From a virus, in the IMG/VR virus record IMGVR_UViG_3300032236_000815, positions 24,585-88,584 of that record: 64,000 nucleotides of DNA, one strand, 5' to 3'. This document shows, one piece after another, positions 1-64,000 of the stretch; the stretch's first letter is position 1, and each line of letters begins with the position of its first letter. Below the pieces are notes generated by a model. The model saw nothing but the letters and a program-made list of their open reading frames with translations. It was not told where the DNA came from and did not search any database. The translations under genes and the position numbers were made by a program.

Positions 1-3000
1 TAGGTAGTTCATGGACAGCAGGTAACGCATTACCTAACACAAACTTCTTAGCATTAACATACGGTAACGGTGTTTATGTTGCAGTTGGTGGTACAACTAC
101 TACTCCAGCTATTGCATCAAGTACAGACGGTGTAACATGGGTTAACAGAACCGCAGTTGGTTCAGTGACTTATACATCGGTTGCATACGGCAACGGATAT
201 TTCATTGCAATTGCAAGCGGAAGTAACGTAACTGCTCTAAGTACAAACGGTGTTTCATGGTCGTTAGGCGGTGTATTGCCAAGTTCAACAACTTGGTCAA
301 GTATTACATACGGTAACGGACGTTTTGTTGCTATTGCAAGCAACGGTGTTGCGGTAGCTTACAGTTATAACCAAGGTACAACATGGTATTCAAGTACTAA
401 CGTTGGTAGCCCAGGTTTACCATATACACAAAACTGGACTAAAGTTCGTTACGGTGCAGGACAATTTATGGCGGTTGCCGCAAGTCCAAACGTAACATTA
501 ACTGCTACTGCCGCAAGTACTAACTTGATTACATTAAGCAGTACTGCTAACGTTAACGTTGGTAATACTTTAATTCCAACAAGTGTGACAGAAGCTACAA
601 CAGCTACAGCTACTACTCACGCAACAGCAACTTCAGCATCTGGAGCAATTATTACTAACGGTGTATTGACAGCTAGCAATAGTACAGGCACATTAACAAA
701 CGGTATGTTGTTGACAAGCTCTGGTACAATCGTAGCAGGTACATACATTCAAAGTACAAATACTGCATCATTTAACAGTATGATTAATACTACATTGATG
801 ACAGTGTTCAGTGGAACTGCGCCAAGTGTAGGTATGACAGTTACTGGTGCTGGTTATGCATCTGGTACATACGTAACTAACGTAAACGTTGCTACATTTA
901 CTGGATTTATCAGCAACGGTAACTCGGGCGTGGCTGGTACACAGCTAACAGCCGCAACTATAACATCTGGTACACTAAACACATTCCAGTTAATTACTGG
1001 CGGTACTGTAAGTGCTAACACTTATATTAGTGGTAATACACAGTTTAACACAAACAACGGTAGCTTAACTGGTAGCACACTAACATTAGGCACTGTATCT
1101 GGTTCAGTTGCTTTAGGTCAAGCAGTTGCAGGTACTGGTATTCCAACTGGTACATATATAACTGCGTTTGGTTCAGGCGGCGCAGGCGGTAACGGTACAT
1201 ATACTGTAGCAGGTCCTGGTATTCCAGCAGCCGCAACAGGCACAATTTCTGTAGTTGGTATTGTTTATACATTAAACAACAGCCAAGCAGTTGGTACAGG
1301 TGCAAGCCAAACATCGTTTACAGCAACTAGCTATAACGTAACTAACAGTCAATCGGTTGGTTCTGCCGCATCGCAAATTACATCAACTGGTACTAGCTAT
1401 GTATTAGCTGGCCCAGGTACTGCATCGACACAAACTCAAACATCTGCAACTATTACTGGTACTAACGATTTAGTAACTGTTGGTAGTACAGCAGGTATGA
1501 CAGTTGGCGAACCAATTGCGTTTACATACTTTACAATTAGTACAACGTTAACTGCTACAAACAGTTCAGGTAACCTGTTAACAGTTGCATCAACTAGCGG
1601 CTTTACAGTTGGCGGAAGTATTATATTCACAGCAGTAACACAAAGTGGTTTATTAACTGCAAGTGCAAGTACAGGTAACTTGTTAACATTGAGCAGTACT
1701 AGTGGTTTAGTTAACGGTGAGACAATTGTATTCACCAGCGTAACACAAGCTACTACATTAACAGCAACTACTCCAAGTGCATCAACATTTACTGGTTACA
1801 TTGCAGGTACAACATTGACTGTTGGTACTGTTGGTTCTGGTACGATTGCAATTGGTCAAGTATTAACTGGATCAACAACAGTTGCTGGTACTTACATTGT
1901 TGCTAACATCAGTGGTTCTGGTAACGGTTCTACATGGCAAGTAAGCGTAAGTCAAACAGTTGGTAGCTCAGGTTCACTACAAGCATTGACTGGTACAGGT
2001 AACTTGATTACATTGAACACATCAACTGGTATGGTTGTTGGTGAATCATTTGTAGTAGGTACAAACGTCGGTAACTTGTTAACATCAAGCACATACTACA
2101 TTACTAAGATTATTGGTAACCAAATTGCAGTTGGTACAAGTTCAGGCGCAACTAGCGACTTTACAGTTTCTAATACAACTGGACAAAGCGTATCTGTAAC
2201 TGCTGGTACAGTATTTGGCGGCATCACAAGTGGTACAACTTATTATGTAACAAGCATAAGTGGTAGCCAAATCACTATCAGTGCATCTTACTCTGGTGCT
2301 AACTTGACATTGACCAACGCCGCTGGAGCATGGACTTATGCATCAGGCGCCGCTTTTGGTGGTATTACAAGTGGTACAACATACTATATCTTAAGTATTC
2401 CAACACCAGGTACAAACGGTACAATTACTGTAAGTACAAGTTATGGTGGTAGCGTACAAGCTGTAACAAGTGCCAACGGTGCTTGGACAGCAGTTGAAGG
2501 TAGTGTGTTTGGTAACTTAGTATCAGGTACAACTTATTACATTAGCGAGGTTATTGGTAGCACACAAATTGCGCTTTCAACATCTTACGGAGCAACTACT
2601 AACTTTACACTAGCAAGCCAAAACGGTAGCTGGAGTACAACAGCTGGTAGTATATTAGGTAACTTAGTATCTGGTAACACATACTACATTACAAGTATTA
2701 GCGGTAACAACGTAACTGTAAGTACAAGTTTAGGCGGATCAACATTCAGCTTAATTAGCGATACAGGTGCATGGACTGCCGTAATTGGTAATGCGTATGC
2801 CGCTACAAGTTGGGACGGTATTAACTGGAGTACACAACTATTAGGCACAAGCAATAGTTGGAGTGCATTGACATACGGTAACCCAATCAGTGCTACTTTA
2901 GGCGCTCAACCAACTTGGGTAACATTAAGTAATGCGGCCGGTACAACTACCGCAGTAAGTACAAGAGCAGGTGCTACACCATTAGGCCGTGTAACTGCTA

Positions 3001-4247
3001 AGAGTGGTGTAATTACTGAAATCCGTATGATTGAACCAGGTAGCGGTTATGCAAAAGGTAACGTTTCTGCAACTACAATTACAACTAACGTGATTACAGT
3101 TGATGATACTACTAACTTACAAAACAATCAACCAGTTACATTTAATCAAAGTTCAGGTGGTATTGTAGCTGGTACAGTATACTATGTTCTATACGGTAGT
3201 ATTACAGTTAGTAGCTTCCAGATTACAACAGCCTCTGGTGGTACAACAGCAATATCGTTAACAACTAGTGCGCCAACTGGTATGATTTATCGTGCAGGTG
3301 CAATTGTCACACAGATTGATCCTAACAAGGTATTGACTGCGGCAATTAACCCACGTCAAGGTGACGGTGCATTAGGTAACCCAAGCTTCGGTAATAGAGG
3401 TACAGGTAACTCTACTGCTACAGCAAGTACATCAGGTGACGGATATGCTGATTTATTCCAAACTGGCGGATACTTAAACGTGGCTAATTTGTTTAGTTTA
3501 CCAACACCGGGATCAAACGTACAGTTTGCAAGTATTCCAGGTGTATGGTATAAACTGGTTACAGTTACAAACGTATTAGGTATTGCTGGCGCATACACAG
3601 CACAGATTCAAATTAATCCAAACATGAGTGCATTGTTGGCACCCCCACACAATGATATCATTACAACAAGATTAAAATACTCACAAGTACGTTTAACAGG
3701 ACATGACTTCTTGTATATTGGTACAGGTAACCAAGTACAGACGAATTATCCAAACGTAATTACAACTAATGCAATCCAAGCTAACCAAACTTACAGTTTA
3801 GGCGGTGGTCGTGTGTTCTACACCAGTACTGACCAAGACGGTAACTTTAACGTTGGTGGATTGTTTGGAGTTCAACAAGCAACTGGTACAGCTAGTTTGA
3901 ACGCTACAGCGTTTAACTTAGCAGGTTTACAATCATTGCAGTTGGGCGCAGTTAGTTTAGGTGTTGGTTCAGCTACAGTTACTCAATTCAGTACTGACCC
4001 ATACTTTACTGCTAACAGCGATAATATTGTTCCAACCCAAAAGGCTATTAAGTCTTACATTACCAGCCAAATTGGTGGCGGAGCAAGTACATTGAACGTA
4101 AATACTTTGACAGCGGGTGTAATTTACTTGAGTGGTAATACAATTACAACTACATCAGGCGGACAAATCATTGTATCGGCAAAAATGAACTTTACAGGTG
4201 GCGTAGACGGAAGTCCAGTGTCGCTTGCATACTTTATGACAAAATAA
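1..4247 (+). CDS. Giant repetitive tail-fibre/virion protein (5'-truncated)
   Basis: The frame is open from the window edge (first full codon at base 3), so the N-terminus is missing. An internal GTG at 165 is not needed as a start. The visible N-terminal part has several copies of a YGNGxFVAIA...STDGVxW motif, reminiscent of BNR/Kelch-type propeller repeats, with a further YGN copy near 2870. The middle is Thr/Ser/Gly-rich, with about five 35-45 residue repeats carrying SGTTYYI (about 2080-2800). The C-terminus has NIVPTQKAIKSYI, typical of T4-like virion fibre proteins. It has no catalytic motif I can name. The next gene follows after 12 nt with an SD (ggagaa). A paralogous repeat region lies in the gene at 54154-58863. 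The fibre/surface role is inferred. Confidence 0.75.
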   Translation, partial: GSSWTAGNALPNTNFLALTYGNGVYVAVGGTTTTPAIASSTDGVTWVNRTAVGSVTYTSVAYGNGYFIAIASGSNVTALSTNGVSWSLGGVLPSSTTWSSITYGNGRFVAIASNGVAVAYSYNQGTTWYSSTNVGSPGLPYTQNWTKVRYGAGQFMAVAASPNVTLTATAASTNLITLSSTANVNVGNTLIPTSVTEATTATATTHATATSASGAIITNGVLTASNSTGTLTNGMLLTSSGTIVAGTYIQSTNTASFNSMINTTLMTVFSGTAPSVGMTVTGAGYASGTYVTNVNVATFTGFISNGNSGVAGTQLTAATITSGTLNTFQLITGGTVSANTYISGNTQFNTNNGSLTGSTLTLGTVSGSVALGQAVAGTGIPTGTYITAFGSGGAGGNGTYTVAGPGIPAAATGTISVVGIVYTLNNSQAVGTGASQTSFTATSYNVTNSQSVGSAASQITSTGTSYVLAGPGTASTQTQTSATITGTNDLVTVGSTAGMTVGEPIAFTYFTISTTLTATNSSGNLLTVASTSGFTVGGSIIFTAVTQSGLLTASASTGNLLTLSSTSGLVNGETIVFTSVTQATTLTATTPSASTFTGYIAGTTLTVGTVGSGTIAIGQVLTGSTTVAGTYIVANISGSGNGSTWQVSVSQTVGSSGSLQALTGTGNLITLNTSTGMVVGESFVVGTNVGNLLTSSTYYITKIIGNQIAVGTSSGATSDFTVSNTTGQSVSVTAGTVFGGITSGTTYYVTSISGSQITISASYSGANLTLTNAAGAWTYASGAAFGGITSGTTYYILSIPTPGTNGTITVSTSYGGSVQAVTSANGAWTAVEGSVFGNLVSGTTYYISEVIGSTQIALSTSYGATTNFTLASQNGSWSTTAGSILGNLVSGNTYYITSISGNNVTVSTSLGGSTFSLISDTGAWTAVIGNAYAATSWDGINWSTQLLGTSNSWSALTYGNPISATLGAQPTWVTLSNAAGTTTAVSTRAGATPLGRVTAKSGVITEIRMIEPGSGYAKGNVSATTITTNVITVDDTTNLQNNQPVTFNQSSGGIVAGTVYYVLYGSITVSSFQITTASGGTTAISLTTSAPTGMIYRAGAIVTQIDPNKVLTAAINPRQGDGALGNPSFGNRGTGNSTATASTSGDGYADLFQTGGYLNVANLFSLPTPGSNVQFASIPGVWYKLVTVTNVLGIAGAYTAQIQINPNMSALLAPPHNDIITTRLKYSQVRLTGHDFLYIGTGNQVQTNYPNVITTNAIQANQTYSLGGGRVFYTSTDQDGNFNVGGLFGVQQATGTASLNATAFNLAGLQSLQLGAVSLGVGSATVTQFSTDPYFTANSDNIVPTQKAIKSYITSQIGGGASTLNVNTLTAGVIYLSGNTITTTSGGQIIVSAKMNFTGGVDGSPVSLAYFMTK

Positions 4248-4259
4248 CGGAGAAATAAC

Positions 4260-4580
4260 ATGGCATCAGGACGAGTCGCATCGGTTGCACCAAACGCAAC
4301 ATCAATCACAACAATTTACCCAGTACCAACTGGGTACTATGGCATCTATAATGTTAGTATCACAAATACTAACACTACGCCAGTAACCATTCGTTTAGCA
4401 GTAGCCGCAGGCGCTACACCAAACGCTAACGAATACATCGAGTACAATGCAACTATTGTACCTAACGGTGTACTAGAGCGTACAGGTATTGTTGCTGCCG
4501 CTGGTACATACATTGTTGGTTATGCAAGTGCTTCACTTGTAAACTTTAATGTATGGGGCATTGAGACATCAACATCATAA
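4260..4580 (+). CDS. Small virion-associated beta-sandwich-like protein
   Basis: The product has 106 residues, is rich in Thr, Asn, Ala and Val, and has alternating hydrophobic segments that suggest an all-beta fold. No Cys and no signal peptide are present. It sits 12 nt after the fibre gene with SD ggagaa and is followed after 12 nt by another structural gene, so it is probably co-expressed with the fibre block. I do not recognise a family. A fibre-attached decoration or chaperone-like role would fit the position, but this is inference. Confidence 0.6.
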   Translation: MASGRVASVAPNATSITTIYPVPTGYYGIYNVSITNTNTTPVTIRLAVAAGATPNANEYIEYNATIVPNGVLERTGIVAAAGTYIVGYASASLVNFNVWGIETSTS

Positions 4581-4592
4581 GAGAGAATTTAA

Positions 4593-5465
4593 ATGGCAAG
4601 ATATAATACCCAACTAGGTATGGCAACAAGTCCAACTACTGGACTTATACAGTACGTAACTAGTGCAACTACAATAACTACACCGTATCAAGGTCTGTAT
4701 ACAGAAATTGGATCAACTACTGCGGCAATATTTACTATTAACTTGCCAACGCCAGCGAGTTTCCCAGGAACTACGCAGACATTTTTTAATAACTCTGCTT
4801 ACGCAGTTACTTTATCTATTACTGGTGGTATTTTTACAGGTAGTATCGGCTCAGCTGGTACAAATTTTATTTTAAATCCAACTGCTACAGTTACAATATT
4901 TTCAGACGGTACAAACTATGTTTGTATGAGCGGTACTGGCGGCGCCCAAGCTGTAAGTACGTTGTCTGCTAGTTCAACTGTAAACTTGAGCCCATCTAAT
5001 GCTAACGTAACACTTAGCCCAACTGGTTCAGGACAAGTGTTTATTAGTCCAGCAACAACTGGTTCTATCAGTAACATGACATTTACTGCTGGCGGTTTAA
5101 CAACATTACAACAAACTACTGAAGTTCTTGCTACTATTGCAAGCCCAGGCGGCACAGCTACACTAAACTATAACACTACTGACATTTGGTATTTGACTGG
5201 TTTAAGTGCAAACTTTACAGCCGCATTTACTAACGTGCCAACAACATTGCTAAGAACTGTTACTATGACATTGATTTTAGTGCAAGGTGGTACAGCGTAT
5301 ATTCCAAACGCGGTAACAATTAACGGTACAAGTTATAGTATTACATGGCCAGCTGGTATTGTTCCAACTGGAACAGCTAACAGGGTTAACATTGCAACAT
5401 TCTTTATTGTCAATGCTACAGCCGCACCTAACTATGTGTTAGGACAAATCAGTGAATACGGTTAA
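4593..5465 (+). CDS. Virion structural protein sharing a C-terminal domain with the 51917 gene
   Basis: The product has 290 residues. The last ~115 residues (from TEVLATIASPGG to ISEYG) align by eye with the end of the protein at 51917-52579: both have TEV..., N.P.T...RTVT.TL.L.QGGT.YIPN, INGTSYSI.W..GI.P.G.AN and a final YG. The N-terminal half is Thr-rich and different. The SD is gagaga, 12 nt after the upstream stop. The shared C-terminal module suggests a common trimerisation or attachment domain of two fibre-linked proteins. No enzymatic motif was seen. Confidence 0.6.
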   Translation: MARYNTQLGMATSPTTGLIQYVTSATTITTPYQGLYTEIGSTTAAIFTINLPTPASFPGTTQTFFNNSAYAVTLSITGGIFTGSIGSAGTNFILNPTATVTIFSDGTNYVCMSGTGGAQAVSTLSASSTVNLSPSNANVTLSPTGSGQVFISPATTGSISNMTFTAGGLTTLQQTTEVLATIASPGGTATLNYNTTDIWYLTGLSANFTAAFTNVPTTLLRTVTMTLILVQGGTAYIPNAVTINGTSYSITWPAGIVPTGTANRVNIATFFIVNATAAPNYVLGQISEYG

Positions 5466-5487
5466 TCAATAATTTAGGAGAATAAGA

Positions 5488-7158
5488 ATGCCAATTACAA
5501 GTACCGTTGGAGGAACAGTTGAGTTAAAAGGACTTGGCGGCGCCCACCCAGGAGTTGCACCAGTAGATACTTCGGCTAGTACAGCCGCAGGCTCTATCGG
5601 AACTATGACAGTAACCGCAGGCGGCTGGGTAAGTTCAGGAACTACACCACCAGGCTATCCGTCAGGATATTATCCACTCAGCATTTCAAGTGTATCTGGA
5701 AGCCGTGTAGCATTTGATCCGTTTGGTCAAGGCGCTATCACTTATACACTTCCAAACGCACTTAGCGGTACTATAACATCTGTTAGTGGCGCAACTGTAA
5801 CCATCAGCGGATCTACATCCGGTATGGCTCAAGGTAGCGACTTTACAGTATATTTTTCAGGTGGTGGTACAAACGCTCAACAGTCTACATATGGTGGAGT
5901 ATGGCCAGGAACATGGTATGTTGCCAGTGTTGTTAGCGGAAACCAAGTTACACTAGCAACTACTTACGGTAATGCTATTGCAAATAGTCCAACTACATTC
6001 CAAAGTTATAACACTAGCTATACAGTAAGCGGTTTGAATTATGTTAGCGGAGCATTACCTAGCGGATTGTCGTTTAACTCAAGTACAGGAACTGTAAGCG
6101 GAGCCATTTCTATTAACTCAACTAGTAACCCAGGTTATAATAATGGAATGCTTTTAAACTATCCACCTAGCGGCGGCCTATACGACGGAAGAACTGTTCC
6201 AACAACCTCATACCAATTTAAAGTACGTGCTACTGATGCGTTAGGTATTAATCAAACAGATCGTCAATATAGTATTAACTTGAGTGTGCCATATGCATAT
6301 CGTCAAGTTATCACAACAACTTACTTGCAAGCTGGTTATGCAAACAGCTCATGTTGGCAAACTACTTGCCGTACAACAAACTCGACAGACACTACTATCG
6401 ACTTGGGTTCAAGTGGTTACCAGGAAGTTGCTCATAACTACCAGATGAGTGCTCACAACTTAACTCGTTCGTTCACATTTGGTGCAGGATCGGCTCACTG
6501 TGCCGCGGCAAGTAACGTTATTGCATTTAATATGCGTACTGAAACTGCTAATACTGCGGGTTATTCACGTGGTTATCCAGTAAGTCAAAATAACTGTTCT
6601 ACACTACGTCAAGAATATTACTATGCATGGTGTACAAGCCCAGCGGCAACTACAGTATATGAAATGAATTTGACAACCGAACAAGGTTATACTGCTCCTA
6701 CTTCATGCCCAGGCCCTAATGCATTAACTGGAAATAGCTGGGACGGTTATGGTGTTTGGATGAGTCAAAACTACAACATGACTTACTCTAATCGAACAGT
6801 TACCAGCCGTGGCGGTACTACTGTTACTGGTGATGCTCAAGGTAAAGTAATGGAAGGTAAGATTAACGCTTACGGTGGCCGTGAAGGTTGCCCAAGCACA
6901 AACTGGCGTAGAACTGTTCAAAGTACTAACACCAGTGTTGATGCGGCTGGCGCAAAACCTTACAACTCAGGCGAAGAAAACAACATGACTGGCCAAGATT
7001 GGGGATATTGTATCGGATTCTACGGACCTGCAGGACACGTTAATACATCATTTAAATTTATCTATGCTACAGAAGCAGGGTATGGAACTAATGCTAGTTT
7101 GGAAGCTAAAGGCGGACACGCAGGTAACAGTTCAGGAACCACATGTTGGCGAGATTAA
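5488..7158 (+). CDS. Tail-fibre-like protein with putative Ig (He_PIG-type) module and Cys-rich C-terminus
   Basis: The product has 556 residues. Around residues 180-260 there is a pattern typical of putative-Ig domains (GALPSGLSFNSSTGTVSG ... FKVRATDALG...INL). The C-terminal half from about residue 290 contains roughly ten cysteines and many Tyr, Trp and Asn residues, unusual for a cytoplasmically assembled fibre. It looks like a compact, possibly disulfide- or metal-stabilised head domain. A clear SD (aggagaataag) precedes the ATG. As the last gene of the fibre block it is a candidate receptor-binding component, by position only. Confidence 0.6.
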   Translation: MPITSTVGGTVELKGLGGAHPGVAPVDTSASTAAGSIGTMTVTAGGWVSSGTTPPGYPSGYYPLSISSVSGSRVAFDPFGQGAITYTLPNALSGTITSVSGATVTISGSTSGMAQGSDFTVYFSGGGTNAQQSTYGGVWPGTWYVASVVSGNQVTLATTYGNAIANSPTTFQSYNTSYTVSGLNYVSGALPSGLSFNSSTGTVSGAISINSTSNPGYNNGMLLNYPPSGGLYDGRTVPTTSYQFKVRATDALGINQTDRQYSINLSVPYAYRQVITTTYLQAGYANSSCWQTTCRTTNSTDTTIDLGSSGYQEVAHNYQMSAHNLTRSFTFGAGSAHCAAASNVIAFNMRTETANTAGYSRGYPVSQNNCSTLRQEYYYAWCTSPAATTVYEMNLTTEQGYTAPTSCPGPNALTGNSWDGYGVWMSQNYNMTYSNRTVTSRGGTTVTGDAQGKVMEGKINAYGGREGCPSTNWRRTVQSTNTSVDAAGAKPYNSGEENNMTGQDWGYCIGFYGPAGHVNTSFKFIYATEAGYGTNASLEAKGGHAGNSSGTTCWRD

Positions 7159-7161
7159 CCT

Positions 7162-7169
7162 GCTAAATA
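7162..7169 (+). promoter_or_regulatory. Candidate late promoter (GCTAAATA)
   Basis: The octamer GCTAAATA lies 27 nt before the ATG at 7197 and resembles the T4 late consensus TATAAATA. It overlaps the 5' arm of an inverted repeat (7161-7167 with 7180-7186), and an SD (aagagg) follows. Confidence 0.4.
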
Positions 7170-7196
7170 TTCAACAATTTTTAGCAAGAGGAATTT

Positions 7197-8060
7197 ATGA
7201 TAGATAGAATTAAACAATTTAATGATCGAAGTGTTGACGTTGATTTGCATTCAGATACTAGTATGATGTCTGATTCGGACAAACAGCATATTATTAAAGC
7301 GTTGAATAAAGAATGGACTAACCCAAAATTTAAAATGCGTTGGTTCGTTGGGCAAGCCCAGGTAACTATCTATGCAAAATATCGTCAATTCTTAATGGAA
7401 CTAAAAAGCCGCGAAGAAGGTATTGAAGATCTTGAGTATAAAATGGAACAATGGTCCATTGATATTGCTCGCCACGAGATGATTGCATCTGAAGCAGTTG
7501 ACGATTTAGACAAAAGAATGGCAAAACTTGAAATTAAAAAGTTAAGTCGTGATTTAAGTCGTAGTCGTCGAATTGTAGAAGGTTGGTATTTAGAGCGTCA
7601 ATTATATTGTGATTTAATTAACGAATTTTTGGCAAGCCCCGAAGCACTACTTCCCGATAATAGTGGTAGAACTTATGCAGATATCATTAATACAGATGAA
7701 GAAGATGTATACGAAGAATTGCTATGGACTCATAGACTAGCAAAGCAAGCCGCTTGTGATTTAATGTTTTACGGAAAGATCAATAGCGGTAACATGGATG
7801 CTATTCTTAGTATGCATCCAGACCAGCAAGCACAAACGTTTGCACTAGCAACAAATTTTAGTATGCAAGTTCAAAGCTATTTGCTAGAGTTACAAGATCA
7901 AGCACAAACACATGCTAGCCTAGGCAAACCATTTAACAACGGTGATCTAGCATTGCCCAGAGCATTTAACAGAGCTCCTCCAGCAGAAGACATTACTAAA
8001 ATAGATAATCCTCAGCAATCAACAGAAATTAAGGATATGTTAAATGTATATAATATTTGA
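7197..8060 (+). CDS. Conserved-type phage protein with long helical region, unknown function
   Basis: The product has 287 residues. It is highly charged and helical, with a probable coiled coil at residues 65-130 (repeated E/K/R with LEYKMEQW, LDKRMAKLEIKKL). The C-terminus is Pro/Asn-rich. SD aagagg precedes the start. The gene overlaps the next one by 17 nt, so the two are probably translationally coupled. Placed after the fibre genes and before a terminator, it could be a fibre-assembly chaperone or a structural connector. I do not recognise a family. Confidence 0.55.
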   Translation: MIDRIKQFNDRSVDVDLHSDTSMMSDSDKQHIIKALNKEWTNPKFKMRWFVGQAQVTIYAKYRQFLMELKSREEGIEDLEYKMEQWSIDIARHEMIASEAVDDLDKRMAKLEIKKLSRDLSRSRRIVEGWYLERQLYCDLINEFLASPEALLPDNSGRTYADIINTDEEDVYEELLWTHRLAKQAACDLMFYGKINSGNMDAILSMHPDQQAQTFALATNFSMQVQSYLLELQDQAQTHASLGKPFNNGDLALPRAFNRAPPAEDITKIDNPQQSTEIKDMLNVYNI

Positions 8061-8598
8061 ATCTAGACGACACGACGAACCTAAAATTAAAGATTACGGT
8101 AAGTTTTGGTTTTATCTCATAGGCTATATTGCTCCAGAAGATGAAGCAAGTGTCGATTTATCAGATTTTAGTTATACTGAAATTTCCGAAGCTGTAGCAA
8201 ATGCTGATTTATTAGCACCATCGAATGACGGTGTTGCAGTTGTTAGACAGCTTAAAGAAAATATGACTCGTGCTGATTTTGTTGGTCCAACTGGTTTGAA
8301 CTACGGCGACAATCAAGGTAAGAAAGAATATTACGTTTTAACAGACGAAGATAAAACTAATTGCTGTACTTTGTTAAGAGAAATAATGAAGTTACAAATT
8401 GCCAATCACGGCCATCGTAAAGATCCTATAGAATTAGAAGCACTAAAAACGGCTATTGATCAGTTGCCAACTAGCGATTTAAATTCTACTCAAATGTTTA
8501 TGAGTACATATTTTGAATTTGAAACTGCATATACTCAGTTTAAAACCAAACAACCAGTTATTAATATCAAATTCAAGTTTGATGGCGACGGTTTTTAA
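8044..8598 (+). CDS. Hypothetical protein coupled to the 7197 gene
   Basis: The product has 184 acidic residues with mixed alpha/beta character. It begins inside the 3' end of the preceding gene (17-nt overlap) and ends just before the terminator at 8626-8659, so it is the last gene of the fibre transcription unit. No motif was recognised. A partner of the coiled-coil protein encoded upstream is the simplest guess. Confidence 0.5.
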   Translation: MYIIFESRRHDEPKIKDYGKFWFYLIGYIAPEDEASVDLSDFSYTEISEAVANADLLAPSNDGVAVVRQLKENMTRADFVGPTGLNYGDNQGKKEYYVLTDEDKTNCCTLLREIMKLQIANHGHRKDPIELEALKTAIDQLPTSDLNSTQMFMSTYFEFETAYTQFKTKQPVINIKFKFDGDGF

Positions 8599-8625
8599 AC
8601 CAATCCACTTCTAAAATTTTAAAAG

Positions 8626-8659
8626 AGATGCTAAACTAAGTAAGTTAGCATCTTTTTTT
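8626..8659 (+). terminator. Rho-independent terminator closing the fibre block
   Basis: A perfect 9-bp stem (8626-8634 with 8645-8653) and 10-nt loop are followed by a run of seven T's. It separates the fibre block from the oxidative-enzyme operon. Confidence 0.85.
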
Positions 8660-8669
8660 ACGGCGGCGT

Positions 8670-10352
8670 ATGTCTAAAATCTTTAGTATTCCAATTAATC
8701 CAAAATTAAACGCTGATCAATTCAATCAGTTTTATAAATTCTTAGCAGAATACAAAGACTATATCCGCGACATTTATTTCACCAGTAGAATCGCACCATT
8801 TATGCAAGACGCAATGGGCGATGTATTTGTTATCCACGAAGATCATTCTTATCTAATTGAAACAGCCTTGCATATTCAACGCACATTAGGGATTCCCGTT
8901 AGTGCTACATTTAACAATATACAAGTTGCACCAACACAAAAGAATTTAGACATTTTCATTAGTAATTTTAAACCATTATATGATGCAGGAGTACGTAGTG
9001 CTACAATTCCTCATACACATTGGATGGCAACGGGACAGATTAAAGCGGCCTTTCCTGAATTATATGTTAAGAACACTATCCTAAGAGAAGTACATACTGC
9101 ACAGGAAGTAGTTAATTTAGCACAATACGGATTTGATTACATAAACTTAGACCGAGATCTAATGCGTGACCATGATAAATTACGAGAAATAAAACGAGCA
9201 AAAGAATATATTAAAAAAACATTAGGTAAGGATATTGCAATTAGTTTGCTTGCCAACGAAGGGTGTGCAGGCGGATGCAGTATGATGGAGGAACATTATC
9301 ATTTTAACAATATACGTGAAGGTGTAAACAGTCCTCAATACTTCAATGATACAATCAGCCGTGTAAGTTGCCCTAATTGGAATGTACAAGATTCATCTAT
9401 ATTTCTTAAACAAGCTAATTTTACTCCTTGGAAAGCAGACTGGGACGAGTTTGTTAATGACCTTGGAATAGATAGCATTAAAATGCATGGAAGAGAAGGT
9501 ATAACTAGGCTATTTGAAACTATGGAAATTGTTCGTAGATACGCTGCCGGGGAAGAATTTCTATATCCAGGATTTGAAAGATATTTAGAAGAAACTAATC
9601 TTGTTGAAAAACCTATTAACATATGGCGCAACAAGATTAAAACATGTCGGTTTGAATGCTGGGATTGTAACTATTGCGACAAAGTATATGAAAAGAAATC
9701 TGATATAGAATTTTCAGAGTTGGTAAAACATGCCGCAGATTGTGTATTAAAATCAGGTGTACCCACTGTAAGAGTTGATGCTCCAGGATTGACTAGTGTT
9801 AGAGTACAAACGCTATTGAACTTACTAGCGCAAGGTGTTAATACATACTTAGAAATAGGTGCCGCTCAAGGAGCAACATTCTGTGCAGTATTAAAAGACA
9901 ATCCGATTCGTGCTATTGCTGTTGATAACTGGAAACAAAATATCCAACCAGCAAATGGTCAAGTTACAATGCCGGCAAACTCTTTAAATACTTTTATTAA
10001 AAACTTTGAAAAATATAAAGGCAATTCAAATATTAGCATTATTGATCAAGATTTATTTGAAGTAGATGTAACACCGTTTGCTGGAACAATTAAAATGATG
10101 TTCTATGACGGCCCGCACGAAGAAGAAGTAACTAAACGTGCTATGATGCATTATGCTCCAGCATTAGAAAACGAGGCAATTGTAGTATTTGATGATGCAA
10201 ACTGGCCGACAGTTGTTGCAGGTGCAAAAGCAGGTATTAAAGAAGCTGGGTTTGAAGTAGCATACGAAAAGTTAATGTTAAACGACTTAGAAGATCCTAA
10301 TGCTTGGTGGAACGGAGTATATGTAACAGTTATTAGGAAAATAAATGATTAA
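8670..10352 (+). CDS. Fusion of a U32-peptidase-like Fe-S domain and a SAM methyltransferase
   Basis: The product has 560 residues. Residues 1-345 resemble the U32 'peptidase' family (relatives are UbiU/UbiV, TrhP and RlhA, which are Fe-S hydroxylation enzymes rather than proteases): a barrel-like region followed by Cys199, Cys203, Cys234 and the cluster Cys326/330/333/336, suitable as Fe-S ligands. Residues 365-560 form a class I SAM-dependent methyltransferase (glycine-rich loop YLEIGAAQGATF at 393-404, then FYDGPHEEE and VVFDDAN), closest in style to Methyltransf_24. It is the first gene of a seven-gene operon and overlaps the halogenase gene by 8 nt. The substrate is unknown. A U32-methyltransferase fusion is unusual and suggests two successive steps on one substrate. 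Confidence 0.7.
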   Translation: MSKIFSIPINPKLNADQFNQFYKFLAEYKDYIRDIYFTSRIAPFMQDAMGDVFVIHEDHSYLIETALHIQRTLGIPVSATFNNIQVAPTQKNLDIFISNFKPLYDAGVRSATIPHTHWMATGQIKAAFPELYVKNTILREVHTAQEVVNLAQYGFDYINLDRDLMRDHDKLREIKRAKEYIKKTLGKDIAISLLANEGCAGGCSMMEEHYHFNNIREGVNSPQYFNDTISRVSCPNWNVQDSSIFLKQANFTPWKADWDEFVNDLGIDSIKMHGREGITRLFETMEIVRRYAAGEEFLYPGFERYLEETNLVEKPINIWRNKIKTCRFECWDCNYCDKVYEKKSDIEFSELVKHAADCVLKSGVPTVRVDAPGLTSVRVQTLLNLLAQGVNTYLEIGAAQGATFCAVLKDNPIRAIAVDNWKQNIQPANGQVTMPANSLNTFIKNFEKYKGNSNISIIDQDLFEVDVTPFAGTIKMMFYDGPHEEEVTKRAMMHYAPALENEAIVVFDDANWPTVVAGAKAGIKEAGFEVAYEKLMLNDLEDPNAWWNGVYVTVIRKIND

Positions 10353-11871
10353 AAAAGTTAAAAAAATTATAGTATTTGGTGGCGGAACTAGCGGTTGGCT
10401 AACAGCCGCCTACTTAGTTAAAAACTTAACTATACCTGCAGAAGTTGTTCTTATCGAAGATGCAAGTGCAGGCCCTATTGGAGTAGGTGAAGGTACACAA
10501 CCATTTACTGCTAGATTTTTATACGAAGCTGGAATACCGCCTAAGGCATGGATGAAGTCTAGTCAAGCGGTATTTAAATACGGTGTAGAAATTACAGGAT
10601 TTAACGAAGAACCATATTTTGTCGATAACGATGTGCCAACAAATTGCATGATTGGTCAAGGGTTATTTGTCAGCGATTATTTTGTCGACAGACCATACAG
10701 CGAAGTACGAGATTGGCACCCAGCATATCAGCTTGCTAAAAATAATATTAGTAGCAAATACGACGATTACCTAGATGCTAATCACGGTTCGGGTCCTGAT
10801 AGCTACGGTGCAGTACATTTTAATGCATTTGATATTATTAAAACAATCAAAGAAATCATACTAGATAAAATTACATACGTCGACACACGCATTTCAGATG
10901 TAAAACAAGATAAAGATGGCATAACAAAACTAGTAGCACAGGACGGTAGCGAATATATTGCAGATTTATATTTGGATTGTACAGGTTTTTCTAGTTTACT
11001 ATTAGAAAAGACACTAGGATCTCCGTTTACCAACTATTCGCCTTGGCTCCCATGCGATAGTGCTGTAGCAATGCCTACTGAATTTAAAGATAAGCGAGCA
11101 GAAATGCATCCTTATACAAAATCAACAGCTATGACTTCTGGGTGGAGATGGACTATTCCTACCTTCACGCGAATAGGCAATGGTTACGTTTACAGTAGTA
11201 AACACATTACGCCCGAGCAAGCTGAGAAAGAGCTACGTGAAAGTATTGGCGAATTTAATGCTCCTGCAAAACATCTTAAAATGAAATGCGGAGTACACAA
11301 AGAAATCGCAGTTAAAAATGTGTGTGCTGTTGGACTAAGTGCTGGATTCATTGAGCCTTTAGAAGCGACTGGCATTACGTTTACAACAGCAACAGTACAA
11401 AGCATTGCAGAAATATTAAACATCAACGGCAACGTGTGGAATGACTATGCAAGAACAAATCTAAATGCTGGATTTTACGAAATGACTACTGAAATTTTTG
11501 CATTTGTATGGGCACACTATTATTTTAGTAGTAAAAATGATACACCATTCTGGCAAGATATTAGAAATATGAAAATTTCTGACTTACCACAAGAAGTACA
11601 AGACATATTAAATGTATTTTTAGAAAGACCACTGCCGTTTATTTTCTTAAAACCAAACAGCATGTTCTGTACATTCCAATGGTTTACGATGTTACATGCT
11701 GGAGGCGCATATAAAAATGTTACTAGTAGCTTAACTCCTAAGCAAAAAGAATACAGTAAATATTTCTTAGATTCTCACTCGGCTCGAGTCGAGCTGGCGA
11801 AGAAGATGTTTCCTAATCAATACGAATATTTACAATCTTGGTACAGCGACTGGGAATCAGAGGAGATATAA
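10345..11871 (+). CDS. Flavin-dependent (tryptophan) halogenase
   Basis: The product has 508 residues, the usual length for the family. The FAD-binding GGGTSGW is at residues 12-18, followed by GVGEGTQP (46-53). Lys78 in 'FKYG' matches the catalytic lysine of tryptophan halogenases. The diagnostic WxWxIP motif is W267-P272, and EPLEATG (337-343) matches the conserved PLExTG segment. These enzymes use FADH2, O2 and halide to make HOCl/HOBr that is channelled to the lysine. A viral precedent is VirX1 of cyanophage Syn10. No flavin reductase gene is visible nearby, so the host must supply FADH2. It overlaps the genes on both sides. Halogenase chemistry is well supported; the substrate (free Trp, a protein residue or another aromatic) is unknown. 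Confidence 0.85.
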   Translation: MIKKVKKIIVFGGGTSGWLTAAYLVKNLTIPAEVVLIEDASAGPIGVGEGTQPFTARFLYEAGIPPKAWMKSSQAVFKYGVEITGFNEEPYFVDNDVPTNCMIGQGLFVSDYFVDRPYSEVRDWHPAYQLAKNNISSKYDDYLDANHGSGPDSYGAVHFNAFDIIKTIKEIILDKITYVDTRISDVKQDKDGITKLVAQDGSEYIADLYLDCTGFSSLLLEKTLGSPFTNYSPWLPCDSAVAMPTEFKDKRAEMHPYTKSTAMTSGWRWTIPTFTRIGNGYVYSSKHITPEQAEKELRESIGEFNAPAKHLKMKCGVHKEIAVKNVCAVGLSAGFIEPLEATGITFTTATVQSIAEILNINGNVWNDYARTNLNAGFYEMTTEIFAFVWAHYYFSSKNDTPFWQDIRNMKISDLPQEVQDILNVFLERPLPFIFLKPNSMFCTFQWFTMLHAGGAYKNVTSSLTPKQKEYSKYFLDSHSARVELAKKMFPNQYEYLQSWYSDWESEEI

Positions 11872-12302
11872 TGTTAAACCAATTAAATTCAAATCAATAT
11901 ACAATATACACAGTACAAACTCGAGGCAAGAAAAACGATGCTTATGAAGATTCAAAAATTGACAGAGATCGTTTTAAATTACGTCGATGGGTTGAAGCAT
12001 TGTTAGCAGATAGGGAAGTTATCATGTTCTGGACTGAAGAGGATACAGATTACATGATGGTTGGAACTACAAAAGTTAATCCTGGTGAAGGATTTGCTGA
12101 GTTGCCAAAAGATTTGCCAACAATAAAATGTAACGTAAACGGCAAAGAAGTTGACGAGCCGCAATTTATTACTTTTCACTGCGTACCTGGAAGGGAAATT
12201 GCTACAGTCGATGTTGATCACATAACAAAGTTCATAGTTAGTATTGAAGGTCTTGTAGAATTAACACAAAAAGTACTAAGGGAAGAAGCAAATGGTTCGT
12301 GA
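11871..12302 (+). CDS. Small unknown protein between halogenase and hydroxylase
   Basis: The ATG at 11871 is chosen: it shares one base with the halogenase stop (TAATG) and has SD gaggag. A TTG 33 nt upstream is less likely. The 143-residue product is a mixed alpha/beta, charged protein with no recognised motif; it has an FWTEEDTDYMM segment and a terminal helix. It overlaps the next gene by 11 nt. Its fixed place inside the enzyme operon suggests a substrate carrier, binding partner or precursor, which is inference only. Confidence 0.6.
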   Translation: MLNQLNSNQYTIYTVQTRGKKNDAYEDSKIDRDRFKLRRWVEALLADREVIMFWTEEDTDYMMVGTTKVNPGEGFAELPKDLPTIKCNVNGKEVDEPQFITFHCVPGREIATVDVDHITKFIVSIEGLVELTQKVLREEANGS

Positions 12303-12864
12303 TGATTTTATTGGTATCTTTGACAATGTACTCACTCCTGCCGAATGTGGTGAGTTAATTGATTATTTTGTAAAAATGCGAAAACTAAATTTAGTTTACA
12401 AACGTCCAGATGCTCCTCATGAAAAGAAGGACGAAACAGTATATCCGTTCGAACCAGATTCTTTACATTTTGTTGGCACAAATCCAGTAGTACAAAGTAT
12501 TATGGAAAAAGTCTGGAAGTGTTATAACGAATATTGTGATAATTTCAGTATCCTGACACTAAAAAATGAACAGGGTGTAACTGGTATGCGTGTACAACGT
12601 ACCCAGCCAGGCGGTGGATACCATCAGTGGCATTATGAAAATCAAGGAATAATGCATTCAAATAGATTTTTAGTTTTTCAAATCTATCTTAATACAGTTA
12701 CAGAAGGCGGCGAGACTGAATTCTTGTATCAAAAAACTAGAGTAAATGCACAGCAAGGCAGGGTGTTGCTATGGCCAGCGGCATTTACACATACACATAG
12801 AGGAAATCAACCATTAAGCGGCGACAAATATATTGTTACCGGATGGATTGAATACTTAAACTAA
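12292..12864 (+). CDS. 2OG-Fe(II) oxygenase, prolyl-4-hydroxylase-like
   Basis: The product has 190 residues. The motif YHQWHYE gives the iron ligands His114 and Glu116 (HxE variant of HxD). The distal His is His169 in THTHRG, and Lys179 (GDKYIVTGW) is placed to bind 2-oxoglutarate. YLN...GGETEF (132-144) is the typical core strand of phage and P4H-type enzymes. It belongs to the operon (11-nt overlap upstream, 1-nt gap downstream). Likely action: hydroxylation of a proline or other aliphatic position in a peptide, or of the halogenase-pathway substrate. Confidence 0.8.
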   Translation: MVRDDFIGIFDNVLTPAECGELIDYFVKMRKLNLVYKRPDAPHEKKDETVYPFEPDSLHFVGTNPVVQSIMEKVWKCYNEYCDNFSILTLKNEQGVTGMRVQRTQPGGGYHQWHYENQGIMHSNRFLVFQIYLNTVTEGGETEFLYQKTRVNAQQGRVLLWPAAFTHTHRGNQPLSGDKYIVTGWIEYLN

Positions 12865-12865
12865 C

Positions 12866-14047
12866 ATGAAAAAACGTCTCGGAATTATCGGAGTAGGATC
12901 AGCAGGTATACTAAGTCTAAGTTACTTCTGTGCCCACTTGGATAATACATGGGAAGTTGTTAGTATTAACGATCCTAACGGTAAAATATTAGGAATTGGA
13001 GAAAGTTCTAACCCGAGTTTTGTTTCAGCATTAGAAGCAGGGCTTGGATTTAATATGTATGACGATATTAAAGAGCTAGATGCTACATATAAATTTGGCA
13101 CAATGTGGAAAACTTGGAGAGACAAAGAGTTTATATCTCCACTGCTAGGTGGTAATACTGCTATACATTTTAACAATTTTAAATTAAAAGAATTTGCTAT
13201 TCCTAGGTTACATCAACGTTGGCCGCATAAGTTTAGCGAGCTATCGGGTAAGGTAGAAGAACTTATCGGCCACGCTTCTCATGTTGATGTTGTTGTAGAC
13301 GGCGTTAATCATCAGTACAATTATATTATAGATTGCAGAGGTTTCCCTACAGAATGGGACGATTATAATATTTGTGAAAATATGCCAGTTAATCATGCAC
13401 TAGTACACAACAAAGATCTACCCGGCGATTGGATGTACACAGGACACCGTGCCCACAAAAATGGTTGGATGTTTGAAATCCCGTTAACTAACAGACAAAG
13501 CTATGGATATTTGTTTAACAATAACATAACTACAGTAGAAGATGCTAAGAAAGATTTTAGTCAAGAAATCGATGTGCCAGTTGATCAGCTACAAAATATA
13601 GAATATAAGTTTCAAAGTTTTTATACTACTAAACTTTTAGATGGTAGAATTTTAAAAAATGGAAATAGAGCTATTTTCTTTGAACCTATTAGTGCTACTA
13701 GTTTGTTTATGTATGATCAAGCTAATCGAATATTCCTTAGCTACTTAAATCACAGTATTGAAACTCCTGAAAGAGTTAATAAAGAATTTATAAATGTAGC
13801 AAGTGCATTGCGCGAGTTAATTTGCTGGTTCTATCACGGTGGCAGTACATATGATACACCGTTTTGGCAAGCAACGAAAGAAAAAACTCGACCAGTAGTA
13901 GAAAATAGTCAGATGATGAAAATGTTAAAACATAGTTATGCTGAGTGGATTGCTAAAGATAGTCCTATGTATGCTGACAAATTTTTCTTCGAACCGCATT
14001 TAATGTTACAACTAGACAAAAACTTTCAATATAATTATTTCAAATGA
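12866..14047 (+). CDS. Second, divergent halogenase-like flavoprotein
   Basis: The product has 393 residues, about 115 shorter than its neighbour at 10345. It keeps the FAD fingerprint GVGSAG (9-14), the GIGESSNP loop (43-50), a lysine in 'YKFG' (Lys76) at the catalytic position, and W201-P206 as WMFEIP, a WxWxIP motif with the second Trp replaced by Phe. The PLExTG segment has become EPISATS. It therefore has the halogenase fold and lysine with an altered active-site wall. It may halogenate a different site, act as a flavin hydroxylase, or work as a regulatory or paired subunit. It overlaps the next gene by 4 nt (ATGA). Confidence 0.72.
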   Translation: MKKRLGIIGVGSAGILSLSYFCAHLDNTWEVVSINDPNGKILGIGESSNPSFVSALEAGLGFNMYDDIKELDATYKFGTMWKTWRDKEFISPLLGGNTAIHFNNFKLKEFAIPRLHQRWPHKFSELSGKVEELIGHASHVDVVVDGVNHQYNYIIDCRGFPTEWDDYNICENMPVNHALVHNKDLPGDWMYTGHRAHKNGWMFEIPLTNRQSYGYLFNNNITTVEDAKKDFSQEIDVPVDQLQNIEYKFQSFYTTKLLDGRILKNGNRAIFFEPISATSLFMYDQANRIFLSYLNHSIETPERVNKEFINVASALRELICWFYHGGSTYDTPFWQATKEKTRPVVENSQMMKMLKHSYAEWIAKDSPMYADKFFFEPHLMLQLDKNFQYNYFK

Positions 14048-14661
14048 CATATAAATTATCAAATGACCCATTCGTAACTGCCGCAACTATGCCGCCTTTT
14101 GCTAAACTAGGGCAAGTGTTTACACCTGAAGAGATGAATCGCATGTGTGCATATTTTACAAGCAAAGGTACGGAGCCTGGACTAATCGGAAAAACTGACG
14201 GTGATACCATGGATACTGGGTTACGTAAGTCGGGTATTAAAATGCACGAATATACTGCTGATACTGCTTGGATTTTTGAAAGATTGAATACTGCAATATC
14301 CGATGGCAACAGTCATTTTTTCAGATTTAATATTGTAGGATACGACTACTTACAATATACAGAATATAATGCACCAGACGAACGCTATGGATATCACACA
14401 GATATGCCTTATGGTCCTAATCATAATTTAGAAAAACACTTAATGCGTAAACTGTCTTTTAGTTTAATCTTAAGTGACCCATCAGAGTACGATGGCGGCC
14501 AATTTGAGTTTATGATCGAGTCCGATAAGCCCTGGGCCGTGCCACAAAATAAAGGAGATTTGATTATATTTCCTAGTTGGTTACTACATGAAGTTACACC
14601 GGTAACAAGAGGTCTGAGAAAAAGTCTTGTTGGTTGGTGCTTAGGACCTAAATTTGTATGA
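14044..14661 (+). CDS. 2OG-Fe(II) oxygenase, PKHD-hydroxylase type
   Basis: The product has 205 residues. Iron ligands are His118-x-Asp120 (YHTD) and distal His182 (LLHEVTPV); Arg192 (RKSLVGW) is the expected 2-oxoglutarate anchor. SFSLILSDPSEYDGGQFEF is the typical core of PKHD/YbiX-like enzymes. It starts and ends with 4-nt ATGA overlaps inside the operon. The substrate is unknown. It is distinct in sequence from the other two oxygenases of the operon, so it probably acts on a different position or substrate. Confidence 0.82.
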   Translation: MTYKLSNDPFVTAATMPPFAKLGQVFTPEEMNRMCAYFTSKGTEPGLIGKTDGDTMDTGLRKSGIKMHEYTADTAWIFERLNTAISDGNSHFFRFNIVGYDYLQYTEYNAPDERYGYHTDMPYGPNHNLEKHLMRKLSFSLILSDPSEYDGGQFEFMIESDKPWAVPQNKGDLIIFPSWLLHEVTPVTRGLRKSLVGWCLGPKFV

Positions 14662-15236
14662 TAAAAAGATTTCCACTTTATCATAGTGATTTATTTGTTA
14701 TAGAAAATGTTGGATCTGACGAACAGGTAGACGCATTAGTTAAACAAATTGCTATTGAAAAGCAAACAACACCTTCGGATGAGTTTACAAACAGAGGATG
14801 CTGGCGAAGTACAAAATGGTGGAACGATGTTGACTGGTTATGCCAAGCAGTTTGTACGTTAGCCGAAACAGCATCTACCCATTATAAAGAAATTGATTCT
14901 AATTTTGAAAAAGGATCTAAATTTAAACTAGGCATGTGGACTAATGTTAACGATCCTGGTAGCAAAAATGTCATGCACAATCATGTAAGAGATGTTTTTG
15001 CCGCTTGCTATTATATACAATCAGAAGATACTGGCGATTTAAGACTAGTAAATGGAAGTAATCTAATGCAAGATCTAAATCCATCTGCTCCTTTTAGTAG
15101 AGATTTCAGATTTGCTCCAAAAAATCGCACACTTGTATTATGGCCTAGTTGGGTTCCACATGAAGTAGAAACCAATTTAAGTAATAAACAACGTATCAAT
15201 ATAGCGTTCAATGTAAATTTCGACACCGACTCCTAG
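14658..15236 (+). CDS. 2OG-Fe(II) oxygenase-like protein (HxH type)
   Basis: The product has 192 residues. VMHNHVRDVFAACYYI gives His107/His109, the HxH pattern common in the phage family of 'putative 2OG-Fe(II) oxygenases' (TIGR02466-like). Distal His168 (VPHEVETN) and Arg179 (QRINIAFN) complete the set. It is the last gene of the operon: a 4-nt ATGA overlap upstream, and the terminator at 15252 follows. The HxH triad leaves open whether it hydroxylates or carries out another iron-dependent oxidation. Confidence 0.7.
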   Translation: MIKRFPLYHSDLFVIENVGSDEQVDALVKQIAIEKQTTPSDEFTNRGCWRSTKWWNDVDWLCQAVCTLAETASTHYKEIDSNFEKGSKFKLGMWTNVNDPGSKNVMHNHVRDVFAACYYIQSEDTGDLRLVNGSNLMQDLNPSAPFSRDFRFAPKNRTLVLWPSWVPHEVETNLSNKQRINIAFNVNFDTDS

Positions 15237-15239
15237 CCC

Positions 15240-15247
15240 CATAAATA
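15240..15247 (+). promoter_or_regulatory. Candidate late promoter (CATAAATA)
   Basis: The octamer is one base from the T4 late consensus. It lies only 5 nt before a hairpin-T-run, so the transcript for the transporter gene would begin at or near the stem of the preceding operon's terminator. Confidence 0.5.
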
Positions 15248-15251
15248 AACG

Positions 15252-15276
15252 GCACTATAATTATAGTGCTTTTTTA
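15252..15276 (+). terminator. Terminator of the oxidative-enzyme operon
   Basis: A perfect 8-bp stem (15252-15259 with 15262-15269) with a 2-nt apex is followed by seven T's. SD aaggag and the ATG of the transporter gene follow directly. Confidence 0.8.
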
Positions 15277-15286
15277 AGGAGAAACG

Positions 15287-16333
15287 ATGGAGTTTATAAC
15301 TTCGGTCCTGTTAAAGGACATTACATACTTGTGGATGATCTTCTTCATTATGATCACCGCTGGACTAGCTAAAGAGTACGCTCTATTTGCCCCAGCGTTT
15401 GCCTATGTTAGAAATACTTTCCGCAGTAACAAGTTCGTAGTTGTTATCCTAAGTGCGATTGGTGGTATTTTACCAATCGAAGGTCGAGTTACAGTCTCAG
15501 CAGGTTTGCTGGATACTGTAGCACCTAAAGAAGGTCCTGGTCGTGAGAAACTAGGCATTGTAGACTATCTAGCCAACCATCACTATTACATGTGGTCACC
15601 GTTAGAGAAAACTGTAATCCTACCTATCGCGGCATTTGGATTGACTTATGGTGCTTTCCTCGGTCTAGTTGCTCCGTTGCTAATCACTAGTTTGTTGTTT
15701 ATCAGCATCTACATCTGGACACAAGTCAAAGATGAAGAGCTAGTTATTACACCGGGAAACTTTAAATTGAGTGCTGTTCTACGTAACGTGCTTCCAATGT
15801 TTATTGCCCTCGGCGTTTACATTTGGGGCGGCGGCGAAGAGCATGTATTTCCAATTTTTGGTTTACTAACTTTATACTATGTAATCATCACACAACAATG
15901 GAACTACAAGAAATTGTTGGGCTATGTTCGTTGGGATGTACTAGTATGGGTAGGTGCAGTTATTATCTTAGGTAACTATTTCAAATCACATAACGGAGCA
16001 TTTCTAGAGCTAATCAAGAGCGTAGGGTTGAACCCTCATACTTTTGCTGGTATGCTAGCGATATCAGTTATTGGATTTGTCATTAGCTTCTTAATGGGTA
16101 GTTCAGGTAAGTTTATTGCTGTTGCTGTTTTAATGGCACAAGTATTTGGCGTAGAATATTTCTTATGGTTCTTTGCTATTGACTTTACTGGATATCTGTT
16201 AAGCCCTACGCATAAATGTGTTATGATTGGTAACCGTTATTTCGGCACACCAGTTGGCACTTATTATAAAGCCCTAGGTTTATGGGGCGCACTACTTCTG
16301 CTTGTAAGCGGAGTAGTAACATTTTTGATTTAA
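15287..16333 (+). CDS. Polytopic inner-membrane transporter, DUF401-like
   Basis: The product has 348 residues with roughly nine to ten hydrophobic segments spread over the whole length. The segment GGILPIEGRVTVSAGLLD (60-77) and the late SPTHKC...RYFG...YYKALG pattern resemble the DUF401 family of the ion-transporter (IT) superfamily, which are putative secondary carriers for small anions. SD aaggag. Only 11 nt separate it from a gene for an outer-membrane barrel, and both precede a terminator. A phage-encoded transporter of this kind would alter uptake in the infected cell. The substrate cannot be read from the sequence. Confidence 0.65.
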   Translation: MEFITSVLLKDITYLWMIFFIMITAGLAKEYALFAPAFAYVRNTFRSNKFVVVILSAIGGILPIEGRVTVSAGLLDTVAPKEGPGREKLGIVDYLANHHYYMWSPLEKTVILPIAAFGLTYGAFLGLVAPLLITSLLFISIYIWTQVKDEELVITPGNFKLSAVLRNVLPMFIALGVYIWGGGEEHVFPIFGLLTLYYVIITQQWNYKKLLGYVRWDVLVWVGAVIILGNYFKSHNGAFLELIKSVGLNPHTFAGMLAISVIGFVISFLMGSSGKFIAVAVLMAQVFGVEYFLWFFAIDFTGYLLSPTHKCVMIGNRYFGTPVGTYYKALGLWGALLLLVSGVVTFLI

Positions 16334-16344
16334 AGGAATCACAT

Positions 16345-16935
16345 ATGAAGAAAATCTTCGCAATCTTGGCCTTGGCCGCAACAACATCTGCATTTGCAGA
16401 CAGTGGTGTTAGTTTTGAATTTGAACGCGAGCGCGGTACAGCATCTCCAAACACAATGTCAAACACTATTAAAGTAGCACCATATGTTAAACTAGATAAC
16501 GGTGTTAAACTTGATTTGCAATTCGGCGGTAGCCGTGATGATGGTCAAGTATCTGGTAACAACAATGCGCTTGAAAACACAATTGAAGCTCGTGCTCAAA
16601 GAATGTATGAAGTGTACCCAGGCTTGAAGCTTGGTGCCCGTGTTGGTATCGGCCAAGTAGTTAACGGCACAAACTCAGCAGGCAAGACTGTTGACTTTGG
16701 ATACTATACAATTACACCGAAGGCTGAATATGCCTTCAATGATAAGTTGAGCGCATTGGCTAGCTTCCGTTTCCGTAATGGTTTTAGCGATAGTGACAAC
16801 TATCTAACACGTACAGCTAAAGCTGGTCTAGGTTACAATGTAACTAAGAAAGACACAGTTGAAGTTCAATACTTCCAAAAACGTGGCGATCAAAGCGTTA
16901 ACGGTGTTGAATTAGCTTACTCACGTAGTTTCTAA
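16345..16935 (+). CDS. Outer-membrane beta-barrel protein with signal peptide (porin-like)
   Basis: The ATG at 16345 is chosen for its SD (aaagga) and because it starts a classical signal peptide (MKKIFAILALAATTSAFA, cleavage before DSG). The mature part (about 178 residues) has repeated amphipathic strands (VKLDLQFGGS, LKLGARVGIG, TVEVQYFQKR) and ends in YSRSF, the terminal Phe used for barrel assembly by BAM. The style resembles small KdgM-like oligosaccharide porins. It forms a two-gene unit with the transporter upstream. Possible roles are a nutrient channel, receptor masking or superinfection exclusion. The barrel nature is well supported; the role is not. Confidence 0.72.
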   Translation: MKKIFAILALAATTSAFADSGVSFEFERERGTASPNTMSNTIKVAPYVKLDNGVKLDLQFGGSRDDGQVSGNNNALENTIEARAQRMYEVYPGLKLGARVGIGQVVNGTNSAGKTVDFGYYTITPKAEYAFNDKLSALASFRFRNGFSDSDNYLTRTAKAGLGYNVTKKDTVEVQYFQKRGDQSVNGVELAYSRSF

Positions 16936-16951
16936 TTATTTAGAAATCAAT

Positions 16952-16977
16952 AAAAAAGGACCCAAAGGTCCTTTTTT
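16952..16977. terminator. Bidirectional terminator
   Basis: An 11-bp stem (16952-16962 with 16967-16977) with loop CAAA is flanked by A- and T-runs, so it can serve both the plus-strand barrel gene and the minus-strand Nudix gene that ends beside it. Confidence 0.88.
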
Positions 16978-17425
16978 ATATTAAGTCTACTAAATCAAAT
17001 ACTGTTTGAAGTTTAGTACGTATTGTCTTAGAACTAAAACTATTACGCAACCCCTGATGCAACGGTTTAGGAGCTCTATCTATCGTAGCCCATGCCCATG
17101 CGATATGTTCGTCGCTTAATTCAGGTATAAATTCTTTATCTACTACACACAAGTATGTGTGAAAACTAAACACTTTATCATTACTAACAAAAGTTTCTAG
17201 TGGAAGTGTTTTAATTATTGTTGGAAGTGGCCCTATTTCTTCAACCATTTCTCTTTGAAGACCCTGCCACGGAGTTTCGCCTTGTATGTTTGTACCGCCT
17301 ACAAGCCCCCATGTTCCTTCATGCTTACCATGGGCTTTTTGTAATAACAAGAAACGTCGTGTAGACTTAGCGTAGAACAATGCTCCGCTACACACAATAC
17401 GATCTGTTATAGTTCTATTCTCCAT
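16976..17425 (-). CDS. Nudix hydrolase
   Basis: The product has 149 residues with a full Nudix box at residues 44-65 (G-x5-E-x7-REMVEEIG), so Mg-dependent hydrolysis of a nucleoside diphosphate linked to another moiety is expected. It overlaps the gp15 gene upstream by 19 nt and is the last gene of a minus-strand neck operon. T4 has a Nudix enzyme too (NudE), but at another location. Possible substrates are oxidised dNTPs, ADP-ribose or Ap(n)A; the sequence does not decide. Confidence 0.85.
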   Translation of the reverse strand: MENRTITDRIVCSGALFYAKSTRRFLLLQKAHGKHEGTWGLVGGTNIQGETPWQGLQREMVEEIGPLPTIIKTLPLETFVSNDKVFSFHTYLCVVDKEFIPELSDEHIAWAWATIDRAPKPLHQGLRNSFSSKTIRTKLQTVFDLVDLI

Positions 17426-18921
17426 TGGCCTATTTCGTACACTCCGTCAAAGCTCTTGTTCCATGAAATACCATTCCACAAATACTGAACTCCTGTGTAT
17501 ATATTCGTTTGCCATATCATTGTGTCTGGATACTGGCTAGCATTGAAGATAATATTCCATGCAGAGCCTGACCATTCTATAATATCGTTTGCACGAGCTA
17601 TTAAGTCTTCACCGCCTGTAGATTTCCATCCGTCTGCGCCATCTACATTACCAGTATCTCCAATGTCTTCTACTAACAAAAATCTTGTTCCAACAGCTGG
17701 AGTTGTCGTAGTTCCGTGATTTTGAGGATCTAATGGATTGTATGTTTGCGGATTAATGATAGCATCGATTGTGCCAGTACTGTTTGGGCGATAACTACCA
17801 GCGGCATTGTAATGAATACTATTATCTAGATTTCCTTGACTGTCTATACCTGTGTTTGAAACTAGTGTATCAGGATTCCAGTTAACATGTAATACACTAC
17901 TATCTACTGGGTCTATGGCAATAGTACCGATTACTTGGGATCCGTTCGGTTGTGTCAGATAAATTCTACTTGATCCAGCCATGTATTTTCCAGGATAATT
18001 AGAAAATGCTGTTTCCCAATCAACTACAGAACCGATCTTTGCAGGTGCTGGATCTAAATTTGGTTCTCTTGGATATGTTGTGCCACCAGCACTTAACAAA
18101 ACTACAGTCCCTTGATTAGCAGTTGGGCTAGCATACACTTCTATTTTATAATTAGTAATAGTTGTTACAACCACATCTATGAAATCGCCCATACTTGTAG
18201 TTTCAGGCATAGGATCTTGACCTAGCCCTTCAATATAAGTTCCGCTAGTAACAGATGTACTGTTAAGACTGGTAATAATTTTTGTAATAACACCAAGATG
18301 CTTAACCTTAACTGGAGGATTAATGTAAATCGGTGTTTTTAAAGTTAGTGTTGCAATTTCATTTGGGGTATCATTACCTACCGGTACTTGTCTACTAGAC
18401 CAATTTATATCATTAAGTTCTAAAACAGTTAAACTTGTCCAGTCGATATAGTTGTCAGTAGTTTGTAATTCTAAACTTGGATTGAACAATACTAAGATTT
18501 GTTCAAGTATTTGTAATTTTTGTTCAGTGCTAGAACTCCAGATATCAACTTTAAGGGTCAAATCAAATGGTGTTGGCATTAGACGTTCAATAGTATAATT
18601 TTTACCTTCACTAAAATCGTAAGAATTTGTATTAAGGTCAATTCCTCTTTCGCGTACATGTACTTTACCAACAAAACTTTGATCGCTTAGTCTGTCTCTA
18701 CTAAGTGCTAAACTTGTTACATACACAGCAATACGAGGCACGCTATTAACTTTGTTTTCGCTATTTTGTCTAATAATGCTAGCTACTTGTCTATCAGGAT
18801 CTCCATACATTACTGGAATACGATGTAATGTTCCGTCGCCGTATTTTACCACAAAGTTACTAAACACACGCACAACTTGTGTAATATATCTTCTAATTTG
18901 TCCATCGTAAAAAAATTGCAT
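17407..18921 (-). CDS. gp15: Proximal tail-sheath stabiliser (T4 gp15-like) with long C-terminal extension
   Basis: The product has 504 residues, against about 270 in T4. The first ~215 residues match gp15 in layout: FYDGQIRRYITQVVRVFSN, a RIPVMYGDP strand, PFDLTLKVDIWSSS...ILEQILVLFNPSLEL and INPPVK. The remaining ~290 residues are an addition rich in Thr, Gly and Asn, ending VQYLWNGISWNKSF. gp15 caps the sheath and tube and joins tail to head. It shares one base with the gp14 stop and overlaps the Nudix gene downstream. The extension probably projects from the neck. Confidence 0.85.
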   Translation of the reverse strand: MQFFYDGQIRRYITQVVRVFSNFVVKYGDGTLHRIPVMYGDPDRQVASIIRQNSENKVNSVPRIAVYVTSLALSRDRLSDQSFVGKVHVRERGIDLNTNSYDFSEGKNYTIERLMPTPFDLTLKVDIWSSSTEQKLQILEQILVLFNPSLELQTTDNYIDWTSLTVLELNDINWSSRQVPVGNDTPNEIATLTLKTPIYINPPVKVKHLGVITKIITSLNSTSVTSGTYIEGLGQDPMPETTSMGDFIDVVVTTITNYKIEVYASPTANQGTVVLLSAGGTTYPREPNLDPAPAKIGSVVDWETAFSNYPGKYMAGSSRIYLTQPNGSQVIGTIAIDPVDSSVLHVNWNPDTLVSNTGIDSQGNLDNSIHYNAAGSYRPNSTGTIDAIINPQTYNPLDPQNHGTTTTPAVGTRFLLVEDIGDTGNVDGADGWKSTGGEDLIARANDIIEWSGSAWNIIFNASQYPDTMIWQTNIYTGVQYLWNGISWNKSFDGVYEIGQWRIEL

Positions 18922-20498
18922 TAGAAATCCGCCTTAGGTCTAAGTACTTTAGAAATGCTCTGTCTTTGAGCTTCTCTAATATTGTATAATGTTACACTCC
19001 ATTGACCTGCTAGTGGTATAACTTGTTGTCCGCCTGCAATATCTACTAAATTGCCTTGTCGTTGTACATCAGATACTGGATTGGCAGCAGGAGTATCAGG
19101 TACTGGATTACTTGACAATGGAGGTATAGTTCCTGCACCTGTAGTTGAGGTTGGACTGGTAATTATAGGTAAATTAATTTGAATACAATTAGTAGTTATA
19201 CCAGCCGGACTAACATACGTGTAACTAGTTAATAATCCTGTATGCTCACTAACAACATAATCAAGCATAGTTGTATCTTGTTTTAATACCACATATAATC
19301 CAGTAGTATTGAAAGGAATCTTTGTACGAACGACAGTCGCATTTGCTGTCAACGTAACAACATCACTAGCAACAGCATCGTTATAAGTCCAGTTAGTATT
19401 GTTAATGAATCCAGTTTTTAATGTAGCTCTAGAATCGTTATTAGTCATACTCATGCGTACAGCATCTTCAACAGCAATCCATGCATTAGACGTACCATCA
19501 AATCTAAAAAGTCTGTTAGGTAAAAAATCTGTTCTTAAGAAAAAATCATCTGCTTGCGGACTCATGGGAAATTGTATTCCAAATCCAAAATCGTAACCGT
19601 TTGATGGATAACCGTCGCCTAACAAATAACCAGTGTATCCAGTGCGTTGTGGGACAGCATTAACACTACTTGCATGTAATTTATTAGAAACATTACTGGC
19701 TAATAAATCAGTTTCATCAGCAGTTTTAAGTAAAGGTTTACCTGTATTTGGATCTGCTGCCAAGGTATAAAACTGACGTGTTTCATAACCACTATAAGGT
19801 GCATCAGCTTCTGCTTGTGCTACTACTTGATCATTAATAGTCAATTCTTGATTATATGTACTCAATAAATCTTTAAGTGTTGTGCCATCTGTCATTGGAT
19901 CGCCATTCGCATCCAATGCAGGTTTATTAAAGATATCGGCAAACTGTTGATTGTCAGTTACCTTCTTAAGTTTTAATCTATACAAGTGTGGAAACCATGT
20001 TACACTAAAACCTTCGCTAGCACGACCCACATCCTCAATTACATAATATCGCGGTAATGCCATGTCAAAGTCGTTAAGTGCAAAGTCGTCGCGTAAATGC
20101 GGCAACTCTAATACATCGCCGCTTATAGGTTTACGGCCTATATATTTTATAAAATCATTAATATGTACAGTCATGTACAATGTATCGTTATCAATAAACA
20201 ATCCAAATTGACTTAGATTAAAATCAATATTTTGTACATTATACATTCCACGAATACGGTAAATTTCTTGGTCGTATTTTCTATCTCTATTTTCAAGAAA
20301 TAACAAATCTTGGATATTTGTAGGACTTAAGGTTTGATGAGGCTGATCTGCTGTTGCGTTTGCAGAAGCCGTAGTAGCACCTAGATACTTGTGTACATAC
20401 ACATCAGTACCGCCCGCTTGGAACATCTCGCTGGCTTGACGATCTATGAATTTATAGTCGTTGCCTTTTTCTGGTTTGTATAAGGATAATCGTGGCAT
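18921..20498 (-). CDS. gp14: Neck protein gp14-like
   Basis: The product has 525 residues, twice T4 gp14 (256). The N-terminal half follows the gp14 pattern: an AGGTDVYVHKYLG segment, NIQDLLFLENRDRKYD, FGLFIDNDTLYMTV, ISGDVLELPHLRD and YVIEDVGRASEGFS...RLKLKKV. The C-terminal half is an Asp/Thr/Ser/Asn-rich addition. It functions in the neck ring that joins head and tail. The ATG is preceded by GATAAATA on the minus strand with only 5 nt in between and no SD, so the late mRNA may be leaderless. It is divergent from gp13. Confidence 0.85.
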   Translation of the reverse strand: MPRLSLYKPEKGNDYKFIDRQASEMFQAGGTDVYVHKYLGATTASANATADQPHQTLSPTNIQDLLFLENRDRKYDQEIYRIRGMYNVQNIDFNLSQFGLFIDNDTLYMTVHINDFIKYIGRKPISGDVLELPHLRDDFALNDFDMALPRYYVIEDVGRASEGFSVTWFPHLYRLKLKKVTDNQQFADIFNKPALDANGDPMTDGTTLKDLLSTYNQELTINDQVVAQAEADAPYSGYETRQFYTLAADPNTGKPLLKTADETDLLASNVSNKLHASSVNAVPQRTGYTGYLLGDGYPSNGYDFGFGIQFPMSPQADDFFLRTDFLPNRLFRFDGTSNAWIAVEDAVRMSMTNNDSRATLKTGFINNTNWTYNDAVASDVVTLTANATVVRTKIPFNTTGLYVVLKQDTTMLDYVVSEHTGLLTSYTYVSPAGITTNCIQINLPIITSPTSTTGAGTIPPLSSNPVPDTPAANPVSDVQRQGNLVDIAGGQQVIPLAGQWSVTLYNIREAQRQSISKVLRPKADF

Positions 20499-20503
20499 AA
20501 TGA

Positions 20504-20523
20504 TATTTATCGTTAGCTAAATA
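20504..20523. promoter_or_regulatory. Divergent late-promoter pair between gp14 and gp13
   Basis: On the minus strand GATAAATA (20504-20511) faces gp14, 5 nt from its ATG. On the plus strand GCTAAATA (20516-20523) faces gp13, 17 nt before its ATG with SD aaggaga. The two octamers are 4 bp apart, so the polymerases would compete for the site. Confidence 0.6.
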
Positions 20524-20540
20524 TGTAAGGAGAGTAAAAA

Positions 20541-21326
20541 ATGGATGATCTAGCACCTTCAAATCAGTCAAATTCAACAACAGAACGTAACAAAGTCTTT
20601 GACTATGTTCGCGATATGCTGGGCAACGGCATGGTAGATGTTGAACTAGATCCTAACCACTACGAAACAGCCCTTGATAGAGCACTAAATCGCTACCGTC
20701 AAAAGAGCCCAAATGCTGTTGAAGAAAGTTACTTATTTTTGGAATTAATCCAGGATCAAAATGAATACAGATTGCCAGATGAAGTTATCACAGTCCGTCA
20801 AGTTTTTCGTAGAGCTATTGGCTCAAGAAGTGGTATGGGTGCGGGCGGTACTTTATTTGAACCGTTTAACTTAGCCTATACTAACACTTATATGATGTCG
20901 GGTAGCATGATGGGCGGGTTGGCAACATACGATGCGTTTGCTGGATATCAAAAATTAGTAGGACGTATGTTCGGTAGTTATATTGAATTTTTATGGAAAC
21001 CTACTAGCCACTTGCTAGATATTTTACAACGTCCATTTGCTCAGGGCGAGCAGATTCTTGTACAAAGTTATAACTATCGTCCGGACTGGGTATTGCTACA
21101 AGATTACCAAGCTAAACAATGGTTACGTGACTACACTCTAGCAGTTTGTAAATCAATGTTGGCACAAGCACGTAGCAAATTTGGCTCTATCGCAGGCCCT
21201 GGATCACCTATAACATTAAACGGTGACAAATTGGCAGCTGAAGCTAAAGAAGAATTTGAGCGTCTTGATAAAGAAATCGACACTTACGTTGCTGGCGGCA
21301 CCGGTTATTACTTTATAACTGGCTAA
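20541..21326 (+). CDS. gp13: Neck protein gp13-like
   Basis: The product has 261 residues (T4 gp13 has 309). It shows the gp13 layout: MVDVELDPNHYETALDRALNRY near the start, EYRLPDEVITVRQVFRR, a glycine-rich central loop, and the terminal block KQWLRDYTLAVCKSMLAQARSKFG...LNGDKLAAEAKEEFERL. gp13 and gp14 complete the filled head before tail joining. SD aaggaga. It is encoded on the opposite strand to gp14 and gp15, whereas T4 has 13-14-15 in one direction. Confidence 0.9.
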   Translation: MDDLAPSNQSNSTTERNKVFDYVRDMLGNGMVDVELDPNHYETALDRALNRYRQKSPNAVEESYLFLELIQDQNEYRLPDEVITVRQVFRRAIGSRSGMGAGGTLFEPFNLAYTNTYMMSGSMMGGLATYDAFAGYQKLVGRMFGSYIEFLWKPTSHLLDILQRPFAQGEQILVQSYNYRPDWVLLQDYQAKQWLRDYTLAVCKSMLAQARSKFGSIAGPGSPITLNGDKLAAEAKEEFERLDKEIDTYVAGGTGYYFITG

Positions 21327-21334
21327 GAAAAGTC

Positions 21335-21363
21335 TTGCTCTTGTAATAAAACTGTTATATACT
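21335..21363 (+). promoter_or_regulatory. Candidate sigma-70 promoter for dNMP kinase
   Basis: TTGCTC, a 17-bp spacer and TATACT lie upstream of the ATG at 21385, which has SD acggagg. The -10 is close to consensus and the -35 is weak. This fits an early or middle gene embedded among late genes. Confidence 0.5.
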
Positions 21364-21384
21364 AGCGTTACTTACGGAGGCGCT

Positions 21385-22089
21385 ATGATTATAGGTGTGT
21401 GCGGTTTTATTGGTTCTGGCAAAGATACTATTGCCGATTACTTAACTAACTTTCACGGATTTCGACGAGAATCTTTTGCTAACAGTTTGAAAGATGCTGT
21501 AGCGCAAGTGTTTGGTTGGGACAGAGTTATGTTAGAAGGGCGTACAAAAGAAGCTCGAGAATGGCGTGAACAGGTAGATCCGTGGTGGTCAGAGCGTTTA
21601 GATATGCCTAATTTAACTCCTAGATGGATCTTACAGTACTGGGGCACAGAAGTATGTCGTAAGGCATTCCATGATGATATATGGATTGCTAGTTTAGAAA
21701 ATAAACTCCGTAATAGTAAAGACGATATTGTTATTAGCGATTGCCGTTTTCCTAACGAAATTAAATCAATCAAATCTGCCGGTGGCATGGTAATTCGTGT
21801 AGTACGTGGCCCTGAACCCGCATGGTACAAAGACGCCGCTGATATGAATGCCGGCGATCGCTGTTTAAATTACGCATTGGCTAAAAGCCGTATGTCTGCT
21901 CTAGGAATTCATGCTAGTGAAACAGCATGGGTTGGAACTAAGTTTGATGCTATCATGGATAATAATAGCACTATTGACGATTTATACAAACAAGTGCAAG
22001 CACTTATAAGTCTGGAACAAGATCCCCTTGACGCCATGTCACGCCATCTTTGTGAAGAATCCGCTGACAGTTTGAACACACAGTCTTAA
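21385..22089 (+). CDS. gp1: Deoxynucleoside monophosphate kinase (T4 gp1-like)
   Basis: The product has 234 residues. P-loop GFIGSGKDT is at residues 7-15, then FANSLKDAVAQVFGWDRVMLEG and RWILQYWGTEVCR, the signature of phage dNMP kinases that phosphorylate dTMP, dGMP and modified dCMP. It belongs to dNTP supply. It has its own candidate promoter and an SD. Its last 86 nt overlap the oppositely oriented HNH-like gene. Confidence 0.9.
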   Translation: MIIGVCGFIGSGKDTIADYLTNFHGFRRESFANSLKDAVAQVFGWDRVMLEGRTKEAREWREQVDPWWSERLDMPNLTPRWILQYWGTEVCRKAFHDDIWIASLENKLRNSKDDIVISDCRFPNEIKSIKSAGGMVIRVVRGPEPAWYKDAADMNAGDRCLNYALAKSRMSALGIHASETAWVGTKFDAIMDNNSTIDDLYKQVQALISLEQDPLDAMSRHLCEESADSLNTQS

Positions 22090-22330
22090 GATTAGTATGG
22101 CGGCAGTTATTTAAATTGCCGTCCATATGAAACACATTAAACACTTCTTTATGCGGGCTTCTAAACCCGCATTTATCGCATGTGTTTTTCATTTTATAAC
22201 CTGCACTAGCCCATCGCGGCTCTTTTACACCGCGAATACATAGCCCACACTGACTTCTATAGTAAGGTTTTCCTTCTTTATAGTAATTTACAGCAACGGG
22301 CCCACGTCCGCATAAACACAAAGGTCTCAT
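22004..22330 (-). CDS. HNH-endonuclease-like zinc protein
   Basis: The product has 108 residues and is Cys-rich: CLCGRG and CGLCIRG near the start, CDKCGF in the middle, and FHMDGNLNNCRHTNLKTVCSNC as the HNH-like core with H-x-N and zinc cysteines. Such small genes occur widely in T4-like phages as free-standing HNH proteins. It lies antisense to the 3' end of dNMP kinase (86-nt overlap). CTTAAATA lies 4 nt before the ATG and there is no SD. Nuclease activity is inferred; it may be a homing-type or degenerate enzyme. Confidence 0.7.
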   Translation of the reverse strand: MRPLCLCGRGPVAVNYYKEGKPYYRSQCGLCIRGVKEPRWASAGYKMKNTCDKCGFRSPHKEVFNVFHMDGNLNNCRHTNLKTVCSNCQRILHKDGVTWRQGDLVPDL

Positions 22331-22334
22331 ATTT

Positions 22335-22342
22335 TATTTAAG
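22335..22342 (-). promoter_or_regulatory. Candidate late promoter (CTTAAATA) at the HNH start
   Basis: On the minus strand the octamer ends 4 nt before the ATG at 22330, so transcription would begin at about the start codon. Confidence 0.4.
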
Positions 22343-22394
22343 CCTTTTTAGAGCCTTTTCGGATGCTTATATAAGCGTTGTTTTTCCAAAATAC

Positions 22395-22402
22395 CATAAA
22401 TA
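22395..22402 (+). promoter_or_regulatory. Candidate late promoter (CATAAATA) for the sheath gene
   Basis: It lies 32 nt before the ATG at 22435, followed by SD ggaga. One base differs from TATAAATA, with conventional leader spacing. Confidence 0.6.
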
Positions 22403-22434
22403 CATTAAGAACATGTACTCATGGAGATAACACA

Positions 22435-25400
22435 ATGGCTCAATTAAGTTCACCAGGAATTAGCGTAACAGTCGTAGACGAATCGTTCTACACACCGGCA
22501 GCTCCTGGAACCGTACCCCTTATTATAGTTGCTTCTCAAGAAAATAAGAGCAACAGTGCTGGAACAGGAACAGCACCAGGAACACTAAAAGCAAACGCTG
22601 GTAAAGTATATCTACTAACTAGCCAAGCAGATTTAGGCGCAACATTTGGAGTTCCATACTTCCAAACTGATGCAGAAAATAACCCAGTACACGCTGGCGA
22701 ATTAAACGAATATGGTCTAGAGGCGGCTTACAGCTTCTTAGGAGTAAGCAATCGTGCATACGTTGTACGTGCTGACTTAGATACTAAGCAACTTATTGCT
22801 AGAACAAGTGCTCCAACAAGTCCTCCAGCAGATGGTACTTTCTGGTTTGATACAGCAGATACACATTTTGGTGTATTTGAATGGAATAGTGCATCAGCAA
22901 CTACAACAGGCGGTCAAATTTTTACTGACCAAGGAACAGCTGGTAGCCTAAACGTTATTACAAATATTGCGTATGTCAATAACAGTACATACGCTCCGTT
23001 ACCAAGTTACGGAAAAATTGGCGACTATGCAGTTGTTTCAGTAACTAACTGGAACAAGTTATGGTTCAAGAAATATCAAACTAATACATCTGCAGGTACA
23101 TGGGTTGAAGTAGGTACTTCAAACTGGGCCGCAAGTTGGCCAACAATCACAGCCGCTGCCGCTCCAAGTAGCATTAGCACTGGCGACACATTGATTATTA
23201 ATGGTACAACAGTTACTGGTGTAAACACAGTTAGCGCATTAGCAACTGCTATTACTACAGCATTGTCAAGCAGTGGTATTACTGCCGCAGTTATTAACGG
23301 TTACTTACAGATTTATTCAAACGGTACTGCTAGCTACAATTCACACGTAGCAGGTAGCTTAACTGTTTCTGGTACTTTAACAGGAACTGTAAATGCTCCA
23401 GGTGTACTAGGTCTTGTATCTGGTTCATATCTATGCCCAGCACTAACAGTTAGTCCACACTATCAAGTTCCGTTGTACGGCTACTACGACCAAAGTGGTT
23501 ACATCGGTGGCAACCCAACTGGTTCAATTTGGGTTAAGACTACAAGTATTAACTTGGGTGCAAACTGGTTTATTAAGAAATACAATGCGGCTTCTAGCAC
23601 ATGGATTTTACAATCAGCTCAGTTATTTGCAAACAACCAATCAGCATTAGCTGTATTAGACCCAACAGGCGGCGGACAAAACTTGCCAGTTGGTGCAGTT
23701 TATGTAAAATACAATGATGCAGAAAGTGCAACTCCATTGGCTAACTTTAAGATTTATGGACGTACTGGAACTGGTGCTACTAATATTGTATCTAATATTA
23801 TTGGTGCAAGCACCTTTGGTACTGCTACTAACACATTTACAATTAGCCAAAGCGTTCCAGGGTCAAGTACATTAACTAGTCCAATAACTGTAACATTTAA
23901 TACAACTGGCGTAGCTTTAAGCGATGCTCAAGCACTATTAACTGCGTTCACATCTGTAGTAACTGACCCAAATGTTACTGCTAGTCTAAACACAGTATCA
24001 AATACAATCACAATCACACACGTGGGCGGTGGAGATATTCGTTTAGTAGACGGTACAAATACTCCGTTGAGCAAGATTTTCTCAACAAGTACAACAGCTA
24101 ACTACTACTTAGATCCAACTGGTGTATCTAATCACTACATTGCTACTCAGTGGGCCGCAACAGTTAATGGTTCAGGCTTTGCAGTTGCTAGCTTAACACC
24201 TCCAACTAATACTCCAACAGATGGTACATTATGGTATGACAACAATTTAGAAGATGTTGATATCATGGTACACAACGGCACACACTGGGTTGGTTATTTA
24301 AACTATACTCAGAACCAAGCAGGTGGCACAACAACAGATCCAATGGGTCCAATTACTAGTGCTACACAACCAACAACACAAAGCGATGGTACTCCATTAG
24401 CTAACGGTGACTTATGGATCGACACTAGCGATATTGAAAACTATCCAATCATCCACAAGTACAACTACTTGACTAAGAAGTGGGTTGTAATTGATAACAC
24501 TGACCAAGTAACAGGTAACGGTGTTTTATTTGCGGATGCTCGCTGGTCTAATAACAGTACAAGCAATCAGATTCAAACTGGTGCAGGTACTCCTGATTCT
24601 ATCGTGTCATTGCTTTCAAGCGATTACTTAGACTTTGATGCTCCAGATCCTGCACTATATCCAAAAGGTATGTTGCTATGGAACTTACGCCGTTCAGGAT
24701 TTAACGTTAAGCGTTATGTAGTTAACCATGTTGATACAACAGCATTTAACGTTCGCAAGAGCAACGAAATTCAAACTAACTACTATCCAGATCGTTGGGT
24801 AACAGATGCTCCTAACGATGTTATGGGTGTTGGACAATTTGGACGTAAAGCTCAACGTGCTGTAGTATTAAAAGCACTAAACGCATTGATCCAAGGTAAT
24901 CAAAATATTCGTCAACCTGACACAGTTATCTATAACTTGTTAAGTTGCCCAGGATACTTAGAAACAGTTAGCGAACTAATTGGTCTAAACACTGACAACG
25001 GACAAACAGCGTTTATCGTTGCAGACAGTCCAGCTCGTTTAACACCAGATGCTACAACATTAAGCAACTGGGGTAATAACACAATGGGCGCGGCAGTTGA
25101 CGGTCAAGACGGTTTAATTGCTACAGATCCATACACAGCAGTTTACTATCCATGGGGTTATACAACAGACTTGTTAGGTAATAACATTGTTGTTCCTCCA
25201 AGTCACATTATGTTACGTACAATCGCTCTAAGCGATAACGTTTCTTATCCATGGTTTGCACCAGCTGGTGTACGTCGTGGCGGTGTAACAAATGCAAGTA
25301 GCGTAGGTTATGTAGACGGACAAACTGGCGAGTTCCGAACAGTTGCATTGAACGTTGGACAACGTGACACTTTAGCCGCAATCCATGTAAACCCAATTAC

Positions 25401-25791
25401 ATACATTGCAGGTACAGGTTTAGTATGCTACGGACAGAAGACACGTCAGTTAATTGCTAGCTCATTGGATCGTATCAACGTTGCACGTCTAGTAATTTAC
25501 TTACGTTATCAATTGAATCAATTGGCTAAACCATTTGTGTTTGAACCAAACGATACAATTACACGTAACGAAATGAAACAACAAGTTGAAAAACTATTGT
25601 TAGAATTGACGGCAGAACGTGCATTGTATGACTACCTTGTAGTTTGTGATACAAGCAACAATACACCAAGCAGAATCGACAGAAATGAACTTTATGTTGA
25701 CATTGCTATTGAACCAGTTAAAGCAGTTGAATTCATTTACATTCCACTACGCTTAGAAAATACTGGCGCAATCAAAGGCCTTGGAAAATAA
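22435..25791 (+). CDS. gp18: Tail sheath protein gp18-like, greatly enlarged
   Basis: The ATG at 22435 is chosen (SD ggagat, N-terminus MAQLSSPGISVTVVD typical of gp18) over an in-frame start 57 nt upstream. The product has 1118 residues, against 659 in T4. The N-terminal ~130 and C-terminal ~400 residues carry the conserved sheath folds (RNEMKQQVEKLLLELTAERAL, VVCDTSNNT, DIAIEPVKAVEFI). The insert between them contains about five copies of a Trp/Tyr motif of the type DGTFWFDT...W, at about 22830, 23515, 23690, 24215 and 24400. These probably form domains decorating the outside of the contractile sheath. Confidence 0.92.
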   Translation: MAQLSSPGISVTVVDESFYTPAAPGTVPLIIVASQENKSNSAGTGTAPGTLKANAGKVYLLTSQADLGATFGVPYFQTDAENNPVHAGELNEYGLEAAYSFLGVSNRAYVVRADLDTKQLIARTSAPTSPPADGTFWFDTADTHFGVFEWNSASATTTGGQIFTDQGTAGSLNVITNIAYVNNSTYAPLPSYGKIGDYAVVSVTNWNKLWFKKYQTNTSAGTWVEVGTSNWAASWPTITAAAAPSSISTGDTLIINGTTVTGVNTVSALATAITTALSSSGITAAVINGYLQIYSNGTASYNSHVAGSLTVSGTLTGTVNAPGVLGLVSGSYLCPALTVSPHYQVPLYGYYDQSGYIGGNPTGSIWVKTTSINLGANWFIKKYNAASSTWILQSAQLFANNQSALAVLDPTGGGQNLPVGAVYVKYNDAESATPLANFKIYGRTGTGATNIVSNIIGASTFGTATNTFTISQSVPGSSTLTSPITVTFNTTGVALSDAQALLTAFTSVVTDPNVTASLNTVSNTITITHVGGGDIRLVDGTNTPLSKIFSTSTTANYYLDPTGVSNHYIATQWAATVNGSGFAVASLTPPTNTPTDGTLWYDNNLEDVDIMVHNGTHWVGYLNYTQNQAGGTTTDPMGPITSATQPTTQSDGTPLANGDLWIDTSDIENYPIIHKYNYLTKKWVVIDNTDQVTGNGVLFADARWSNNSTSNQIQTGAGTPDSIVSLLSSDYLDFDAPDPALYPKGMLLWNLRRSGFNVKRYVVNHVDTTAFNVRKSNEIQTNYYPDRWVTDAPNDVMGVGQFGRKAQRAVVLKALNALIQGNQNIRQPDTVIYNLLSCPGYLETVSELIGLNTDNGQTAFIVADSPARLTPDATTLSNWGNNTMGAAVDGQDGLIATDPYTAVYYPWGYTTDLLGNNIVVPPSHIMLRTIALSDNVSYPWFAPAGVRRGGVTNASSVGYVDGQTGEFRTVALNVGQRDTLAAIHVNPITYIAGTGLVCYGQKTRQLIASSLDRINVARLVIYLRYQLNQLAKPFVFEPNDTITRNEMKQQVEKLLLELTAERALYDYLVVCDTSNNTPSRIDRNELYVDIAIEPVKAVEFIYIPLRLENTGAIKGLGK

Positions 25792-25804
25792 TTAGGAGAA
25801 TACA

Positions 25805-26428
25805 ATGGCAATCGCAGCCTTATCAAACTTTACAGTACCTCTAGCATCAGACCAAAGTGCAAGTTCACAAGGTCTTTTGATGCCAAAACTAAAGTACAGA
25901 TTCCGTCTGAACTTTGAAAATTTTGGTGTAAGTACTCCAACAACAGAACTAACTAAACAAGTTTCAGATTGTGCTCGTCCAAACGTTAAGTTTGCTGACC
26001 AAGTTATTGAAATTTATAACAGTAAAATTCACTATGCTGGTAAACCAGCTTGGGAAGCAATCGCTGTTAAACTACGTGACGATGTCACCGGTCAAGTTAG
26101 CAAGCTAGTTGGTGAACAAAACCAGAAACAATTCGACTTCTTTGAACAAAGTAGTGCGGCTAGTGCAGGTGACTATAAGTTTACACTACGCATTGAAATG
26201 TTAGACGGTGGAAATGGATCTAATGCTCCTAATGTTCTAGAAACATGGGAATGTTATGGTTGCTACTTAGAGTCAACAAACTGGCAGACATTGGACTACA
26301 AAGAACAAGGTCCTGCTATGATTGACCTAAGCATTCGTTTTGACAACGCTGTTCAAACAACTGGTGGCGCAATTGGTTCACCAACAAGTGTACAGACAAA
26401 ACGTGGTACAAGTACTTTAGGTTCATAA
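25805..26428 (+). CDS. gp19: Tail tube protein gp19-like
   Basis: The product has 207 residues (T4 gp19 has 163). KLKYRFRLNFENFG, CARPNVKFADQVIEIYNSKIHYAGKPAWE and ETWECYGCYLESTNW are typical of the T4-like tube subunit. It follows the sheath gene by 13 nt with SD aggaga, the standard 18-19 order, and is closed by a terminator. Confidence 0.92.
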   Translation: MAIAALSNFTVPLASDQSASSQGLLMPKLKYRFRLNFENFGVSTPTTELTKQVSDCARPNVKFADQVIEIYNSKIHYAGKPAWEAIAVKLRDDVTGQVSKLVGEQNQKQFDFFEQSSAASAGDYKFTLRIEMLDGGNGSNAPNVLETWECYGCYLESTNWQTLDYKEQGPAMIDLSIRFDNAVQTTGGAIGSPTSVQTKRGTSTLGS

Positions 26429-26434
26429 TAAAAC

Positions 26435-26457
26435 AGCCTACGAAAGTAGGCTTTTTA
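26435..26457 (+). terminator. Terminator after the tube gene
   Basis: A 7-bp stem (26435-26441 with 26446-26452) with a GAAA tetraloop is followed by TTTTATT. Confidence 0.85.
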
Positions 26458-26491
26458 TTGACTATTCATTAACTACGTATATTATTTTCTA

Positions 26492-26499
26492 AATAAATA
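26492..26499 (+). promoter_or_regulatory. Candidate late promoter (AATAAATA), leaderless arrangement
   Basis: The octamer ends 5 nt before the ATG at 26505, with no SD. A second overlapping match, TCTAAATA (26488-26495), would give a leader of only a few nt. Confidence 0.5.
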
Positions 26500-26504
26500 A
26501 TAGC

Positions 26505-27749
26505 ATGGCCTTCACAAAAACTTCTAATTTACACTCCGATCAGTCAGTAATTCTAGCTGACTATGCACACGCGGCACGAGTATTTGGTGATCAAGGATTT
26601 AGACTTGCACCTAAATTTGATTTTTTATTCCACTGTAGTTTTAAAATTAATACTGCCGCACTAAAAAATGCAAATATTGTACAACGATACGGACAAGAAA
26701 TTAACCTGATGGTGAAGAGTATTGATTTACCTAATTTTACAATACAAACAGAAACACTAAATCAGTATAATAGAAAAAAGAACATACAGTATCAACATAG
26801 TTTCGGAGAAGTTACAGTTAAATTCCATGACGATAATATGGGATTAATTAATCAACTCTGGCAAAACTATTATAGCTATTACTACGCCGATAGTACCAGT
26901 GCTCAGAATTTAGGAGCATACACTAGGAATGCCACGCAGAATAGTGACCATATTCCTACACCTTACGGATTAGATAATAAAAGCACTAATCCTTTCTTTA
27001 GTCAAATTAAGGTATATCAAATGGCAAGACACGAATATGTCTGCTACACTTTAATTAATCCTATTATAACTAGCTTTGATCATGCAAGAGTAGATTACAG
27101 TTCTAATAAGACTCGAGAATTTTCAATGAAGTTTAAATTTGAAGCAGTGACTTATAGTGTAGGAGCAGTCGGCGCTGGAGACCCAGAAGGGTTTGAATTA
27201 TCTCACTATGATACTGCACCTAGTCCTTTACAAGGTGTTAATCCAGATCCTACAGTAATCGATCCAAGTTTTGTGCAGGCCCTCGATACTGCGGCACTTG
27301 CTCCAGGTATACTTAACAATGCAATAAGTCAGATCAATGCTAACCAGAACGCACAAGCAAATGGTGCCGCATCAAACGGCGGTAGTAGTGGAATAAATGT
27401 TGGATCCATACTAGGTGGATTAGCCGCAGGTGCCGCGGCAATTGGTATCGGTGGTCGACTTATTAGTAGCATTGGGAATCTTGCTAGCGGAATTGGCCTG
27501 CCTGATATATCATTCCCAGGCTTAGGAGGAAGTAGTACTGCTACTACCGAAGCAACTCCTAGTGCAGTTAATACAGATACTGCTGCCGCACAAGCTGACG
27601 CAGGTGGACAGGGTGCCGCACCTAACGATCAAACAACTACAACTGATCCTAACGCAGACACCGGCGGTGGTGGTGGTGATGGAACAAGTCAAGATCCAGC
27701 AGCCGACTACGGCGGATCAAGTAGCATGGACGAACAATCAGGAACATAA
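26505..27749 (+). CDS. Tube-like/baseplate tube-initiator-like structural protein
   Basis: The product has 414 residues. Residues 30-235 have the features of tail-tube-fold proteins (FDFLFHCSFKIN, VKSIDLPNFTIQTETLNQYNRKKNIQYQ, GEVTVKFHDDNMGLINQLWQNYYSYYYAD). This could be gp54-like (tube initiator) or another tube-fold protein of these phages. Residues 250-414 are low-complexity Ala/Gly/Thr/Gln/Asp, with a hydrophobic Gly-rich stretch around 300-330. The start has no SD and lies directly after a late-promoter octamer. Confidence 0.65.
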   Translation: MAFTKTSNLHSDQSVILADYAHAARVFGDQGFRLAPKFDFLFHCSFKINTAALKNANIVQRYGQEINLMVKSIDLPNFTIQTETLNQYNRKKNIQYQHSFGEVTVKFHDDNMGLINQLWQNYYSYYYADSTSAQNLGAYTRNATQNSDHIPTPYGLDNKSTNPFFSQIKVYQMARHEYVCYTLINPIITSFDHARVDYSSNKTREFSMKFKFEAVTYSVGAVGAGDPEGFELSHYDTAPSPLQGVNPDPTVIDPSFVQALDTAALAPGILNNAISQINANQNAQANGAASNGGSSGINVGSILGGLAAGAAAIGIGGRLISSIGNLASGIGLPDISFPGLGGSSTATTEATPSAVNTDTAAAQADAGGQGAAPNDQTTTTDPNADTGGGGGDGTSQDPAADYGGSSSMDEQSGT

Positions 27750-27751
27750 TT

Positions 27752-28120
27752 ATGGCAGCAGGAAATTTACCAGCAAAACAACAAACATCTGTACAATCAG
27801 TTAGATCATTCTTTGACAATTATTTTATAAAACAAAATAGTTTTCCGGCCGCTGAGATAGATGCAGTTATTGGTTTCTTTACTAAACGTGGTTTTGATCA
27901 ACCTAGTGCTCGTAGTGTAAGCATAATAATGCTAAATCAAGCTCGTACAGAAAACGTAAGTGTATTTCAATTTTTAGATACACTAAAAGGTTTAACAGAT
28001 GTTCAACTAGGACAATTGGTTGCTCAAGTGTTAAACACCTATAGAGAAAATACAAGTTATCTAGGTTATAGAATACAACCAGTAACCGATACGTACGAAA
28101 GTAGAAATATTTTAGTATAA
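27752..28120 (+). CDS. Hypothetical virion-associated protein
   Basis: The product has 122 residues, mainly helical, with FFDNYFIKQNSFPAAEIDAVIGFF and QFLDTLKGLTDVQLGQLVAQVLN. It sits between a tube-fold gene and gp4 with 2 nt or 1 nt gaps, so it is co-translated with structural genes. The family was not recognised. A small structural or assembly role is inferred from the context. Confidence 0.6.
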   Translation: MAAGNLPAKQQTSVQSVRSFFDNYFIKQNSFPAAEIDAVIGFFTKRGFDQPSARSVSIIMLNQARTENVSVFQFLDTLKGLTDVQLGQLVAQVLNTYRENTSYLGYRIQPVTDTYESRNILV

Positions 28121-28121
28121 T

Positions 28122-28550
28122 ATGGCCAAATTTGCTCGTGGAAAGTATGTAATGAAACACCCAGAGAAGTATGTAGGAACTAAACAGCCTACATACCGTT
28201 CGAGCTGGGAATGGAGTTTCATGAACTTTTGCGACAACAATAAAAGCATAATGAAGTGGGCAAGCGAAGCTGTACAGATACCCTACCGCGATCCACTTAC
28301 TAATCGCCAAACAGTTTATGTTCCAGATTTTTTCATACAGTATCAAGATAAATTTGGAAGAATACTTACTGAACTAATTGAAATAAAACCTGCTAGTCAG
28401 ACTATTTTGGAACGTGTGGGTAAGAACAAATATAATCAAGCACAGTATGTTAAGAATCAAGCTAAATGGGCTAGTGCTAAACTTTGGTGTAATCAACAAG
28501 GTATAAAGTTTAGGATTCTAAACGAAAATGATATATTCAGTCAGACATAA
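28122..28550 (+). CDS. gp4: Head completion protein gp4-like
   Basis: The product has 142 residues (T4 gp4 has 150). GKYVMKHPEKYVG, TYRSSWEWSFMNFCDNN, VQIPYRD..., VYVPDFFI, ELIEIKPASQT and KWASAKLWCNQQGIKFRILNE match gp4. The E-x-K (IEIKP) pattern fits the nuclease-like fold of this family, thought to trim or stabilise DNA at the filled head. Confidence 0.88.
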   Translation: MAKFARGKYVMKHPEKYVGTKQPTYRSSWEWSFMNFCDNNKSIMKWASEAVQIPYRDPLTNRQTVYVPDFFIQYQDKFGRILTELIEIKPASQTILERVGKNKYNQAQYVKNQAKWASAKLWCNQQGIKFRILNENDIFSQT

Positions 28551-28551
28551 G

Positions 28552-28559
28552 CATAAGTA
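28552..28559 (+). promoter_or_regulatory. Candidate late promoter (CATAAGTA), leaderless arrangement
   Basis: This is the TATAAGTA-type variant. It ends 5 nt before the ATG of the small terminase at 28565, with no SD. Confidence 0.4.
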
Positions 28560-28564
28560 ATATT

Positions 28565-29047
28565 ATGACTAAAAAACTTGAAGAAATCCTCAACTTACCT
28601 GAAAGCAAAAAGATTGTAAAACAGGAAGAAAAGAAACAAGCAAAGGCAGAGCTTGCTCAACCGTTTTTGCGTGACATGTCAGAATATGACAAAATTTCTG
28701 CGGCGCTTCCACAAGTAAAAGGGCTAGGTGATGCAGGCGATGCCGAGCTAGATGCACTAGCTCAAAAAGCACAAGATGCGTATGACGATATCATGGACTT
28801 GGGCATGAACGTTGAAGCTAGATATAGCGGCCGTTTGTTTGAAGTAGCCGCAAGTATGTTAGGACATGCTATCAGTGCTAAGAGTGCCAAGTTAGACAAA
28901 AAGCTGAAAATGATCGATTTACAGCTTAAGAAACAGAAATTAGACCAGGATACAGTAGCCGCAGATGAAGGAATTAATATCCAAGGTGAAGGCTTTATTG
29001 TTACAGATCGTAATAGTTTGCTGGAAAAATTAAAGAATATGAAATAA
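28565..29047 (+). CDS. gp16: Terminase small subunit gp16-like
   Basis: The product has 160 residues, largely helical with a central coiled coil. IMDLGMNVEARYSGRLFEVAASMLGHAISAK and KLKMIDLQLKKQK are the pattern of T4-like cyanophage gp16. It recognises DNA and stimulates the gp17 motor. It is separated from gp17 by two unknown genes, unlike the adjacent 16-17 arrangement of T4. Confidence 0.82.
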   Translation: MTKKLEEILNLPESKKIVKQEEKKQAKAELAQPFLRDMSEYDKISAALPQVKGLGDAGDAELDALAQKAQDAYDDIMDLGMNVEARYSGRLFEVAASMLGHAISAKSAKLDKKLKMIDLQLKKQKLDQDTVAADEGINIQGEGFIVTDRNSLLEKLKNMK

Positions 29048-29066
29048 ATATAGTACTAGGACTATA
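29043..29066 (+). promoter_or_regulatory. Candidate late promoter (AATAAATA) followed by a small hairpin
   Basis: The octamer 29043-29050 is followed by an inverted repeat (29049-29054 with 29061-29066). The SD-like AGGA at 29058-29061 sits at its loop, 7 nt before the ATG at 29069. Confidence 0.45.
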
Positions 29067-29068
29067 AC

Positions 29069-29692
29069 ATGAAATCATTTAAAGAATATTTAACCGAGAG
29101 CAAAAAAGTTTACGAATTTAAAGTAAAAGTTGCTGGTGACTGCCCAAAAGACTGCACAAGTCTAGTTAAAGCGGCTCTATCAGAATTTAACGTAAGTTCA
29201 GTAAGTGCTCCTCGTCGTACGCCAATCCAGGAACATCACAGCGAGTTCCCTGAGCATAAAAACATCCATATGACTATTATCGATGTTACCACAGATTATC
29301 CAGCAACTAGTTTACAAATTCGTGAAAGAGTTGCAAGCGGCCTTGGCTTGGCACAGTCTTCTGTTAAAGTTAAATCTATGTTTGAAGAACGCGAACATGC
29401 AATTAATCATGCAAATGATGAAACAACCGGCGAAGCCATTCTTGGTGTTGATTACGAAGCAAGCGATAATCAAGATTTAGTTGGTGAAAAGCGTAAGTTA
29501 AATTTCCTACAAGAATTAAACAAAGAAAAACATCAAGGTACCGAGTATACAGGAGTTAATGACCAACTTCTTGCAAAAGGTCAACCTAAACATGTTAAAG
29601 AAACCCCGGCTAAACAAGTAGAGTCAAAAACAAAATTCGTTAATTTGTTTACTAAGACTAAACACGTAGATCCAGTTAAAGGAGTCAAATAA
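29069..29692 (+). CDS. Putative internal head protein with capsid-targeting-like N-terminus
   Basis: The product has 207 residues. The N-terminal MKSFKEYLTES resembles the capsid-targeting peptides of T4-like internal head proteins, including an L-x-E site (LTE|S) that the prohead protease gp21 could cut. Residues 15-105 look like a small alpha/beta domain with paired cysteines (GDCPKDCTSLV). The C-terminal part is Lys-rich and probably flexible, suited to contact packaged DNA. It lies between gp16 and gp17 and ends 1 nt into the next gene. Confidence 0.55.
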   Translation: MKSFKEYLTESKKVYEFKVKVAGDCPKDCTSLVKAALSEFNVSSVSAPRRTPIQEHHSEFPEHKNIHMTIIDVTTDYPATSLQIRERVASGLGLAQSSVKVKSMFEEREHAINHANDETTGEAILGVDYEASDNQDLVGEKRKLNFLQELNKEKHQGTEYTGVNDQLLAKGQPKHVKETPAKQVESKTKFVNLFTKTKHVDPVKGVK

Positions 29693-30498
29693 TGAATTTT
29701 CAAGAATTGGCAGCAAAATTAAAAGCAATAGAAGAAAACGCAACTGCTGGCGCTACCGGTAGCGGAAACGTTGCATCAGCCGCAATTGGTGCTAGTACAC
29801 CAGAGATAGATGACGGTATGGAAGAAGCAATTACTAGTGCTCCTCCAGTTGCACCGACAAAAGATGATGGTCCTGATACAGCAGAATGCGGAATGATGCC
29901 TATGCCTCCAATGATGCCTCATCCAGAAAAACAACAAGACAATGTTACAATGAATGTAAGTATGAATGGATCAGGCGAAGGCGGAATTCGTAGCTTGATG
30001 GATATTTTACGTAACATTGAAAAAGGTGCAGACACTGCACACCCACATGATGTTAGTGCATTGTTTGGCGAACCAAGTAGCGACCACGAACACGAAGAGC
30101 CAATCATGGGCGGCAAAGTGGATATTATGTCTTTAGAACAAGACATGGAAGAAAATATTGAAGACGGAAAGACTTGGGGCAATAGTACCCACGGTGATTC
30201 AGGCGCACACACAATGGGCATTAAATCAGTTACTCCAAAAGGTAATGATTTGTCCAGCACCGGCGGAACTGAATTTCCAAAAGTAAACGGCGGCGGCAAC
30301 CCGATGAGCGAATCATTAGTTGGACGTTTACAAGCAATGTACCAACAAATCAAAGAAGCAGACGACAATAAAACTATGAGTCGTGCGGCTAAAGGTGTAA
30401 TGAAATACGGTAAAGACGGTATGCAAGCACTTGCCAAAGCTGGTAAAGAAGGCAAGAACTTAGACAAAGTTAGAGACAAATACAACAAATACGATTAA
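29692..30498 (+). CDS. Hypothetical head/virion protein, low complexity
   Basis: The product has 268 residues. It has an N-terminal helix (FQELAAKLKAIEEN, with I-x-E sites), then a disordered acidic Met/Pro/Gly region, and a basic C-terminal helix (Lys-rich, residues 225-268). The combination of an acidic linker and basic tail is common for prohead-core or internal proteins. It overlaps the preceding stop by 1 nt and is followed by a strong terminator. Confidence 0.5.
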   Translation: MNFQELAAKLKAIEENATAGATGSGNVASAAIGASTPEIDDGMEEAITSAPPVAPTKDDGPDTAECGMMPMPPMMPHPEKQQDNVTMNVSMNGSGEGGIRSLMDILRNIEKGADTAHPHDVSALFGEPSSDHEHEEPIMGGKVDIMSLEQDMEENIEDGKTWGNSTHGDSGAHTMGIKSVTPKGNDLSSTGGTEFPKVNGGGNPMSESLVGRLQAMYQQIKEADDNKTMSRAAKGVMKYGKDGMQALAKAGKEGKNLDKVRDKYNKYD

Positions 30499-30535
30499 TA
30501 AATTCGTCGCAGTTAGCACTCTGTCCGATAGTGCC

Positions 30536-30563
30536 AAATAGACTCTTCGGAGTCTATTTTTTT
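30536..30563 (+). terminator. Terminator before gp17
   Basis: A perfect 10-bp stem (30536-30545 with 30550-30559) with UUCG tetraloop and T-run lies immediately before the late-promoter octamer of gp17. Confidence 0.92.
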
Positions 30564-30564
30564 C

Positions 30565-30572
30565 GGTAAATA
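30565..30572 (+). promoter_or_regulatory. Candidate late promoter (GGTAAATA), leaderless arrangement
   Basis: It ends 5 nt before the gp17 ATG at 30578. No SD is present and the preceding terminator isolates it. Confidence 0.45.
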
Positions 30573-30577
30573 AATTT

Positions 30578-32179
30578 ATGGCAAAATCATTAGATGGCGT
30601 TCTAACCAAAAAGGCGCATACAAGAGAAAAGTTTTCAGAACAAGAGATTCTGGACATGGCCACCTGCATGGATCCAGAGTCTGGGTATTTGCATTTTGCT
30701 AAGAACTTTTTTCACATTCAGCATCCTGTTAAAGGTAAAGTAAAATTTGAACCTTTTGAATATCAGGAAAGATTACTAAGCGCATATCACGGATATCGTT
30801 TTAATATCAATATGCTACCACGCCAAAGTGGTAAAACTACTTGTGCATCGGCTTACTTGTTATGGTATGCTATGTTTCATCCAGATCAAACGATTCTAAT
30901 TGCCGCACACAAATACACAGGCGCACAGGAAATTATGCAACGTATCCGCTATGGATACGAACTATGCCCGGATCACATACGTGCGGGTGTGGTAAACTAC
31001 AACAAAGGGAGTATCGAATTTGATAACGGCTCAAGAATTGTATCAGCTACTACTACCGGCAATACTGGTCGTGGTATGTCAATATCCTTATTATACTGTG
31101 ACGAGTTTGCATTCTTGCAACCTAATATTGCAGAAGAGTTCTGGACATCTATCAGCCCAACACTAGCAACTGGTGGTAGAGCAATTATTACTTCAACACC
31201 TAATAGTGACGAAGACACATTTGCTATCATCTGGAAAGAAAGTCAAGACCAATTTGACTTACACGGTAATACTCGTGAAGACGGTCTAGGTCGTAACGGC
31301 TTCCACGGATTTAAAGCAGAGTGGTGGGAACATCCAGATCGCGGAGAAGAATGGAAAGCAACTGAAATGGGACGCATCGGCGAAGAACGTTTCCGTCGTG
31401 AGTATGGTTGCGAGTTCTTGGTATTTGACGAAACACTAGTTAACTCGCTTAAACTTGCAGAACTTGTTGGTAGAGAACCTATACTAAAAATGGGGCAAGT
31501 TCGTTGGTATAAGAAACCAACAAAAGGTCATGTTTACCTTGTAGCATTAGATCCTAGTTTAGGAACTGGCGGAGACTATGGTGCTATTGAAGTGTTTGAA
31601 ATGCCCAGTATGACACAAGTTGCTGAATGGCAACACAACATTACACCTATTCAGCAACAAGTTAAAATCTTACGAGACGTGCTGAAATATATCGCAGATG
31701 AGCTAGAAGGCGAATCCTACGATCAAATCTACTGGAGTGTAGAAAATAACACCGTGGGTGAAAGTGCGTTAGTTGTTATAGATAACTTAGGGGAAGAAAC
31801 ATTCCCAGGACTGTTCTTAAGCGAACCTATACGCAAAGGACATGTTAAAAAATTCCGCAAGGGATTTAATACTACATTTGGTACTAAAATTAGCACTTGT
31901 GCTAAGGTTAAGTATCTGATTGAAGAAGACAAAATGGTGCTTAATAGCCGCCCCTTAATTAGCGAACTTAAAACTTACATTGCCAAAGGCACTAGTTTTG
32001 CGGCTAAAGAAGGGCAACACGATGACTTAGTATCCTCATTATTGCTAATAGTCCGTATGGGATTATTGCTAGCAGAATGGGATCCTACTGTGCTAGACCG
32101 CTTGAGCGTAACTAGCGACTGGGTAACTGAAGAAGACTTCGAACCGCCCTTACCGATATTCATATCAACCGGTATGTGA
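30578..32179 (+). CDS. gp17: Terminase large subunit gp17-like
   Basis: The product has 533 residues. The ATPase domain has Walker A PRQSGKTT (81-88), Walker B LLYCDEF (Asp175/Glu176) and coupling motif STP (206-208). The RNase H-type nuclease domain begins near 320 with ALDPSLGTGGD (Asp325). It is the DNA-packaging motor that cuts concatemers and pumps DNA into proheads. Confidence 0.96.
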   Translation: MAKSLDGVLTKKAHTREKFSEQEILDMATCMDPESGYLHFAKNFFHIQHPVKGKVKFEPFEYQERLLSAYHGYRFNINMLPRQSGKTTCASAYLLWYAMFHPDQTILIAAHKYTGAQEIMQRIRYGYELCPDHIRAGVVNYNKGSIEFDNGSRIVSATTTGNTGRGMSISLLYCDEFAFLQPNIAEEFWTSISPTLATGGRAIITSTPNSDEDTFAIIWKESQDQFDLHGNTREDGLGRNGFHGFKAEWWEHPDRGEEWKATEMGRIGEERFRREYGCEFLVFDETLVNSLKLAELVGREPILKMGQVRWYKKPTKGHVYLVALDPSLGTGGDYGAIEVFEMPSMTQVAEWQHNITPIQQQVKILRDVLKYIADELEGESYDQIYWSVENNTVGESALVVIDNLGEETFPGLFLSEPIRKGHVKKFRKGFNTTFGTKISTCAKVKYLIEEDKMVLNSRPLISELKTYIAKGTSFAAKEGQHDDLVSSLLLIVRMGLLLAEWDPTVLDRLSVTSDWVTEEDFEPPLPIFISTGM

Positions 32180-32185
32180 TAAATA
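32178..32185 (+). promoter_or_regulatory. Candidate late promoter (GATAAATA), leaderless arrangement
   Basis: It overlaps the gp17 stop codon and ends 4 nt before the ATG at 32190. No SD. Confidence 0.5.
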
Positions 32186-32189
32186 TAAC

Positions 32190-34703
32190 ATGAACACGAA
32201 TTTAGATAAAATAGCATTGGACTTGTATGGAAAGATTGAAACACGCTTTCCTAACATTAAAATTGGTGACGAAAACGCCAAAGTTCTAAGCAAAAAAAGC
32301 GATATTCCAAACGCTCGCTTCTTTGAGTTTGAATACAAAGAAAACGGCAAAGGCTTTGGAACTGTTGCTATTACATTAGATGAAGACGACGGAATAGTTG
32401 TACAAATCAGCGGAGACCTAGCAGATAGCCAACACCATGGTGCTTTTAGATTCATCCGTAGTTTTAGACAATTTGCTAAAGATCGTTTGTTAAATTTTGA
32501 TGTGCAAAATATCGGCAAAGATAATTTAGATAAACGTGATTACGAATTTAGAGCAAAACCCAAGGAAGAACCGATGGAACCTATAATGGAAAACAAAATG
32601 TTTGGTACAGCTAAAATGAGCTACCAAGATTTAGGCGAAGCAAGGTTGGTTGTTAAACATAGCCAGCCAGTTAATACAGATATTGCCGCTGGACGTACAA
32701 TGCATATTGAAAGCATTTACATCGAAAACGCAGAAGGTGAGCGTTTTAAATATCCATACAAACATTTAAATGGTGCTCGTGCTTTAGCAGAACACATTAA
32801 AGCAGGCGGCAATCCATATGATCCGATCGGACAACACATTGCTAGTTTAAGCGAAGAATTAGCTCAACTACGCAAGTTTAAAAATTATGTAGGACGCAAC
32901 GATACATTATCAGAGGCCATGGATGATATTAATCAGCAGGTTGCTGAACGAATCGAAGCCGTGAAAAAAGAAGTTCATAATCTACAACGTCCTACATACT
33001 ATGCTCAGTTTGCAGAATCGTTTACTGCAAATGAAAATCAAGAAATCCCAGAAGAAATTCTTAATGACTGGATTGATCGTTTAACAGTTCGTTCTTTCAA
33101 TGAAGAATTAAAAACAGCATTTCCTTATATCTATCGACTAGTAGGAGAACAAGCCGCTCCGATTAAAGAGCTAGCACCTGACGATATCTTAAGTGAATTA
33201 CGCTCAGAAGAAAAAGATGAAAAGGGCAACGTAGTTCGTTGGAAAGAAGAAGGCGAGTGGAAAAAAGCTGAAAAGAAAGATGGCCGCGGCAAAGTTACTA
33301 ATTTAAGTGATAAAGCTCGTCGTGAAACAGAAAAAATGACTAAAGAAGAAATCGAATTAGAGAATTTTTTCAATAGTATAGTTGAAGACGAAGAAAGTCA
33401 AGATGGTGAAAATACATTGTTTAGTCCTAATAAGGCTACACAACAAGCCGCAATTGACAAGTTTAATGAAATCATGAAGACTGAATTAAAAGGCGGTCCT
33501 AATGGTATTAATATCATTGACAGTTTGAAAGGCCTTATTGACGATCCAGAGTTCTTGGAAAAGATGAAAAATATCGATCCAGATTTAGATGCACGTGGTG
33601 CAATTCAACAAGAACTAAATGGCATGGCTAAAGATGATTCAGAACTTGCTAGAATTATTCCACAGTTAGATTTTAAAGGCGATGGCGGCGAAGCACCGAC
33701 AGGCGGAGAGCAAGCTCCTCCACCAGAGGCTCCATTAGCACCAAGTCCAGCACCAGAAGCAGGCGCAGTTCCTCCAGGTGCTCCGGCGGCTCCTCCAGCA
33801 CCGGGCGCAGAAGCGGGCGCAGTTCCTCCAGAAGGTGCTCCTCCAGCACCAGCACCAGTTGCTGAAAGTATGAACACATCAAGACTAAAAGCTAAGTTCA
33901 TTAAAGCTCGTGAATGCGGTGCTGAGTTAGATCACAAAATGGATTTTGGTCACAAAACAATGACATTGCACGATGCTATTCGTGAATGCGGACTAACTCC
34001 AATGGAATGCGGTTTTGCATCCGAAGAAGATCTTGGACAAGATGCAAGCGGTATTGACCAAATGCTTAAGAGTGTTTCAGGTTTTTGGAATCGTGAAGAA
34101 AAGAATTTTACAATCGGCGGAACTCGTGCCAAAACTAGAATTGCTAAAGGATTCAAAGACGGTGAATTCCCTAATGCTACCGAGCAAGAACTACAGCATG
34201 TATTCCATATGATTGATAAAATGGATCCTAGCGAAGAGCATGGACACCATGACGAACTAAGTCGAATTAAACAACTAGCACACGGACACGATAGCGAAGT
34301 AGATGAAGGTAGTGACGATCAAGAATTTGCTAGTATGATGCAACAGTTTATAGACAAACATCAAGGAGCAGATGTTGATGGTATGTTAGATCAATATCTA
34401 AAAAGCCATCCAGATGCTAAAGTAACACGCAACCATACCAGTAGTGGAACAATTAATGGTAAGTCTGCAAGTTACGATGATGCTATGAAACAAATGCCTA
34501 AAATTAGTTTTGGAGGACAAGACTTTGATATGAATAATCCAGATCAAATGGGTAAAAACATTCAAGGCATGATGGGAAATATGATGGGCAAGGCACAAGG
34601 TCAAATGCCTAATCAGAACGTACAATTTCCAGGTGGGCAGATGAATCCATCTGACATGATGAAGGGCATCATGAGCAAAATTAATTTTGGAGATCAAAAA
34701 TGA
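32190..34703 (+). CDS. Large conserved-type T4-like phage protein, unknown function
   Basis: The product has 837 residues. Residues 1-110 form a compact alpha/beta domain. Residues 135-250 hold a conserved-looking block (SYQDLGEARLVVKHSQPV...AAGRTMHIESIYIENAEGERFKYP...GARALAEHIKAGGNPYD), which I associate with unannotated genes of aquatic T4-like phages. Residues 490-560 are a Pro/Ala linker, followed by a second folded region and a Met/Gly/Gln-rich tail. It overlaps the next gene by 4 nt (ATGA). The location after gp17 suggests a head or internal protein, but its role is unknown. Confidence 0.6.
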   Translation: MNTNLDKIALDLYGKIETRFPNIKIGDENAKVLSKKSDIPNARFFEFEYKENGKGFGTVAITLDEDDGIVVQISGDLADSQHHGAFRFIRSFRQFAKDRLLNFDVQNIGKDNLDKRDYEFRAKPKEEPMEPIMENKMFGTAKMSYQDLGEARLVVKHSQPVNTDIAAGRTMHIESIYIENAEGERFKYPYKHLNGARALAEHIKAGGNPYDPIGQHIASLSEELAQLRKFKNYVGRNDTLSEAMDDINQQVAERIEAVKKEVHNLQRPTYYAQFAESFTANENQEIPEEILNDWIDRLTVRSFNEELKTAFPYIYRLVGEQAAPIKELAPDDILSELRSEEKDEKGNVVRWKEEGEWKKAEKKDGRGKVTNLSDKARRETEKMTKEEIELENFFNSIVEDEESQDGENTLFSPNKATQQAAIDKFNEIMKTELKGGPNGINIIDSLKGLIDDPEFLEKMKNIDPDLDARGAIQQELNGMAKDDSELARIIPQLDFKGDGGEAPTGGEQAPPPEAPLAPSPAPEAGAVPPGAPAAPPAPGAEAGAVPPEGAPPAPAPVAESMNTSRLKAKFIKARECGAELDHKMDFGHKTMTLHDAIRECGLTPMECGFASEEDLGQDASGIDQMLKSVSGFWNREEKNFTIGGTRAKTRIAKGFKDGEFPNATEQELQHVFHMIDKMDPSEEHGHHDELSRIKQLAHGHDSEVDEGSDDQEFASMMQQFIDKHQGADVDGMLDQYLKSHPDAKVTRNHTSSGTINGKSASYDDAMKQMPKISFGGQDFDMNNPDQMGKNIQGMMGNMMGKAQGQMPNQNVQFPGGQMNPSDMMKGIMSKINFGDQK

Positions 34704-35686
34704 AAAGAATAGATGAATCACAACTATCAGCACGAGTAGCACAACTACGTGAAAAGATGGTTGCTTTAGAAGGTGACACTGCTTCACAAGTTGGCAATGT
34801 TATTGGACAAGCCGCAAGAACAGGAGCAAACGTTGTAACTGCACCTGTACGCGGAGCATGGGACATGGCTAAATCAATAGCTGGCGGTGCAGCCGATGCA
34901 GCCAAAGGAGCATGGAACGGTTTTACTGGCGGTGGACTAGATCCGTTGCATCCAATTGATTCTGCAACTAATGCCGCAAATAATTTTTCTCAAGCTGGGA
35001 AACCTGCGGCGGGCGGTGCGGCAGCTCCAGCTGGCGCAACAGCACCTGGTACTAAACCTGCGGCACCGGCAGCTCCTGCGGCTAAGCCAGCCGCTGGCAA
35101 ATCAGATCCTGCTGTTCTAAAACTTCAACAAGATTTAATTGCTAAAGGTGCAAAAATTAAAGCTGACGGTATTATGGGACCAGCTACACAAGCGGCACAA
35201 AAACAATTTGGTGGAGCACCTGCGGCGGCAACTCCAGCGGCAACTCCAGCGGCAACTCCAGCGGCAACTCCAGCGGCACCAGCGGCAACTCCAGCGGCAA
35301 CTCCAGCGGCACCAGCAGGCATGCAAGCAGTCGGCGATGACGAAGGCAACACAACTATTACTCGTCCAGACGGAAGCACAATGGTTGTCGGACCAGATGG
35401 TAAACAAATTATGCCTGGTTCAAATCCTAACTTGCCACAGAATAAAGGTGTTATGAACACTATCAGTAACAAGCTACAAGGTAAAGGCGAATTCCAAAAA
35501 CCAACAGGATTTATTCCACCAACTCCTGCGCCTGCGGCAGCACCTGCGGCAGCACCTGCGGCAGCACCTGCGGTACAAGCCCCAACAGCAGATAACAAAC
35601 CTCAACCACAAGGCGCAACCGTTTGGACAGAATCTACTGGATTCGATGAAGTTCAACGTTTGGTAAGTTTAGTTCACTATCGTTAA
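34700..35686 (+). CDS. Peptidoglycan-binding-domain protein with Ala/Pro/Thr repeats
   Basis: The product has 328 residues. Residues 133-172 (PAVLKLQQDLIAKGAKIKADGIMGPATQAAQKQF) match the PG_binding_1 fold: three helices and the DGIMGPAT loop. It is flanked by Ala/Pro/Thr tracts encoded by tandem 12-bp repeats. N-terminal residues 20-70 are an amphipathic Ala/Gly helix region; the C-terminus ends STGFDEVQRLVSLVHYR. No catalytic domain is visible, so this is a cell-wall-binding protein, perhaps virion-borne and acting at DNA entry, not a lysin. It overlaps the gene before by 4 nt. Confidence 0.65.
   Translation: MKRIDESQLSARVAQLREKMVALEGDTASQVGNVIGQAARTGANVVTAPVRGAWDMAKSIAGGAADAAKGAWNGFTGGGLDPLHPIDSATNAANNFSQAGKPAAGGAAAPAGATAPGTKPAAPAAPAAKPAAGKSDPAVLKLQQDLIAKGAKIKADGIMGPATQAAQKQFGGAPAAATPAATPAATPAATPAAPAATPAATPAAPAGMQAVGDDEGNTTITRPDGSTMVVGPDGKQIMPGSNPNLPQNKGVMNTISNKLQGKGEFQKPTGFIPPTPAPAAAPAAAPAAAPAVQAPTADNKPQPQGATVWTESTGFDEVQRLVSLVHYR
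35225..35314 (+). repeat. Tandem 12-bp repeat (GCGGCAACTCCA) in coding sequence
   Basis: Four perfect units (35225-35272), a 9-bp short unit, two more perfect units (35282-35305) and another 9-bp unit encode (A-A-T-P)n. The repeat is prone to copy-number change by slippage. Confidence 0.95.
35531..35575 (+). repeat. Tandem 12-bp repeat (CCTGCGGCAGCA) in coding sequence
   Basis: Three perfect units (35531-35566) plus a partial fourth encode (P-A-A-A)n in the same protein. Confidence 0.92.
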
Positions 35687-35731
35687 AACGAATAAAAAAT
35701 ACCACATTTAGGGCAAGATTTTACTTGCTCT

Positions 35732-35776
35732 TATAAATAAAAGCGTATACAATAACATGTATGCGCTTTTGTTTTA
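35732..35776 (+). promoter_or_regulatory. Perfect late promoter TATAAATA fused to a terminator hairpin
   Basis: TATAAATA at 35732-35739 is an exact T4 late consensus. It runs directly into a 12-bp stem with one G-U pair (35739-35750 with 35759-35770) and a T-rich tail, a hairpin that terminates the upstream unit or caps the new transcript. The gp32 ATG follows at 35842 with SD aggaga. Confidence 0.7.
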
Positions 35777-35841
35777 TGTAGATCATATAACAATACTAGG
35801 CAAATAAAAAGCACATAAAGGCTAACAATAGGAGATATATT

Positions 35842-36834
35842 ATGGCAACTTTAGCTGAAATTAGAGCAAAACTAAAAGCATCTGAGCAAAAAGGTTCAGA
35901 CAACAATCGTTCAGGCGGTGACAAATCAATTTACCCGTTCTGGAATCTTAAAGAAGGTGGCGAATCTACACTTAGATTTTTACCAGATGGTAACACCGAC
36001 AACACTTTTTTCTGGGTAGAACGTGCAATGATCAAATTGCCATTCGCTGGAATCAAAGGTGAATCAGAAAGCAAACCCGTTACAGTACAAGTACCATGCG
36101 TAGAAATGTATGGCGATTCTTGCCCAATCTTGGCAGAAGTACGTGGCTGGTTCAAAGACCCTTCATTAGAAGACATGGGTCGTAAATACTGGAAGAAGCG
36201 TTCTTATATTTTCCAAGGTTTCGTTGTTGAAGACGGACTAGGCGAAAAATCAGAAGACCAACCAGAAAATCCAATCCGCCGTTTCATTATCGGTCCACAA
36301 ATTTTCCAATCAATTCGTTCAGCACTTGTTGATCCAGAGTTGGAAGACTTGCCAACTGACTACGTACATGGGTTGGACTATCGCATGAAGAAGACTTCAA
36401 AAGGTGGCTATGCTGACTACTCAACATCTAGTTGGGCACGTCGTGAGCGTCCACTAAGCGATGCTGAACAAGCGGCTATTGAAACAAACGGCTTGTATAA
36501 CTTGTCAGACTTTTTGCCTAAGAAACCAGGCGAAGTAGAATTGAAAGTTATGAAAGAAATGTTTGAAGCTTCAGTAGACGGCGAGCCATATGATATGGAA
36601 CGTTGGGGTCAATACTTCAAGCCAGCAGGCATGAGCCAACAAACTGGCGATCCTGTAAAGCAAACTCCTAAAGCCTCTGCTCCAGTAGCAGAAGACAGCT
36701 ACGAAGACGAAGCACCTGCTCCAGTAGCAAAGGCAGCACCTGCACCATCAGCACCAAAAGCTGATGCAACAGCAGGCGGCGATTCACGTGCTCAAGACAT
36801 CTTGGCAATGATTCGCAATCGTCAAAAGCAATAA
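35842..36834 (+). CDS. gp32: Single-stranded DNA-binding protein gp32-like
   Basis: The product has 330 residues (T4 gp32 has 301). An N-terminal cooperativity helix with basic residues is followed by a core with WNLKEGGESTLRFLPDG, a Cys-containing strand VPCVEMYGDSCPI, FQGFVVEDG and RRFIIGPQIFQSI typical of T4-like cyanophage gp32. The C-terminus is acidic and Ala/Pro-rich, the usual protein-interaction tail. It coats ssDNA in replication and recombination and works with UvsX, UvsY and gp41 encoded downstream. Confidence 0.92.
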   Translation: MATLAEIRAKLKASEQKGSDNNRSGGDKSIYPFWNLKEGGESTLRFLPDGNTDNTFFWVERAMIKLPFAGIKGESESKPVTVQVPCVEMYGDSCPILAEVRGWFKDPSLEDMGRKYWKKRSYIFQGFVVEDGLGEKSEDQPENPIRRFIIGPQIFQSIRSALVDPELEDLPTDYVHGLDYRMKKTSKGGYADYSTSSWARRERPLSDAEQAAIETNGLYNLSDFLPKKPGEVELKVMKEMFEASVDGEPYDMERWGQYFKPAGMSQQTGDPVKQTPKASAPVAEDSYEDEAPAPVAKAAPAPSAPKADATAGGDSRAQDILAMIRNRQKQ

Positions 36835-36842
36835 AAAGTACA

Positions 36843-36884
36843 GCTCCCGGTCTTGTTCCTATAAGGTCCTCCGGGGGCGTTTTC
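36843..36884 (+). terminator. Possible terminator/attenuator between gp32 and uvsX
   Basis: An 8-bp GC-rich stem (36843-36850 with 36871-36878, one G-U pair) with a 20-nt loop is followed by GTTTTC. Partial read-through would set the gp32:UvsX ratio. Confidence 0.6.
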
Positions 36885-36902
36885 ATTTAGGAGAATTAAT
36901 TT

Positions 36903-37958
36903 ATGGCCACAAAAGCCTTCGATTTATCGAAATTTAGAAAGACCTTGACTAAGTCTATTGACGGTCTAGGCATCGGGTTTAATGACCCGACAGATTGGGT
37001 TAGTACAGGCAACTTTGCTTTGAACTACTTAATCAGTGGTGACTTTAACAAAGGCATTCCTTTGGGCAAGGTTACTGTATTTGCCGGCGAGTCAGGTGCT
37101 GGTAAGTCATACATTTGTTCAGGCAACATTGTTAAGAACGCACAAGAGCAAGGCATTTATGTTATCCTAGTTGATAGCGAAAACGCCTTGGATGAAAAAT
37201 GGTTACACGCACTAGGTGTAGACACAAGCGAAGACAAGCTATTGAAACTTAACATGGCTATGATCGATGACGTTGCTAAAACTATTCATGAATTTATGTC
37301 AGAGTACAAGGCAATGGAAAACCGTCCTAAGGTCTTGTTTGTTATCGACTCATTGGGCATGTTGTTGACTCCAACAGACATTAACCAGTTTGAAGCAGGT
37401 GATTTGAAAGGTGATATGGGTCGTAAACCTAAAGCACTTACAGCACTTGTTCGTAACTGTGTAAACATGTTTGGTAACTATAATGTAGGTATGGTATGTA
37501 CTAATCACACATACGCAAGTCAAGACATGTTCGATCCAGATGACAAAATTTCAGGCGGACAAGGATTTGTTTACGCAAGTTCTATCGTAGTTGCTATGAA
37601 GAAGTTGAAGTTGAAAGAAGACGAAGACGGTAACAAAGTTTCAGAAGTCAACGGTATTCGTGCCGCTTGTAAGATTATGAAAACTCGTTACGCAAAGCCT
37701 TTTGAAACATTACAAGTTAAAATTCCATACGAAACAGGTATGAATCCTTACAGCGGTTTGGTTGACTTGTGCGAGAAAGCCGGCTTGTTAAAACAAGAAG
37801 GTAACAGACTCAAGTGGGTTGATCCGGAAACAGGTGAAGAGTTCAAATTCTACCGAAAAGAATGGAAAGATGATAAATTAGATATGTTAATGAATAAATT
37901 TCATATAGCATATAATACAACTACCATTCCCGAGGAGAACGAAGAAAATGTTGAATGA
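36903..37958 (+). CDS. uvsX: RecA-like recombinase UvsX
   Basis: The product has 351 residues (T4 UvsX has 391). Walker A GESGAGKS is at 62-69, then VLVDSENALDEKWL, the Walker B region KVLFVIDSLGML, and NHTYASQDMFDPDDKISGGQG, the L2-like loop of UvsX. SD aggaga. It forms the presynaptic filament with gp32 and UvsY for strand exchange and recombination-dependent replication. It overlaps the next small gene by 11 nt. Confidence 0.95.
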   Translation: MATKAFDLSKFRKTLTKSIDGLGIGFNDPTDWVSTGNFALNYLISGDFNKGIPLGKVTVFAGESGAGKSYICSGNIVKNAQEQGIYVILVDSENALDEKWLHALGVDTSEDKLLKLNMAMIDDVAKTIHEFMSEYKAMENRPKVLFVIDSLGMLLTPTDINQFEAGDLKGDMGRKPKALTALVRNCVNMFGNYNVGMVCTNHTYASQDMFDPDDKISGGQGFVYASSIVVAMKKLKLKEDEDGNKVSEVNGIRAACKIMKTRYAKPFETLQVKIPYETGMNPYSGLVDLCEKAGLLKQEGNRLKWVDPETGEEFKFYRKEWKDDKLDMLMNKFHIAYNTTTIPEENEENVE

Positions 37959-38193
37959 AACACAAATTGGTGACATCTGGTTGCTATTCGCAGATTATAT
38001 TGATAAGAAAGTTATCGACAGCGTAGCAGAGCGTTATGTAGATTTACTAGCCGATTTCGGAACTAGTGACCGTGTAATGCAAAATGCAACAGGTGTTGAC
38101 AGTGTTTTAGATGCCGCAATCGACTACTACTTAGATGAAGAAGATGACGGCGAAGAAGACGACAACTACAACGAAGAAGACGAGGATTATTAA
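37948..38193 (+). CDS. Small very acidic protein between uvsX and uvsY
   Basis: The product has 81 residues. Residues 1-60 are a helical region, and the last 20 are almost entirely Asp/Glu/Asn/Tyr. It overlaps uvsX by 11 nt and shares one base with the uvsY ATG, so all three are co-translated. The acidic tail could mimic DNA and compete for UvsX, UvsY or gp32, which is inference. Family not recognised. Confidence 0.7.
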   Translation: MLNETQIGDIWLLFADYIDKKVIDSVAERYVDLLADFGTSDRVMQNATGVDSVLDAAIDYYLDEEDDGEEDDNYNEEDEDY

Positions 38194-38648
38194 TGGGTTG
38201 GTATACCGATATTGCTAAAGACATCAGTAACATCCCTGATGCTGTGCTATACTTTGAAGCAGAACTAGTGGAAGCTCGTAAAGAGGTTAAACTCACTGGT
38301 AATGTTGAACGAGCAAGTGCGGCCATGCCAGGAATTGTTGAGCATCGCTTCGGCCAGTTACAAGAAATCGAAGCAATATTGGAATACCTTAACATTGAAC
38401 TTCGTAGACTTAAGAGCAGTTTTTTCCGTAAGTATTTGGAAAGCTATCAACGTGCTCTTAGTAGTCGAGATTGCGAAAGATTTGTTGAAGGTGAGGCAGA
38501 CGTTGTTGATATGGAAAAAATTATCAACGAATTTGCCTTGCTACGCAACAAATGGCTAGGAATTACAAAAGCACTAGACCAAAAACAATGGCAAATTACA
38601 AATATTGTAAAATTACGTGTTGCTGGTATGGAAGATGCAAGTATCTAA
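38193..38648 (+). CDS. uvsY: Recombination mediator UvsY
   Basis: The product has 151 residues (T4 UvsY has 137). It is a helical protein with RRLKSSFFRKYLESYQRALSSRDCERFVEGE, the DNA-binding KARLDYY-like region of T4 UvsY, and the C-terminal block ALDQKQWQITNIVKLRVAGMEDA. It helps load UvsX onto gp32-coated ssDNA. Its position after uvsX supports the call. Confidence 0.88.
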   Translation: MGWYTDIAKDISNIPDAVLYFEAELVEARKEVKLTGNVERASAAMPGIVEHRFGQLQEIEAILEYLNIELRRLKSSFFRKYLESYQRALSSRDCERFVEGEADVVDMEKIINEFALLRNKWLGITKALDQKQWQITNIVKLRVAGMEDASI

Positions 38649-39510
38649 GAAAATATTGTTTAACGGGTGTAGTTTTGTTCACGGTGACGACTTAATGTGG
38701 CCGTATACAATGGTCGAACACTACGATAAAACAAACCCAGACTATTTAAAAATATTAAAACAATTTAATATATCAGGTCTTACTGAAAAAACAGAAATTT
38801 TTGAAAATGTTGAAAATATTGCACGATATGGAGCAACTAACGACCTGATTACATTTTCAACAATTGAATTTTTTAATAATATCCCCCAAGAAGAGCGATC
38901 AAACTATGTAGCATGTATAGGTTGGTCAGATCCTTGTAGAATTATGGTGCCTAACACATGGGCAGATCCAGCTGAGGATTTTTCTAAAGATAATAACATA
39001 GAAAATCTCCAAAAAATGTGGTTCCATTTGAATTTATACACAATGAATGGTAACGACAGTGACGTGCAACAAAAATATAAATCTTTGGCAGACGAATATG
39101 TACGTCAGTTCGACGATGCATACTGGTTTAAAGAACATATTAAAAATATTCTAATTCTTGAGAACTACTTTAAGGCAAACAACATAGAATTTGTCTTTTG
39201 GAACAGTATTGGCTTTCCTTTAAAAGCAGTTGACCAGTACACAAAAGATATTTTCCTAAATTTAGTTGATTGGTCACATTGGATCAATTGGGTGGACCTT
39301 AAAGTTCAATACATGGTCACAGGAACACAAATTCCTCCAGGGTTCAGTCACCCTTATGACCAAAAATTAGGAGTTTTTTGCTCTATGCTTGAAGTAATAG
39401 GCGAACCACAAGCATGGACACGCACTAAGCATCCTGGTCCTGAAGCTGTAAGTTTATGGACAAAGATTATTTTGAAACATTTAGTCAGAAAAAACATAAT
39501 TAATGGTTGA
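38635..39510 (+). CDS. SGNH/GDSL-hydrolase-like protein
   Basis: The ATG at 38635 is chosen; it lies inside uvsY and overlaps it by 14 nt. A GTG 18 nt upstream is the alternative. The 291-residue product has N-terminal ILFNGCSFVHGDDL, which fits block I of SGNH hydrolases with Ser13 as nucleophile (GCSFT-type phage variants), and a C-terminal HPGPEAVSLW, which fits the block V His. The middle is Trp/Asn-rich. Such enzymes deacetylate or de-esterify glycans or lipids. Its presence inside the recombination operon is odd. Confidence 0.6.
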   Translation: MQVSKKILFNGCSFVHGDDLMWPYTMVEHYDKTNPDYLKILKQFNISGLTEKTEIFENVENIARYGATNDLITFSTIEFFNNIPQEERSNYVACIGWSDPCRIMVPNTWADPAEDFSKDNNIENLQKMWFHLNLYTMNGNDSDVQQKYKSLADEYVRQFDDAYWFKEHIKNILILENYFKANNIEFVFWNSIGFPLKAVDQYTKDIFLNLVDWSHWINWVDLKVQYMVTGTQIPPGFSHPYDQKLGVFCSMLEVIGEPQAWTRTKHPGPEAVSLWTKIILKHLVRKNIING

Positions 39511-39516
39511 CTTTTG

Positions 39517-39534
39517 TGTTAGCATCTGCTAACA
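39517..39534 (+). promoter_or_regulatory. Perfect inverted repeat before the 39543 start
   Basis: Arms of 8 nt (39517-39524 and 39527-39534) with a 2-nt apex end 8 nt before the ATG at 39543, where an SD would be expected. No T-run follows, so it is more likely an RNA hairpin or operator than a terminator. Confidence 0.4.
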
Positions 39535-39542
39535 TTACTAAT

Positions 39543-40745
39543 ATGACTACTGTTGATAATTTATTACTGAGAATTGTTAATTTTACTGAACCTGCTATTG
39601 AAGAACAAATTCATGCTAGGGATAGTAAGGTATTAAGAAGCCTTGCTTTGTCGGTTTCCAATGGAGTGTTTATCACTGAAAACCAAAGTAAACTACTAAT
39701 TAAAATTCTTAAAGAAAATTCTAAAAAAATAATAAATTTTTCAGAAGAAATTGAAGAGCGAGTAACAGAACCTAGTTGGTCACGAAATTTTCGAGAAATT
39801 GAACAAGTACGTAAACTGTACATAGGTAAAAATTCTGATGATGAATTAGTATTAGTAATTGAAACGACCTTCAACTCGCAAATTCGTAAAATTCTTAATG
39901 ACATATCAAAAAATTGCGAAGGTGTCATTGCCGCGTCTAATGGCAAAAAGTATATAACTGACCTAACCGAAAAAAATATCGTAATTTTAATGGACGCACT
40001 GGCATCCCATGATTTCGATATCGACGAAAAAATAAAAAAACACTACGAAATCATAAAAAGTTGGTCGGAACAAGATGTTATAGATCAGTTCAAGTTAACT
40101 AACATAACTAACACTAACTTTCAAAAACACATCACCGAAGACCTTGGCATTTCGACCGCAATCGACCAAAATATCATTAATGACAGAAGTGTAAGATACC
40201 AATTTTTTACAGAAAATCCAAAAAATCTTGGAGAGTCGTTAACCGAGTACATTGCCAACAGACCTAATACTAAGCTATGGGTTGATAAAAATCAACACTC
40301 ACTAACAGACGTGGTATCAAGTTTAATAGAATTAAAAAGATTGCCAATTTTAGTGGTCTTTGATACTGTAGTTAATGAAAAATACCTCGAAAATTTGAAA
40401 ATTTTGTCGGAAGCACTGGAAGCTAATAACATAGACGACCGAGTTGGTGTTTACTTTAGATTAGAAAATGACGACATGGGCAAACAGTTTAATCAGTTGA
40501 TTAAACAAAAACAATACAACTACGAGCTTGGTACAAACACTGTAGTTACCGCAGTACAAAGTGGAAAATTACCGAAATTTTTCATAAAAAATGCATGGCG
40601 TCCTATGAGTGTAATAGCACTTGATAGCCGTATGGGTTTACGTCATGGCAAAACTGCTGTATACTCTAATTGTTGTGACCTTATAGTTGAATGGGCAGAA
40701 CAACCTAACTTATTAGAACAAAAGAAAATCGGATCATGGCGGTAA
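39543..40745 (+). CDS. Conserved-type protein upstream of uvsW, unknown function
   Basis: The ATG at 39543 gives 400 residues. A TTG at 39507 that overlaps the previous stop as TTGA would add 12. The protein is helical and charged in its first half (residues 30-200). The second half has an alpha/beta pattern (LPILVVFDTVVNEKYLENL) and a conserved-looking C-terminal block (KFFIKNAWRPMSVIALDSRMGLRHGKT...NCCDLIVEW) that I associate with uvsW neighbours in cyanophages. It overlaps uvsW by 10 nt. Function unknown. Confidence 0.6.
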   Translation: MTTVDNLLLRIVNFTEPAIEEQIHARDSKVLRSLALSVSNGVFITENQSKLLIKILKENSKKIINFSEEIEERVTEPSWSRNFREIEQVRKLYIGKNSDDELVLVIETTFNSQIRKILNDISKNCEGVIAASNGKKYITDLTEKNIVILMDALASHDFDIDEKIKKHYEIIKSWSEQDVIDQFKLTNITNTNFQKHITEDLGISTAIDQNIINDRSVRYQFFTENPKNLGESLTEYIANRPNTKLWVDKNQHSLTDVVSSLIELKRLPILVVFDTVVNEKYLENLKILSEALEANNIDDRVGVYFRLENDDMGKQFNQLIKQKQYNYELGTNTVVTAVQSGKLPKFFIKNAWRPMSVIALDSRMGLRHGKTAVYSNCCDLIVEWAEQPNLLEQKKIGSWR

Positions 40746-42205
40746 AATTAGTAATTTGCGACGAAGTAAATATCAAGTTTGAGAACTTGTCGCTAGATGC
40801 ACGAAAGAAATTAGCAAACACTTTTAAGTACGAAGATCCAACTGCAAGATATAGACCTGCATATAAACTAGGTCGTTGGGACGGCAAGGTATCGATGTTT
40901 GGACTTGGTGGCAACGGTTATCTTAGTCAGCTAGAAAAGTGCCTTGGCATACTTGCAGACATGGATATTGACATCGATGAACTGGAAGATTTGCGTACTA
41001 CAAGTAAAATTGAGTTTACTCCGGTAACTGCTAATTACTGGGCTGACCAAGGAAAAGTATGGCCCGAAGGTCATAGATTTGCAGGACAACCGATTGTATT
41101 GCGTGACGATCAAACTGAGGTAGTCAACAGATTTTTTACAAATACTCAAGCCTTACAAGAAGTAGCAACCGGTGCTGGTAAGACTATTATGACAGCAACT
41201 TTAGCTCATTGTGCAGAGAAATATGGACGCACAATCACTATTGTTCCTAACAAAGATTTGGTCACGCAGACTGAAGAAGACTTTATTAACGTTGACTTAG
41301 ATGTAGGTGTTTACTACGGTGACCGTAAAGATTTAGGTAAGACACACACCATTTGTACTTGGCAGTCGCTTAACATTTTAGACAAAAAATCTAAGAACTG
41401 GGATGCAGATATAGCATATACATTGGCTGAATTCTTAGACGGAGTTAAGACGGTTATTGTCGACGAAGTACACATGGCCAAAGCAGAAGTACTGAAAAAC
41501 CTACTAACACAAAACTTGTGCAATGCTCCGATCCGTTGGGGATTAACTGGAACAGTTCCTAAAGACGAATTCGAAAGCGAGCCTATTTTTGCTTCAATCG
41601 GCCCAGTAGTCGGCGGCATTAAGGCACACGAATTACAAGAGATGGGTGTGCTCAGTAACTTGCACGTAAACATTTTACAACTTATAGATTTACCAGAATA
41701 TAAGACATATCAAGAAGAATTAAAATATCTTGTTACTAACAAAGACAGGATGACATATTTTAGTAAACTAGTTCAAGGCTTAGCAGAGACAGGCAATACA
41801 TTAATTCTAGTCAATAGAATTGATACAGGCAAATTATTAACAGAAATGATAGAAGGCGCTGTTTTTATTTCAGGCGAAGTAAAAGGCACGAAACGAAAAG
41901 AGGAGTACAAAGAACATGCAACAACTGATAACAAGATTACTGTGGCGACTTTTGGTGTGGCCGCTGTGGGTATTAATATCCCCCGTATTTTTAATCTGGT
42001 TCTTTTGGAGCCCGGAAAGAGCTTTGTCCGCGTTATACAATCAATTGGGCGCGGCATTAGAAAAGCAGAAGACAAAGACTTTGTACAAATCTGGGACGTT
42101 ACGTCGACCTGTAAATTCGCCAAGCGTCACCTCACTACGAGGAAGAAATTTTACAAGGATGCCAAGTATCCGTTTACAATACAAAAAGTGGACTGGCAAA
42201 AATAA
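40736..42205 (+). CDS. uvsW: UvsW-type SF2 helicase
   Basis: The product has 489 residues. The N-terminal substrate-specificity region has YRPAYKLGRWDGKVSMF (40-56). Motif I is ATGAGKT (144-150), motif II DEVH (243-246), motif III LTGTVP and motif VI QSIGRGIRKA. UvsW unwinds R-loops and branched intermediates and switches T4-like phages from origin- to recombination-dependent replication. Confidence 0.95.
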   Translation: MAVKLVICDEVNIKFENLSLDARKKLANTFKYEDPTARYRPAYKLGRWDGKVSMFGLGGNGYLSQLEKCLGILADMDIDIDELEDLRTTSKIEFTPVTANYWADQGKVWPEGHRFAGQPIVLRDDQTEVVNRFFTNTQALQEVATGAGKTIMTATLAHCAEKYGRTITIVPNKDLVTQTEEDFINVDLDVGVYYGDRKDLGKTHTICTWQSLNILDKKSKNWDADIAYTLAEFLDGVKTVIVDEVHMAKAEVLKNLLTQNLCNAPIRWGLTGTVPKDEFESEPIFASIGPVVGGIKAHELQEMGVLSNLHVNILQLIDLPEYKTYQEELKYLVTNKDRMTYFSKLVQGLAETGNTLILVNRIDTGKLLTEMIEGAVFISGEVKGTKRKEEYKEHATTDNKITVATFGVAAVGINIPRIFNLVLLEPGKSFVRVIQSIGRGIRKAEDKDFVQIWDVTSTCKFAKRHLTTRKKFYKDAKYPFTIQKVDWQK

Positions 42206-42211
42206 GGAATC

Positions 42212-42718
42212 ATGCAGATATTAACATTAGATAACAAAACGTTTTCATTAAACAATTTACCAGATGAGGTAGATGAAAGTACAAGATTTGCAGTCTTGGA
42301 TAACAGCGATCCTCAAGCGCCTGACTTCTTTTTTATGCCTCTAATATTTTTAGAAAGTTTTAATGCACCGGCAATGGTATTAAGAATTGGCGAAGACGAA
42401 GTGGTTATGCCTATTGATTGGTGCATAGCAGTAGGTGATAGTACAAGTGCTTGCGACATAGAAATTCTACCATTAACTAGTTTAAACGATAGAGGCTTCG
42501 AAGCACTATGTTTTAATCCGCTAAGTTCTTTTAGGGTAGAGTTTAAAAAGATAGAAATTGTTAATTTTTACAATGATGTTAAATGGTACTTTCCAAAGAT
42601 GAAAAATGGTCAATTATTAGCAACGCCATTGCACGGAGGAGACAAACCTTTATGCTCATACTTTGTTAAAGAAATTAGCAAACAGAATGAAATAATTCAA
42701 TTGGATAAGATATTATGA
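42212..42718 (+). CDS. Hypothetical protein next to uvsW
   Basis: The product has 168 residues, a mostly beta pattern, with a conserved-looking center (VVMPIDWCIAVGDSTSACDIEILPLTSLNDRGFEALCFNP) and several Trp/Cys residues. SD aagga is 6 nt after uvsW. It overlaps the next gene by 4 nt. No family name can be given; the gene context is shared with aquatic T4-like phages. Confidence 0.6.
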   Translation: MQILTLDNKTFSLNNLPDEVDESTRFAVLDNSDPQAPDFFFMPLIFLESFNAPAMVLRIGEDEVVMPIDWCIAVGDSTSACDIEILPLTSLNDRGFEALCFNPLSSFRVEFKKIEIVNFYNDVKWYFPKMKNGQLLATPLHGGDKPLCSYFVKEISKQNEIIQLDKIL

Positions 42719-43359
42719 CATTAAAAATTGCATACTTCCAGCCAACAATTTTAGCAATTGATCAAGTTCCTCATGCAGAGTTTAGTAGGATTTATAGTCT
42801 AGCAGAGCAGTTACATAGCCATCCAGAGCTTAACGATGCCGACAATCCTTTGATTAGTATCCGCGGTGGACAACAGATTCAAGTGTATCCTAATAAGGTT
42901 AGCCTTGATGTTAGTTGGTTGATCACTTGGTTAGAATCTATCTGTCAAGGATATCTAGAACTTGTCACGGCACAGTCTGGAGTAGAAGAATTAAAGTTCG
43001 TTAAACCTCAAATTATCAGTGCATGGACCATTCGACAATACGAAGGTGATTACCAAGAAATGCACACGCATCCGCTCGGTAATTTGAGTGGAAACATTTA
43101 TATAACTGCTCCGGATCTACATGAAGACAGCAAACCGAGCGATAGTCAAATATCTTTTAGAATGCCACATACTAAAGATATTGGTAGATTTATCATGAAT
43201 GATACATGGAAATTTAGCCCAGAACCAGGAGCAGTAATTTTATTCCCAAGCCACTTACCTCATATGGTTTATCCGTGGAGAGGTACTGGTAGCAGAACAG
43301 TGTTGGCATTTGATGCTCGGTTGGTACCACGTGAGGAGTTTATCGATGGGAAGTCTTAA
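42715..43359 (+). CDS. 2OG-Fe(II) oxygenase-like protein (HxH type)
   Basis: The product has 214 residues. EMHTHPLGNLSGNIYI gives His117/His119, with distal His183 (LPHMVYPW) and Arg194 (GSRTVLAFD). It belongs to the same broad type as the 14658 protein but is not close to it. It lies in the uvsW-linked block with a 4-nt overlap upstream and 14 nt downstream. A replication-linked nucleic-acid or protein hydroxylation role is possible but unproven. Confidence 0.75.
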   Translation: MTLKIAYFQPTILAIDQVPHAEFSRIYSLAEQLHSHPELNDADNPLISIRGGQQIQVYPNKVSLDVSWLITWLESICQGYLELVTAQSGVEELKFVKPQIISAWTIRQYEGDYQEMHTHPLGNLSGNIYITAPDLHEDSKPSDSQISFRMPHTKDIGRFIMNDTWKFSPEPGAVILFPSHLPHMVYPWRGTGSRTVLAFDARLVPREEFIDGKS

Positions 43360-43627
43360 ACCAGGTGCAACTCTTGTACACGAACGTGTAAAAAATGTAG
43401 TTTATTCCAGAGAATTGGGTGCAGATCCTAGTACACGAAAAGTAGTCGGTTGGGATTATGATCCTGCCAATCCAACCTATGATCCACGTACTAGCGGACG
43501 ACAAGAGTTGGAAGAACATAACGAATGGATTAAAATTCGGTTGGAAGCAAAAACCAATCCCACTTTACAAAAGGCGGTGGATCGTGTTAAAATGTTGTAT
43601 AAACTAAGCAAAGAAAAATATGAGTGA
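43346..43627 (+). CDS. Small conserved-type phage protein
   Basis: The ATG at 43346 is chosen (product MGSLKPGATLV...), inside the end of the oxygenase gene. It has 93 residues, with VHERVKNVVYSRELGADPSTRKVVGWDYD at the start and a helical C-terminus (NPTLQKAVDRVKMLYKLSKEKYE). This pattern recurs next to uvsW and gp55 in cyanophages as an unnamed gene. It overlaps the next gene by 8 nt. Function unknown. Confidence 0.65.
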   Translation: MGSLKPGATLVHERVKNVVYSRELGADPSTRKVVGWDYDPANPTYDPRTSGRQELEEHNEWIKIRLEAKTNPTLQKAVDRVKMLYKLSKEKYE

Positions 43628-44099
43628 AAAAGTTGAACTGAAAGAGAAATTGGCCGCAGTGGATCAAAACATCCGCGAGCTATGGGACGCCATGACTCCA
43701 GAGCAACAAAAAGCACTTAAGAATGAATACTTTATTCTTAATAGATATGTTAGTAGTGTTCAAGGACAAAAACGTGAAATACAAGAACATTTTGTATTAA
43801 CTGTTAATGAATATTTTAACAAACATTGGAATAGTTTACAGAAGCATCCTAAACTTATGTGGATGTTGTTGTGTATGTGTAGCTACAACGGAGAGAAACA
43901 ATTCTTTCACGAGTGGATAGGGCATAAAAAACGTGCGGGTTCAAATACTAAGAAAATTCGGTTCTTAGAAGAGATTTATCCTAATAAAAAACAAGACGAG
44001 TTAGAACTGTTAAGTAAGATTAGTACTGATAAAGAATTAAAAGAACTAGCTCGTGCATATGGACTAGACGAAGCAACAATCGCTAAAAAATTAAAATGA
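43620..44099 (+). CDS. Conserved-type helical phage protein
   Basis: The product has 159 residues. A coiled-coil start (ELKEKLAAVDQNIRELWDAM) is followed by YFILNRYVSSVQGQKREIQE, HPKLMWMLLCMC and FFHEWIGHKKR, ending in a charged helix. It overlaps both neighbours (8 and 4 nt). I considered late-transcription factors and clamp-loader parts but no diagnostic motif was seen. Role unknown, probably in replication or transcription by context. Confidence 0.6.
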   Translation: MSEKVELKEKLAAVDQNIRELWDAMTPEQQKALKNEYFILNRYVSSVQGQKREIQEHFVLTVNEYFNKHWNSLQKHPKLMWMLLCMCSYNGEKQFFHEWIGHKKRAGSNTKKIRFLEEIYPNKKQDELELLSKISTDKELKELARAYGLDEATIAKKLK

Positions 44100-44791
44100 T
44101 GGCACTGGCTAATCAACCTTATATTTGTGGACATTGTGGTAAAGGCTTCATGCAAGAGAAGACTTTATTCGTTCATGTTTGTGAACAAAAACGCAGACAC
44201 ATGGCTCAAAAAGAAAAACATGTAGTACTTGCGTTTGACACATTTCAAAAATTTTATAAGTTAAATCAGCCAAATAGCAAGCAGGAAAAAACCTATGAAG
44301 AATTTTGTAAGAGTCCTTATTATAACGCTTTTGTTAAGTTTGGCAGCTTTGTCAGTAACGTTAATCCTCTCTATCCATCACAATTCATTGACTGGATTGT
44401 ACGAAGCGGTGTCAAACTCGATCACTGGTGCAAAGACGAACTCTACGAACAATACGTCCTCGAACTTATCAAAAGAGAACCCGTCGAAGTCGCATTAGAG
44501 CGCAGTATAAGTCATATGCTGGCGTGGGCAAACGACAACAACGCACCTTGGAATCATTACTTTTTATATGTTAGTTTAAGTCGTGCTTGTTATGATATTA
44601 AAGATGGAAAAATTAGTCCTTGGATTATTTTAAATAGTAATAATGGCAAAGCAATGTTGCAAAAGTTCAGCGATGAGCAATTGAAACATGTACAAAATAT
44701 TATCGATCCGCCGTTCTGGGTAAGTAAATTTAAAAAATTACCAGCAGACGTTGCATTGGTAAAGGAAGTAGTCAAGGAGTCTAATATATGA
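44096..44791 (+). CDS. N-terminal zinc-finger phage protein
   Basis: The product has 231 residues. A zinc finger at residues 11-35 (CGHCGKGF...HVCEQKRRH) is followed by a helical domain with YNAFVKFGSFV, QFIDWIVRSGVKLDHWCKDELYEQYVLELI, HYFLYVSLSRACYDI and PPFWVSKFKK. This gene type is common in cyanophage-like genomes without a name. The arrangement would suit a DNA-binding loader or accessory factor, but this is inference. ATGA overlaps at both ends. Confidence 0.65.
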   Translation: MMALANQPYICGHCGKGFMQEKTLFVHVCEQKRRHMAQKEKHVVLAFDTFQKFYKLNQPNSKQEKTYEEFCKSPYYNAFVKFGSFVSNVNPLYPSQFIDWIVRSGVKLDHWCKDELYEQYVLELIKREPVEVALERSISHMLAWANDNNAPWNHYFLYVSLSRACYDIKDGKISPWIILNSNNGKAMLQKFSDEQLKHVQNIIDPPFWVSKFKKLPADVALVKEVVKESNI

Positions 44792-44952
44792 ACAATCCCG
44801 TGACTTGGTTATTGTACGATGGTACTATTTTAGAAGAAATTCCTGAACAAAACAGATGTGCGGATATATGGCGTCTTGTTAATCCAGAGACAGACAAGCC
44901 ATACGATCCTAACAAAGACGAACCTAAACAGTGGATACACACGGACTACTAA
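44788..44952 (+). CDS. Small 54-residue protein
   Basis: The ATG overlaps the previous stop as ATGA and the stop is 1 nt before the next ATG, so it fits the operon exactly. The product starts MNNPVTWLLYDG and is rich in Asp, Glu, Trp and Pro (NPETDKPYDPNKDEPKQW). No known family. The perfect fit between neighbours is the main evidence that it is real. Confidence 0.65.
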   Translation: MNNPVTWLLYDGTILEEIPEQNRCADIWRLVNPETDKPYDPNKDEPKQWIHTDY

Positions 44953-44953
44953 T

Positions 44954-45526
44954 ATGCCAGATATTGATATCGATTTTGCAGACAGAACAAAGGCTTTAGA
45001 TGTTTTAAAGCATATCGATGCACGACTAGATAGTAGTTCTAAAAAACACAACACTGGTGTATATTGTACTTCGATCCCGTATAATCCAATTACAGGAATA
45101 AGTACATTAGACTACAAAGAAGCAGAAGATAGAGGTTATTTTAAGATAGACTTTTTGAATGTTAGTGTCTACGAAAAAGTAAGAGATAAGGCACATCTTA
45201 CACAATTAATGGAGACTGAACCACTATGGGATTTACTGTTACAGGACGAGTTTACAAATTTACTATTCCACGTAAATGGGCATGGCTACTTGATGAGACA
45301 GATGAAACCTACTTCAATCGAAGAATTGGCAATGTGTCTAGCTTTGATCCGCCCAGCGAAGAAGCATCTTATTGGGAAGACTTGGCAGGAGATTGCGAAG
45401 ACGATTTGGGAGAAGCCGGAGAACGGTGATTACTACTTTAAGAAAGCACATGCCATTGCTTACGCACACGTGATAGTAGTTCAGATGAATTTAATTTGCG
45501 AGAATGTTAGCTACGAGTTTAGTTAA
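44954..45526 (+). CDS. Mini DnaE-like protein (Pol III alpha fragment-like)
   Basis: The ATG at 44954 is chosen because it begins the motif MPDIDIDF, directly after the preceding stop. The upstream in-frame start would overlap a real gene. The 190-residue product has PDIDIDF with Asp3/5/7 like the catalytic PDxDxDF of bacterial DnaE, then YFKIDFLNVSVYE like the K-x-DFLGL block, and a C-terminal YYFKKAHAIAYAHVIVVQMNLI like the DnaE F-x-KSHA-x-AY segment. The PHP, most palm and beta-binding parts are absent. It could be a decoy, a clamp or replisome partner, or a remnant kept for a new role. Confidence 0.7.
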   Translation: MPDIDIDFADRTKALDVLKHIDARLDSSSKKHNTGVYCTSIPYNPITGISTLDYKEAEDRGYFKIDFLNVSVYEKVRDKAHLTQLMETEPLWDLLLQDEFTNLLFHVNGHGYLMRQMKPTSIEELAMCLALIRPAKKHLIGKTWQEIAKTIWEKPENGDYYFKKAHAIAYAHVIVVQMNLICENVSYEFS

Positions 45527-45897
45527 CGTACTTTTCGCACCAATTGAACACTTTTACGTTTAACACGTTTTAAAGTTAAGTTCATTAAATTAACAACAGG
45601 CCCTAATACAACTCTAGTATCCTTGCTGTTAAATGTTTTTATAGCATAGGCAAATGGGTGAATTTGATCCCTACAAAAAATATTAATAGGATATTGACGG
45701 TTACTTTCCCACCACCATATTTCTCCTATTTCTAAAAATTGTGCTCTTTCCTCAGGAGTTTTAATAGAGTTGAGGTCGTAAAAACTAGTTACGAATTGGT
45801 CCTGGTTTATTATAATTCCTACATACTCGTTTTCACCATAATTAATTACGCTGATAAACGGTAGATTTTGTTCGATATCGTCTCTTAGTTTTGCCAT
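45523..45897 (-). CDS. Hypothetical protein, minus strand
   Basis: The product has 124 residues and is convergent with the DnaE-like gene (4-nt tail overlap). Features: YDLNSIKTPEERAQFLEIGEIWWWESNRQYPINIF, KTFNSKDTRVVLGPVVNL and a basic tail (LKRVKRKSVQLVRKVR). The pattern looks like a conserved cyanophage gene of unknown function. The Trp cluster and basic C-terminus suggest nucleic-acid or protein binding. Confidence 0.65.
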   Translation of the reverse strand: MAKLRDDIEQNLPFISVINYGENEYVGIIINQDQFVTSFYDLNSIKTPEERAQFLEIGEIWWWESNRQYPINIFCRDQIHPFAYAIKTFNSKDTRVVLGPVVNLMNLTLKRVKRKSVQLVRKVR

Positions 45898-45902
45898 AAA
45901 TA
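45895..45902 (+). promoter_or_regulatory. Candidate late promoter (CATAAATA)
   Basis: It overlaps the start codon of the minus-strand gene and lies 21 nt before the ATG at 45924. It would serve the structural gene embedded in replication genes. Confidence 0.5.
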
Positions 45903-45923
45903 CTATTAAAGGGTCCTTGCCAA

Positions 45924-46766
45924 ATGCAAAAAATTCAAAGTTATTTATATCCTAACAGACACATACTAATAGCTGATTTGGCAGGCTTCATCGTGGAGAA
46001 CACAATCGTGTATGCAAAGACAGTAAAAATCTATAAAGGCGTTGATAACGTCATCCAGTTCGACATACAAAATGCCGACCAGAAACGATTGGACTTAGTT
46101 ACAAGTCCCTTAGTGACCGCGATTGAGATGAACGTGATGGATATTAGCGGTAAAGCTCTTGCTAGTAGCCCGTATACCGTAACACCAAGTTCTATTAAAG
46201 GCATCGCTACAGTTACAATTCCAAGCAGTGATTTAACTGATATTCAACACCAGAGTTTACAATACAGCGTAACTGCTACTGACGGTGATGGTAATAATAT
46301 CCCGTTATATACTGACAGTAGATTCAGTGCAGTGGGCACTATTGAAGTTGTAAAGAGCGCAGTTCCAACAACTCGTGCGGCAACAGTATACGATCGTTTT
46401 AGCGGTGAAATTAACTACATGGGTAATGTTATTAATCATACCAGCGCATTTAAGAGCAAGTTTTACGAAGCAGTTCCGACCACTACTTTGACTGTTACAG
46501 CCCATGTTACCAATTTTACAGGTACAATTTATATCGAAGGAACAGAAGACAGCACAATCAGCGTTGAATCTTTTAGAGATGCTACTCATATTTCTTCAAC
46601 CACTTATACTAGATATACAGGTACTGTTACATTCCCTACATTGCAAATTGGTAAAAACAACTTCTTCAGAGTTAGCTGGGTTTACCCAGATATTTGGCAA
46701 TGGGGAAGTCAGCAAAACGCCCTTCCTGTTTACGGAACGGTTGATACAGTTACCGTTAGCTCTTGA
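45924..46766 (+). CDS. Virion structural protein (beta-rich)
   Basis: The product has 280 residues: QSYLYPNRHILIADLAG at the start, then repeated beta strands with Thr/Ser/Val, two Ig-like parts (residues 30-145 and 180-280) and a Trp-rich end (FFRVSWVYPDIWQWGSQQNALPVYG). Its late promoter and composition match virion genes, while its neighbours are replication genes. Possibly a baseplate or neck whisker component; no family name. Confidence 0.6.
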   Translation: MQKIQSYLYPNRHILIADLAGFIVENTIVYAKTVKIYKGVDNVIQFDIQNADQKRLDLVTSPLVTAIEMNVMDISGKALASSPYTVTPSSIKGIATVTIPSSDLTDIQHQSLQYSVTATDGDGNNIPLYTDSRFSAVGTIEVVKSAVPTTRAATVYDRFSGEINYMGNVINHTSAFKSKFYEAVPTTTLTVTAHVTNFTGTIYIEGTEDSTISVESFRDATHISSTTYTRYTGTVTFPTLQIGKNNFFRVSWVYPDIWQWGSQQNALPVYGTVDTVTVSS

Positions 46767-46791
46767 TTTTAATCAATTAATCCGTTATAAT
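46763..46791 (+). promoter_or_regulatory. Candidate sigma-70 promoter for primase
   Basis: TTGATT, a 17-bp spacer and a perfect TATAAT end 5 nt before the ATG at 46797. This predicts transcription starting at about the start codon. Confidence 0.6.
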
Positions 46792-46796
46792 TAGGT

Positions 46797-47786
46797 ATGA
46801 GCCTAATAGCGGATACACTACTACAATACTTACCCGGAAAGCGTAAACAAACTCCAAGTGGTTGGATTTCGTTTAATGCTGTCTGTTGTGACGACAAAAG
46901 ACAACGTGGAGGTTTTATTGTAAATGGCGGTGATGCTGTTAGCTATCATTGTTTCAATTGCGGATTTAAATGTAGCTGGCAACCGGGCAGACACATAAGT
47001 AGAAATATGAATAAGTTCATGCGGGATTTAAATATTCCGGATGATACTATTGCTCAATTAAGACTAGAAGCACTAAAACACGACAGCAATAACAATACTG
47101 AAGTTCGCAGTATTATTCCAAAGTTTGATGTACGTGCAATGCCAATCGATAGCGAACCTATCACACACTGGCTAGACAATCCTCCAGAAAAACTTATACC
47201 TGTATTAGAATACATGGTGAATAGAAAACTTTTTCCTGAAGATTTTCCTTTCTATTGGACACCTAAAATTGGATTCAGTAACCGCTTGATTATTCCATTT
47301 TACCACGATGGCATCATTGTAGGTTATACTGCCCGTGCAATTAACGCAGACGCAAATCCAAGATACTTGAGCGAACAACAGCCCGGATATGTGTTTAATT
47401 TAGATCGACAACACGATGAAAGATCTTTCGTGATTGTGCTAGAAGGACCTATAGATGCAATAAGTATTGATGGGTGTGCGTTGATGGGCAGTGAGATCAA
47501 AGACAGTCAAAACTGGTTGCTAAAACAGTTGGGTAAAGAAATCGTTCTTGTACCAGACAGAGATCACGAAGGCCCTAAATGTGTAGAACAAGCGATTGAA
47601 CATGGGTGGAGTGTTAGTATGCCCGACTGGCCCGAAGGTGTTAAAGACGTTAACGATGCAGTTCGTAAAATTGGCAAGTTAGCAACTCTATGGCTAATTG
47701 TTCAAGCAACAGAATCTAATAGTCTTAAAATACAGCTAAGAGCAAAGAAGTGGTTTCCAAAGGATGACAATGAAAAGAATAATTAA
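46797..47786 (+). CDS. gp61: DNA primase gp61-like
   Basis: The product has 329 residues (T4 gp61 has 342). The N-terminal zinc-binding region has Cys30/31 and HCFNCGFKC (51-59). The Toprim core has VLEGPIDAIS (Glu216) and VPDRDHEG (Asp254/Asp256). It makes RNA primers for lagging-strand synthesis with the gp41 helicase encoded 1.6 kb downstream. Confidence 0.92.
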   Translation: MSLIADTLLQYLPGKRKQTPSGWISFNAVCCDDKRQRGGFIVNGGDAVSYHCFNCGFKCSWQPGRHISRNMNKFMRDLNIPDDTIAQLRLEALKHDSNNNTEVRSIIPKFDVRAMPIDSEPITHWLDNPPEKLIPVLEYMVNRKLFPEDFPFYWTPKIGFSNRLIIPFYHDGIIVGYTARAINADANPRYLSEQQPGYVFNLDRQHDERSFVIVLEGPIDAISIDGCALMGSEIKDSQNWLLKQLGKEIVLVPDRDHEGPKCVEQAIEHGWSVSMPDWPEGVKDVNDAVRKIGKLATLWLIVQATESNSLKIQLRAKKWFPKDDNEKNN

Positions 47787-47883
47787 TTTTTTATTATGGC
47801 CGTGGCACAAATGGCAAGCCAAACGAGCATTTAATAAACGCCTAAAAGAATTGAGAGAACGTGATCCGTTCATTTATAAATGA
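47770..47883 (+). CDS. Small basic 37-residue protein
   Basis: It starts within the end of the primase gene (17-nt overlap) and its TGA overlaps the next ATG as ATGA. The product MKRIINFLLWPWHKWQAK... has a hydrophobic start followed by a basic amphipathic helix ending RDPFIYK. Its exact fit between two genes and its balanced composition argue that it is expressed. A membrane-peripheral peptide is likely. Confidence 0.7.
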   Translation: MKRIINFLLWPWHKWQAKRAFNKRLKELRERDPFIYK

Positions 47884-49349
47884 TTAGTTGGGGTATATCA
47901 GCAAACAGTCATGATGCGGCATTAGCTGTATTTCTTGACGAGAAATTAGTATTTGCTAGTCATAGCGAGCGTTATAGCGGCATTAAAAACGATAGAGATT
48001 TGTGCAAAGGTCTAGTTGCAGATGCAAAAAGATTTGGTTCTCCAGACAAAGTTTATTGGTACGAAAAGCCTCTTAAGAAAACAATTCGTCAATTATTTGC
48101 AGGGCAAGGTTGGAAACGCCGTGACAATGATATAGAAATTTACATGGCAAGATATGAAATCGATGCTCCTATTACCTATGTAGATCATCACCATAGCCAT
48201 GCGGCATTAGGATATTATACTAGTGGATTCGATGATGCCGCGGTCTTAGTTATAGACGCAATTGGCGAATTTGAAACTATGACTATATGGCAGGGCAAAG
48301 GCGACAAACTTAAAAAGATTTGGAGTCAAAGTTATCCACATAGCATAGGTTTGTTTTATTCTGCTATGACACAGCGCATTGGACTAAAGCCTAACGAAGA
48401 CGAATACATTACAATGGGTATGGCCGCATATGGCGAGGCTTGGAAATTCACTAGCATGATGCGTACTGACTTTGTTAAAGATTTTAGCAAAGCAACATTC
48501 AAACGTAACTTCCACAGAGGTTGTCAAGACTGGGCCCCGGGTGTATGGGTCAGTGAATATTTTGATCTTGCGGCATCTACTCAGTATATCTATGAACGAT
48601 ATTTTGAACATGCTCTTGAAAAAGCAAAAGAGTTGACCAAGAGTAATAATTTAGTACTTATGGGCGGGTGTGCATTAAATTGCCTTGCTAATCGTATTAC
48701 TGGTAGATACTTTGATAAAACATGGATCTACCCTAATCCAGGAGACGCAGGTTCTGCTATTGGTGCAGTACTGGCAAAACATCCTAACTGGAAAGACTAT
48801 ACAGACTGGTCCGATACATTCTTAGGATACGACATGGGATACCGGTCTTCAAACGAAGATATTGTATCTTACTTAGAAGAAAATAAAATCTGCGGTGTTG
48901 CTAGAGGTAAAGCAGAGTTTGGCCCACGGGCGCTAGGAAATAGATCATTACTAGCAGATCCCCGTGGAGATGATATAAAGGATAAAGTAAATGCTATTAA
49001 ACAAAGACAAGAATTTAGACCATTTGCTCCCGCGATTTTGGAGGAGCTATGTGACACTTACTTTGATATGCCTCCTGGCTGGGATAACAGTAGGTATATG
49101 CAGGTCGTCGCTCGTTGCAGGGTTCCTGACTTATTACCTGCTATCGTGCATAGGGACGGCACTAGTCGTGTCCAAACTGTCCCAAATGACGGAAGCCCCT
49201 TCAGAAAACTCTTAGAGTTGTGGTATGCAAAAACTGGGTGTCCTATGTTGCTTAACACTAGTTTGAACATCAAAGGACAGCCTATGGTTAATAATCATGC
49301 AGATGCAAAAAACTTTGAACGCCATTATGGTGTTAAAGTGTTTAATTAA
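47880..49349 (+). CDS. NodU/CmcH-type carbamoyltransferase
   Basis: The product has 489 residues. The N-terminal Kae1-like domain has SWGISANSHDAALAVF, SERYSGIKND, the metal-site DHHHSHAALGYY (101-112), VIDAIGE, and GGCALNC...NPGDAGSAIGA. The C-terminal YrdC-like domain has GPRALGNRSLLADPR and LNTSLN. These enzymes transfer carbamoyl from carbamoyl phosphate (via carbamoyl-AMP) to a hydroxyl of sugars or natural products. Cyanophages carry homologues. Here it is placed between primase and helicase, with ATGA overlap upstream. The acceptor is unknown: DNA-base or glycan modification are possibilities. Confidence 0.85.
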   Translation: MISWGISANSHDAALAVFLDEKLVFASHSERYSGIKNDRDLCKGLVADAKRFGSPDKVYWYEKPLKKTIRQLFAGQGWKRRDNDIEIYMARYEIDAPITYVDHHHSHAALGYYTSGFDDAAVLVIDAIGEFETMTIWQGKGDKLKKIWSQSYPHSIGLFYSAMTQRIGLKPNEDEYITMGMAAYGEAWKFTSMMRTDFVKDFSKATFKRNFHRGCQDWAPGVWVSEYFDLAASTQYIYERYFEHALEKAKELTKSNNLVLMGGCALNCLANRITGRYFDKTWIYPNPGDAGSAIGAVLAKHPNWKDYTDWSDTFLGYDMGYRSSNEDIVSYLEENKICGVARGKAEFGPRALGNRSLLADPRGDDIKDKVNAIKQRQEFRPFAPAILEELCDTYFDMPPGWDNSRYMQVVARCRVPDLLPAIVHRDGTSRVQTVPNDGSPFRKLLELWYAKTGCPMLLNTSLNIKGQPMVNNHADAKNFERHYGVKVFN

Positions 49350-49364
49350 AGTGTATAATAAGAA

Positions 49365-50780
49365 ATGGCTCAAAATATAAATTACGGATATGATGTACAG
49401 AAATTGTACTTAGAAATGATGTTAAGCGATGCGGAAACATTTGTACGTTGTCAGAGTATTTTTGACCACACATTGTTTGATCGCAAGTTGCAAGACTCGG
49501 CAGAGTTTATTAACAAGTATGTAGAAGAATATAGTGTACTACCTACATTTGACATTGTAAATGCGTCTACTGGTGGCAATTTAAAGGTACCTGAAGGTGT
49601 TAGAGAAGCAAACTATGATTGGGTATTAAATGACTTTGAAACCTTTATTAGACACAAAGGTCTCGAGAGAGCAATTTTAGAAAGTGCCGACTTACTAGAA
49701 AAAGGTGAGTATGGTCCGGTCGAAGAAAAGATCAAAAAAGCAGTACAAATCGGGTTACAACGTGACATGGGTACTGATTATTTTGAAGACCCGAGAGCAC
49801 GTCTTGCAAGGATCAAGGACAAAAATGGACAAATATCGACAGGTTGGAAGAGCATCGACGACAAACTGTATGGTGGCTTTAATCGCGGTGAGCTCAATAT
49901 TTGGGCTGGTGGTTCTGGTGCAGGAAAATCCTTATTTTTGGCAAATCTTGGTGTCAATTATGCTCTCGCTGGTCTCAATGTTCTTTACCTTACATTAGAA
50001 CTTTCAGAGGACTTGGTGTGTATGCGTATTGATGCGATGACCACTGGAATCCCCACAAGAGAAATTTTCAAGAGCATCGATGACGTTGAAATGAAGGTTA
50101 AGATGATCGGTAAAAAATCCGGAAATCTTCAGGTCAAATACATGCCTTCGGGTAAAACTGCCAACGACATTCGTGCTTATATGAAAGAGTATGAAGTCAA
50201 ATTAGGACACAAGATTGATGTGTTGCTTGTGGACTATATGGACTTGATTATGCCTTTGAGCAAGCGAATCAGTGCTGAAAACTTGTTCGTGAAAGACAAA
50301 TATGTATCGGAAGAATTACGAAATTTAGCAGTAGAAAAGAACTGTGTGTTTGTAACTGCGGCACAGTTGAACCGTGGTGCCGTTGAAGAAGTTGAGTTCG
50401 ATCACTCGCATATCTCAGGTGGTTTGAGTAAGATTCAGACAGCAGATAACGTGTTTGGTATCTTTACAAGTCGTGCTATGCGTGAGCGTGGACGCTATCA
50501 AATTCAGTTGATGAAGACACGTTCTAGTAGTGGCGTTGGCATGAAGATTGACTTGGAGTTTAACATAGATACATTGCGTATTACGGACCTAGAAGAACAA
50601 GATGGATATGGAAGTGGAACGCAAAGTGCAGGTAGTACATTACTGAACAGTATTAAACAAAGACAAACAATAGCTCAAGAAAATCCAACAGATGGTGTAG
50701 CAGTACCAAAAGTTCGTGCTCAAGTTGAAAGTTCTAAGTTAAGAGATTTGTTGGCAAACCTGCCCGGTGACGAGTTGTAA
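49365..50780 (+). CDS. gp41: Replicative DnaB-type helicase gp41
   Basis: The product has 471 residues (T4 gp41 has 475). The N-terminal domain is followed by a RecA-like motor: GWKSIDDKLYGGFNRGELNIW, Walker A GGSGAGKS (182-189), LYLTLELSED, Walker B LLVDYMDLI, and the QLNRG/GLSKIQTAD segments. A -10-like TATAAT (49354-49359) lies 5 nt before the ATG, with only a weak -35 and no SD. Confidence 0.95.
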   Translation: MAQNINYGYDVQKLYLEMMLSDAETFVRCQSIFDHTLFDRKLQDSAEFINKYVEEYSVLPTFDIVNASTGGNLKVPEGVREANYDWVLNDFETFIRHKGLERAILESADLLEKGEYGPVEEKIKKAVQIGLQRDMGTDYFEDPRARLARIKDKNGQISTGWKSIDDKLYGGFNRGELNIWAGGSGAGKSLFLANLGVNYALAGLNVLYLTLELSEDLVCMRIDAMTTGIPTREIFKSIDDVEMKVKMIGKKSGNLQVKYMPSGKTANDIRAYMKEYEVKLGHKIDVLLVDYMDLIMPLSKRISAENLFVKDKYVSEELRNLAVEKNCVFVTAAQLNRGAVEEVEFDHSHISGGLSKIQTADNVFGIFTSRAMRERGRYQIQLMKTRSSSGVGMKIDLEFNIDTLRITDLEEQDGYGSGTQSAGSTLLNSIKQRQTIAQENPTDGVAVPKVRAQVESSKLRDLLANLPGDEL

Positions 50781-50785
50781 TCCTC

Positions 50786-50814
50786 TTGTAATATGATTTT
50801 GCTGATGTTATAAT
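50786..50814 (+). promoter_or_regulatory. Candidate sigma-70 promoter before the GNAT gene
   Basis: TTGTAA, 17-bp spacer, TATAAT, followed at once by a late-like AATAAATA, then SD ggaagcga before the ATG at 50847. It could be used both early and late. Confidence 0.55.
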
Positions 50815-50846
50815 AAATACGCATATAATTAAATCGGAAGCGAATC

Positions 50847-51290
50847 ATGGAACTACACCACATCAGAGATCTGACCGACCCACTGGTCAAAATCATTAAG
50901 GACGACCCAGTTCGTCCGCACATCCCACTCGAGCAACGTATCAACGAAGCCGCAGAAATTCTTATCCTTAAAGCTGGGGAGGAAGTTCTGGCGGCCACTT
51001 GTATGCAGTGGTTAACTGAAGTTCCAGAAGACGAAGAAGATCTTGTTGAAATCTCAAAAGACAAAAATGTTGCGGTATTTTACACTATTTGGAGCTATAG
51101 TCCAGGTGCAGGACAGAAGCTACTTAAACAAGCCGCAGAATGGTTGCTTCGCGATTATAAAGACATTAAAGGTATTGTAACTTTAAGTCCACAAACAGAA
51201 ATGGCCAAGCGATTCCATCTAAAAAATGGTGCAAAAATTCGCCGTCAAAACCCAACAAGCGTTAACTACGAATACTATTTCAAGGAATAG
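50847..51290 (+). CDS. GNAT-type acetyltransferase-like protein
   Basis: The product has 147 residues. NVAVFYTIWSYSPGAGQKLLKQAAEWL has the layout of a GNAT strand-4/helix-3 acetyl-CoA site (the loop is SPGAG), and MAKRFHLKNGAKIRRQNPTSVNYEYY is the usual 'F-x-x-NGA' end. Homologous genes of this type occur in cyanophages. Substrate unknown; a host protein or small molecule is possible. Confidence 0.65.
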   Translation: MELHHIRDLTDPLVKIIKDDPVRPHIPLEQRINEAAEILILKAGEEVLAATCMQWLTEVPEDEEDLVEISKDKNVAVFYTIWSYSPGAGQKLLKQAAEWLLRDYKDIKGIVTLSPQTEMAKRFHLKNGAKIRRQNPTSVNYEYYFKE

Positions 51291-51295
51291 TTTTA

Positions 51296-51322
51296 GGTAA
51301 ATACTAGTCAATAAGGACTAGT
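51296..51322 (+). promoter_or_regulatory. Candidate late promoter (GGTAAATA) followed by hairpin
   Basis: The octamer 51296-51303 is followed by a perfect 7-bp stem (51303-51309 with 51316-51322). AAGGA (51313-51317), 8 nt before the ATG at 51326, straddles the loop and stem, so ribosome access may be set by this hairpin. Confidence 0.5.
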
Positions 51323-51325
51323 TTT

Positions 51326-51895
51326 ATGACAACGCCGCAAAGGTCTGTTAGGTTACAGAGATTCCATTCAGTTGAATTATTAGGAAATAGCGCCAATTCT
51401 GGCGAAGTTTTCTATGATGCCGACCAAAATACTTTACGTGTTTTTGATGGACAAACAACCGGCGGATTTAGCTTATTAAAAGCCGATTTAAGTAATGCTA
51501 CAGGGATAGTTGGTGGTGTAACAGTCGGTACGGCACCTCCAGCAAAAGCCAAAGCTGGCATTATGTGGCTTAATTCCAATACCGGTGCATTGTACGTTTA
51601 TTACACAGATAGCACTAATAATAGCTACTGGGTTCAGACTGAAACATTTTCAACAGGTATAACAGATGTTGCCGTAACTGCCAACATAGAAGGCGGCACC
51701 TCTGCTACATCATATAGCCGAAGCGAAGTTAGATTAGACGGCGGCACAAGCATATCTACATATTCATTAAGTCAGGCAAATACTGCCTTAGACGGTGGCG
51801 GATCAGTATCAGCATATAACAGTCAAACAGATCTACTCGTAGACGGTGGAGGTTCCGTCGCGGTGTATAATAGTACAAACTACAGTGGTAGTTAA
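51326..51895 (+). CDS. Fibre-associated structural protein with DGG repeats
   Basis: The product has 189 residues. The N-terminal part (RLQRFHSVELLGNSANSGEVFYDADQNTLRVFDG) resembles the first domain of fibre proteins that start with a 'SGEVFYDAD...DG' loop. The C-terminus has four imperfect repeats of the form LDGG-x-S-x-S-x-Y. It opens the second fibre block and is under a late promoter. No enzymatic motif. Confidence 0.6.
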   Translation: MTTPQRSVRLQRFHSVELLGNSANSGEVFYDADQNTLRVFDGQTTGGFSLLKADLSNATGIVGGVTVGTAPPAKAKAGIMWLNSNTGALYVYYTDSTNNSYWVQTETFSTGITDVAVTANIEGGTSATSYSRSEVRLDGGTSISTYSLSQANTALDGGGSVSAYNSQTDLLVDGGGSVAVYNSTNYSGS

Positions 51896-51916
51896 TTTTA
51901 ATAATGGAGCCCATAA

Positions 51917-52579
51917 ATGGCAAATAAAATTCAATTAAGACGTGACACAGCGGCAAGCTGGACTACAAATAATCCGACGCTGAGTCAAGGCGAACCTGGA
52001 TTAGAAACAGATACCTTTAAAATTAAGTACGGCGATGGTACAACTCCTTGGAACAGTTTAAGTTATCCTTCTGGAAGTAGCTACTCATTACCAACTGCAA
52101 CTACTAGTGTTTTAGGCGGAGTTAAAGTTGACGGTACAACAATTACTGTAAACAATGGTGTGATCAGTGCCGCATCACAAGGCGGTTCTTATAATAATAT
52201 TACCTTAACTGGAACAACAACAGTTCAAGAAATTACCGAAGTCGTTAATACAAAGACAGGCGCAACTGGTGTTGTTACACACGATTACGCTACTGGGTCT
52301 ATTTTTTATCATTCAAATATTATTTCAAGTTTTACTGTAAATTTAATTAATGTTCCAAATACTACTAACAGAACTGTTACGTTGACGTTAGTTTTACAAC
52401 AAGGCGGAACTAACTACATTCCAAACGGATTCCAAATTAACGGAACTAGTTATAGTATCGGTTGGGCGGGCGGTATCACTCCAAGTGGTGTTGCTAACAA
52501 AATCAACTATGTAACATTCTTCCTATTAAATGTTAACAGTACATGGACTGTTAACGGCAACCTAAGCTCATACGGTTAA
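51917..52579 (+). CDS. Fibre protein with LRRDTAA...GDG N-terminal domain
   Basis: The product has 220 residues. KIQLRRDTAASWTTNNPTLSQGEPGLETDTFKIKYGDG is the adhesin N-terminal motif seen in many phage fibres (Mtd-like/hyaluronidase N-terminal type). The C-terminal ~115 residues match the end of the 4593 protein. SD ggagcc. Likely a short fibre or fibre adaptor with a shared attachment domain at one end. Confidence 0.68.
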   Translation: MANKIQLRRDTAASWTTNNPTLSQGEPGLETDTFKIKYGDGTTPWNSLSYPSGSSYSLPTATTSVLGGVKVDGTTITVNNGVISAASQGGSYNNITLTGTTTVQEITEVVNTKTGATGVVTHDYATGSIFYHSNIISSFTVNLINVPNTTNRTVTLTLVLQQGGTNYIPNGFQINGTSYSIGWAGGITPSGVANKINYVTFFLLNVNSTWTVNGNLSSYG

Positions 52580-52587
52580 TATAAACT

Positions 52588-53235
52588 ATGTCACTGATTT
52601 TTCCTAGTAACCCTACATTAAACCAAACTTTTACCTCTAATGGTACTACTTGGTTTTGGGATAGTGTAGCCTGGACTGTACTTCCTACAGATAGTCCTAG
52701 TTTTAACAATATTACAGTTGGTAATACTGTTCAAGCTAACAACTTCTACGGGACAATGTTTGGTCCAGTAGTAGGTAATGTTACAGGAAACTTAACAGGT
52801 AATGTTACAGGAAACTTAACAGGTAATGTAAATGCTACATCCGTCGTGGCAAATACATTAACTGGTGCAATTAGTACTGCCGCACAACCAAATATTACTA
52901 GTTTAGGTACGTTAAATTCTTTAACAGTTCAGGGTGCAATTACTGCCAGTAATATTGCGGCAATCATAACAACTCCGGCACAGCCTTATATTACAAGTGT
53001 AGGAACTTTATCAAGTCTTGCAGTTACCGCAGGTATAACAGCTTCTACACTAACCGGAACTATTAATACTGCTACACAACCTAATATAACAAGTGTGGGA
53101 ACATTAACAAGTGTATCAACAACCGGAGCAATTCGAGTAAACGGGCAAACTATAGTGGATTCTAGTGGTAATGTGTACGCAGGATCAATCAAACTTAAAT
53201 CGCTATCAATAGCGATGGCAGCGGCTCTGTCATAA
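52588..53235 (+). CDS. Repetitive fibre protein
   Basis: The product has 215 residues. FPSNPTLNQTFTSNGTTWFWDSVAW at the start is followed by (TGNLTGNV)n and repeated ITSLGTLNSLTVQGAI / ITSVGTLSSLAVTAGI / ITSVGTLTSVSTTGAI units of about 38 residues, typical of beta-helical fibre shafts. It ends KSLSIAMAAALS, like the next gene (KSLALAFAAAMS), showing a shared C-terminal cap. Confidence 0.65.
   Translation: MSLIFPSNPTLNQTFTSNGTTWFWDSVAWTVLPTDSPSFNNITVGNTVQANNFYGTMFGPVVGNVTGNLTGNVTGNLTGNVNATSVVANTLTGAISTAAQPNITSLGTLNSLTVQGAITASNIAAIITTPAQPYITSVGTLSSLAVTAGITASTLTGTINTATQPNITSVGTLTSVSTTGAIRVNGQTIVDSSGNVYAGSIKLKSLSIAMAAALS
52774..52821 (+). repeat. Tandem 24-bp repeat in a fibre gene
   Basis: Two perfect copies (52774-52797 and 52798-52821) encode GNVTGNLT, with a partial third copy. 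Confidence 0.92.
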
Positions 53236-53238
53236 CCC

Positions 53239-53246
53239 GATAAATA
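53239..53246 (+). promoter_or_regulatory. Candidate late promoter (GATAAATA)
   Basis: It lies 17 nt before the ATG at 53264, with SD aggagcga in a conventional position. Confidence 0.65.
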
Positions 53247-53263
53247 TACTACTAGGAGCGACG

Positions 53264-54124
53264 ATGTCAGTACAGATTAAATTAAGAAGAGATACAGCGG
53301 CAAATTGGGTTAACGTAAACCCAATTTTAGGTGCCGGTGAACCAGGCTTAGAAACCGATACAAATAAGATCAAGTACGGTGATGGGCAAAGCCGTTGGAA
53401 TTCTCTTCCATACCCTACTGTAACATTCCCGACTACAATTGCCGCGGCTAGTTTAGCCGCAAACGTTGCTGGTGGAGCCGCAAATCAGATTCTTTATCAA
53501 ACTCAAGCAGGTACTACTGGATTTATTACAGCGCCAACACAAATTGGTTTCTTACAATGGACTGGTTCAGGTTATAGCTGGAGTACAGGCGGTTACGCAC
53601 AAGGTTCTCAAATTTCAGGTACAATTTTAGCATCAAATATTGTAACTTCTAGTCTTACTACAGTTGGTACCTTAACAGGATTAACTGTCACAGGCGCTAT
53701 CCAAGCTAATGGTGGAGTTGCCGGTAATGTCACAGGAAATTTAACTGGAAATGTAACTGGAAATGTAACTGGAAACGCAACTACAGCAACCGCATTACAA
53801 AATTCAAGAACAATTAACGGTGTAGCATTTGATGGTACACAAAATATTACTGTCACTGCGGTAGCAACCAGCGCACCTGCAAATAGTCTTACTGGAAACA
53901 CTCTAGCAAGCGGTGTTACTACAAGTAGTTTAACTAGTGTAGGCACATTGAGTAGTTTAACTGTAAATGGTACAACTACCCATACTGGAGGAGCAGTTTC
54001 AATAACATACGGTACTGGAAATGCACTGTCAGTTACTGGAAATGCTAGTGTTTCTGGCGTATTATCGGTGGGCGGAACAAACATAAAATCATTGGCTCTA
54101 GCTTTCGCCGCGGCAATGAGTTAA
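53264..54124 (+). CDS. Repetitive fibre protein with LRRDTAA...GDG N-terminus
   Basis: The product has 286 residues. The N-terminus IKLRRDTAANWVNVNPILGAGEPGLETDTNKIKYGDG is paralogous to that of the 51917 protein. The shaft has GTLTGLTVTGAI, (GNVTGNLTGNVTGNVTGNA) encoded by 12-bp near-repeats (about 53723-53776), and SLTSVGTLSSLTVNG. The C-terminus AFAAAMS is shared with the gene before. A composite of modules from its neighbours. Confidence 0.65.
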   Translation: MSVQIKLRRDTAANWVNVNPILGAGEPGLETDTNKIKYGDGQSRWNSLPYPTVTFPTTIAAASLAANVAGGAANQILYQTQAGTTGFITAPTQIGFLQWTGSGYSWSTGGYAQGSQISGTILASNIVTSSLTTVGTLTGLTVTGAIQANGGVAGNVTGNLTGNVTGNVTGNATTATALQNSRTINGVAFDGTQNITVTAVATSAPANSLTGNTLASGVTTSSLTSVGTLSSLTVNGTTTHTGGAVSITYGTGNALSVTGNASVSGVLSVGGTNIKSLALAFAAAMS

Positions 54125-54126
54125 AC

Positions 54127-54134
54127 AATAAATA
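54127..54134 (+). promoter_or_regulatory. Candidate late promoter (AATAAATA)
   Basis: It lies 19 nt before the ATG at 54154 with SD acggaga between. Confidence 0.62.
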
Positions 54135-54153
54135 TAAGATCACGGAGAATTAA

Positions 54154-57100
54154 ATGGCAAAGAGTCAACTTAGACAATACGTTTTTACACCAGGGAATGC
54201 CGGAGCAGGCACTGTAGAAGTACCGGGTAAAATCGACCTACAACAATTATTGATTATTACTAACACAACTAGTAATCAAATCATATACAACTTTGCAGAT
54301 CCTGTATATTCAGGAACAACTGTAACTTTTAATCGTGCAAACGATTCTAGTTTTCCTACAGCGTTAGACAACGCGGATGGTACAACTACGATTACATTGA
54401 GTGTTAGCACTTCTACTCAAAGTTCAACAGATAAGTTACAGATTTTTTACGAACAGCCATATCAATATGTACGTATTCCAGAAGTTGGCACTGATGCATT
54501 TGAACGCACTCGTGTTGCTCCTCCACAGTCTATGCTTGACGCTGACTTTGAATACGGACTACAGCCAACTAAGTGGTTAACTATTAGTCAACAGCGTGGA
54601 TATCCTTCCATTTATGAAATTCCAGGAACAGACATAGCAGTAACGGCTGTAACAACAGATGCTAGCTCAGGTGCAGGCGGCCTTTCTACAGCTGAATCTG
54701 TTATTACTGTAACCACTGGCTTAGCACACGGCTACTCCGTAGGTACTCCGTTTACAATCAAAGGTATGAACAGTGCCATCATAGGCTATGACCGTTCTGA
54801 AGGTTCTTTCATTGTATATCAAGTGTTAAGCTCGACACAGTTTACCTATATTGCCAAAGGTAAAGTTGGTTTTACAAGCGGCGACAACATTTGGACTGCA
54901 TTCGTACAATTACGTCAAGGCGGCTTCTATACAGGTTCTTCAATTAACGCAGTTATCAACACTACAGCATTAGCTACAAATAGTTCAGGTAACTTAGTTA
55001 CTGTTGGTACAACAGCTGGTATGACTGTCGGTAGCCCAGTTACATTAGGACAAGTAATTACTAACTGTATAGCAACAAGTAGCTCAGGTAATCAAATTAC
55101 GCTAGGAACTACGCTAGGTTTAGCAGTAGGTATGCCAATGGTATTTTCTGGATCTAGCTTTGGTGGTATCACTAGCGGAACAACATACTATGTACTAACT
55201 ATTGTTGATACCAAAACTATTACAATGAGTACTACACAAAACGGTAGTGTATTTGTTCCAACAACAGCACAGAACGGTAATATGAACGTTACTGCTGGCG
55301 CAAGTTTTGGCGGACTAGTAGCTAATAATAATACTGCTGGTAATACATATTATATTACTAGTATTCCAACACCAGGTACAAACGGTACAGTTACATTGAG
55401 TACTAACCTTCAATATACAACTACAATTACCAACACAAACAGTATCACTAACGGTGTTAAATTTGCAAACTATACTTACCAAGGTCAAACAGTTGGTGGA
55501 ACAACTAACATGACAGTGGGTGAATCAGTAGCTATTAGTGGTAGTACCATTGGTAACTTGGTAGCTGGTACATATTACATCTATCAGATTTTAGATAATA
55601 ACTATGCTATCTTAACTGCAACACAAGGTGGTGCACCATTTGTACAAACTACAGCCGCTGGTTCGATGAACGTTACTGTAGGTACAAACGTTACCTTAAC
55701 AACTGTGGCCGCTAACAGCGGATTCTTATCGTTCACAGCAGTTTGCCCTCCAACATTTACATTCTCTACTCCAGCTACAACTGCTGGTTTTACTGCATCA
55801 TTAAGCGGTAGTACATTGACTGTAACCAGCGTTGCTAGCGGTTCGTTAGCTGTTGGACAAGCTATTGCGTTGAGTACTGGTAATACTGTGCCAAGCGGTA
55901 CTGTAATTTTAGCTCAAGTTTCTGGTACTACCGGTCAAGCTGGTCAGTATACTGTAACTACAAGCACAGGTAGTATCAGCAGTAATGCTAACTTTATTTC
56001 AGTAGCTACACAAGCAACAATCACTGTGAACACTACTACTCCACACGGTTTAGTAGCAGGCGATACTATTAACGTAGTAGTTACATCTGACAACGGTACA
56101 AACAACCATTTACTTGCAAACGGTCCATTCTTTGTTGAATCTACCACAGCAAACACTGTCAACGGTCAGTCAGTTATTAACCAGTTTACATATACTGCAC
56201 GTGGTGTGGGTATATTAACTAGTGGTACAACTATCTTAGCTCAATTATATGCTCGTCCAGATAGCTATTATTCACACAGACCATTCGATGGCGGTGTACA
56301 ATTAGGAACAGGTTTGCCAAGCTATGGCTCACAAGCTATACGTATGAGCAAGAAGTATATTCGTTATCAATCTGGTAAAGGTATTAACTTTAACACTGGT
56401 TTGCTAATGGCTCCTAACTACTTTGTACGTAGTGTATATGCTAACGGTACTACAGTCGGTAGTACGGTAACTGTAGTAACCGATGACGTGGATCACGGTA
56501 TGCAAGTAGGTGCAACATTTACTCTAAGCGGTGTAACAACTAGCGGTTATAATGGTACTTACGTAGTTAGTGGTATTATTGACGAACGTACAATTCAATT
56601 TGTTTCTACAAACGTTTTAGGTTCAGCACAAGGTGCAATTATCAGCGATCCATGCTTGTTAAGTTTAGTATCATGGGGCGGCGCCGCAGTTCGTTCTGGA
56701 ACATACGATGAGCAAAACGGTGTGTTCTGGCAATATGACGGCCAAGTAATTAGTTGTGTACGCCGTTCTAGCACATTCCAGTTAGCTGGTACTATTACTG
56801 TTATTCAAGGTAGCGGACAAATTATTGGTCAGAATACTCGCTTTACTTCACAACTATATGTAGGTTGTAAGATTGTTATTCGTGGTATGAGCCATACAGT
56901 AACTCACGTTATCAGCGATACATTGATGTATGTTAACCCACAATGGCGTGGTGCTAACAGTGTATCAGGTATTAAGGCAACACGTACAATTGATTATGTT
57001 GTACCACAAAGTAAGTGGAACGTGGACCGTTGCGATGGTTCAAATGGCCCTTACAATCCAAGCGGATATCAGATTAACCCAAGTAAGATGCAGATGGTTG

Positions 57101-58863
57101 GCTTACAATGGACTTGGTATGGTGCTGGATTTATTGACTGGATGATTCGTGGTCCAGAAGGTAGATACATTACTGTACATCGTTTACGTAACAACAACTT
57201 GAACAACGAAGCTTGGATGCGAGCAGGTAACATGCCTGTACGTTTTGAAGTAAGTAACGAAGGTGGTGCTAATAATCTAGCACAAAACGTGCTAGTTGGT
57301 GAAACAAACACAATATATCTAAACGATGTAAGCAGTTTCCCAGCATCAGGTACTATAATGATTGATAACGAGTTTATCACTTACGGAAGTAAGAGTGCTA
57401 GTTTGAATACATTAAACTACCTAGCACGAGCTCAACCAATAGCACCGTGGGCAACTGGTGGATATCGTACATTCACAGCAGGTGCCGCGGCAGCTCACTC
57501 AGCAGGTACTGGTGTTGTTGTAATTGGACAAACAGCTAGTCCAGTCGTAAGTCACTGGGGTGCGGCGTTTGTACAAGACGGCGGATTTGACTCAGATCGT
57601 TCATACATTTTCAACTACAGTCAGCCTAACGTTAACATTTCAACTAAGAAGACTACAGCGTTTGCTGTGCGTCTAGCACCTAGCGTAAGTAACGCTCTTC
57701 CAGGAGATCTTGGACAGCGTGAACTTATTAACCGTGCGAGTTTCTTGCTACAACAGCTAGAATCTAGTGCGGGTACTGGTGGCGGTAACGCGGCCTTGGT
57801 TATTGAAGGTATTATTAACCCAAGTAATATGCCAACTCCAAGCAACATCAGCTTTGCTAGTTTGAACTCTATAGCCAACCCAACTGGACAGCCAAGTTTC
57901 AGTCAAGTTGCTACAGGATCAACCATGGTGTTTGCTGGCGCAGTCAACAACTACTTGATAGTACCTATTGCATTACCACTTGGTTCTACAACTATTCCGT
58001 TGACTCTAAACCCAGCTACACAAGCACCAGCAGTATCAGTGGCAGACGACATTTTCTTCCCAAGCACAACTGGTGCGTTGAACGGTTTAACTCGTGTGAG
58101 CACACTAGCAACTAGTTCTGCTACATTCACAAGTACTATCTCAACTAGTACAACTGCTAGTATCACAACTGGTTCTATTGCTGGTACTGTATTCACTGCT
58201 ACAACAGTCGGTTCAGGTACACTACAAGCTGGTATGGTTCTAAGCGGCGGCGGTATTGCTACTGGTACATATCTTGTTGCTCCAATCGCAGGCGGCACAG
58301 GTTCAGGATCTACTTGGACAGTAAGTATTAGCCAAACAACAACAGCAGGTTCAAGTACTGCTACATTGTATGCTCTAAGCACTACAATTGGTACTGGTAC
58401 TATCCTAGTTGGTAGTGCAGTAACCGGTGGTACAATTGCCGCTGGTACATACATTGCTAACCAAGTTAGTGGTACAACTGGTGGTACTGGTGTGTATGCG
58501 TTGATTAACATTGCAGGTAACACTCCAGCAAGTGGACAAAACCCAACAGGTTCTACCTACTACGGTGTAACTGTTAACCAAGGTGTAATTACCTTTGTTC
58601 CAAGCACAAGCACTGGTACAGTTATTAACATTAGTCGTAACACTTACGCACTACCTGGTGAAACTGTATTCTCGTACATTAACGCTCCAGCTAACAAGGA
58701 CGCATTGGACTTGACAGCATTTAAAGAATTGACCAATACACCAATCGGCGGACGCGGTTGCTATCCGAACGGTTGTGACGTATTATTTGTTAATGCTTAC
58801 ATTACACAAGGTTCACCAATTAACCAGAACTTAGTTCTACGTTGGGGTGAAGCTCAAGCGTAA
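54154..58863 (+). CDS. Very large virion protein (1569 aa) with repeat insert
   Basis: Residues 1-260 form a conserved-looking N-terminal domain (AFERTRVAPPQSMLDADFEYGLQPTKWLTI). Residues 270-700 are Thr/Gly/Ser-rich SGTTYYI repeats like those in the truncated gene at the left edge, including an exact 30-nt match (55360-55389 with 2394-2423). Residues 710-1180 are again non-repetitive (YYSHRPFDGGVQLG, QMVGLQWTWYGAGFIDWMIRGPEGRYITVHR), a style I associate with large structural proteins of T4-like cyanophages. A second repeat stretch precedes the end. Likely a baseplate or long-fibre protein enlarged by repeat insertion. Confidence 0.75.
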   Translation: MAKSQLRQYVFTPGNAGAGTVEVPGKIDLQQLLIITNTTSNQIIYNFADPVYSGTTVTFNRANDSSFPTALDNADGTTTITLSVSTSTQSSTDKLQIFYEQPYQYVRIPEVGTDAFERTRVAPPQSMLDADFEYGLQPTKWLTISQQRGYPSIYEIPGTDIAVTAVTTDASSGAGGLSTAESVITVTTGLAHGYSVGTPFTIKGMNSAIIGYDRSEGSFIVYQVLSSTQFTYIAKGKVGFTSGDNIWTAFVQLRQGGFYTGSSINAVINTTALATNSSGNLVTVGTTAGMTVGSPVTLGQVITNCIATSSSGNQITLGTTLGLAVGMPMVFSGSSFGGITSGTTYYVLTIVDTKTITMSTTQNGSVFVPTTAQNGNMNVTAGASFGGLVANNNTAGNTYYITSIPTPGTNGTVTLSTNLQYTTTITNTNSITNGVKFANYTYQGQTVGGTTNMTVGESVAISGSTIGNLVAGTYYIYQILDNNYAILTATQGGAPFVQTTAAGSMNVTVGTNVTLTTVAANSGFLSFTAVCPPTFTFSTPATTAGFTASLSGSTLTVTSVASGSLAVGQAIALSTGNTVPSGTVILAQVSGTTGQAGQYTVTTSTGSISSNANFISVATQATITVNTTTPHGLVAGDTINVVVTSDNGTNNHLLANGPFFVESTTANTVNGQSVINQFTYTARGVGILTSGTTILAQLYARPDSYYSHRPFDGGVQLGTGLPSYGSQAIRMSKKYIRYQSGKGINFNTGLLMAPNYFVRSVYANGTTVGSTVTVVTDDVDHGMQVGATFTLSGVTTSGYNGTYVVSGIIDERTIQFVSTNVLGSAQGAIISDPCLLSLVSWGGAAVRSGTYDEQNGVFWQYDGQVISCVRRSSTFQLAGTITVIQGSGQIIGQNTRFTSQLYVGCKIVIRGMSHTVTHVISDTLMYVNPQWRGANSVSGIKATRTIDYVVPQSKWNVDRCDGSNGPYNPSGYQINPSKMQMVGLQWTWYGAGFIDWMIRGPEGRYITVHRLRNNNLNNEAWMRAGNMPVRFEVSNEGGANNLAQNVLVGETNTIYLNDVSSFPASGTIMIDNEFITYGSKSASLNTLNYLARAQPIAPWATGGYRTFTAGAAAAHSAGTGVVVIGQTASPVVSHWGAAFVQDGGFDSDRSYIFNYSQPNVNISTKKTTAFAVRLAPSVSNALPGDLGQRELINRASFLLQQLESSAGTGGGNAALVIEGIINPSNMPTPSNISFASLNSIANPTGQPSFSQVATGSTMVFAGAVNNYLIVPIALPLGSTTIPLTLNPATQAPAVSVADDIFFPSTTGALNGLTRVSTLATSSATFTSTISTSTTASITTGSIAGTVFTATTVGSGTLQAGMVLSGGGIATGTYLVAPIAGGTGSGSTWTVSISQTTTAGSSTATLYALSTTIGTGTILVGSAVTGGTIAAGTYIANQVSGTTGGTGVYALINIAGNTPASGQNPTGSTYYGVTVNQGVITFVPSTSTGTVINISRNTYALPGETVFSYINAPANKDALDLTAFKELTNTPIGGRGCYPNGCDVLFVNAYITQGSPINQNLVLRWGEAQA

Positions 58864-58869
58864 TCAAAC

Positions 58870-58894
58870 AAAAAGCTCCGAAAGGAGCTTTTTT
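58870..58894. terminator. Bidirectional terminator
   Basis: A stem of at least 9 bp (58871-58879 with 58884-58892) with a GAAA tetraloop is flanked by A- and T-runs, between two convergent genes. Confidence 0.88.
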
Positions 58895-58895
58895 G

Positions 58896-59474
58896 TTATC
58901 TAAATATCTTGGCAGGTTTAAGCCCTAGTTGCGGCCTACCGTCCCATGCTAGATTGCTATTAGCGCCTGCTTGATCCACATAGTGTAAGAACACTTGTAC
59001 TTGTTCCCTACCTTGATATGGTTCACGCCAGTGTTCAATCTCAGGCCCAGGATACACGCACATATCTCCAGGATATAACAGTACAGGTTCTCCCGCCATG
59101 TAGATTGCCCACGGTTCAGGATCTATACTAATGTTAAGTGTAGCTGATATTTCACAGCTGGGACGATCCTTGTGCCGAACCATCTCCGCACCATGCCAAT
59201 AGATTCGGGCATAACTGTAAGTGGGCACAACATCTAATCCGCTAGCTTCGGCCACTTGATCTCTTAACACAGTTAATAAACTTTCAGTGACCACAGGAGC
59301 ATAACAACTCCAACAGTTAAACTCAACAGGGTCCAATCCACTAAAATAACTACGATCCGTCAAGGGCACGTTATTGGTAAAATACTGATTGTTCTTCATC
59401 ATTTGCAAACTGGTGTGAACCAAGTCTAGCACAGGTTGGGCAACAGCGCCCCGTATGATCTTATAAGTTTCCAT
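58896..59474 (-). CDS. 2OG-Fe(II) oxygenase
   Basis: The product has 192 residues. His101-x-Asp103 (RHKDRPSCEISATLNIS), distal His148 (EIEHWREPY) and Arg156 (GREQVQVFLHYV) make a complete facial triad and 2OG anchor. GEPVLLYPGDMCVYPG is the usual pre-distal strand. It has 2 Cys and 3 Trp near the substrate side. It is divergent from the endolysin gene. GTTAAATA lies 4 nt before its ATG, so late expression is likely. Substrate unknown. This is the fifth such enzyme in the window. Confidence 0.8.
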   Translation of the reverse strand: METYKIIRGAVAQPVLDLVHTSLQMMKNNQYFTNNVPLTDRSYFSGLDPVEFNCWSCYAPVVTESLLTVLRDQVAEASGLDVVPTYSYARIYWHGAEMVRHKDRPSCEISATLNISIDPEPWAIYMAGEPVLLYPGDMCVYPGPEIEHWREPYQGREQVQVFLHYVDQAGANSNLAWDGRPQLGLKPAKIFR

Positions 59475-59478
59475 ATGA

Positions 59479-59498
59479 TATTTAACATGCGATAAATA
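59479..59498. promoter_or_regulatory. Divergent late-promoter pair between oxygenase and endolysin
   Basis: On the minus strand GTTAAATA (59479-59486) ends 4 nt before the oxygenase ATG. On the plus strand GATAAATA (59491-59498) ends 4 nt before the endolysin ATG. Neither gene has an SD, so both mRNAs may be leaderless. Confidence 0.55.
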
Positions 59499-59502
59499 CT
59501 CA

Positions 59503-60219
59503 ATGCGATTATTTGAATTTGCCCCACAAACTACAGCTCAACCTACACCACCATTAGCAACTACTCCTTTGGGTAGTGTACTGGAACGTACAGCCAAGGC
59601 AGCTGGTATTGTTGGAGTGGAACTAGCACAGTTATTGGGCCAATGCCACGTTGAGACCATAGGTTATCAGACACTTAAAGAACTGCCCAACAAATGGCAA
59701 CAGCACTACGAACCACCTTCAAAGACAGCCACTATGCTGGGCAACACACAGCCCGGAGATGGACCTAAGTTTATTGGGCGCGGATTCATACAAGTTACTG
59801 GCAGATACAACTATGATCAGTTTGCCCAGAACTCGGGTATTGACGTAGTTAACCATCCAGAGCTATTAGAAAAGCCAGACACAGCGGCCAAAGCTACTGT
59901 GGACTTTTGGCTAAATCGTGTACGTCCTTTGGTCAAAGATTTTACTCGAACAGACTCAGTGACCAAGATCATTAACCACGCTAAGAAGCATGCCGCGGAA
60001 CGTAAGACAGCATTTAAGCAGTATGCTAGTGCATTACCTACTCCACCTAAAACTCAACCCGCTACACAGCTAGCACAAGCCAAAAAGCCCCAACTACAAG
60101 CAGGTAGTCCAGTGAATACTACCAAGCCTAAACCACAAACAAAACCCGCGGCTCCCAAACCTGCAACACCTCCACCTAAAGCAGACTTGGGCCAATTTAT
60201 CAAGCAGAAAGGTTTCTAA
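59503..60219 (+). CDS. Endolysin, GH19 chitinase/lysozyme type
   Basis: The product has 238 residues. The catalytic region has LLGQCHVETIGYQ (Glu51 as the likely acid) and GDGPKFIGRGFIQVTGRYNY (85-104), diagnostic of GH19-type phage endolysins. Residues 175-228 are a Pro/Lys/Thr/Ala-rich tail ending in a short basic helix. No signal peptide, so export needs a holin. It cleaves peptidoglycan glycan strands at lysis. Confidence 0.85.
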   Translation: MRLFEFAPQTTAQPTPPLATTPLGSVLERTAKAAGIVGVELAQLLGQCHVETIGYQTLKELPNKWQQHYEPPSKTATMLGNTQPGDGPKFIGRGFIQVTGRYNYDQFAQNSGIDVVNHPELLEKPDTAAKATVDFWLNRVRPLVKDFTRTDSVTKIINHAKKHAAERKTAFKQYASALPTPPKTQPATQLAQAKKPQLQAGSPVNTTKPKPQTKPAAPKPATPPPKADLGQFIKQKGF

Positions 60220-60221
60220 AC

Positions 60222-60229
60222 TATAAGTA
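60222..60229 (+). promoter_or_regulatory. Candidate late promoter variant (TATAAGTA)
   Basis: It lies 18 nt before the ATG at 60248, with SD acggaga. One base differs from the T4 late consensus. Confidence 0.45.
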
Positions 60230-60247
60230 TATGACGGAGAACAAGTC

Positions 60248-60667
60248 ATGTACGATACCCACGCTAGAACAATAGTTAAAGCAGTAACATTTAGAATTCA
60301 AACCATTGCCCTACACTGGGTAATTACCTACTTGTTTACAGGTAGTGCTTCAAAGAGCACCACAATGGTGTTTACCATCACTACAATCAACATGATCTAC
60401 TACTGGCTACAAGAACGCTGGTTTGCCCGCATAAGTTATGGTTGGGCAGGTACAGATCTCAAACGCCGCAGTCTAGTTAAAGCAGTCTTATACAAGACAT
60501 GGAGTCTAGCTGTAAGTCTAATAGTGGGCTATATAGTACTGGGCAACATGGGCGATGCCGGCTTGTTAACTGTGATTAAACAGACTATTGCCCTAGCTGA
60601 CTTCTACGTATTTGAACGTGTTTGGAATAAGATTACGTGGGGAAGAACAAGCGAAGCTCAAAGCTAA
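60248..60667 (+). CDS. DUF2061-type membrane protein
   Basis: The product has 139 residues with two similar halves. Each begins R-x-x-VKAV(T/L)(F/Y)(R/K)x(Q/W), has two hydrophobic segments and ends in an ER-x-W(F/N) motif (LQERWFARISYGW and FERVWNKITWG), the DUF2061 pattern. About four TM helices. It sits directly after the endolysin, so it is one of the holin candidates, though DUF2061 is not a known holin family. Confidence 0.7.
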   Translation: MYDTHARTIVKAVTFRIQTIALHWVITYLFTGSASKSTTMVFTITTINMIYYWLQERWFARISYGWAGTDLKRRSLVKAVLYKTWSLAVSLIVGYIVLGNMGDAGLLTVIKQTIALADFYVFERVWNKITWGRTSEAQS

Positions 60668-60734
60668 ATTTTTAGTTAGCGAAGCTCGGAAAAAAATTCC
60701 TATAGCTACGAAGTAGCAAGCGGTAAAACGCGAA

Positions 60735-60956
60735 CTAGCGTTCCCGCTCATTAGCCCTTTTGCATATACCTTTAATCAAACGGTGTCTCTCACTAGAATC
60801 CACCCTAGACTCACTTATACGCTCAATATCCTCTATGGCTGTTTCCAAGATCTCTATACGATTCAGAGCCGTGTAATAGCGATCTCTCAAAGTGGACGCT
60901 TGAAAGATGCTGACTAATCCTGCGATTAGTTTGGTTAACCATATGTGTGTATTCAC
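60735..60956 (-). CDS. Small protein with N-terminal hydrophobic helix and coiled coil
   Basis: It uses GTG at 60956, which shares a base with the preceding stop. The 73-residue product has a hydrophobic start (IWLTKLIAGLVSIF), then a charged heptad-like helix. This layout resembles a small membrane-anchored spanin-like or holin-associated protein. Weak SD. The reading frame is supported by the tight 1-nt overlap with its neighbour. Confidence 0.5.
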   Translation of the reverse strand: MNTHIWLTKLIAGLVSIFQASTLRDRYYTALNRIEILETAIEDIERISESRVDSSERHRLIKGICKRANERER

Positions 60957-61174
60957 TAGCGTTTATAGTAGTAAGCTATGGATGCTATTAGCGTAGATAA
61001 CACTAGAGCAGTATTCAAGTCTAATTCACCAGTTAATCTTCCTAGTATAACAATCATTAGTACTAGTGTAATAAATGGTAAAAAGCATAAGAAGATCAGC
61101 TTAGACAATCCAATTAAGAAAAATCCTAATTTTTGTCCGAAAGCATAACCTTTAGTTTCTTGCATGGTAGTCAT
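60956..61174 (-). CDS. Two-TM holin-like small membrane protein
   Basis: The ATG at 61174 is chosen (72 residues, MTTMQETKGY...). A longer frame to 61333 would overlap the upstream gene and is compositionally poor. A second ATG 9 nt in gives a dual-start pattern (MTTM), as in some holins. Two hydrophobic segments, about residues 13-42 and 52-68, end in a basic YYYKR. Near the endolysin, it is a reasonable holin candidate. Confidence 0.55.
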   Translation of the reverse strand: MTTMQETKGYAFGQKLGFFLIGLSKLIFLCFLPFITLVLMIVILGRLTGELDLNTALVLSTLIASIAYYYKR

Positions 61175-61218
61175 AAAATGGGTCCTGTAAACTTTAAAAA
61201 ATCTAGCGCAAAAAAATT

Positions 61219-61440
61219 TTACGAAGTACTTATGGGTAAGCCCGTGGCTAAATCTAACCCTGGATCTACTAGTGGGCATGAGTCTCCGTATAGTAAGTAA
61301 AACTCTGTGAATATTCTTCCGTCTGGCACCCAAAAGCGTATACGATTAATGTGTATTTCACAAGCTAAGTTATGGTGTTTAATAAAGGCGAGCACATCCT
61401 TGTATATGGGATTACGGGTTAAAACATAGTATTGACGCAT
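61219..61440 (-). CDS. Small hypothetical protein
   Basis: The ATG at 61440 is chosen because a separate small gene ends 2 nt before it. The TTG start of the longer frame would run through that gene. The product has 73 residues: MRQYYVLTRNPIYKDVLAFIKHHNLACEIHI, then WVPDGRIFTEFYLLYG. Mixed alpha/beta, no known motif. Confidence 0.5.
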   Translation of the reverse strand: MRQYYVLTRNPIYKDVLAFIKHHNLACEIHINRIRFWVPDGRIFTEFYLLYGDSCPLVDPGLDLATGLPISTS

Positions 61441-61442
61441 GG

Positions 61443-61550
61443 TTAGTCTAGTTTGAGTATACGCTGTAGCCAGTAGCCAAATGCATGTATAGGCGGGATT
61501 ACCAATACTGTACACACTATGGTTAAGAGAATCCAAAGAAAGTTGTTCAT
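61443..61550 (-). CDS. 35-residue single-TM protein
   Basis: ATG at 61550, stop at 61443, 2 nt before the next ATG. The product begins MNNFLWILLTIVC; one hydrophobic helix covers residues 4-20, with a Trp/Arg/Lys end. TATAAGTA on the minus strand ends 4 nt before the ATG. A small membrane peptide, possibly linked to lysis or exclusion. Confidence 0.5.
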   Translation of the reverse strand: MNNFLWILLTIVCTVLVIPPIHAFGYWLQRILKLD

Positions 61551-61946
61551 ACAGTACTTATAGTAGGGGGCCGAAACATCAGCCCAAATAGGTTCTTGCA
61601 GACCTATTTAGATTGCTCGCGAAAAAATTAAAAGAAGTACTTATAGATTTAGAGGGGTGAAAATACTTCGGTACCCATGCGCTATAGCTAGTTGTTGCTA
61701 TTTTACAACACTTACGCCTGGTGCCCCCTGGTACTCGGTCGGTGGTCGAAATAATTCTTTTTGAAATATATTTTTCGATTTTGAAATCAAAAAAAATCCT
61801 AGGAACTTGCCGGGAGCGAATCGGGCTTATGGGTTCCTAGGACCTAACTACCAGACAACCTAGTGGGAGCGAATCACGTCAGCTGTCCTACTACTAGCTA
61901 GGGCTTATGGGTTATAGCTTATGTGCCCTAGCTATGCTGTAGCCTG
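61551..61946. other. Non-coding region with inverted and direct repeats
   Basis: No convincing gene was found in 396 bp. It holds: an inverted repeat 61586-61593 with 61602-61609; a late-promoter-like TATAAGTA on the minus strand at 61638-61645; a perfect 10-bp stem 61797-61806 with 61833-61842; a perfect 10-bp stem 61895-61904 with 61925-61934; direct repeats GGGAGCGAATC (61812, 61865) and GGGCTTATGGGTT (61823, 61901). The arrangement suggests tandem structured RNA or protein-binding elements at the border of the late and early blocks. Confidence 0.6.
61555..61562 (-). promoter_or_regulatory. Candidate late promoter variant (TATAAGTA)
   Basis: On the minus strand it ends 4 nt before the ATG of the 35-residue gene at 61550. 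Confidence 0.4.
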
Positions 61947-62837
61947 TTAGCGGCTACGCATACATGTTACCTCTACTACACTCTGCCACTTGTTAGGCAT
62001 GCTCACACGGATGTCAGCTACCTTGAGTACCATACGCAAGCTGAGCTCGCGCATACGTTCAGCATTGGCTACAATGAACTCTACCACTTCCTGCTTCTCT
62101 GCGTCCTCTAGCTTGTATGCGTCCAACATACCACAGTCACGGACTACCTGCTTGATACGCAATAGCTTCTCACGTGTAGTATCAATAGTCAAGTCCAAGT
62201 AGTGGCAACGTGACTCCAGTGCTTCCAAATGATCACGCAACTTCTTTGACTTAACATGATCAAACTTGATGTTACTGATAAAGATAGCACCACCTTTGAA
62301 CTCAAAGCTGTTGGGCATGCCTTCTTGCTTGAGTGAGCGGCTGTCCGTATTCCAATGGATCATACGCTTCTTGCCTGAGTCCAAAGCTGCCTTTAGAATG
62401 TTCAAGGATAGGTCATCCAACAATACGCTATCACAGTCATCGAACACTAGGATACACTTAGGATCAGCAAACTCGTAGAGCTTCTTGTACAAACCAATGG
62501 CACTCATTGCGCCCTTAACCACTTCATACTTCTTGAGCTTGGAGTCCTGCGCTACATTAGCGAACACATCATGCTTGCTCAAGACTTTCTCAACACCAAA
62601 GCTCTTACCAACACCCGGGGGTCCTGTGACAATCATAGCACGTACATCACCCTTCTTAACCGCACGAGTCATGTCTTCCAAGATGTCAAAACGTTGGCCC
62701 AACCGTGCCATAATCTCGTCATCTGTTTCCTGTTTGAGTTGAGCTTCTTTGGCCTTCAAATAGTCCTTGTCTGTTTCCAAACTAGTGACTTCTGCTTTGG
62801 CATTTAGCAACATCGCGCTCGTTACAACCTTACCCAT
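61947..62837 (-). CDS. AAA+ ATPase
   Basis: The product has 296 residues. Walker A GPPGVGKS (72-79), Walker B CILVFDDCD (Asp133/134), a sensor-1-like ISN (about 214) and a C-terminal helical lid. An N-terminal helical extension precedes the motor. Stand-alone AAA+ genes of this type occur in T4-like phages without a fixed role. It is preceded by SD aaggagcg and a strong early promoter with an inverted repeat. It could remodel replication or host complexes. Confidence 0.8.
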   Translation of the reverse strand: MGKVVTSAMLLNAKAEVTSLETDKDYLKAKEAQLKQETDDEIMARLGQRFDILEDMTRAVKKGDVRAMIVTGPPGVGKSFGVEKVLSKHDVFANVAQDSKLKKYEVVKGAMSAIGLYKKLYEFADPKCILVFDDCDSVLLDDLSLNILKAALDSGKKRMIHWNTDSRSLKQEGMPNSFEFKGGAIFISNIKFDHVKSKKLRDHLEALESRCHYLDLTIDTTREKLLRIKQVVRDCGMLDAYKLEDAEKQEVVEFIVANAERMRELSLRMVLKVADIRVSMPNKWQSVVEVTCMRSR

Positions 62838-62859
62838 TTTCGCTCCTTATAAAGTGTTT

Positions 62860-62911
62860 ATTATACTACCTAATGTTCTTACTTGCAATGATTAAGAGCA
62901 AGAACATTAGG
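62860..62911 (-). promoter_or_regulatory. Early promoter with overlapping 12-bp inverted repeat
   Basis: Reading the minus strand: TTGCAA (62883-62888), 17-bp spacer, TATAAT (62860-62865). A perfect 12-bp inverted repeat (62869-62880 with 62900-62911) encloses the -35 box, one arm lying in the spacer. There is no T-run, so it looks like an operator for a dimeric regulator rather than a terminator. Confidence 0.68.
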
Positions 62912-62941
62912 AGTAGATGAAATAAAGTAAACCAGTTCATA

Positions 62942-63262
62942 TTAGTCTAAACGGCTACCGGCATAAGCGCGGAGTCCAAGTCCTTGTAGATATGTAGCCA
63001 ATGCTTCTGCACCCGCTTCTTTTACTGATACTGACTGAGTTGGGAGTTTTGCTGGATCCCAGAAGCTAAGGCATTTTGGTTTGTAGTCTTTGCGAAAGCC
63101 TGCCTTGATCAGCTCTTTTGCTTGAGCTGAGTTAGTACGGTCCACGTATACATCAACCCAACCAAAGCCACATGCGTCACGCTCGCCTACTCGTTGATAC
63201 ATTTCGATGCCTGCTTGGCGAGCAAGTTCAAAGCCTGGAAGTACTTGTTCTGCTGTAATCAT
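62942..63262 (-). CDS. Small hypothetical early protein
   Basis: The product has 106 residues: an N-terminal helix, then a strand-rich center with FGWVDVYVDRTNSAQAKELIKAGFRKDYKPKCLSFWDPAKL and a final helix. SD taggagcga. A perfect sigma-70 promoter lies upstream. No family name, but it has the compact style of phage early proteins. Confidence 0.65.
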   Translation of the reverse strand: MITAEQVLPGFELARQAGIEMYQRVGERDACGFGWVDVYVDRTNSAQAKELIKAGFRKDYKPKCLSFWDPAKLPTQSVSVKEAGAEALATYLQGLGLRAYAGSRLD

Positions 63263-63295
63263 AGTTCGCTCCTATTAATTGCTGTTGAAGTAGTT

Positions 63296-63324
63296 ATTAT
63301 ACTACCAAAGGGTAGGGTTGTCAA
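63296..63324 (-). promoter_or_regulatory. Consensus sigma-70 promoter
   Basis: On the minus strand: TTGACA (63319-63324), 17-bp spacer, TATAAT (63296-63301). A perfect match to consensus in both boxes. It lies at the end of the 63302 gene and drives the 62942 gene. Confidence 0.8.
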
Positions 63325-63445
63325 TAGCCTTTCGTTTAGAGTGGGCTTTGATGCCTTCCTCTACGAACAGGCTCGCGCCCAGGATGCCTAAGAATGCCCA
63401 CAAAGGCCAAGTGAAGTAAAATGCTTCTAATAGGGTTTGTAACAT
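63302..63445 (-). CDS. 47-residue single-TM early protein
   Basis: The ATG at 63445 has SD aaggagcg 7 nt upstream. The product begins MLQTLLEAFYFTW; one hydrophobic helix covers residues 10-28 (YFTWPLWAFLGILGASLFV) and a basic tail (KAHSKRK) follows. The stop lies within the next gene's promoter. With its own perfect promoter it is probably a real early membrane peptide, for example host-takeover or exclusion. Confidence 0.65.
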   Translation of the reverse strand: MLQTLLEAFYFTWPLWAFLGILGASLFVEEGIKAHSKRKAIDNPTLW

Positions 63446-63472
63446 AGTATCGCTCCTTTGTTATTAGTCTTA

Positions 63473-63501
63473 ATTATAAGCTCAAACTGCCTGGATGTCA
63501 A
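63473..63501 (-). promoter_or_regulatory. Consensus sigma-70 promoter
   Basis: On the minus strand: TTGACA (63496-63501), 17-bp spacer, TATAAT (63473-63478). A perfect match. The -35 lies within the last codons of the gene upstream (63482). Confidence 0.8.
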
Positions 63502-64000
63502 TCACTTTGCGGACGAATCCAGTGGTATCTTTCTTAGCACGACCCTTAGCCTTCAAGCCTGCAATCACGTTCTTCTTGTCCAAAAAGCGCAAGTCAGTTT
63601 CGTCAGCATTAATAACTTCACGACCCATATATGTCTCTGGGAGCCGATCAAACACCATTGCCACATTCATGCCTTGTGCAATCGCTCGGGCTACATCACT
63701 ATCGTTGCCGTCTGCGGCACTGAATGTAAGGTGGTAGTTAGGCAAGTGGCTAACCTTACGACCCAAGACCTTAGTGTAGTCGTAGAACTGTACTTGAGGG
63801 AACTTTTCAAAAATGCCTGTCTTTTCAAACGCCAAGTCACTAGTACCATTGAGGCGGAACACTGGAGTCAAACCCAGCTTCGTTGCCATCTTAATACCTT
63901 TCACAATGTCTGCTTCTAAGTCTGCCATGAACGCATCTTTGTTTTCAAAGAAGTACTTGGTCTTGCGGATGCGAGCCTGCTGAATCATGTTGGTGTTCTC
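63482..64000 (-). CDS. Phage protein with RLNGTSD and NYHLTFS motifs (5'-truncated)
   Basis: The frame runs off the right edge, so the N-terminus is not seen; an internal ATG at 63988 is not necessarily the start. The visible 172 residues contain TPVFRLNGTSDLAFE, FPQVQFYDYTKVLGR, LPNYHLTFSAADGND and GMNVAMVFDRLPETYMG, a pattern I associate with the GP88/DUF7227-type phage proteins, possibly nucleic-acid-acting. The name is tentative. It is an early-type gene followed by a tandem of strong promoters. Confidence 0.6.
   Translation of the reverse strand, partial: ENTNMIQQARIRKTKYFFENKDAFMADLEADIVKGIKMATKLGLTPVFRLNGTSDLAFEKTGIFEKFPQVQFYDYTKVLGRKVSHLPNYHLTFSAADGNDSDVARAIAQGMNVAMVFDRLPETYMGREVINADETDLRFLDKKNVIAGLKAKGRAKKDTTGFVRKVIDIQAV

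Follow-up and report, generated by a model that had tools for sequence, protein, structure and literature searches.

A probable C-half of a split minimal DNA polymerase III alpha encoded in a metagenomic virus fragment

In the split-intein DnaE of cyanobacteria (Synechocystis), two distant genes make up dnaE, and a split intein joins their products. Among phages, full-length DnaE is a C-family polymerase that forms a single chain with an N-terminal PHP domain (PMC7824862); it is represented by the jumbo phages of group 3.2 (phage G type) and by phrog_405. A different arrangement, also with two distant genes, was predicted by Iyer et al. (2021; Viruses 13:63, PMC7824862) for the group 2.2 jumbo phages: a stand-alone half containing the metal-binding and template/fingers parts (PHROG 11778; hereafter the C-half), a second, NTP-binding half (the N-half) at a distant locus, a family B polymerase (PolB) in the same genome, and no other Pol III domains. 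Single DnaE-like proteins, such as CBB_328 and Atu_ph07 gp316, were noted in earlier genome papers. The published claim of a split polymerase was based on sequence alone, and no experimental test of the two-half pair was found in the literature searched.

The gene described here is a further member of the split enzyme predicted in 2021. It is located in a window of 64,000 nucleotides (positions 24,585 to 88,584 of the IMG/VR record IMGVR_UViG_3300032236_000815), and it is of the same kind as the group 2.2 genes, differing in that it comes from a metagenomic fragment of 88.6 kb with no visible N-half or PolB. We consider it likely that the C-half is the catalytic-metal/fingers subunit of a naturally split minimal C-family polymerase (DNA polymerase III alpha). 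To the published prediction we add quantitative support in the form of a fixed split site, the reciprocal presence of the two halves, purifying selection, conserved synteny, and an active site that is invariant down to the steric gate; the split site, the reciprocal presence, and the active-site conservation make the claim directly testable. The gene and its principal neighbors in the window are as follows.

35842-36834, plus strand: single-strand DNA binding protein (phrog_1192, E=1e-62)
36903-37958, plus strand: UvsX-like recombinase (phrog_97, E=2e-69)
40736-42205, plus strand: UvsW-type DNA helicase, upstream (phrog_16, E=2e-68)
44096-44791, plus strand: neighbor with an N-terminal C2H2-like motif (phrog_11058, function unknown, E=5e-62)
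44788-44952, plus strand: 54-aa ORF with no PHROG or Pfam match
44954-45526, plus strand: probable C-half of a split minimal DNA polymerase III alpha (190 aa; assigned from phrog_11778, the PDB profile, the model, and invariant residues)
45523-45897, minus strand: small antisense gene (phrog_11637, function unknown, E=2e-31)
46797-47786, plus strand: DNA primase, downstream (phrog_47, E=1e-45)
49365-50780, plus strand: DnaB-like replicative helicase, downstream (phrog_19, E=8e-70)

According to the ORF list and translation, the C-half gene encodes 190 residues (MPDIDIDFADR...KIDFLN...ALIRPAK...YYFKKAHAIAYAHVIVVQMNLICE...), starting at the catalytic motif PDIDIDF and finishing with the fingers motif YFKKAHAIAY. 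Its landmarks are PDIDIDF (D3, D5), KIDF (K64, D66), the fingers segment ALIRPAK, and the O-helix YYFKKAHAIAYA (H166). The first-pass annotation, made from the sequence of the window, had described a DnaE-like protein of this length extending from PDxDxDF to F-x-KxHA-x-AY and encoded in a tightly packed operon of overlapping genes, and both the ORF with its motifs and the packing were confirmed: the preceding genes (43620-44099, 44096-44791, and 44788-44952) overlap by 4 nt each, and the ATG of the C-half lies 1 base past the stop of the 54-aa ORF. An alternative in-frame GTG at 44858 would give a product of 222 aa. In 77 IMG/VR homologues, the closest in-frame stop 5' of the Met is mostly only 0-9 codons away, and hence the C-half truly begins at the catalytic motif. 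For the C-half of Agrobacterium phage Atu_ph07 (5998-6567 of locus L003), the RefSeq start at 6073 is 75 bases too late and the RefSeq model loses PDIDIDF; by homology, the frame opens at about 5998.

The same annotation had proposed comparing the protein with the palm family PF07733, modeling its fold, and searching T4-like phages for the short form. The similarity to DnaE proved to be far above chance: the C-half matches phrog_11778 ('DNA polymerase') with E=8e-70 over nearly its full length, and it is detectably similar (E=6e-11) to phrog_405, the full-length phage polymerase family. Against PF07733, the single sequence aligns at model positions 98-114 only, with a sub-threshold E-value of 0.016; the match to the finger family PF17657 (E=0.007) is sub-threshold as well. 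With the single-protein Pfam matches below the cut-off, the convincing evidence is at the profile level. A C-half profile built from about 39 homologues retrieved only DnaE chains from the PDB, in collinear pieces corresponding to residues 413-425, 564-663, and 773-788 of M. tuberculosis DnaE1. The AlphaFold2 model of the C-half (pLDDT 86) has DnaE structures as its top 12 PDB fold matches (best E about 0.002, probability 0.99), and at this level the fold match is best judged together with the sequence evidence.

The C-half and bacterial DnaE (E. coli, Thermus, M. tuberculosis) have a common order of motifs and common catalytic residues, with lengths of 190 and 1160 aa, respectively. Residues D3, D5, D7, K64, D66, and H166 of the C-half are equivalent to D401, D403, D405, K553, D555, and H760 of E. 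coli DnaE, and all six are invariant in an alignment of 92 C-half homologues that takes in distant members (about 35% identity); the unvarying positions also include H32, G35, R133, P134, K136, and Y170. The catalytic metals are bound by D401, D403, and D555, which show absolute conservation throughout the C family, and D405 is conserved across all DnaE groups (PMC3919608). H760 lies in the 'O' helix of the DnaE fingers and has been proposed to act as a steric gate (PMC8485763). The three metal-binding aspartates that characterize the C family are therefore all present in the C-half (D3, D5, D66). The third of them, D66, and the steric-gate His H166 are absent from the first-pass account.

Mapping of the C-half onto E. 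coli DnaE was based on collinear local matches; global hhalign misplaced both ends. Nothing in the C-half corresponds to E. coli DnaE before residue 399 or past about 785. Only about 20 residues stand in place of the thumb (E. coli about 411-508, between the catalytic motif and KHAGGV) and about 22 in place of the fingers region 642-752, the thumb and about 110 fingers residues, including LGGADMLRRAMGKK with R709, being absent. Overall, the C-half is without the PHP domain, the palm front, the thumb, most of the fingers, the clamp-binding region, the OB domain, and the C-terminal domain. No clamp-binding part (QADMF at 920 in E. coli) or tau-binding part (the C-terminal domain) was found in the C-half alignment, and the chain does not contain a complete palm with the GRGS motif. 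With the thumb and the R709 fingers region lost, neither the binding of DNA nor the processivity can be as in DnaE unless partners contribute, and any enzymatic activity may turn out to be weak, different, or non-processive.

In related phages, a separate gene encodes the palm front. In 4/4 reference phages first tested, PF07733 matched a separate gene at model positions about 20-97, and the C-half picks up just past this segment, at position 98. The N-halves are 160-190 residues long and carry a W-G-x-G-R-G-S-S motif; among the aligned N-halves, PF07733 is matched by 34/34 and GRGSS is invariant in 34/34. The N-half aligns with E. coli DnaE 321-392, and both its profile and its model have DnaE as the sole or best PDB match. 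The split site is fixed: of 63 N-halves with a recognizable end, 58 stop 1 residue past EFL (E. coli F391-L392), and the rest stop 2-3 residues past it. About 13 N-half loci with short wrong ORFs, in which the tblastn match extends into the preceding gene, were excluded from both the alignment and this count. On E. coli DnaE, the N-half extends to about 393 and the C-half starts from 399, i.e., the two tile the protein with about five residues missing and zero overlap. Judged by length and alignment, the PHP, thumb, and clamp-binding regions are in neither half. Two small proteins, both conserved and found together, share the full set of catalytic residues between them and jointly rebuild the palm core and part of the fingers. 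In loci L007, L008, L009, and L010, the N-half is followed by a conserved protein of 113-153 aa and then by a GroES-like co-chaperonin frame (T4 gp31 type, assigned by eye).

In principle, such halves could be joined by protein trans-splicing into one continuous polymerase, as happens to the intein-bearing split DnaE of cyanobacteria. The presence of inteins in the PolB of related phages (PMC6892783) also speaks for this possibility. Unlike the cyanobacterial proteins, however, the phage halves contain no intein sequence, and with the N-half ending 1-3 residues past EFL, the C-half opening at the catalytic motif, and no overlap between them, an intein piece would have nowhere to fit. Trans-splicing was rejected on these grounds, and we regard it as extremely improbable.

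The two halves are reciprocally present in sufficiently long records. Fifty-eight of the 60 C-half phage records, among those listed, are also among the N-half matches, and a profile search recovered the N-half of Slicko01, raising the proportion of listed cultured-phage records with both halves to 59/60; the sole exception is PP728206, a record of 109.5 kb. The distance between the halves varies from 11 to 224 kb (13 phages). The N-half was found in 4/4 IMG/VR C-half records of at least 180 kb, and two C-half records of 147 and 151 kb have neither the N-half nor PolB. PolB itself was detected in 8/10 relatives, the other two being these same records. Conversely, the C-half is present in every tested N-half record longer than 250 kb (RAS14 and three from IMG/VR) and in two of 141 kb. 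It is missing from six others of 111-159 kb and from every shorter one, which counts against the pairing, although these records are probably fragments. In the 88.6-kb record from which the window is taken, family and profile searches did not find the N-half, and PolB was not found in it either; the joint absence suggests that the corresponding genome region is probably missing from the fragment, and the partner of this C-half is presumed to lie outside it.

The C-half is widespread as a short gene. By tblastn, it was found in 63 cultured-phage records, including RaK2-like and related jumbo phages, PA5oct-like Pseudomonas phages, Atu_ph07, Vibrio and Xanthomonas phages, and others, so that the short form sought among T4-like phages does exist in other large T4-related (jumbo) phages; relatives were also identified in at least 577 IMG/VR metagenomic virus stretches. 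All homologues examined are one and the same stand-alone short gene, and none is a piece of a longer phage gene, a finding on which the first-pass interpretation had been made to depend. The comparison with the nearest relative (L012) was uninformative for dN/dS due to saturated synonymous sites, and closer pairs were used instead; their dN/dS values are mostly 0.06-0.15. The C-half is under purifying selection and is not decaying, in line with the first-pass opinion, which is further supported by the number of records and the invariant active site. Descent from a host-derived, full-length dnaE that is now decaying would explain why the C-half is far shorter than cellular DnaE, and the CBB genome paper called the DnaE-like CBB_328 (172 aa) truncated (PMC5259590). 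This explanation was nevertheless rejected and has a negligible probability in our estimate, given that hundreds of viruses have the gene at one length and with identical ends, and given the strong purifying selection, the invariant active site, and the conserved synteny.

Subversion of host replication by phages is known, and the C-half resembles host DnaE. It could accordingly be a decoy, a catalytically idle piece of DnaE that binds the host clamp, clamp loader, or primase and diverts them to phage use; the first-pass annotation had suggested that it might be a mimic of this type, capturing the clamp loader or replisome parts. The data argue against such a function, to which we assign a very low probability. 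The clamp- and tau-binding regions of DnaE are absent, invariance of the catalytic triad and of the steric gate would be superfluous in a decoy, and the missing palm half is supplied in relatives by a phage-encoded partner. Furthermore, the family spans phages of very different hosts, and its similarity to host DnaE is so remote (E=1e-5 even with a profile) that the C-half would be a poor mimic.

The genomic neighborhood points to replication. In the 80 nearest viral loci, some of which are too short to span all neighbors, the order UvsW, C2H2-motif protein, C-half, antisense gene, primase, and DnaB helicase is kept, these genes being present in 68, 77, 80, 77, 68, and 58 loci, respectively; the C2H2-motif neighbor is upstream and on the same strand in 77/80. 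This synteny with UvsW, primase, and helicase, together with the single-strand DNA binding protein and UvsX genes upstream, indicates that the C-half belongs to the replication module. The phrog_11637 gene converges on the 3' end of the C-half gene, sharing its last 4 bases; it is antisense in 77/77 loci that have it and lies within about 25 nt of the C-half in 72. Such a reversed gene is unusual inside a same-strand replication cluster, and it recurs both in 77/80 loci and in distant jumbo phages. Directly 5' of UvsW, the window contains two genes (38617-40745, plus strand; 297 and 412 aa) with no Pfam or PHROG match; at the position preceding UvsW, phage GAP32 has a gene for a Pol III epsilon-like exonuclease (723-1568 of locus L002).

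For the split polymerase, we propose that the N-half and C-half (about 365 residues together) would bind each other non-covalently and that the joined halves would complete one nucleotidyltransferase active site. The two-part enzyme would then extend DNA at the phage fork alongside the phage's own family B polymerase. As a guess suggested by the conserved position between UvsW and the primase and helicase, its likeliest job might be to extend primers until PolB takes over, or to repair gaps. In B. subtilis, RNA primers are briefly extended by DnaE, after which PolC takes over (PMC5627055); this analogy and the neighboring primase make a primer-extension role a reasonable guess.

The fact that these phages already encode PolB counts against a second polymerase. 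Together with the loss of the thumb and much of the fingers, including R709, and with the adjacency of the gene to primase and helicase, it would suit a polymerase-derived split complex with another job, either a specialized nucleotidyltransferase (short-gap filling, end addition, or nucleotide sensing) or a scaffold for the primase and helicase. On the other hand, the conserved equivalents of the steric-gate His and of K553 argue for selection of the incoming dNTP (PMC8485763), and we consider a complex of this kind rather unlikely, although distinctly less so than a decoy. The split polymerase also admits a more far-reaching version, which we put forward tentatively as possible but doubtful: a single active site would be formed by two unjoined proteins, one contributing GRGSS for nucleotide binding and the other the catalytic metals, to give an exceptionally small C-family polymerase of about 365 residues that acts as a primer extender beside primase and helicase in PolB-replicating phages and that may preserve an early multi-subunit stage of bacterial replicase evolution, as suggested by Iyer et al.

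If the split polymerase is real, it would show how little of the bacterial replicase suffices for catalysis, and mixing two small proteins would be enough to complete the active site of a two-component polymerase. A large group of jumbo phages would, moreover, be using polymerases of families B and C side by side, a point relevant to the kinship between the bacterial and the archaeal/eukaryotic replication machines.

Several other genes of the window were observed in passing. A carbamoyltransferase gene (PF02543/PF16861; 47880-49349, plus strand) lies between the primase and the helicase; its relatives are present in 45/80 loci and not in the cultured reference phages, and its product possibly has a role in nucleotide or DNA modification. 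A pair of tryptophan-halogenase-like genes of phrog_2928 (10345-11871 and 12866-14047, plus strand), the first of which matches PF04820 with E=8e-93, is situated amid tail and structural genes. Finally, a 147-aa protein (50847-51290, plus strand) has a weak match, above the cut-off, to the malonyl-CoA decarboxylase C-terminal domain (PF05292, E=3e-6) and may be a GNAT-like acetyltransferase.
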